A DNA stretch of 24,497 bases from a virus. Within the stretch, counting starts at the first letter, position 1. The number at the start of each line of letters is the position of its first letter. Under the pieces are notes generated by a model. The model did not search any database, was not told the origin of the DNA, and worked only from the letters and a program-made list of their open reading frames with translations. The stretch spans positions 1-24,497 of the IMG/VR virus record IMGVR_UViG_3300040801_002694; one strand, 5' to 3'. A program made the position numbers and the translations under genes. Below, in pieces: positions 1 to 24,497 of the stretch.

Positions 1-1
1 A

Positions 2-445
2 GTGACACCAACACCATCCGCTGCTGGCGGTGGATGCACCAACCCAGCGGCAGATTGGACGCCCGGTGGAAGCAGTTATTTGTTCAATTCAGCGGAAGAC
101 GCCGCAGTTGGCGTTACCGTGGGCATATTAAGCGATGGTACCTTCTTATTGTCCGATTCGGGGGGAAACACCAATCTGGACTGGTCAACAAATGCCCCCG
201 CTGAAACGGGGGGTGATTTTGAAGTTAGGTGGGATTTATTTTCGGGCGATCCGCCCAACAGTACTCCAGTTGCGGAGGCAACATGGATTAGTCTTAGCTC
301 TGACAGGTACTGGGATATAGTCGCATCTTCGGTTGGAACTTATATCTATGGGACTATAGATATTACTATACGACCCACCGGAGATGCAGCATGTGAAGTG
401 ACCAGACAAATAGGTTATGGTGTATCTAATACATTCCCGGCATAA
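2..445 (+). CDS. Tail-fibre-like structural protein, C-terminal part (5' end outside window)
   Basis: The frame is open to the left edge of the window and begins inside a V-T-P-T-P-S stretch, so the GTG at base 2 is almost certainly internal and this is the last 147 residues of a longer protein. After a short G-G-G-C hinge comes a compact domain of about 125 residues, rich in Thr, Ser, Asp and aromatics with alternating hydrophobic residues. It is probably a beta-sandwich, with a segment (F-E-V-R-W-D ... W-I-S-L-S-S-D-R-Y-W) that resembles C-terminal modules of phage tail proteins. The Pro/Thr linker matches in style the one in the giant minus-strand protein, suggesting both are modular fibres or decorations displayed on the virion. 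The stop is TAA at 443-445. No enzymatic motif is seen. The role as a structural or host-contact module is inferred from composition and context. Confidence 0.6.
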   Translation: MTPTPSAAGGGCTNPAADWTPGGSSYLFNSAEDAAVGVTVGILSDGTFLLSDSGGNTNLDWSTNAPAETGGDFEVRWDLFSGDPPNSTPVAEATWISLSSDRYWDIVASSVGTYIYGTIDITIRPTGDAACEVTRQIGYGVSNTFPA

Positions 446-510
446 TTAGTTTTTATACTGTTCCCGCAATAGCAACCATAGATTGACAACAAACAATCAA
501 AAACTTATAC

Positions 511-518
511 TATAAATA
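511..518 (+). promoter_or_regulatory. T4-type late promoter element
   Basis: A perfect TATAAATA, the consensus recognised by T4 gp55/gp33-dependent RNA polymerase, lies 10 nt before the ATG of the 145-aa gene. With usual late-promoter spacing the transcript would start near base 524, leaving a leader of only about 5 nt, and no Shine-Dalgarno sequence is visible. Confidence 0.75.
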
Positions 519-528
519 ATAATAACTT

Positions 529-966
529 ATGAAAAAACTAAGCAAAAAATATCCCTTAATCGTTGAAAATCACCCAGAAGACTATGATGGTTATGATTTC
601 ATAACCCTTATTCGCTACAATGATGAAAATTATCTAACGGTGGTTGACAACATGCATCCAAAATTTATTGATTGTTACGTTTTAGATTTTTGCCAGAGCG
701 CCGGTTTGGAAGAAGACTTAATTATAGATATAGCTCAAACATGGTTCAAGCACAACAGTGATAACTACCCCATATCGATAGAGTTTTCAAAAAATGGACA
801 TACTTCAGAGGTCTCGAAAATTTTGAGAAGTTTCACTATTGATTATGTCAGTAGAGTTATTGGACCATTGCCTAAATTTGAAATGAAGGGTGTTGATAAG
901 GTTCGCAAGAGAAAGCGAAAGCCTGTACCGAAGGGCGTTAAGATTGTACAAAAAAATCTAAAGTAG
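529..966 (+). CDS. Hypothetical phage protein, 145 aa, basic C-terminus
   Basis: I do not recognise the function. The protein is soluble, without a signal peptide or membrane segment. It has an acidic and aromatic N-terminal half (H-P-E-D-Y-D-G-Y-D-F, then V-V-D-N) and a segment S-I-E-F-S-K-N-G ... I-L-R-S-F-T-I-D-Y-V-S-R-V-I-G-P that looks like a compact alpha/beta fold. It ends in a strongly basic tail (K-V-R-K-R-K-R-K-P-V-P-K-G) that could bind nucleic acid. A perfect late-promoter element stands just upstream, so it is probably expressed late with the virion genes. There is no convincing ribosome-binding site, consistent with a near-leaderless mRNA. Its 3' end overlaps the convergent minus-strand gene by 9 bases. 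The codon pattern and uninterrupted length support a real gene. Confidence 0.7.
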   Translation: MKKLSKKYPLIVENHPEDYDGYDFITLIRYNDENYLTVVDNMHPKFIDCYVLDFCQSAGLEEDLIIDIAQTWFKHNSDNYPISIEFSKNGHTSEVSKILRSFTIDYVSRVIGPLPKFEMKGVDKVRKRKRKPVPKGVKIVQKNLK

Positions 967-1323
967 AGTTTTTATTAGATTGAACTCTTCTTTCACTTCC
1001 TGATTTTTAAATGAATCAGATGTACTTTGTACTCTATCAAGAACTGCGTTACCTTCATCATTAACCATTCCAGTTTCATCAACAAGATCATGATATTGCA
1101 GCATATTCTCACCCTCATCGGTCAATATAGACAGGTTGTTACCTACCTTAATTAACCCCATTTTGGCTAAAGCATTTCTGGCAAAAACTAAATTTTCAGT
1201 AACATTGGTGTTAGCAAATGCCATTTGGGGTGAAGATGCAGTTTTAATTATAATTAAAACTGCCATTTGTGTATCATTTAATACCGCAGTATTTGCGTCA
1301 ACCAGTTCCTTAATGATCCCCAT
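958..1323 (-). CDS. Hypothetical protein, 121 aa, possible winged-helix domain
   Basis: This is the last gene of the minus-strand block. The N-terminal ~85 residues (L-N-D-T-Q-M-A-V-L-I-I-I-K-T-A, then V-T-E-N-L-V-F-A-R-N-A-L-A-K-M-G-L-I-K-V-G-N-N-L-S-I-L-T-D) read like the helix-helix-helix plus wing pattern of a winged-helix-turn-helix domain of the MarR type. The remainder is acidic and helical. The fold is inferred from sequence pattern only. The ATG lies inside the end of the upstream DnaE-like gene (14-base overlap), so the two are probably translated in a coupled way. The gene contains a perfect 26-bp palindrome at 1238-1263. It could be a DNA-binding regulator or a DNA-contacting partner of the DnaE-like protein, but a purely structural role cannot be excluded. 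Confidence 0.65.
   Translation of the reverse strand: MGIIKELVDANTAVLNDTQMAVLIIIKTASSPQMAFANTNVTENLVFARNALAKMGLIKVGNNLSILTDEGENMLQYHDLVDETGMVNDEGNAVLDRVQSTSDSFKNQEVKEEFNLIKTLL
1238..1263. repeat. Perfect 26-bp palindrome inside the 121-aa gene
   Basis: The left arm GCAGTTTTAATTA is followed directly by its exact reverse complement. The palindrome lies in the coding sequence for M-A-V-L-I-I-I-K-T-A. It could form a hairpin in RNA or a cruciform in DNA, or act as a symmetric protein-binding site. No function is known. Confidence 0.8.
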
Positions 1324-1885
1324 TCAAAGCCTCGCCTATAAGATGTAGTTGTAAAACAATAAGTAGCGCATACGACACTGCATGTGCTTTCCGCATATCA
1401 CTATTTATGCGCTTCGTGTATAATTCTGGCCTAGTTCCTGCCTTATCCTGTAAATAATCATCCATAAGCTTCATTTTTCCGGGACGTATAAGGGCTAGTA
1501 CGTCCGCTATTTCAATTACACTGCGGGGATTTATTCGGCTTATCACATCGAAATGTTTACCAATATGAAAGAGGTGTTTTACCACCTTAGGGTCCTCTAA
1601 AAGCGACCATTCGGGTTCCCGCTTAAGGAACTCCTTAATCTGGCGTTTACTATTAAATTTCTTGAGCATTGATAGATGTAAAAAATCTATCTTAGTAAAA
1701 CCGATATCCTCGGTCTCTTTATAAGGTATTGCAGCCAAACCAGTTTCGGAATCTTTTGGTATATTCTGAAAATAAACACCCGCTGGGTGCTTCTTTAGCT
1801 CACCATTTTCAACCATTGATGCACGAACTACGTTAAAATAATCCAATGGCTCAAAGTCCACGGGCAAGTCTATGTCAATATCCAT
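1310..1885 (-). CDS. Miniature DNA polymerase III alpha (DnaE)-like protein, 191 aa
   Basis: The protein follows the order of landmarks of the C-family polymerase core. D2-I-D4-I-D6 matches the P-D-x-D-x-D-F palm motif. K32-H33-P-A-G36-V37 matches the H-x-G-G-V strand. G62-x-x-K65-I-D67-F-L-x-L matches the G-L-x-K-x-D-F-L-G-L motif with the third palm aspartate. A127-x-x-x-A-L-I-R134-P-G136 matches the fingers A-L-x-R-P-G motif, and K166-A-H168-A-V-S-Y172-A matches K-S-H-A-x-x-Y-A. E. coli DnaE is 1160 aa; here the PHP, thumb, beta-binding and OB regions are absent. The ~150 residues between the first two palm motifs are cut to about 30, as is the long insert after R-P-G. The start codon sits directly before D-I-D-I-D. 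Its ATG overlaps the chaperone-like gene by 11 bases. Homology is inferred from motif order. Polymerase activity is doubtful at this size; a structural, regulatory or decoy role is possible. I believe comparable short DnaE-like ORFs occur in other marine T4-like phages but cannot check. Confidence 0.75.
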   Translation of the reverse strand: MDIDIDLPVDFEPLDYFNVVRASMVENGELKKHPAGVYFQNIPKDSETGLAAIPYKETEDIGFTKIDFLHLSMLKKFNSKRQIKEFLKREPEWSLLEDPKVVKHLFHIGKHFDVISRINPRSVIEIADVLALIRPGKMKLMDDYLQDKAGTRPELYTKRINSDMRKAHAVSYALLIVLQLHLIGEALNGDH

Positions 1886-2600
1886 AATATGTTACAATCT
1901 CGTCTTCAATGTCCTGAACAGTTTTAGGGTCATCCAGTGGGGCCCCTATTATTCTGGTTCTGAAGTGTAACATCATATGTTCCTCATGTAAAGCAGTCTC
2001 ATAAAAGTCTCGACGCTGCCTGAGTATATTCAATATCGTAGACCTTGCCCCCATATTATAGGTCTTACTTACCATATTAATAAAGGGATAATTTTTCATA
2101 TCCAAATCTATATCACTAGAGCCTTCGAAATATTCAATTAACGCAGATAAACTATGGTCAGGCAAAGTTATATTGTGACTAGTGAAATAATCTGTTATTA
2201 GTGTTAGAGTTTCTTCAAACTTAATTTCAAGGTTAGGCATGTATTGAAGTGTTGTTCGTTTGTTGTATTCATTACTTACCTTGGCCAAAAGCCTAGATTT
2301 AACCTTTTCAGCATCTTCTTCATAAATATATTCAATAGGTATCTCATGTCTTTCTATTTCGAACTTATCCAGTTCTTCTTTATATTCGGAAAAGGAGTGA
2401 GTGTTCATGCTCAACATTCTAAGTTTTTTTCTCCAAAACGTCCAAGCTGCCCTGCAATTAGATGATAACTTTATGTCGGGTAATTGGGTCCAATCAGTCT
2501 CCAATAAGAGCCTGTTTCTTCTGGAACTTAGTTCTACTTTCTTATTATTTTTCAACTTCTCCGAATCGGAGAACCTGATATTTGTTATCTTCTTAATCAT
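1875..2600 (-). CDS. Tail-fibre-assembly chaperone-like protein, 241 aa
   Basis: Residues ~27-63 (R-R-N-R-L-L-L-E-T-D-W-T-Q-L-P-D, then A-A-W-T-F-W-R-K-K-L-R) match the hallmark of the phage tail assembly chaperone / tail fibre assembly family (R-x-x-L-L-x-x-T-D-W-T-Q-L-P-D ... W-x-x-Y-R-x-x-L-R). In many phages this module sits at the C-terminus of a protein of under 200 aa. Here it is near the N-terminus and is followed by about 180 helical, charged residues I do not recognise. Its ATG overlaps the stop of the giant structural gene (TAATG), fitting a dedicated chaperone for that protein's distal fibre-like part. The 3' end overlaps the DnaE-like start by 11 bases. The family assignment rests on one strong motif. 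Confidence 0.75.
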   Translation of the reverse strand: MIKKITNIRFSDSEKLKNNKKVELSSRRNRLLLETDWTQLPDIKLSSNCRAAWTFWRKKLRMLSMNTHSFSEYKEELDKFEIERHEIPIEYIYEEDAEKVKSRLLAKVSNEYNKRTTLQYMPNLEIKFEETLTLITDYFTSHNITLPDHSLSALIEYFEGSSDIDLDMKNYPFINMVSKTYNMGARSTILNILRQRRDFYETALHEEHMMLHFRTRIIGAPLDDPKTVQDIEDEIVTYYGY

Positions 2601-3860
2601 TAAAGTAATTGGCTAGGTATCCTTACCATGAATATATCAAGTCGGGATGATCCCCCTCTGTTGCATGACCAAATAAAATACTCACCCGTTATGTCCGTGT
2701 TACCTTTTGGTAGTCTATTATAAAAGTTGCCTCCGCCCCCGGAGTTTGCACCCATGCTGGGAGCCACTATTAGACAGTCTTCACTTCCATCTAAGGGCAC
2801 TGCAAGTATTTCGTTTTCATGTACATCTGTATCCGGGCTAATACCTCCTCCTACGACGTACTGGTCCGCTAATGGAACTTGTGATACCGGCTTAGCATGC
2901 GCCCATGAAATATGAGGCAACGGTGAATTAGTGTAAGCTGCTCCGGTTGAACCTGAGTATATCTGAACCGATGACGTAAGTGGTGTTTTTATATCCGTAA
3001 CCTCAAGTACAGCAGGATCAGGTGCGTAGTTATTCGCATGCACCATATAATCATCATAGCCTAAATCAGAATGGCCTGCCGCCCCATCAAGATCATTAAA
3101 TACAATTTCAGCCCCATCAGAAACCCTTATTATTCTATTATCTTCACCCTGTAAACCGTCAACATTTTCCTTAATTACAATATAATTTCCATCCTTTGTT
3201 ATTTGTGATTCGTCATACGCTCCACTTGATGGGTATAAGTCAAAGGTATCTAGTTGAGAATCGTAAACTACTGCACCCAAATTGGAATATGCACCCGTTC
3301 TGTATGTCATTACATGGAATCTATCATTATTATCAGTGTGTGATTGCCATACTTTATAACCTGATTGAATTCTATCAGCATCAAAAACCTCGGTTACATC
3401 CCCACTTTGTAGTGGGAGACTGGAGACATCAATACTTTTTAGTGACCCTTCGTATGCCCAATACATCTTATTTGGGTCCACTGCTGAGAAATACGCATTA
3501 GGGAATGCTGTTGGGTTTCTATACAATACACCAGTATCGAATATTGGGGTGGGGGCACTTACCGTTTTTGTAACTTTATTATATTCAATAATACTTGGGC
3601 CCCCATCAGCCTCGGCAAGCCTGACCATAATCTTCATCACATCAGAACCGACATGGTTATTAGATACCCTCCAATAACTATAATCTACAGGAAATACGCT
3701 ATCCGTTGCGTAATTACTCGCACTGTTTGTTAGCCTTATACCCTCTGTATTCCATGGCGCAGGGAAAGTAAAGGTACCGACATCAGTGACGGGCATAAAT
3801 GAATCAATAGTGGCGGTATCCAATGCACCTCTAGCGGTAGCTCCTGCGGGATTTTCAATG
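2600..3860 (-). other. Probable beta-propeller (receptor-binding or glycan-active) domain of the giant protein
   Basis: About 420 residues follow the Pro/Thr linker. Repeated short beta-hairpin units with Y-x-x-I, D-x-x-I-V-F and I-x-Y-x-x-x-T patterns end in a closing blade, E-Y-F-I-W-S-C-N-R-G-G-S-S-R-L-D-I-F-M-V. This is like the S-N-x-G-G-x-x-x-D-x-F-x-V ending of PD40/TolB-type propellers. Histidines in G-H-S-D and S-W-A-H-A could be metal ligands, as in oligogalacturonide lyases, but this is speculative. Confidence 0.5.
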
Positions 3861-6800
3861 AACCCTCCGGGAGGTAGTGACTCGGCTGTACTAGCGGTTG
3901 GTGTCTGTGTTGGTGTAGGGGTCGCCGTTCCAGTTGGGGTTGGGGTTACGGTTTGTGTTTGGGTCGGGGATGCTCCAAATGATTGAGTTGGGGTTGGGGT
4001 TGGTGTTACCGTACCTGTAATGCTTGGCGTTGGTGTTGGCGTGAGTGTGCCAGTAACTGTTGCCTCAGGTGTTGGCGTCACTGGTGGTGTTGGAGAATTA
4101 GATATTGTCGGGGTAACCGTGGGCGTAATGCTTGGTGTTGGTGTTACCGTACCCGTTTGGGTTGGGGTTGGTGTCTGGGTCGCGGTTGGTGTTGGCGGTA
4201 TAGCCGACGCCGATGGTGTTGGTGATGCACTAATTGATGGGGTTGGGGTTGGTGTTGGTGATGCGGAAGGTAGTGGTACCTGTGTGGACTCAGGAATTTC
4301 CGTTATCACTTCTCCATCACCACACTCCCCTCCGGGCTCAAGCTCTCTTAATACTTGGTTTATATTTCTAGGCAATGATACGTTTTGTGCAATCTGTAGG
4401 GCTACCCAAGAAGTTTTGAATATTTCCTCATATTCTTTCTTTAAACTAAATGCGTCTCTGAGCATTTGGAAAAATATGTAATTAACATCCTCATTTGAGA
4501 ATGTATCATAAATCTCATACATCGTATTATATACATCTGTTTTTGTGTCCAGTGAATACGTTTGCCTGAATGAATCTATCTCTATGCCTTTAAATTCCCT
4601 AGCAGGATCATTAATTATTAAATTCAAAGTTTCCTTTGCTAGTGAAGATTCAGTAAATACTTGCTCGGTACCAAGTCCATAGCGAGTATCTTTACCGTAA
4701 AGTTCGTCGTACAAAATTCTATTAAGAGTTGGCACGTTGGTTGATCTGTCAATTACCCTATCCTTTACTGGGTTATTAACCATTGCGGAAATTAACTTTT
4801 CCCAGAGTTCTATGTCAATCTTGGAAAGTTGGCGCTCCCTGAATAACTTCCATTCCACATGTCTATTTTTATTGGAGAGGTTATCATCTAGTTTATCTCT
4901 TAATGTGAAATCTCGGGTAAAACGTAAGGTATATCTGGAGTCACCTTTGACTACTCCATCAAGGCCCTTAACTATGACCTGTGTATATCTATTTGGTACA
5001 TCATAATCAAATGGGTCGAATGTTGTACCGTATACAATACCATATCCGAACTCACTATCCCTTAAACCATCAATGATCATATAGGGATGGGTCATGCTCT
5101 TATAAGCCCGCTCAGCTTCAAATATACTTAACTTGAAGTTTCCTCCCTCTATTGCATCAGTTATTCCTCTTACCCAGAAATAATATAGTGGAGAGGGGTT
5201 GCCACTTACTGGGTCTACTCTGTTTTCACTGGAATAAGGGGTGTCATATTTATATAATCCATTATCCAATTGGTCAGGGGTTGGGGTTATACCTCGTTTT
5301 ACTATATTGATGTACGTAGATTCGGGTAATGTAGATGCATACGCTGTAAAATCTGCTGGTGCATTTACTGTTAATGCGGTTGAAAATTTCCCATTAAGGT
5401 ATATTTCAAGTTCACCGGTCAAGGAAGTGGTGTTGCTTGACCCAACAAGCCCAGCAATATACTCCTCAAATATATCAACATCTTCCTCTAGTACCCATAC
5501 AGGGTCATCTGATCGTGGGTTGAGCGCGTCATTTCTATAAAGTAATGTATACGGCTGTCCCTCTCCATCCCACTCACTAGGTGGGGCATCTGATTGTACC
5601 CACTGGTATACTGCTATATCTGCCCAATCCTGCAATTTGCCCCACTGTCTAATGCGCTCATCGAAATTAGTTATTGCGCTATCATCATAATACGGCACAT
5701 AAGATTCTTTTGACTTGTCGAACCATACAGTATCAACTTTATCGGATAGCCATGGCGTGAGATCGGAGGAGCCCCCATCTGGATAATTGGTATAGTTGGC
5801 CTGATCTTTAGCATCTTTAAATGTCACTATTGAATCTGCTAAGTAAAAGTACTCATCAAAGGCCGGGTTCCAGATGGGGACTTCAGTAATAACCGCCGCC
5901 GTTTCGTCAGTTTTGTCAACATTGCTAGTAACGCTTCTGCCACTTTTGTCGATTATCTTTGCTGGATTATTTGCATCATAAAAATATGTTATTATACTAA
6001 TATTCAATTCGATAAAATCTTCCGGATTATCCTCCGGATTATCCGATAAGAATTTAATGGCCCGCCTACTCACAAAGTCAAAGTCAACCTTGCGTTTTAA
6101 TTGAATTACTTTACCCTCTATTGGATCATATCTGGTGATAATGACAGAGTTGACATATTCCCCCAAATCCAAAATTTTAGATGTTACATCAATTTGGTTG
6201 GCTACATTTTCAAGTCTTTTCAATACATCTACGTCAAACCAAAATGCCGGATCAGGGGAAAGTTTTTCTAGCTGGTCAGGCTGATTCCACCACCTTTCTT
6301 GGTCTACAAGAGAAATTTCAGTGAATGATGAATTCCACTTAGCCTCATCCGGCAATACAAATTCAAGTCTTAATTCACTTTTCTTGGTATCGTTGGGTAG
6401 TAATAGAACTTCAGGGTATATCTTTTCTCCCATGCTGCCAAAGTCGGCAAGCCTGTATGCCCAGAATTCATCAATATTAGCCGAACCATATAAACTCTGG
6501 TTTACAAAGGCATCCACAGCAAAGTTGGTTCCTTTGTTTTGTATCATGCCCTTCCAGAATAAAAATTGAGTTTTAGCATTTAAGCCTATGTTGTCCATGT
6601 AATCAACGGTGCCGTCATAACCCAAAGATTGCCTAACCGATTTAGTCAAATCATTTGATTCTAATGTTACGTTGGTATCATACATGTATCGCAAATCTTC
6701 AACTGAAGATTCTATATTCTTAGATAGTGCGTCATTACTGAATACAAACCCCCCGACATTGGGCCTAAAGGTTATCTCATTTTGACGATTAAACTCCAAG

Positions 6801-9800
6801 AAAAAGTTGGGCGTGTTGATACCCAGAAATGAATCATAAATTAGAGTTCCATCGGAAGAATAGTCCTCGAACCTAATAATATTTTCATATCCATCAAAGA
6901 ATAAATCAGCGCCTCCAATATAGCGATCAATGCCTATACTAGGGTCTACTGTCCTTGACCTTAATTGACCAGTGGTTGATATTTTGGTCTCCTTATCCAA
7001 ACGAAATACTACTAATTCACTGTTGTTCATTAATTCTTTGGAATTGTCAAATATCCCCTGATTAGTTATGGTGTCAAGCTTACTTCCCTCTAGTATATTG
7101 GCGAGAACACCAGTTTCATGATTAATCCAAAACGCATCTTTCATTGGATTTATTTCAAGAACTGGGGTGTTAACTAGTCGCTTGTATACCTTTATTCTAT
7201 TTTCACCAACTCCATCATCTCTTATGTCAATAGCTTTCCCCTTTAACGCATCGTTTTTACTATAGGCTAACTGGATAACATCTTGAGTTGGCGTCCTTAT
7301 GATGTAATATGGTATTAAATTGGAATAGGTCACATTAAATGGTTCGGGGGCAACAACACCTTCATCCTCAACAAACACAATGGTGGCCCCCGTTTCCCAT
7401 CCCACGGGACCACTCTTTATTGTTAACGTATTATCAGTACTATTAATTTCTACTGGATACTCTAAGGGGTCTTCCTGCCTAATATTTGTAAGTAGGTAGA
7501 GGTTGTTTATAAATTTCTCCATTTCGAATTGCCAGTCATTAGTTCTCCCGGTAGCCTCATCGAAATTATCACCATTGGGATTCTTATGCCTAAATCCCTG
7601 ATCATACAAATAATCTTCATACCCAGTGATGAAGTCAACCATGTTTTGTATATTACTTATGCTATACCTATTGGGACAAGTTTTAACTTCCCTAGTATCG
7701 GAGTAGTGACGCCTCCAAACCGAATCGGTAACTTGTCCGGAAAGTGCTCTGAACGTGCGCTGTAATCTACCTACCATGTAATTGAATCCGGAGCCGGTTA
7801 TATTTGTTATCTGGCTTCCTTTATAGGCTTTATTTTCAGTATCGGCCAACTGTAGCTCTCGATCATTAAGTCTAATGACATAGTAAGGTGCCGTATTGTC
7901 TAATGGTGACGGAGGTGTCGCATTTCCATTTAAGAACACTTCAGTACCCGTAAGCCATGTGTCGGGCAGGTTTAAGGCATCACGGGGTTCAACAAAACCA
8001 TCTACTGTATAGTCAGTTATTTCTAGCGTTTCATTTACTGTAATATTTGTCTCGTTTCTTGTCGGATCAAATCTACTATCCAAAACAGTGTATGTACCAG
8101 TGAAATTAGTTGAATCGATAATGTCAAATACAGAACCAGCTTTAAAATAGCTTTCCTTATTTCCATTGACGACAAATACTTGTTCAAAGGCTGGAGGCTC
8201 AATGGTCGGGGGTTGTAAACCCGCATAAGAAAAATAGAGGGATGCGAACAGTCCCCTATCAGTTATTTGTACGGTACTGCCCGATCCTATGGTATCACTA
8301 AAAATGGCTATATTACCGTCCCGTAAGTCTGCCGTACCTAAGCTCTCCATTTGATCATTCAAAGAGTCTAGCAAATCTTGGACCGTTCTAACCTCACTGC
8401 CGATAATTGATAATTCTAATGTTGTTGTACCATCAAATATAATATCAGCAAAGAATGAATCGTTAAGATCGGGGTAATCACTTTCGGTGGTTAACCTAAG
8501 TGATTGATTATAATTAACTACATGGATACCTCTTTCTTCTCTAATCTCTGCCGTCTTCAATTCAAAGCTATTAAGTCTTAGTGTTGAATTATCAGCCTTT
8601 ACCCTATAGCTATAATTTTCAGTTGGGTAAAATTTTAAATCTTCATTCGTTGGCGAATAATTTGCGAATTCCGCAGTCCACCCTATGCCTTGTTCCCTAT
8701 TCCGGGCAAACCTAGAAGGTACAGCCATTATGTCCGCTGTTAAACCAAATGATAGTTTTCTATCTATTCCGGGGGTATATTTAGAATCAAGTGCATAGTC
8801 TCTTGTTGTTATGTCAAAAGTATCATTAGCTATTAGAAAGCTCTTAGTATCAACAAAGGCGCTCATCTCATAAGATAGTTGGGGACTCCAGTTGGCCCAC
8901 AACCGTCTGAACTCGGAAGCTTCCCCGTCAAAATTGAAATATCTATTATAGTGAGTGTACCATTGGCCAGTTCCATCAATTATATGGATGTCCCCGTCTT
9001 CGCTAACGAAATCTCCATGGAAAAGGGAATCCTTAACTCTGTAAGGTGATTTGGTTCTGGAGTCAACCTTTAAGCAATTTATACTAATGAAGTCTATGCC
9101 GTATGACTGGCTAGTGAATTTTAATGGGTCCAAAATAAAGGCGGTAGCCATATCATCATATAGTTTCTGAGAAGAAGTCCTCCACTTCCATTCTTCCCTA
9201 CCATTATCCTCCCATTTAAAGTCTAATTGAGGTAGTTCAACAAAATCATTAGCTACGGCTTCGTAAAGTGATCTTATTCGGGGATCATCACTGTTAGAAC
9301 CTGACCAGAATGGGGGGAGAAGACCGTCGGGTGGTATCCCATCAAGTGTATCAGTGTCACTAATGTTTACAGAAACATAATCATAACTTGTAACTTCGTC
9401 TTTTGCTCCAACGGATAAAGTTTCACCATCGGGTAGTAGTTCACCAGTAGGTATAATGCCATCTAAAATTCTCAACCACATTAGTGAATTCCATCGGCGC
9501 TGCCCGCTAGTGTTTAAATATATTGTGTCCCACCACTCCGGTTTATCAATGTAGCCTTGCAGTTTCCATGGCTCAAGGTGAGGGTAAGGAGTACCATAAA
9601 CTTTTTCGTATAGTCCCTGCCAACTCCCGGCTAAATCGGTTAACTCGGAGCCCGTAACAGGGTCATTGGTAATTGGAGAGTTGGAATAATTCCATGTAAA
9701 TGGGTCGGTCGGGTCGTAGAATATTTCATTTGCAAATACATTAAATATACCATTACTGTTCGTGTATTTTAGAAACTGTCGTTCAAGAGTGTCAGAATAC

Positions 9801-12800
9801 TCCACATCACTTTCATTTTTACTGAAATCATACCTTAGCTCTTCAAATTCCGGAATGTTATTGTAGAGACGGTTCTCAACTTCTAAAAATACAGAAGCGA
9901 GTACATCCTCATATGATATTTCTTCCCATAAAGCATTAAAGTTATATCTATATACTTTCCTAGTTTTATTCGAAGTTACAGTTCTAACCAAAAAGTCCCC
10001 CTGAATTAATGGCCTTCCATTTATACTGACAGGGAAAGAATCGGAGTCACTTATTACAATTTGCTCCTGTGCATTTGGTAGGGTGAGAAGCTGTTTATTA
10101 AGTCGCTCTCTTAACGATGGCAATAAGCTAATTTGGGCCCTATGGCCATCATGATGTATTAACTCTTTGATGCCCAGTGTATCATCGATATTCAGATATG
10201 GCTTTCTCGGTTCAACTAAGCCAAGATAAGGAAGTGTAGCTATCCAGTTTTTTATACCAGTATCATTTTCTTCATTATATGTAGTGCTATCGCCAAACCA
10301 CCTTGATAATGATGAGTTTGTTTCAAACATATCAATAAGCTCTTCGGCTATAGTCGGGAATAGTGAAGGGAACGTTGGTTGGCTAGGATCATTAATCAGT
10401 GATAGAAATTCTTCGAAAAATCTTTCTTCCAGCCATGTAAAGTTATTTTCATATTGGTCATGTGCAAACCTGTATAGCTCAAGTGGTGACACATTATTCA
10501 CAAACATGGTGGATACTAGCAAGTCAAAGTTATCATTATATTCTCTGATACTACCACCTATGCCATAATTTATTTCATCATCTAAATGGAATAAATTAGT
10601 GACATTGGATTGGATTCCGGGAGATTTCTGATTCTCGGCAATAGTTCTGAAATGCCTAAACAAATCTCTGAATCCGATGACTCTTCTATTTTTATGCTCA
10701 ACATTATAATAAAGTTGATTTGGCAATTCCCATAAGTCACTCCCTTCTATTTTTTGAGGGACATACTGGTCATTATTCAATCCCACCTTCCATAGATTTT
10801 GTAGTTCATTTCCAATGAAAGAGGAATCGTAATAGCAGTAAAGTTCACCGGTACTATCATCGTAAAGCTCATTTATAAATTCAAAATCTCTGGTCGATTC
10901 ATTGATTACTGCACGAGATAATAGGAACGGGTTTACTGGAAAATCACTAGATTCATTATATCTGAATATAGTGTTTGCGAAAATTTTAGGTTCTCCTGAG
11001 ACATCATAAATCCTAAAGTAAGGGCGTTGGTTCCTTTCCTGTTTTATTTGTTCAAGCTTTCTTATGTCTACTAAATTATAAGGCTCCAGTCCAGCTTCCG
11101 TATTTACTGGTATTGCCCGTCTGCCGATTTCATTTTCAGCATATTCACCAAGTTCAAACCTGACAACATCATTTTCAGTCAAAAGAACATCACTATCGAA
11201 AATTATACCCCCGACAAAGTCGGGATTTATTGATGATCTAACATCCGCATAGTTTCCATATTGCCTAATGTCGTTAATGTAAACCCGTAAGTCGCCCTCC
11301 TGATAATCCTCATAAAGGGTTAAGTCGTGCAGTGATTCATCAAAATCAAAAGCCAAACCAAACTCATAGATGGGGTCAACAAAAGCAAACTCCTGCCATA
11401 CTAAACCTATATTTGTTTCATAATCGGGATTACTGATTACTGAAGGATATCCCCCCGAAACTGTTTTACTTTCAATAAGTTCTTTGAGCATAGGATTTAT
11501 AAAGGGTTCGGGATTACCGTTAGAATTCTCATAGACCTGAACACTGGAAGCTGAAATATTCTTAATCCCCTCAAATAGCCAGTTTATTGATAGCCCATCA
11601 TCATCGAACCCACTCCATAGGTCACCTAAAGAAGTGCGTTCTGGTGCAATGTATGCACCTAGAGGAATATCAAAGGGGTCATTTATTGGCGTTGTAATAT
11701 TTATTACCGTTTGGTACCTCTTTTCGGGGAATACTTGATAAAATTCAACACTCTCAACTTCTTTATTGGAAGTATTAACTCCGAAATCACCTAAAACAAT
11801 TCGATCTCCCGGAGATATGTCATCAGTCAGGTTGCCGAATTTTTCATCAAGAATGATTTGCTGAGATGTTACAAACGATACTTCTCCGCCGTCAACAACC
11901 CTAGTATCTAACAATTCAAAATATGTTGGTTGTACATCAACTACCGAGAAGTCATTATTGGCATCAGGTCTATATTTCCATTCCTTTTCAGCGAATGATG
12001 TGTCGGAAAAAGAGATAAAAGGTGAAAATTCTATAATAGGAAATTCTGCCTTTTGTGAAATCTGGAGGTTAGATAATTGAGTTTTATGAACCCATTTATT
12101 TTCATTGGACCATTGACTTGACTCACGAGTGAGTTCATTCGTATCAACTAAATGTCTTCCATTTGTGAAACTAATAATAGAACTAATATTATTAGCTACT
12201 ATATTCCATTGAAAATTAAAGAATTGATTTAATGTATCGTTTTCTTCATCTATCCATACATCATAAAGGTTAGGAGATTCTGGCTTGTTAGTCAAAAACC
12301 TAGAGGCATATTGGTTAGTTTTTGCTGAAGTTAATTGTCTTCTAACAATTTGGTATTTAATATTTGTACGAGTGAAGAAAAATGCTGTGGGGTCAACTCC
12401 TACGGTATTGGGAGAAACACTCAATATAGGGTATTCCCCTGCACCCTTACCGTCAATTATTCTTAGAATATCTCCCGTCCTAACGCCAAGTACTGAGAAG
12501 TTAACATTTGAATCGGTAAAGTCATCGGAGTTTATTGAGGTTCTACCTAGTTCGGATTGAACTAATAATTTATCAGGTGACCATATAAGCTCCCCAATAA
12601 GTCCGGAGTTCCATTCCCCGTAAGGTGAGGTGGTGTAGTTTTCTATACACTGGGCGTTTAGTTCTTCAGCATTAAGAAGTGGTAGAGGTGCCATTGAACA
12701 TATATTATAATCCGTGGCATTAAGGTCTTCTTTTATACTAATAAGGGTTCGATTAGAGTCTTCGTCATATGTGGATGACTCTACTGAATTATAGGATAGC

Positions 12801-13657
12801 GGCTCGGTTGGTGACCCATCAAGTGAGAATACATAGCCTTCAGAAAAAACATCGGAATAGTTACCTTCTACCGATATCACATAAGGGTCACCTGATACTA
12901 ACGTAAATTCTATCTGGGTCTTACAAAAATTGGATGCGTCACTCGGAACATCTTTATTAAATATAAAGTCAGTGTTAAGGGTTGAGCCATTAAATGTAAC
13001 ACTTTCAATTCTTACTAGAACGCTTTCTTGGAGTTGATTATATACAACAAGATGTTCACCTATTGAGTAATTATCCGCGACATTGCCTGCCACGGATAAG
13101 TTAACACTAGCTGCGGACAGTACGGGTACTGAATCCTGATTACTTATTATCGTTCGCTTAGTTTGATCCGCTCTGGCTGATACCCATGTGCATCTGTTCT
13201 GGATAGTTACGTACTGGGGGATATCATCAAAATCATCAGAAACCCAAAAATAATTCTGGTAGTTGATAATCTTATCAAGGTCTATGGGTGGAGCCCAATT
13301 AAACTGAACAGATTTGCCCCACTCATTAAACCTTTCAGTATTAACCCCTAAGTATTCTAATCTTCTTAGCATGTCAGGAAAGGACATGTAGTAGTCAACC
13401 GATCCTACGCGAGAATGCGCTACTGGTTGTAATTGATGTTCCTGCCTATATGCGTCAGTCTCCCTTATTCTTGTATCCCTATCGGCTACTGGGTCCCTAT
13501 CACCAATAACCCCATTAATGCGAGTGAACTCATCCTTGGTCAGATACCGGTTGAATAGGTTCTCTTGAATGCTCTCCACTATCTCTAAACGAGACATGAA
13601 TGAAGGAAGCATATTGTTGATGTTTAATCTTTTGTTTTTGTAATCGGAATTACCCAC
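2600..13657 (-). CDS. Giant baseplate/tail structural protein, 3685 aa, with Pro/Thr linker and C-terminal beta-propeller
   Basis: A single open frame of 11 kb starts at a GTG preceded by AGAGGAAATT, a good Shine-Dalgarno. The N-terminal ~150 residues carry a pattern common to very large virion proteins of marine myoviruses (F-N-W-A-P-P-I-D-L-D-K-I-I-N-Y-Q-N-Y-F-W-V). The position directly after gp6 is where T4 has gp7, so this may be a hugely enlarged gp7-type wedge or an arm attached to it. The middle is Asp/Asn-, aromatic- and Thr-rich, with repeated Y-Y-x-I ... L-A ... A-x-K-G modules near residues 1920 and 2110. Residues ~3128-3265 are a low-complexity S-P-T-P-T linker. The last ~420 residues (G-H-S-D-L-G-Y-D, I-S-W-A-H-A-K-P, D-I-T-G-E-Y-F-I-W-S-C-N-R-G-G) resemble a TolB/oligogalacturonide-lyase-like beta-propeller and probably contact the host surface. 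No transmembrane segment is seen. Being structural is well supported; the gp7 equivalence is inference. Confidence 0.85.
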   Translation of the reverse strand: MGNSDYKNKRLNINNMLPSFMSRLEIVESIQENLFNRYLTKDEFTRINGVIGDRDPVADRDTRIRETDAYRQEHQLQPVAHSRVGSVDYYMSFPDMLRRLEYLGVNTERFNEWGKSVQFNWAPPIDLDKIINYQNYFWVSDDFDDIPQYVTIQNRCTWVSARADQTKRTIISNQDSVPVLSAASVNLSVAGNVADNYSIGEHLVVYNQLQESVLVRIESVTFNGSTLNTDFIFNKDVPSDASNFCKTQIEFTLVSGDPYVISVEGNYSDVFSEGYVFSLDGSPTEPLSYNSVESSTYDEDSNRTLISIKEDLNATDYNICSMAPLPLLNAEELNAQCIENYTTSPYGEWNSGLIGELIWSPDKLLVQSELGRTSINSDDFTDSNVNFSVLGVRTGDILRIIDGKGAGEYPILSVSPNTVGVDPTAFFFTRTNIKYQIVRRQLTSAKTNQYASRFLTNKPESPNLYDVWIDEENDTLNQFFNFQWNIVANNISSIISFTNGRHLVDTNELTRESSQWSNENKWVHKTQLSNLQISQKAEFPIIEFSPFISFSDTSFAEKEWKYRPDANNDFSVVDVQPTYFELLDTRVVDGGEVSFVTSQQIILDEKFGNLTDDISPGDRIVLGDFGVNTSNKEVESVEFYQVFPEKRYQTVINITTPINDPFDIPLGAYIAPERTSLGDLWSGFDDDGLSINWLFEGIKNISASSVQVYENSNGNPEPFINPMLKELIESKTVSGGYPSVISNPDYETNIGLVWQEFAFVDPIYEFGLAFDFDESLHDLTLYEDYQEGDLRVYINDIRQYGNYADVRSSINPDFVGGIIFDSDVLLTENDVVRFELGEYAENEIGRRAIPVNTEAGLEPYNLVDIRKLEQIKQERNQRPYFRIYDVSGEPKIFANTIFRYNESSDFPVNPFLLSRAVINESTRDFEFINELYDDSTGELYCYYDSSFIGNELQNLWKVGLNNDQYVPQKIEGSDLWELPNQLYYNVEHKNRRVIGFRDLFRHFRTIAENQKSPGIQSNVTNLFHLDDEINYGIGGSIREYNDNFDLLVSTMFVNNVSPLELYRFAHDQYENNFTWLEERFFEEFLSLINDPSQPTFPSLFPTIAEELIDMFETNSSLSRWFGDSTTYNEENDTGIKNWIATLPYLGLVEPRKPYLNIDDTLGIKELIHHDGHRAQISLLPSLRERLNKQLLTLPNAQEQIVISDSDSFPVSINGRPLIQGDFLVRTVTSNKTRKVYRYNFNALWEEISYEDVLASVFLEVENRLYNNIPEFEELRYDFSKNESDVEYSDTLERQFLKYTNSNGIFNVFANEIFYDPTDPFTWNYSNSPITNDPVTGSELTDLAGSWQGLYEKVYGTPYPHLEPWKLQGYIDKPEWWDTIYLNTSGQRRWNSLMWLRILDGIIPTGELLPDGETLSVGAKDEVTSYDYVSVNISDTDTLDGIPPDGLLPPFWSGSNSDDPRIRSLYEAVANDFVELPQLDFKWEDNGREEWKWRTSSQKLYDDMATAFILDPLKFTSQSYGIDFISINCLKVDSRTKSPYRVKDSLFHGDFVSEDGDIHIIDGTGQWYTHYNRYFNFDGEASEFRRLWANWSPQLSYEMSAFVDTKSFLIANDTFDITTRDYALDSKYTPGIDRKLSFGLTADIMAVPSRFARNREQGIGWTAEFANYSPTNEDLKFYPTENYSYRVKADNSTLRLNSFELKTAEIREERGIHVVNYNQSLRLTTESDYPDLNDSFFADIIFDGTTTLELSIIGSEVRTVQDLLDSLNDQMESLGTADLRDGNIAIFSDTIGSGSTVQITDRGLFASLYFSYAGLQPPTIEPPAFEQVFVVNGNKESYFKAGSVFDIIDSTNFTGTYTVLDSRFDPTRNETNITVNETLEITDYTVDGFVEPRDALNLPDTWLTGTEVFLNGNATPPSPLDNTAPYYVIRLNDRELQLADTENKAYKGSQITNITGSGFNYMVGRLQRTFRALSGQVTDSVWRRHYSDTREVKTCPNRYSISNIQNMVDFITGYEDYLYDQGFRHKNPNGDNFDEATGRTNDWQFEMEKFINNLYLLTNIRQEDPLEYPVEINSTDNTLTIKSGPVGWETGATIVFVEDEGVVAPEPFNVTYSNLIPYYIIRTPTQDVIQLAYSKNDALKGKAIDIRDDGVGENRIKVYKRLVNTPVLEINPMKDAFWINHETGVLANILEGSKLDTITNQGIFDNSKELMNNSELVVFRLDKETKISTTGQLRSRTVDPSIGIDRYIGGADLFFDGYENIIRFEDYSSDGTLIYDSFLGINTPNFFLEFNRQNEITFRPNVGGFVFSNDALSKNIESSVEDLRYMYDTNVTLESNDLTKSVRQSLGYDGTVDYMDNIGLNAKTQFLFWKGMIQNKGTNFAVDAFVNQSLYGSANIDEFWAYRLADFGSMGEKIYPEVLLLPNDTKKSELRLEFVLPDEAKWNSSFTEISLVDQERWWNQPDQLEKLSPDPAFWFDVDVLKRLENVANQIDVTSKILDLGEYVNSVIITRYDPIEGKVIQLKRKVDFDFVSRRAIKFLSDNPEDNPEDFIELNISIITYFYDANNPAKIIDKSGRSVTSNVDKTDETAAVITEVPIWNPAFDEYFYLADSIVTFKDAKDQANYTNYPDGGSSDLTPWLSDKVDTVWFDKSKESYVPYYDDSAITNFDERIRQWGKLQDWADIAVYQWVQSDAPPSEWDGEGQPYTLLYRNDALNPRSDDPVWVLEEDVDIFEEYIAGLVGSSNTTSLTGELEIYLNGKFSTALTVNAPADFTAYASTLPESTYINIVKRGITPTPDQLDNGLYKYDTPYSSENRVDPVSGNPSPLYYFWVRGITDAIEGGNFKLSIFEAERAYKSMTHPYMIIDGLRDSEFGYGIVYGTTFDPFDYDVPNRYTQVIVKGLDGVVKGDSRYTLRFTRDFTLRDKLDDNLSNKNRHVEWKLFRERQLSKIDIELWEKLISAMVNNPVKDRVIDRSTNVPTLNRILYDELYGKDTRYGLGTEQVFTESSLAKETLNLIINDPAREFKGIEIDSFRQTYSLDTKTDVYNTMYEIYDTFSNEDVNYIFFQMLRDAFSLKKEYEEIFKTSWVALQIAQNVSLPRNINQVLRELEPGGECGDGEVITEIPESTQVPLPSASPTPTPTPSISASPTPSASAIPPTPTATQTPTPTQTGTVTPTPSITPTVTPTISNSPTPPVTPTPEATVTGTLTPTPTPSITGTVTPTPTPTQSFGASPTQTQTVTPTPTGTATPTPTQTPTASTAESLPPGGFIENPAGATARGALDTATIDSFMPVTDVGTFTFPAPWNTEGIRLTNSASNYATDSVFPVDYSYWRVSNNHVGSDVMKIMVRLAEADGGPSIIEYNKVTKTVSAPTPIFDTGVLYRNPTAFPNAYFSAVDPNKMYWAYEGSLKSIDVSSLPLQSGDVTEVFDADRIQSGYKVWQSHTDNNDRFHVMTYRTGAYSNLGAVVYDSQLDTFDLYPSSGAYDESQITKDGNYIVIKENVDGLQGEDNRIIRVSDGAEIVFNDLDGAAGHSDLGYDDYMVHANNYAPDPAVLEVTDIKTPLTSSVQIYSGSTGAAYTNSPLPHISWAHAKPVSQVPLADQYVVGGGISPDTDVHENEILAVPLDGSEDCLIVAPSMGANSGGGGNFYNRLPKGNTDITGEYFIWSCNRGGSSRLDIFMVRIPSQLL
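3868..4275 (-). repeat. Pro/Thr/Ser low-complexity linker repeat
   Basis: A degenerate tandem repeat codes for about 135 residues of (S/T)-P-T-P-T, with T-G-T-V-T-P-T-P and A-S-P-T units between. In the DNA the plus strand is a run of GGTTGG, GGGGTT and GGTGTT words, which makes six-frame artefacts and possible G-quadruplexes. The protein segment should be an extended flexible tether between the baseplate-attached body and the C-terminal propeller. Confidence 0.9.
6021..6044. repeat. Tandem 12-bp duplication in the giant gene
   Basis: TCCGGATTATCC occurs twice head to tail and codes, on the minus strand, for a duplicated D-N-P-E unit (S-D-N-P-E-D-N-P-E-D-F). It is probably a recent replication-slippage event that kept the frame. 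Confidence 0.85.
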
Positions 13658-13688
13658 AATTTCCTCTGTAACTATACCAATATGAAGG

Positions 13689-13696
13689 TATTTATC
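13689..13696 (-). promoter_or_regulatory. Late promoter-like element before the giant gene
   Basis: On the minus strand it reads GATAAATA, one mismatch from TATAAATA. It lies 31 nt before the GTG start with a Shine-Dalgarno in between, and would give a leader of about 26 nt covering the giant gene and the three overlapping genes after it. Confidence 0.55.
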
Positions 13697-13724
13697 CTAA
13701 TTACAGTAACGTGAAAATCGGGTA

Positions 13725-16634
13725 TTATACCTGTTTTATAGTTTGAGGGCTTAGTGATTCAATAATGTCTATATCGTCTACCGTAATATTTGCCTGAATG
13801 ATCTCATCTTCTTTGGCTAGTACCTGATAAAGATCACCAAATACATGGTTATTGAACTTAGGGACAAGCACAATTGATTCAACTTCTACCGGAAGTCTGG
13901 AGTGTATAAATGCCGAAAGTTCAGTAAAGTAGAATGTCTCTCCAAATTCCCAGAGACTTACATCAAAGAACTCATTGACCAAGTCTACAATTCGGGTTTT
14001 TAGTTGGTTTGCAGTAATGTTTTGTGCGTTAGACCTAATGACATTAATTGATGCCTGAAGGGTGGGGTCTGATAAATCACCAAATATCAGTTTAAGCTTT
14101 CCGGGGTGTAAAACAACCGTATCAGAAATCATTTTATTTTCTAATAGATAATCATAGTCACTTCTTAGGTTGAAAGAGGTGGGTGGCTGTGGCGGTGTTG
14201 CTAGGTCGCCAGCTAACCATTGCCTGACCGAGTTATAGTATCCCCTAGTGATTATGAATATATCAATTATGTTACTGGGGGCGGGGTCAATAAGATGGTA
14301 CCTTGGTGTTCGGTGCAACCAAAGGAAATTCAGTCCTTCACGGCCTCTCTCCCGTTTCCATAGATTAGTTCCGTCCACCTGATCTTGTGCGTATGCTAGT
14401 CGAACTTCATCAGAAACTGGTTGGAATATCCAAGGGCTTTGTGTATTATCTCTGTTAAAATAAACGAAATCAGAGCTTCCGATCAAAAAAGCCAAATCCG
14501 CGTTATCTGGTAGAACATCCCCATTTTCATCCTCAGGTAGAACTTCAAGATCATTAATGCTTTCAGTGCCTGCGTTAAGACCTTCGGATATAACTACCTG
14601 CTTTATTACATTGAATGTTCTATTGGTCCCTAGAATGTCCCTTTCAGCATCAAGGTTCGCTGAAAGAATGACAATCTCATCCAAATTCGTATTAAGTGTG
14701 TCGGTGGTTATTACTCTTTCTTCGTCGTTGGTTACCCAAAATCTAGTTTCATCACTATGGACAATAATATTCTCTCCCATGTACCTAATTTGCCAATTAT
14801 CATCAACCATTGCCTCAGCGGAAATCCACCAATCAAAAGGTTCAGTCGAGGTTGTATTCCATAAATCGGCATTGACATCATATGTCAGATAAACGGTGCT
14901 GGGTGATGCTAGTGTTGCATCGGATAATTGCTCTTTTATTTCTAGGTATTCGGCGTCACTGAATTGTCTTCTTATGTTCTGGGGATTTATTCCGTTAATT
15001 ACAAAAGTAGTGAAAAAGTCATTGGTTGATAGTAGCGGCTCAATATAATTATCGACCAATGCCCCTACGGTTGAACCATTGATTATGCCGTCATCATCGG
15101 GGTTCCCATTTTGTGGTGGAAGGTCACTCGATGTAACGCTAAAAGATTCATCGATACTGTTGATGTAAATTGCCAAGTCACTACCAAAAATCTTTACGTT
15201 TTCATAATATTCTTTAGGGTCATGCCATGCAATGTATTTGGAGTCTCCAGCAAATGTTCGGTTTATGGCTCTCAATTTAAGAATTGAGTTGTCTTGAAGC
15301 ATGAACTCATTATAATCCCTACCATTAACCATTCTGTCTTGTGTATAGTAGACTGCCGGGGCCACTCTTCGAATTCTTTCCACGTCTTCGGATGGTGCCG
15401 CGTTTTGTATGGGGTCCAATAAACTAAAGGTGAAGGAGAATGTTTGTTCTTTATTATTCGGGTCTTGGTAGGTAAAACTACTTGCAATATTTTGTATTGA
15501 ACTGGTCGGTATCGTTAAACCTAAATTTGCTGAAGTTCTGTACCATATCTCAAATCTACCGGAGGGTATCTCAGCAAAGTTACCATCACCAAATATTAAC
15601 CTAAAATTATCATTATCCAAAGTTTCAACTTCGTACTTATTCCTATCTTCGGCAGTATTGAATATAATGTTTTGGGCACTAGCCAAATCAACCGGGGTCC
15701 ATTCCCCAATTCTCTCGTTGGCCTGAATGTTGTCTTCGTCGGTAATTATTTCCTCTGTGTCGGGGTCAATGTTGTTAACCCATACATCAGTTTCATTACA
15801 GTCATCAATAAGTACATCATAAGTTTGATTTGGTGTTACCCCATCAAAATCGGCAAGTATCCTATTCAATTCACCTTGCTTAGTAAAGAAAAAGAACCCG
15901 GTATTATTTGATGAGTCACCTAGTCCATCAGATAAATAAAGTATGGATAATCTTAAATTCTTTTCAGGTCTCTTTTCTTGGGGTCCGAAATCTGTAAGCT
16001 CTGAAGCCACTAACTCCATGGGGTATTCTTCATTGGATACTGTTATGTTATAACGTAAAGTGTTACTAGCTAAAGTATTATTTTCAAGTTCATAACGCTC
16101 AAATAGAATATCCTGAACCTGAATTCTGTCGGACGGGAGTACTGTACCAAAACTTTGATTTATTGCCTTGTTTAATACCAGTATGAATTGCTCTTTCCAG
16201 TTATTATTATTTTGGTCATTCCATCTAATAACGGTATTTGATAGATTTGTTCCCCTAGAATCAAACACATCTTCAGTGGTTGAAATGGTTTCTAACTTTA
16301 CCAAGCCTCTCGCCGGTATATTTCTAGCGGCACTATAGGAAAGTAACTTTGCAAGTCTTAGTATTGATTCTTTACGCTGGGCTACTGGTAAAAGATTCTC
16401 GTGAGCATTTAGGTCCAGCCTATAGGCTAAAAGCTCACCGACATAAGCAAATGCTTCAATAATAGGGAGAAGTTCTGAGGATTCTATCCAATCATTGAAA
16501 TCTTCAGAGAAATATAGTCGCAGGTAATCGACTAGGGATTCTTTGATTGTGATATAGTCAAAGGCTGAAAAGTTAATCTGCTGAAATGCTTCATAAACTC
16601 TTTCCCATGATTCTGCTCTACTAATAACTCTCAT
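13725..16634 (-). CDS. 6: Baseplate wedge protein gp6-like (baseplate J family), 969 aa
   Basis: Residues ~24-112 match the N-terminal part of T4 gp6: F-D-Y-I-T-I-K-E-S-L-V-D-Y-L, then E-A-F-A-Y-V-G-E-L-L-A-Y-R-L-D-L-N-A-H-E-N, then R-K-E-S-I-L-R-L-A-K-L-L-S-Y. gp6 forms the wedge framework that links adjacent wedges into the inner baseplate ring and triggers sheath contraction. A C-terminal stretch (A-S-I-N-V-I-R-S-N-A-Q-N-I-T ... L-V-N-E-F-F-D-V-S-L-W-E-F-G-E) fits the dimerising end of baseplate J proteins. At 969 aa it is longer than T4 gp6 (660 aa); the extra length is an inserted Asp/Asn/Thr-rich middle region. It lies downstream of gp25, as in T4, and has its own late-type element 22 nt before the ATG. 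Confidence 0.85.
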   Translation of the reverse strand: MRVISRAESWERVYEAFQQINFSAFDYITIKESLVDYLRLYFSEDFNDWIESSELLPIIEAFAYVGELLAYRLDLNAHENLLPVAQRKESILRLAKLLSYSAARNIPARGLVKLETISTTEDVFDSRGTNLSNTVIRWNDQNNNNWKEQFILVLNKAINQSFGTVLPSDRIQVQDILFERYELENNTLASNTLRYNITVSNEEYPMELVASELTDFGPQEKRPEKNLRLSILYLSDGLGDSSNNTGFFFFTKQGELNRILADFDGVTPNQTYDVLIDDCNETDVWVNNIDPDTEEIITDEDNIQANERIGEWTPVDLASAQNIIFNTAEDRNKYEVETLDNDNFRLIFGDGNFAEIPSGRFEIWYRTSANLGLTIPTSSIQNIASSFTYQDPNNKEQTFSFTFSLLDPIQNAAPSEDVERIRRVAPAVYYTQDRMVNGRDYNEFMLQDNSILKLRAINRTFAGDSKYIAWHDPKEYYENVKIFGSDLAIYINSIDESFSVTSSDLPPQNGNPDDDGIINGSTVGALVDNYIEPLLSTNDFFTTFVINGINPQNIRRQFSDAEYLEIKEQLSDATLASPSTVYLTYDVNADLWNTTSTEPFDWWISAEAMVDDNWQIRYMGENIIVHSDETRFWVTNDEERVITTDTLNTNLDEIVILSANLDAERDILGTNRTFNVIKQVVISEGLNAGTESINDLEVLPEDENGDVLPDNADLAFLIGSSDFVYFNRDNTQSPWIFQPVSDEVRLAYAQDQVDGTNLWKRERGREGLNFLWLHRTPRYHLIDPAPSNIIDIFIITRGYYNSVRQWLAGDLATPPQPPTSFNLRSDYDYLLENKMISDTVVLHPGKLKLIFGDLSDPTLQASINVIRSNAQNITANQLKTRIVDLVNEFFDVSLWEFGETFYFTELSAFIHSRLPVEVESIVLVPKFNNHVFGDLYQVLAKEDEIIQANITVDDIDIIESLSPQTIKQV

Positions 16635-16656
16635 AATAAACCTTCTCTAATTTAGG

Positions 16657-16664
16657 TATTTATT
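16657..16664 (-). promoter_or_regulatory. Late promoter-like element before gp6
   Basis: On the minus strand it reads AATAAATA, 22 nt upstream of the gp6 ATG, in the 56-nt gap between gp25 and gp6. The predicted leader is about 17 nt and contains a weak AGAAGG ribosome-binding site. Confidence 0.5.
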
Positions 16665-16690
16665 GTTACTTCTTTATTCGAAAAACCCAC

Positions 16691-17086
16691 TCATGAGTTT
16701 AAATCTAGCGTCACAACCAATGAATCATTCACATCAAGTTCTACAAAAAATAAATCAATCACTGCTGTTACAACATTCTGGTCGTAATCAGGGTAAAGTG
16801 CAACACCGCCCTCTAATGGGCCATTGACATTGAAAACCACTCGTGGATCATAGTTTACCACTGTAGTTAAATCCTCCTCGATTGCGAACAAGGTATTATC
16901 ATCCATAGGCTCAAATGGCAGCATAGGTATTCTTGTACCGAACTCAGGCATCATCCTGCGCTCTCGCAACTTAGTACTTATATGATTTAATAAGTCCTGC
17001 TTGACTAAATCTATATCTCCCAAAAAAAGAGTCTTCCTATTCTTATAATTGGTAAATGATATACCCTTATAGAGCTTTGCTGTCAT
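16691..17086 (-). CDS. 25: Baseplate wedge protein gp25-like (GPW/gp25 family), 131 aa
   Basis: The length is almost identical to T4 gp25 (132 aa). The typical order is present: D-L-V-K-Q-D-L-L-N-H-I-S-T-K-L-R-E-R, then M-P-E-F-G-T-R-I-P-M-L-P-F-E-P-M-D, then the F-A-I-E-E-D-L-T-T-V-V-N-Y-D-P-R-V helix, and a beta strand pair at the end. gp25 nucleates the sheath at the baseplate and binds the wedge core with gp6 and gp53. The ATG overlaps the stop of the preceding hypothetical gene (TAATG), so translation is probably coupled. Confidence 0.9.
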   Translation of the reverse strand: MTAKLYKGISFTNYKNRKTLFLGDIDLVKQDLLNHISTKLRERRMMPEFGTRIPMLPFEPMDDNTLFAIEEDLTTVVNYDPRVVFNVNGPLEGGVALYPDYDQNVVTAVIDLFFVELDVNDSLVVTLDLNS

Positions 17087-17592
17087 TATCTAAAGTCTCT
17101 TCGTGAGACTCCCCTTCGACTGTACTCGTCTTCCTTGGAATCACGGTGAAGTTCCTTAATCTCATCATCAGGGACCTGACTAGCATCATCTATAATTTCA
17201 ATATCGGAATGTTGTTTTAACGTAGTAACTAAATCACGCCCAGCTTCGGCAACTTCTCTAAAGCTAGAATTGCCCGAAAGGATTACATTACAATATTTCG
17301 ATATAAGTGAGTAGTCATCCTCGTGCATTCTAATCACATCGGCATCTTGCTGAGTATCTATACCCAGTCTGGAGAAGGCTTTCCTGAATCTATCAGATAC
17401 GACATCTGCCTTTTCTTCATTCGGAAAGTTATCGCGAAGATCAGTAAGTACGCCGAATACCTCCTCCATGAAAGGAACATATTCATCATCGAAAACTTTA
17501 TCTCTAAAATCTCCTGTCTCATCGGCCCAAGCGTCAGACTCATCATAGTAATCATTAAAGTTTTGTTCTGCTAAAAATTCATCTAATTTCAT
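17086..17592 (-). CDS. Hypothetical acidic protein, 168 aa, between gp5 and gp25
   Basis: I do not recognise this protein. It is acidic and largely helical (D-E-F-L-A-E-Q-N-F-N-D-Y-Y-D-E-S-D-A-W at the start) and ends in a basic R-R-G-V-S-R-R-D-F-R tail. It contains no cysteine-rich, nucleotide-binding or membrane motif. A clear AGAGGA ribosome-binding site precedes the ATG, and an AATAAATA element lies further upstream. Its overlap with gp25 and position within the wedge/hub cluster suggest a small baseplate component or assembly factor; that role is inferred from position only. Confidence 0.75.
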   Translation of the reverse strand: MKLDEFLAEQNFNDYYDESDAWADETGDFRDKVFDDEYVPFMEEVFGVLTDLRDNFPNEEKADVVSDRFRKAFSRLGIDTQQDADVIRMHEDDYSLISKYCNVILSGNSSFREVAEAGRDLVTTLKQHSDIEIIDDASQVPDDEIKELHRDSKEDEYSRRGVSRRDFR

Positions 17593-17613
17593 AGTAATAT
17601 CCTCTGTAATACA

Positions 17614-17621
17614 TATTTATT
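17614..17621 (-). promoter_or_regulatory. Late promoter-like element before the hypothetical gene and gp25
   Basis: On the minus strand it reads AATAAATA and overlaps the TAA stop of gp5. The predicted start point gives a ~15-nt leader that includes the AGAGGA ribosome-binding site. Confidence 0.5.
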
Positions 17622-19374
17622 ATCTTCGCCAGAATTCACCACGCTCAGTTTTTTCATCACCCTCAACCACACCAATATCTTCTCTGCCCTGTTGTCCTTC
17701 ATTATCGTATTGATCTATCCAATCAACATTATTCTTATATCCATCATTTTCTTCATTTACAGTATCGTCGCTATCTTGTTTTAATACTCTAGGCCACGGT
17801 TCATGATCTGGGACCCTATTTGTCCACGGAGCTAATTCGGCTTCTTCCACATCAGTGTCAGGGGAGCGCATAATTTCGGGTATTACAATTCTTGGAATGG
17901 CTAAGAGTGGAACGCCACACCCGGAACTACATGCAATTAATGAGTTAATAGTAATTGCCATTTCAGTAATGGATGTCCCGTAATCATTAAACTGTACTAA
18001 TGGTGCATCCAGTGTTATAACTCCGGGGGCTATTTCAATATTACTGGTACTTCCGCCCAATTGTAATATTCCACTTGCCTCCGCTCGTATATTTCCTGAA
18101 GAATCCAACTGTATGCTGGACTCCATTGATATGGTATCCGATGGGGTTATAAGATTAAGTTCATTAGTGCCACTTTCTATATTAATGGAACCGCTAATAA
18201 AGGTTTCACTTTCCCCATCAATGAGAATATCTCTATTGCCGTTAATCTTCTGATAAAAATCCCCTTCAGTGAACAGGTGCATATCGTTTGACGACTGAAA
18301 TCGAATCTGCCCATCATCTGGTATTGAATCTAATGGGGCTTGGCCCTCGGTGTCACCCGCGTACATATGGATTCCTTTTTTGGCCTTTACTCGAAAAGTC
18401 TCATCAGTAGAAAAGTTAATATCTTTCTTCGCTCGCATTGATATTCTTCTATCAGAATAAACATCTATATTTCCATTAACATCCAACTCTATCCATGACT
18501 TACCCTCATACGTGTTCACGTAAATTCTTTCGTTGGTATCATCCAAAATTATCTGGTGCCCCGCCGTTGTGCGAAGTTTTATTCGTGAATTAAAAGCCCT
18601 GTCATCGAAAACAATTGAATGCAGTCCGGGGCTACAAAATCCGACAATTCTTGACGCTAAGTATGCCCCCAAAGATTTAAATCCTGACCAATCGTATCCC
18701 ATTGATCCAAGTTTTTCCTTTACCCAACTATCTTCCTCAGCCCCGGATATTTCCCCGTAGGTGCCGAACGAGTCAATTTCAACATTCTTAGTTCCAGAAT
18801 AATCACCGCCCCTAGTTTTCCACTCACTAGAGGTTTTATCATCTTGGAATGCTTTGGCCAGATTGTCATATGTTGGCTGTATCGGGTTACGCTCTCCCTC
18901 GTATCCGGGGCCAGAGGAAGTTAGCGGACCATCAGGGCCTCCGCTATTCCAGTCGTAGGAGCCGGTGAGTACACCTCCAATTTCCTGATGATCGTAAACA
19001 CACCCCATCCAAACCCTTCTTCGCGGGTCACCGTTTATACATGTAACTAAGACATTAGCGCCAATTTCGGGTATGGCCCAGAACCCGTAAGGTACGGTGC
19101 CTGAAGTGCTTTCGGAGCCTTTCTGATGACCGCGAGTGTAGTCCCCATTTCTTATGGTTCCACCAAAAGGAGAAACATATGTCGCCCATGGGAGATGCTG
19201 TACCTTTTTCGGATCGTCATTCAGGTCCGGGCAATACACCCTGAGTCTACCCATCTGTAGGGGGTCATCAGTATCTACCACCACACCCAGTGAACATCCA
19301 AAATTTGCGGCAGAGTGATTGTCCCCTTTGCGGTTAAGGGATAATTTGCTTTTTAGTCTATTTAAAATTCCCAT
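17620..19374 (-). CDS. 5: Baseplate central spike gp5-like protein without lysozyme domain, 584 aa
   Basis: Residues ~24-150 form an OB-fold of the gp5/VgrG type (L-G-V-V-V-D-T-D-D-P-L-Q-M-G-R-L-R-V-Y-C-P, then G-F-W-A-I-P-E-I-G-A-N-V-L-V-T-C-I-N-G-D-P-R-R-R-V-W-M-G). Residues ~260-470 are a needle-like beta-helix region of short I-x-I-x-S/D-x repeats (I-N-I-E-S-G, I-R-A-E-A-S-G, I-E-I-A-P-G). T4 gp5 has a lysozyme domain between these parts; here the linker shows no lysozyme motif. The C-terminal ~90 residues are charged and Trp-containing (P-W-T-N-R-V-P-D-H-E-P-W-P), a tail of unknown role that might bind a tip protein. The start overlaps the stop of the hub gene (TAATG). The protein should form the trimeric membrane-piercing spike on the hub. 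Confidence 0.85.
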   Translation of the reverse strand: MGILNRLKSKLSLNRKGDNHSAANFGCSLGVVVDTDDPLQMGRLRVYCPDLNDDPKKVQHLPWATYVSPFGGTIRNGDYTRGHQKGSESTSGTVPYGFWAIPEIGANVLVTCINGDPRRRVWMGCVYDHQEIGGVLTGSYDWNSGGPDGPLTSSGPGYEGERNPIQPTYDNLAKAFQDDKTSSEWKTRGGDYSGTKNVEIDSFGTYGEISGAEEDSWVKEKLGSMGYDWSGFKSLGAYLASRIVGFCSPGLHSIVFDDRAFNSRIKLRTTAGHQIILDDTNERIYVNTYEGKSWIELDVNGNIDVYSDRRISMRAKKDINFSTDETFRVKAKKGIHMYAGDTEGQAPLDSIPDDGQIRFQSSNDMHLFTEGDFYQKINGNRDILIDGESETFISGSINIESGTNELNLITPSDTISMESSIQLDSSGNIRAEASGILQLGGSTSNIEIAPGVITLDAPLVQFNDYGTSITEMAITINSLIACSSGCGVPLLAIPRIVIPEIMRSPDTDVEEAELAPWTNRVPDHEPWPRVLKQDSDDTVNEENDGYKNNVDWIDQYDNEGQQGREDIGVVEGDEKTERGEFWRR

Positions 19375-21173
19375 TATATTATATCATCCCTCTTAGCCAA
19401 TTGTATTCTTTGGTAAAACCTACTTTCAACCATAATATTACTCACACCTACTATCTCGTAATGATTCCTGTAGTAATATTTCGGATTGGTGGTAGTGGAC
19501 GGGTTAAGTCCAATTTGTGCATCAGAATCTAAGAATATATCTATAGTCAAATACATTGGATATGATTCCGGCATTTCATAATATCTAAAATCTCCCGGAG
19601 AATTTAGCGATGCGGCTTCGGAAGGTTTGCGATAAAGATCGAACATTAAATCGGGGTTGCCGTATATCTGTATCTCATGTGCCGAAGTTTGACTGTTTTC
19701 AAGTGTTTGCATTATATCCGCGTTAGCCCCTGCGACACCATCTTCAAGGCCCCCATTCAAGTATGGTATTACACTGGTTCTTAGTCCACTAAATTCCGAG
19801 TCAAAAAAATTTGTACCCGGAGCGGTATCTGGAATGCTCTCACCCATTACAGGTTCCCGGTTACCTAGTACGGCAACACGCGGGCCGCGCTCTAAAGTCT
19901 TAATACCGTTGTCGGTTGTTATGCTGGTTTTGAGATAAGTTATGTCCACATCTGTCCGTTCGCCAGCTTTGAATGTATAATTTAGGGGCTGAGACGCAAC
20001 ACCGGGGCCGGTATCTATGGATGTGGTCGTTACTGCAACATCTATTTGCTTTATCTTTATGACTAGCTTTAGCTGATTCGATTCTTTGATGTATGAAATA
20101 TTAATCTTAAATGATTTGGGTGGGGTTAGTGCCGCATCATCTCCTACCTTACGGGAAAACTTCATAAGATATGATACCATCTCAACAAGGGTTGCCCCGG
20201 CCCTCAGTGGTACACTCGTAACCCCAGATACATTCTTGTCCTCATCGGTTTGTTCGAATGGTAGGTTTCTATTATCTATTTCATAGGAATTGTATATTTC
20301 ATCCAACTGAACTTCGAACTTCACAGGAAGCTTTTCACCTCTCTGCTGATTTGGTTCGGGATCAATTTTATATTCATATCCATCACGAATATCTTTAAGC
20401 CATTTCTGTACCTGTCGTTTATGGGCATATTGCTGCTGATTCAGTTCGACCTCAAAAGCATCAAACAAATCTTTAAGATTTTTCATGGGTTTACTCTTTT
20501 CCAGCCTTTGTAATCTGGGTCCAGTTTTTGTAGCGTCTTCATTACCACGAAAATCTATACCCCCAGAAGGTGCGAAAATTTGAGGGTCCGAGTTATTTAA
20601 ATTTCCGTCTTTATGGGTTAAAGTCATTTGATAGGGCTTAAAGTTTACCCGTTGCCCAGTACTGTTGTATGCTCCTGTAAAGTGCATGGCGACCGTTGTT
20701 CCCGTTTGAGCCATTGAGTTATCAGCATTCATCATGTCTTCAAACTCATGGACGTGAAATATAAGAGGATTGCCAGTGTATATCTGATATGCTTCAGTAT
20801 CGCGATCAACTCCCATAAAATAGGTCTTAAGTGCGAAAGTCATATGCTGGGCGGACACTCCCATCTTCGGAATAATATTAGTCTTGAACCAATCAATAAA
20901 CCTTCCACCTACGGCATCGGCTATTTTTATAGTCCCCGTCATGCTCGTAGTTTTATTTCCTCGATTCCATGCCCAGCTTATAGTGGGTATGGTAAAAGTT
21001 GCATCAGTGAACTCATTAGTGATAATGAACCCATCCCCTACCGCATCCCCTGCGTTACCGGATGTATTAGTTAATGGGGTATTCTCTGCACTACTTGTAG
21101 TCTTAAATGCGGCAAGTACATGCTGAGTCTGGAATGTATCTAATTGGAGTAGGGGATTTTTTGGATTAGACAT
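19374..21173 (-). CDS. Baseplate hub candidate (gp27-like role), 599 aa
   Basis: There is no direct sequence match I can name, but several points suggest the gp27 hub. It is immediately followed by gp5 with overlapping codons, the usual hub-spike pairing. It has a beta-rich N-terminus with the T-I-S-W-A-W-N pattern. It closes with H-E-I-Q-I-Y-G-N-P-D-L-M, then Y-Y-Y-R-N-H-Y-E-I-V-G-V-S-N-I-M-V-E-S-R-F-Y-Q-R-I-Q-L-A-K-R. This is like the G-D-P ... Y-x-I-x-x-V-x-H-x-F-x-x-G-x-F-x-x-x-L-x-L-x-R ending of hub proteins. A helical insert at ~240-290 (Q-Q-Q-Y-A-H-K-R-Q-V-Q-K-W-L-K-D) is unusual. It is longer than T4 gp27 (391 aa). The start follows the gp53 stop within four bases. Confidence 0.6.
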   Translation of the reverse strand: MSNPKNPLLQLDTFQTQHVLAAFKTTSSAENTPLTNTSGNAGDAVGDGFIITNEFTDATFTIPTISWAWNRGNKTTSMTGTIKIADAVGGRFIDWFKTNIIPKMGVSAQHMTFALKTYFMGVDRDTEAYQIYTGNPLIFHVHEFEDMMNADNSMAQTGTTVAMHFTGAYNSTGQRVNFKPYQMTLTHKDGNLNNSDPQIFAPSGGIDFRGNEDATKTGPRLQRLEKSKPMKNLKDLFDAFEVELNQQQYAHKRQVQKWLKDIRDGYEYKIDPEPNQQRGEKLPVKFEVQLDEIYNSYEIDNRNLPFEQTDEDKNVSGVTSVPLRAGATLVEMVSYLMKFSRKVGDDAALTPPKSFKINISYIKESNQLKLVIKIKQIDVAVTTTSIDTGPGVASQPLNYTFKAGERTDVDITYLKTSITTDNGIKTLERGPRVAVLGNREPVMGESIPDTAPGTNFFDSEFSGLRTSVIPYLNGGLEDGVAGANADIMQTLENSQTSAHEIQIYGNPDLMFDLYRKPSEAASLNSPGDFRYYEMPESYPMYLTIDIFLDSDAQIGLNPSTTTNPKYYYRNHYEIVGVSNIMVESRFYQRIQLAKRDDII

Positions 21174-21177
21174 TCAT

Positions 21178-21534
21178 TTATAGTCTACTGTCCTGAACCC
21201 TGATAGGATTTACAAGGATATCGAAATATACCCTATCTTTTGAGGGAATAGTAATTGTTTTACCAGCAGTAAACTCCTCCAGTGTATCGACCATATTATT
21301 ATATTGTAACACAATCCATTCTAGTTTCGCATTACCATAGTAATCAAATGCTACCAAATCTGGACGTTGTGCGTACTTGCTAGATATGTATACTCTAATA
21401 TCGGTAACGTCATCATCTTCAAGTAAAAATCTTTCCCACCAGCTAAGGCGTTTTTTATTTATGTCAGTCTCTCCGCCCTGTAAATAGCGGCTATTTTTTT
21501 TCAATACCGAAGATTTATCTTTGAATTCTTTCAT
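21178..21534 (-). CDS. 53: Baseplate wedge protein gp53-like, 118 aa
   Basis: Residues ~63-98 (F-D-Y-Y-G-N-A-K-L-E-W-I-V-L-Q-Y-N-N, then E-F-T-A-G-K-T-I-T-I-P) match the LysM-like core of gp53, where T4-type proteins have Y-Y-G-x-x-x-x-W-W-I-I-x-x-x-N and G-x-x-L-x-I-P. gp53 clamps the gp6/gp25 wedge core around the hub. It is shorter than T4 gp53 (196 aa), keeping the core and an N-terminal amphipathic stretch. The ATG follows the stop of the tube-cap gene by one base. Confidence 0.8.
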   Translation of the reverse strand: MKEFKDKSSVLKKNSRYLQGGETDINKKRLSWWERFLLEDDDVTDIRVYISSKYAQRPDLVAFDYYGNAKLEWIVLQYNNMVDTLEEFTAGKTITIPSKDRVYFDILVNPIRVQDSRL

Positions 21535-21535
21535 T

Positions 21536-22261
21536 TTACCAATTCAATAATGATCCATCTCTGTATGAGTGGATGTTGAAATTTTCTAAGTCGTTGTCGG
21601 AGCGAACCTCTTTTAATGCAATACTAAATGTTTGAACAATTGGGACGCTTGCCCTTCCATTACTAGTCTTAATATAACTAACATTATTGGGGTAGTCTAT
21701 ATTGAAAGATGTTATAACACAGGGTACTCCCCTTAACTGTCCCCCTGATTCACCGCCATATCCATAAAGCTTTAAAATTTCAGGAGAGTTTGCGCCCCCT
21801 ACACCAGTACCACTTACCTGACCACCGCCCCCATCCTTACTGGGAGTTGTCCATGCCTTCAGTCTATGTGTGTAGGTATAAGTAAGGTCGGCCTCTTCTG
21901 TTGTTTTCGACACCATTCTTGCATTTATTTGATATGTTCTTAACTGAGTTCCGATATAAATTAAAATTCCACCAGCCTGCCTAATTTCCGATATCTCCTG
22001 ATAATTTACTGTACGGCTTTCGGATAGTTCTGGAGTTACATAGAACCTAACCCCGAATTGCTGGGAGCTACCCCCTCTCTGAATTAGTCGTATTTCTTCT
22101 TGTCCCGTGATCCATTTCTGGGTAAGTTGGCGCTGCACTTCAGCATTAACGTCAGCAAAAGATTGTCCGCTAGCGGAAACAGTAACCTGACGAGGGTTAC
22201 CTGAGGTTGGTGCTCCACCCGTTCCACCCGAAGTTCCCGATCTTGATCCTTGATTACTCAT
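21536..22261 (-). CDS. Baseplate tail-tube cap/junction protein gp48/gp54-like, 241 aa
   Basis: After a Gly/Ser/Thr-rich N-terminal 25 residues comes a beta-rich domain with the features of the tube-initiator family. P-E-I-L-K-L-Y-G-Y-G-G is followed by L-R-G-V-P-C-V-I-T-S-F-N-I-D-Y-P-N-N-V-S-Y-I, then V-P-I-V-Q-T-F-S-I-A-L-K-E-V-R-S. These match the L-R-x-V-x-V-x-I-x-S-x-x-I-x-Y-P ... P-x-x-x-x-x-x-L-x-L-x-E pattern shared by gp48, gp54 and LysM-tube proteins. Such proteins seat on the hub and start tube polymerisation; gp48 and gp54 cannot be told apart here. It is the first gene of the minus-strand hub operon. The ATG lies exactly where the transcript from the overlapping late promoter would begin, so the mRNA may be leaderless. 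Confidence 0.75.
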   Translation of the reverse strand: MSNQGSRSGTSGGTGGAPTSGNPRQVTVSASGQSFADVNAEVQRQLTQKWITGQEEIRLIQRGGSSQQFGVRFYVTPELSESRTVNYQEISEIRQAGGILIYIGTQLRTYQINARMVSKTTEEADLTYTYTHRLKAWTTPSKDGGGGQVSGTGVGGANSPEILKLYGYGGESGGQLRGVPCVITSFNIDYPNNVSYIKTSNGRASVPIVQTFSIALKEVRSDNDLENFNIHSYRDGSLLNW

Positions 22262-22266
22262 ATCCC

Positions 22267-22278
22267 TATTTATAAATA
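22267..22278. promoter_or_regulatory. Palindromic bidirectional late promoter
   Basis: TATTTATAAATA is a perfect 12-bp palindrome containing TATAAATA on both strands (minus at 22267-22274, plus at 22271-22278). It lies in the 102-bp gap between divergent operons and can serve the minus-strand tube-cap operon and the plus-strand gp26 operon. For the minus strand, standard late spacing puts +1 on the A of the start codon. Confidence 0.7.
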
Positions 22279-22296
22279 TTGAAATACTCCAAAATC

Positions 22297-22315
22297 ATGC
22301 CTTTGTACGAGGCAT
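22297..22315. repeat. Inverted repeat overlapping the proximal gp26 late promoter
   Basis: ATGCCT and AGGCAT are separated by 7 nt (TTGTACG). The right arm overlaps the CATAAATA element, so it could be an operator-like dyad or a hairpin in the transcript from the distal promoter. Confidence 0.5.
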
Positions 22316-22320
22316 AAATA
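22313..22320 (+). promoter_or_regulatory. Late promoter-like element before gp26
   Basis: CATAAATA, one mismatch from the T4 late consensus, stands 43 nt before the GTG of gp26, giving a leader of about 38 nt that contains a GGAG ribosome-binding site. Confidence 0.55.
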
Positions 22321-22363
22321 CTTTTACATAATGAATTGCGGAAAGTAAACCGGAGATAATAAA

Positions 22364-23407
22364 GTGAACGAAGAAACTAGATTAGATCAATTAGCAGAAA
22401 ACGTTGCGAATGAGGAGGCATCGCCTCGTCAAATAAACGACAATCCACTACTAAGAAGATTTACACATATTCCACCAGAAACATTTAGGCTACCTTCAGG
22501 TGGTGTTTTTTACCAGAATGGCGAATTAGACCCCGAAGTTGTTAATGGTGAAGTTATAGTACACCCAATGACTGCGGTTGATGAAATTGCAATACGTTCC
22601 CCGGATATGATGTTTCAAGGAACTGCGGTTGAAAAGGTATTCAGAAGATGTATACCTCAAGTAAAGAAGCCATTAGAGCTTCTAACCAATGACGTAGATT
22701 ATCTTTTGGTATGTTTACGCATGGTAACTTACGGTTCAACATTAGACCTGAATTGGGAGTGCCCGGTATGTGCCGAGGAAAGGAAGGCTCTTGAAGATGA
22801 AGTTAAGGAAAACTTACAGCGAGAAATACAGGATGGTAGCGTAAGAAAGACCGGCTCCGAGCAGCCAATGAATCCAAGATTCCCCTCCAATGATGACGGT
22901 GTCGAGGCAGTACAGACACGAGGAGATAGCGAACAGGCTCAGGTTATTGATAACTCCAAAGTCTCCTATAAAGTTGACCTCAACGATTTCATAAAAAAGA
23001 CCAGAGCATTAAAGGTAACCGAGGACTTTACGGTGGAGTTACCTACCGGGGAAGTTGTTGCACTTAAACCTTCTACCTATGCTGATACAACTAAAATGCT
23101 ACAGCAAAGTAATGAAGACTTTAAAGACCCTGATGAGATTTTCGAATTTATTGCAGATGCAATTATGGGTGTTATTAAATCTGTTGATGGCGTAACTAAT
23201 CAAGCTCATATACGAGAATGGCTTGAAATGTGTGAAGCTCCATCTCTTACATATCTTCAGGAAAAGATGCATGTTACTAATGAGTGGGGTACAGAATTTA
23301 CCTACAATTTCAAATGTAAAGATTGTGGTCATGAGGTCGAGGGCGTAATTCCGCTTAATCCTGTAAGTTTTTTTTCACGGCCCTCAGTCACCAAGACAAA
23401 AGCGTAA
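22364..23407 (+). CDS. 26: Baseplate hub assembly protein gp26-like, 347 aa (zero-frame product)
   Basis: Residues ~41-137 match the T4 baseplate gp26 family: F-R-L-P-S-G-G-V-F-Y, V-H-P-M-T-A-V-D-E-I-A-I-R-S-P, F-Q-G-T-A-V-E-K-V-F-R-R-C, L-L-V-C-L-R-M-V-T-Y-G, W-E-C133-P-V-C136. A second C-x-x-C (C318-K-D-C321-G-H) near the end completes a probable four-cysteine zinc site. An acidic insert of ~70 residues separates the halves (T4 gp26 is 208 aa). The family helps assemble the central hub. The start is GTG with GGAG 8 nt upstream. The last in-frame residues run through eight T's, after which the zero frame ends within 11 codons. A -1 slip there continues into a gp51-like domain, giving a 413-aa fusion. 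Confidence 0.85.
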   Translation: MNEETRLDQLAENVANEEASPRQINDNPLLRRFTHIPPETFRLPSGGVFYQNGELDPEVVNGEVIVHPMTAVDEIAIRSPDMMFQGTAVEKVFRRCIPQVKKPLELLTNDVDYLLVCLRMVTYGSTLDLNWECPVCAEERKALEDEVKENLQREIQDGSVRKTGSEQPMNPRFPSNDDGVEAVQTRGDSEQAQVIDNSKVSYKVDLNDFIKKTRALKVTEDFTVELPTGEVVALKPSTYADTTKMLQQSNEDFKDPDEIFEFIADAIMGVIKSVDGVTNQAHIREWLEMCEAPSLTYLQEKMHVTNEWGTEFTYNFKCKDCGHEVEGVIPLNPVSFFSRPSVTKTKA

Positions 23408-23434
23408 TTCAAAAGCACATCACGAGACTGAGGG
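23368..23434 (+). promoter_or_regulatory. Predicted -1 programmed ribosomal frameshift signal
   Basis: The zero-frame codons run agT TTT TTT, so the heptamer T_TTT_TTT (23368-23374) is in the correct phase for tandem -1 slippage. Six nt later the arm CCCTCAGTC (23381-23389) pairs perfectly with GACTGAGGG (23426-23434), a 9-bp stem with a 36-nt loop that encloses the zero-frame stop TAA (23405-23407). Slippage places the ribosome in the frame ending at 23604. Heptamer phase, spacer length and stem all fit a classical signal. Frameshifting itself is inferred. Confidence 0.75.
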
Positions 23435-23604
23435 AAGAAGTACATGAGATTTTAAAATCTCTAATTATACTATCCTATTTCAGTAGAGGGGCAATGCCTT
23501 ACTCTGATGCATTGGAGTTGACTCCTTATGAGAGAGACCTAATAAACGACTTCCAAACCGAGCATGTTAAAAGAGAACTTGACTCTGGTACCTTTAATTA
23601 TTAA
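23374..23604 (+). CDS. 51: gp51-like hub assembly domain, read in the -1 frame after gp26 (76 codons)
   Basis: In the -1 frame the codons after the slip site read F-T-A-L-S-H-Q-D-K-S-V-I-Q-K, then a helical region E-V-H-E-I-L-K-S-L-I-I-L-S-Y-F-S-R-G-A-M-P-Y, then A-L-E-L-T-P-Y-E-R-D-L-I-N-D-F. This matches the C-terminal helical module of gp26/gp51-type hub proteins (a hydrophobic helix, Y-F-x-R-G-x-x-x-Y-x-x-x-x-x-L-x-x-x-E-R). The frame is open from 23359 but has no ATG, GTG or TTG before an ATG at 23494, which would cut off the first helix. An ATT at 23407 has no ribosome-binding site. Expression by -1 frameshift from gp26 is therefore the most economical reading; the alternative is a one-base undercount in the T run. 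Confidence 0.7.
   Translation, partial: FTALSHQDKSVIQKHITRLREEVHEILKSLIILSYFSRGAMPYSDALELTPYERDLINDFQTEHVKRELDSGTFNY
23446..23461. repeat. Perfect 16-bp palindrome downstream of the frameshift stem
   Basis: GAGATTTT is followed directly by AAAATCTC, 11 nt after the frameshift stem and within the gp51-like frame. As RNA it would be a 6-bp stem with a TTAA loop. It may be incidental in AT-rich coding DNA or add to the frameshift structure. Confidence 0.7.
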
Positions 23605-23613
23605 AATGCTCTA

Positions 23614-23991
23614 ATGTTTAGCTATCATAAATTAATTGTGGCCGGTGGCCGTGATTTTAATGACTACAAGCTCTTGTCTCGAAAGGTTAGCGCCATAAGA
23701 AAGGTTGTATGGAGTGAATTCTTAGCTGATGACCTTGAGATAGTTAGCGGCGGAGCAAGGGGTGCTGACCGCCTTGGCGAGCGTTGGGCTAAAGAAAATC
23801 ACGCAAGCATGAAACAGTTCCCTGCCGATTGGGACCGTTTAGGTAAAAGGGCAGGATTTGTTCGCAACGAACAGATGGCAAAGTATGCAGATAGCCTAAT
23901 TGCATTTTGGGATTCAAAATCTGCCGGAACCGGGCACATGATAAACTTAGCTAGGAAATATAAGTTGAATGTAATGATCGTAAGATACTAA
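23614..23991 (+). CDS. YspA/DUF2493-type SLOG family nucleotide-binding protein, 125 aa
   Basis: The full-length match to the YspA-like SLOG family is clear: V-A-G-G-R-D-F at residues 9-15, the glycine-rich S-G-G-A-R-G-A-D at 45-52, F-P-A-D-W at 69-73, G-x-x-R-N-x-Q-M-A at 81-89, A-D-S-L-I-A-F-W-D at 92-100 and S-A-G-T-G-H-M-I at 103-110. SLOG proteins have Rossmann-like folds that bind nucleotides or nucleotide-derived ligands, and relatives sense signals in Thoeris- and CBASS-linked systems. The exact ligand of the YspA branch is not established to my knowledge. The ATG lies nine bases after the gp51-frame stop, so it is probably co-transcribed with gp26/gp51. A role in nucleotide metabolism or in blunting host defence signalling is inference. 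Confidence 0.85.
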   Translation: MFSYHKLIVAGGRDFNDYKLLSRKVSAIRKVVWSEFLADDLEIVSGGARGADRLGERWAKENHASMKQFPADWDRLGKRAGFVRNEQMAKYADSLIAFWDSKSAGTGHMINLARKYKLNVMIVRY

Positions 23992-24002
23992 AAAAATTCC
24001 CT

Positions 24003-24010
24003 TCTAAATA
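24003..24010 (+). promoter_or_regulatory. Weak late promoter-like element before the RuvC-like gene
   Basis: TCTAAATA differs from TATAAATA at one position and lies 29 nt before the ATG, directly next to an inverted repeat. It is weaker evidence than the other elements. Confidence 0.35.
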
Positions 24011-24039
24011 GTTGTACTAAAATAACTAAAAAGTACAAC
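24011..24039 (+). repeat. Inverted repeat directly before the RuvC-like start codon
   Basis: GTTGTACT (24011-24018) and its exact reverse complement AGTACAAC (24032-24039) flank 13 A-rich bases, and the ATG follows at once. It could be an operator dyad beside the promoter or a leader hairpin that hides the start codon. No ribosome-binding site is visible, which makes translational control plausible. Confidence 0.65.
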
Positions 24040-24497
24040 ATGAACATAATAACAATAGACCCTTCATTATCATGTACAGCTATGTGCGCCAATGGCGAAT
24101 TATTCGTATATGCTAATAAATCTCTAGGAGTTAACAAATCAGGATCGCTTAAGAAATGGTTCGCATTAACTGAGGACAGCATGTCTTTCCGCTTTATTGA
24201 AGGTATTGATAAAGGTAAGGACTATACTGACAGTGAGATTGATAAATTAAACCTATATAATAAAATAACGGACATGATTGTTTCCGATATAGCCACATTC
24301 TTGGCAACAAATCAAGATGAAACATTAATATGTATAGAGGGTTATAGCTACGCCTCAGCTACTAGTGCCCTTATAGACTTGGTTACATTCAGTACACTAC
24401 TTAGATCAAAAATAGTACTTGACTGCGACGCAGAACTTATGATAATCTCGCCAACGACCCTTAAAGTAAGGGCTTGTGAGTTTACCTATGGTGAACG
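24040..24497 (+). CDS. RuvC-like Holliday junction resolvase, N-terminal part (3' end outside window)
   Basis: Reading from the ATG, the frame stays open to the right edge (152 codons). I-I-T-I-D7-P-S-L-S-C-T-A fits the first strand and catalytic aspartate of the RuvC/RNase H fold. L-I-C-I-E100-G-Y-S-Y-A-S fits the second acidic strand. The following helix (S-A-L-I-D-L-V-T-F-S-T-L-L-R) and I-I-S-P-T-T-L-K-V match the phage RuvC-like pattern in which an S/P-x-x-x-K segment leads to the C-terminal acidic residues, here cut off. Such enzymes cut branched DNA before packaging, a role played in T4 by gp49. An insert of ~45 residues lies between the first two strands. Phage RuvC-like nuclease is well supported; exact substrate is unknown. 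Confidence 0.75.
   Translation, partial: MNIITIDPSLSCTAMCANGELFVYANKSLGVNKSGSLKKWFALTEDSMSFRFIEGIDKGKDYTDSEIDKLNLYNKITDMIVSDIATFLATNQDETLICIEGYSYASATSALIDLVTFSTLLRSKIVLDCDAELMIISPTTLKVRACEFTYGE

Follow-up and report, generated by a model that had tools for sequence, protein, structure and literature searches.

A predicted programmed -1 frameshift joins gp26 to gp51 in a T4-related giant phage

The gp26-like gene analyzed here very probably gives rise to two proteins, a short chaperone, gp26, and a long one, gp26-gp51, with -1 frameshifting near its 3' end providing the second product where T4 uses two genes. The locus lies in a 24,497-base virus fragment, and "the window" below means this whole stretch of DNA. 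The phage it comes from is a T4-related giant phage. This reading is based on sequence comparison, and its main supports are a frameshift signal at the end of gp26, the conservation of that signal and of the -1 frame behind it among relatives, and the composition of the T4 homologs. The features of the locus, each with its basis, are as follows.

22364-23407, + strand: gp26-like gene, 347 aa, predicted short tail assembly chaperone (TAC-N); PF12322, phrog_150, AlphaFold
23368-23374, + strand: slippery heptamer T_TTT_TTT, within the 8-T run 23368-23375; direct reading, heptamer in 81 of 84 lineages
23374-23604, + strand: gp51-like -1 extension, 76 aa plus stop, predicted C-terminal part of TAC-NC; conservation, T4 gp51 homology
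23375-23380, + strand: 6-nt spacer from heptamer to stem; spacing as in 14 of the 15 strongest stems of the family (5-6 nt)
23381-23389, + strand: stimulator stem, 5' arm CCCTCAGTC; reading, helix search, folding, two compensated pairs in the relative L013
23390-23425, + strand: 36-nt loop containing the gp26 stop, TAA 23405-23407; reading, helix search
23426-23434, + strand: stimulator stem, 3' arm GACTGAGGG; reading, helix search, folding

Results

Read directly, positions 23368-23375 of the window form a run of eight T. The gp26 reading frame (zero frame) passes through this run as AGT TTT TTT TCA and continues to the TAA at 23405-23407, so that T_TTT_TTT is in phase with gp26, as the original prediction had it. 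The rest of the signal was also read correctly there: the heptamer is followed by a spacer of 6 nt and then by a perfect 9-bp stem, CCCTCAGTC with GACTGAGGG, whose 36-nt loop holds the zero-frame stop. A stimulatory structure usually begins 5-8 nt past the slip site, and the better shifters are homogeneous ZZN codons, for example UUU and UUC (UUY) (PMC4066793); at 6 nt after the heptamer, the stem in the window begins within that range. Its score was reached by 3 of 4000 dinucleotide-preserving shuffles; elsewhere in the window, 2 of 1320 positions equalled it, and the folding z at the stem is -2.96. An Rfam search of the window gave no match. The signal as originally described is correct in every detail and is beyond chance.

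The gp26-like gene starts with GTG at 22364 and has GGAG ahead of the start. Its product matches PF12322 (T4_baseplate) with an E value of 3.9e-15 and 56.6 bits, the Pfam gathering cut-off being 24.5, and also matches phrog_150 (baseplate hub); the AlphaFold model has a pLDDT of 86. About 60 residues of the protein (22775-22970, residues about 138-202), some of them predicted with low confidence, form an insert that is absent from the ten other phages in the same alignment. After a slip, 337 residues of gp26 would be followed by the 76-aa extension, which ends at TAA 23602-23604. From the sequence of this one locus we thus predict a short form of 347 aa and a C-terminally extended form of 413 aa. 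Both lengths reproduce those first proposed, and the junction peptide given with them, S-F-F-F-T-A-L, is correct on translation. The -1 frame, which runs for 76 codons before its stop, had been said to lack a normal start; its earliest ATG, GTG or TTG is indeed codon 41 (ATG 23494). The extension had further been described as a gp51-like helical module, a description that agrees with its two long predicted helices (pLDDT 88) and with its homology to the tail of T4 gp51, presented below.

Relatives were gathered by tblastn and alignment-based scans, which yielded 182 usable gp26 loci falling into 84 lineages at 75% identity. A nucleotide search of a phage collection with the junction found nothing, nor did a single-protein scan of viral contigs. 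The loci come from giant-phage isolates (XacN1, RAS14, Phosso, SCTP-2, Atu_ph07, PA5oct, PBECO4, RaK2, GAP32, CBB, Munch and others), from IMG/VR contigs, from one contig in a bacterial MAG and from cyanophages. An in-phase T_TTT_TT[T/C/G] is present at the 3' end of gp26 in 81 of the 84 lineages, whereas the use of TTT and third-position T in the individual genes predicts 16. The T run, whose conservation in related phages the original prediction proposed as a check, is kept in phase nearly throughout. Control Phe-Phe pairs, taken from elsewhere in long frames of the same loci, were slippery in 22 of 199 instances (11%), and the run is retained at 85-90% third-position G+C (L136 and L176, the latter at 90%). 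Of the 79 untruncated lineages, 78 have a -1 frame of 59 or more open codons, the exception being S-SCSM1 (L109), and the -1 frames of two further lineages run off contig ends; random -1 frames within gp26 reached this length in 10 of 2430 trials (0.4%). Conservation of the extension at the protein level begins with its first residues, at the slip site. In ten lineages, including the window, RaK2 and PA5oct, its first 25 codons contain no ATG, GTG or TTG, and the PA5oct extension has no start codon anywhere. We conclude from these comparisons that the heptamer and the open -1 frame are conserved by selection.

T4 gp26 and T4 gp51 each match the whole of PF12322, and gp51 has about 48 residues beyond this domain. 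The gp51 tail aligns with the gp51 of cyanophages (hhalign 96.4%, E 1e-9) and with the -1 extensions of the window's family (hhalign 93.6%, E 2e-7). Because of these domain and tail matches, T4 gp51 corresponds in make-up to the predicted fusion and T4 gp26 to the short product; the homology of gp26/gp51 to their T4 counterparts, part of the original proposal, is confirmed by PF12322 and hhalign. T4 and the window are alike in that the gp26 part and the C-terminal part of gp51 are homologous and in that there is a short and a long product. However, in T4 gene 26 lies on one strand and gene 51 on the other, whereas the window has one gene and a -1 shift. T4 gene 26 also ends without a slippery heptamer: the Phe-Phe pair encoded at its end is written with the non-slippery TTC TTT. 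Each of the giant-phage records searched, which measure 317-385 kb, has one gp26 copy, and the long form in these phages would therefore need the shift. A second gp26 copy was not found in phages with or without the heptamer, several of these records being fragments. P1 gp26 was dropped as a relative; it aligns with T4 gp53 and has only the name in common.

Some lineages depart from the pattern. In L169 and L180/L181, TTC TTC replaces the slippery pair, and in L122 and L125 the T run is shorter or displaced; in each case gp51 stays in the -1 phase, and either re-initiation may be in use or the heptamer may have been lost recently. In the cyanophage S-SCSM1 (L109, 2200-2413) the slippery run is kept and gp51 is out of the -1 phase, which reflects either genuine loss of the fusion or an error in the sequence.

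These lineages bear on the alternative that gp51 is a separate small protein, made by ribosomes that re-initiate once past the gp26 stop or that start at the internal ATG 23494, with the T run reflecting no more than codon choice. In many relatives an ATG close to the gp26 stop could start gp51, and gene annotations frequently begin there, so re-initiation could contribute in many of them; the window has an SD-like AGAGGGG ahead of ATG 23494, and L169 and L180/L181 keep gp51 despite having lost the heptamer. However, AGAGGGG encodes a near-invariant Arg-Gly pair and the Met there is not conserved, and the startless first 25 codons in the window, RaK2, PA5oct and seven other lineages are still conserved as protein. 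The heptamer is moreover retained against codon bias, and in T4 gp51 a gp26-type domain carries the same tail. We consider a separate gp51 improbable as the account of this locus. Genomes in which gp51 has its own start, with no stem or slippery run, named at the outset as evidence against frameshifting, do occur, but they are few and the family as a whole is built differently. We continue to favor frameshifting from gp26 into the gp51-like extension.

The region after each heptamer was scanned with a simple helix search that allowed a spacing of 3-14 nt. Stems with a shuffle p <=0.02 were found in 15 lineages, and 14 of the 15 begin 5-6 nt after the heptamer. Since four of these lineages (the window, L013, L130 and L020) have related stems, the 15 are not fully independent; the other strong stems are unrelated in sequence (CCATCAAGTCC in XacN1, GGCTCTTTGT in Atu_ph07, CGCTGAAATC in L116 and ACGCTGAGGAC in L142). 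L013, the closest relative of the window, aligns with it without gaps across the T run, the stem and the stop, with A in place of the eighth T. Its stem, CCCTCAACC/GGTTGAGGG, differs from that of the window, CCCTCAGTC/GACTGAGGG, by two compensated pairs, as assessed by hand, and its 3'-arm changes (AGA CTG to AGG TTG) leave the protein encoded in the -1 frame unaltered. L130 has the same TGAGGG in a different codon register, and protein constraint alone is therefore insufficient to explain this motif. By the simple helix search, no significant stem was found in most lineages, including almost all of the 13 cyanophage lineages, so that the stimulators of cyanophages may be of other types or absent. 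Conservation of the stem in relatives, which was to be checked along with that of the T run, thus holds for the 15 lineages with strong stems and does not extend to most of the family.

The length of the T run also bears on transcriptional slippage, in which RNA polymerase slipping on the eight T would produce mRNAs with an altered number of U, some of them encoding the fusion. Such runs can slip RNA polymerase, and eight or more T are present at the slip site in six lineages besides the window, with nine in two lineages. Nevertheless, 55 of the 81 slippery lineages have only six T there, the phase of the heptamer is fixed, and a stem at 5-6 nt fits slippage by the ribosome rather than by the polymerase; we regard the transcriptional route as highly improbable. 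An assembly or sequencing error in the run, the true gene being a continuous gp26-gp51 frame with nine T, is likewise highly improbable: homopolymer runs are error-prone, but the alignment with L013 passes through the run without a gap and the same frame break is found in independent relatives, isolated phages included. Ribosomal frameshifting into gp51 remains the reading we prefer.

Several other genes were noted. In the public records of PA5oct (L007, 3325-3552) and RaK2 (L102, downstream of the slip site) no gene is listed for the gp51-like extension, in which a start codon is absent or late; in Atu_ph07 (L006, 3319-3555) a gp51-like gene is annotated from an internal Met, omitting about half of the conserved extension. 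Directly after gp51 the window encodes a YspA-like SLOG-family protein (PF10686) at 23614-23991. On the - strand, a 191-aa protein (1310-1885) matches phrog_11778, a 197-aa DNA polymerase family, over nearly its whole length and covers only a middle part of a full polymerase profile; it is perhaps a piece of a split polymerase. Also on the - strand, a frame of 3685 aa with a GTG start (2600-13657) has a partial match to phrog_10938, a family of giant virion structural proteins.

Discussion

We envision a scenario in which most ribosomes would read gp26 to its stop and produce the 347-aa short form. In a fraction of cases the stem, 6 nt beyond the heptamer, would delay the ribosome, which would shift from T_TTT_TTT to the -1 frame and so pass the stop in the stem loop, yielding the 413-aa gp26-gp51 fusion. 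By homology to T4 and analogy with lambda gpG/gpGT, the gp26 part may bind the tape measure or the hub, and the small helical gp51 part could recruit tail-tube or hub subunits, with the rate of slippage setting the ratio of short to long product. The sequence itself establishes the signal, its phase, its conservation and the homologies, and we infer that slippage takes place and at what rate. For the two forms, an action on the tape measure or hub like that of lambda gpG and gpGT is suggested by analogy.

Frameshifted tail assembly chaperones include lambda G/GT, P2 E/E' and HK97 gp13/14, and the slippery sequence of lambda differs from that in the window. The window resembles these systems in its predicted short chaperone, predicted slip near the 3' end of the gene and small C-terminal extension in the -1 frame. 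The comparison with lambda G/GT, made in the original prediction, is supported by domain arrangement: T4 gp51 consists of the short-form domain and the same C-terminal tail. By this analogy the gp26/gp51 products may function as tape-measure chaperones. Frameshifted tail assembly chaperones, with lambda G/GT as the textbook case, have been reviewed (PMC5009743). A search of solved structures by sequence returned no match, and so found no sequence relation to those chaperones. The window gp26 model compared with the HK97 chaperone 2ob9 gave a non-significant match (TMt 0.53, Foldseek prob 0.38, E 2.4), and 2ob9 was the only PDB match with a target TM-score >0.5 among the matches listed. The chaperone of phage Adele (Pakpunavirus/Vandenendeviridae) offers a further parallel, with a conserved T-rich slippery motif ending TAC-N, a -1 frame that is uninterrupted in all genomes and a C-terminal part that is usually annotated separately; its motif, however, is GTTTTT, and the likeness to the window is by description (PMC12846349).

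No tape-measure gene was recognized in the window adjoining gp26 or directly downstream of it. In the cyanophage S-SM2 the gene overlapping gp51 weakly matches tape-measure families (E 2e-5). Upstream of gp26 the window has three genes on the - strand (19374-22261; 241, 118 and 599 aa), where a single gene of 730-830 aa is present in PA5oct, PBECO4 and other phages. The version in PA5oct resembles a tape-measure protein and the three genes of the window do not.

Since frameshifted tail chaperones have been described before, the window represents a new, well-supported case of a mechanism already known. Vladimirov, Gautam and Davidson reportedly identified the tail assembly chaperone genes of T4-like phages in 2022, and the title of their paper names a mechanism other than frameshifting. 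The original prediction knew of no published description of gp26/gp51, a statement that no longer holds given that this paper, to go by its title, covers the tail assembly chaperones of T4-like phages. One later paper quotes it for phages with a short gene and a fused long gene (PMC10885494), and another refers to it on the T-rich slippery sequences that T4-like phages have in their short gene (PMC12846349). A literature search of limited coverage returned no description of the signal across giant phages or of its stems.

How the two arrangements are related can be proposed from these comparisons. We lean, by a modest degree, toward a model in which the frameshift is the rule, and probably ancestral, for gp26/gp51 outside the T4 family proper, in giant phages and cyanophages, with the stimulator stem arising anew in different sequences while its distance stays fixed. 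The signal would then have disappeared from T4 and its close relatives once a second, fused copy, gp51, had assumed the role of the long form.

The hub chaperones of T4 have long included gp26 and gp51, though with an unclear role; a review of T4 names both as hub assembly chaperones and describes gp51 as essential and of unknown function (PMC3004832). In the public records of PA5oct, RaK2 and Atu_ph07, gp51 is missing or mis-started. Because the predicted frameshift that fuses gp26 to gp51 is conserved and T4 has the same fusion as a separate gene, the chaperone reading would be directly testable by fixing the ratio of the two forms.
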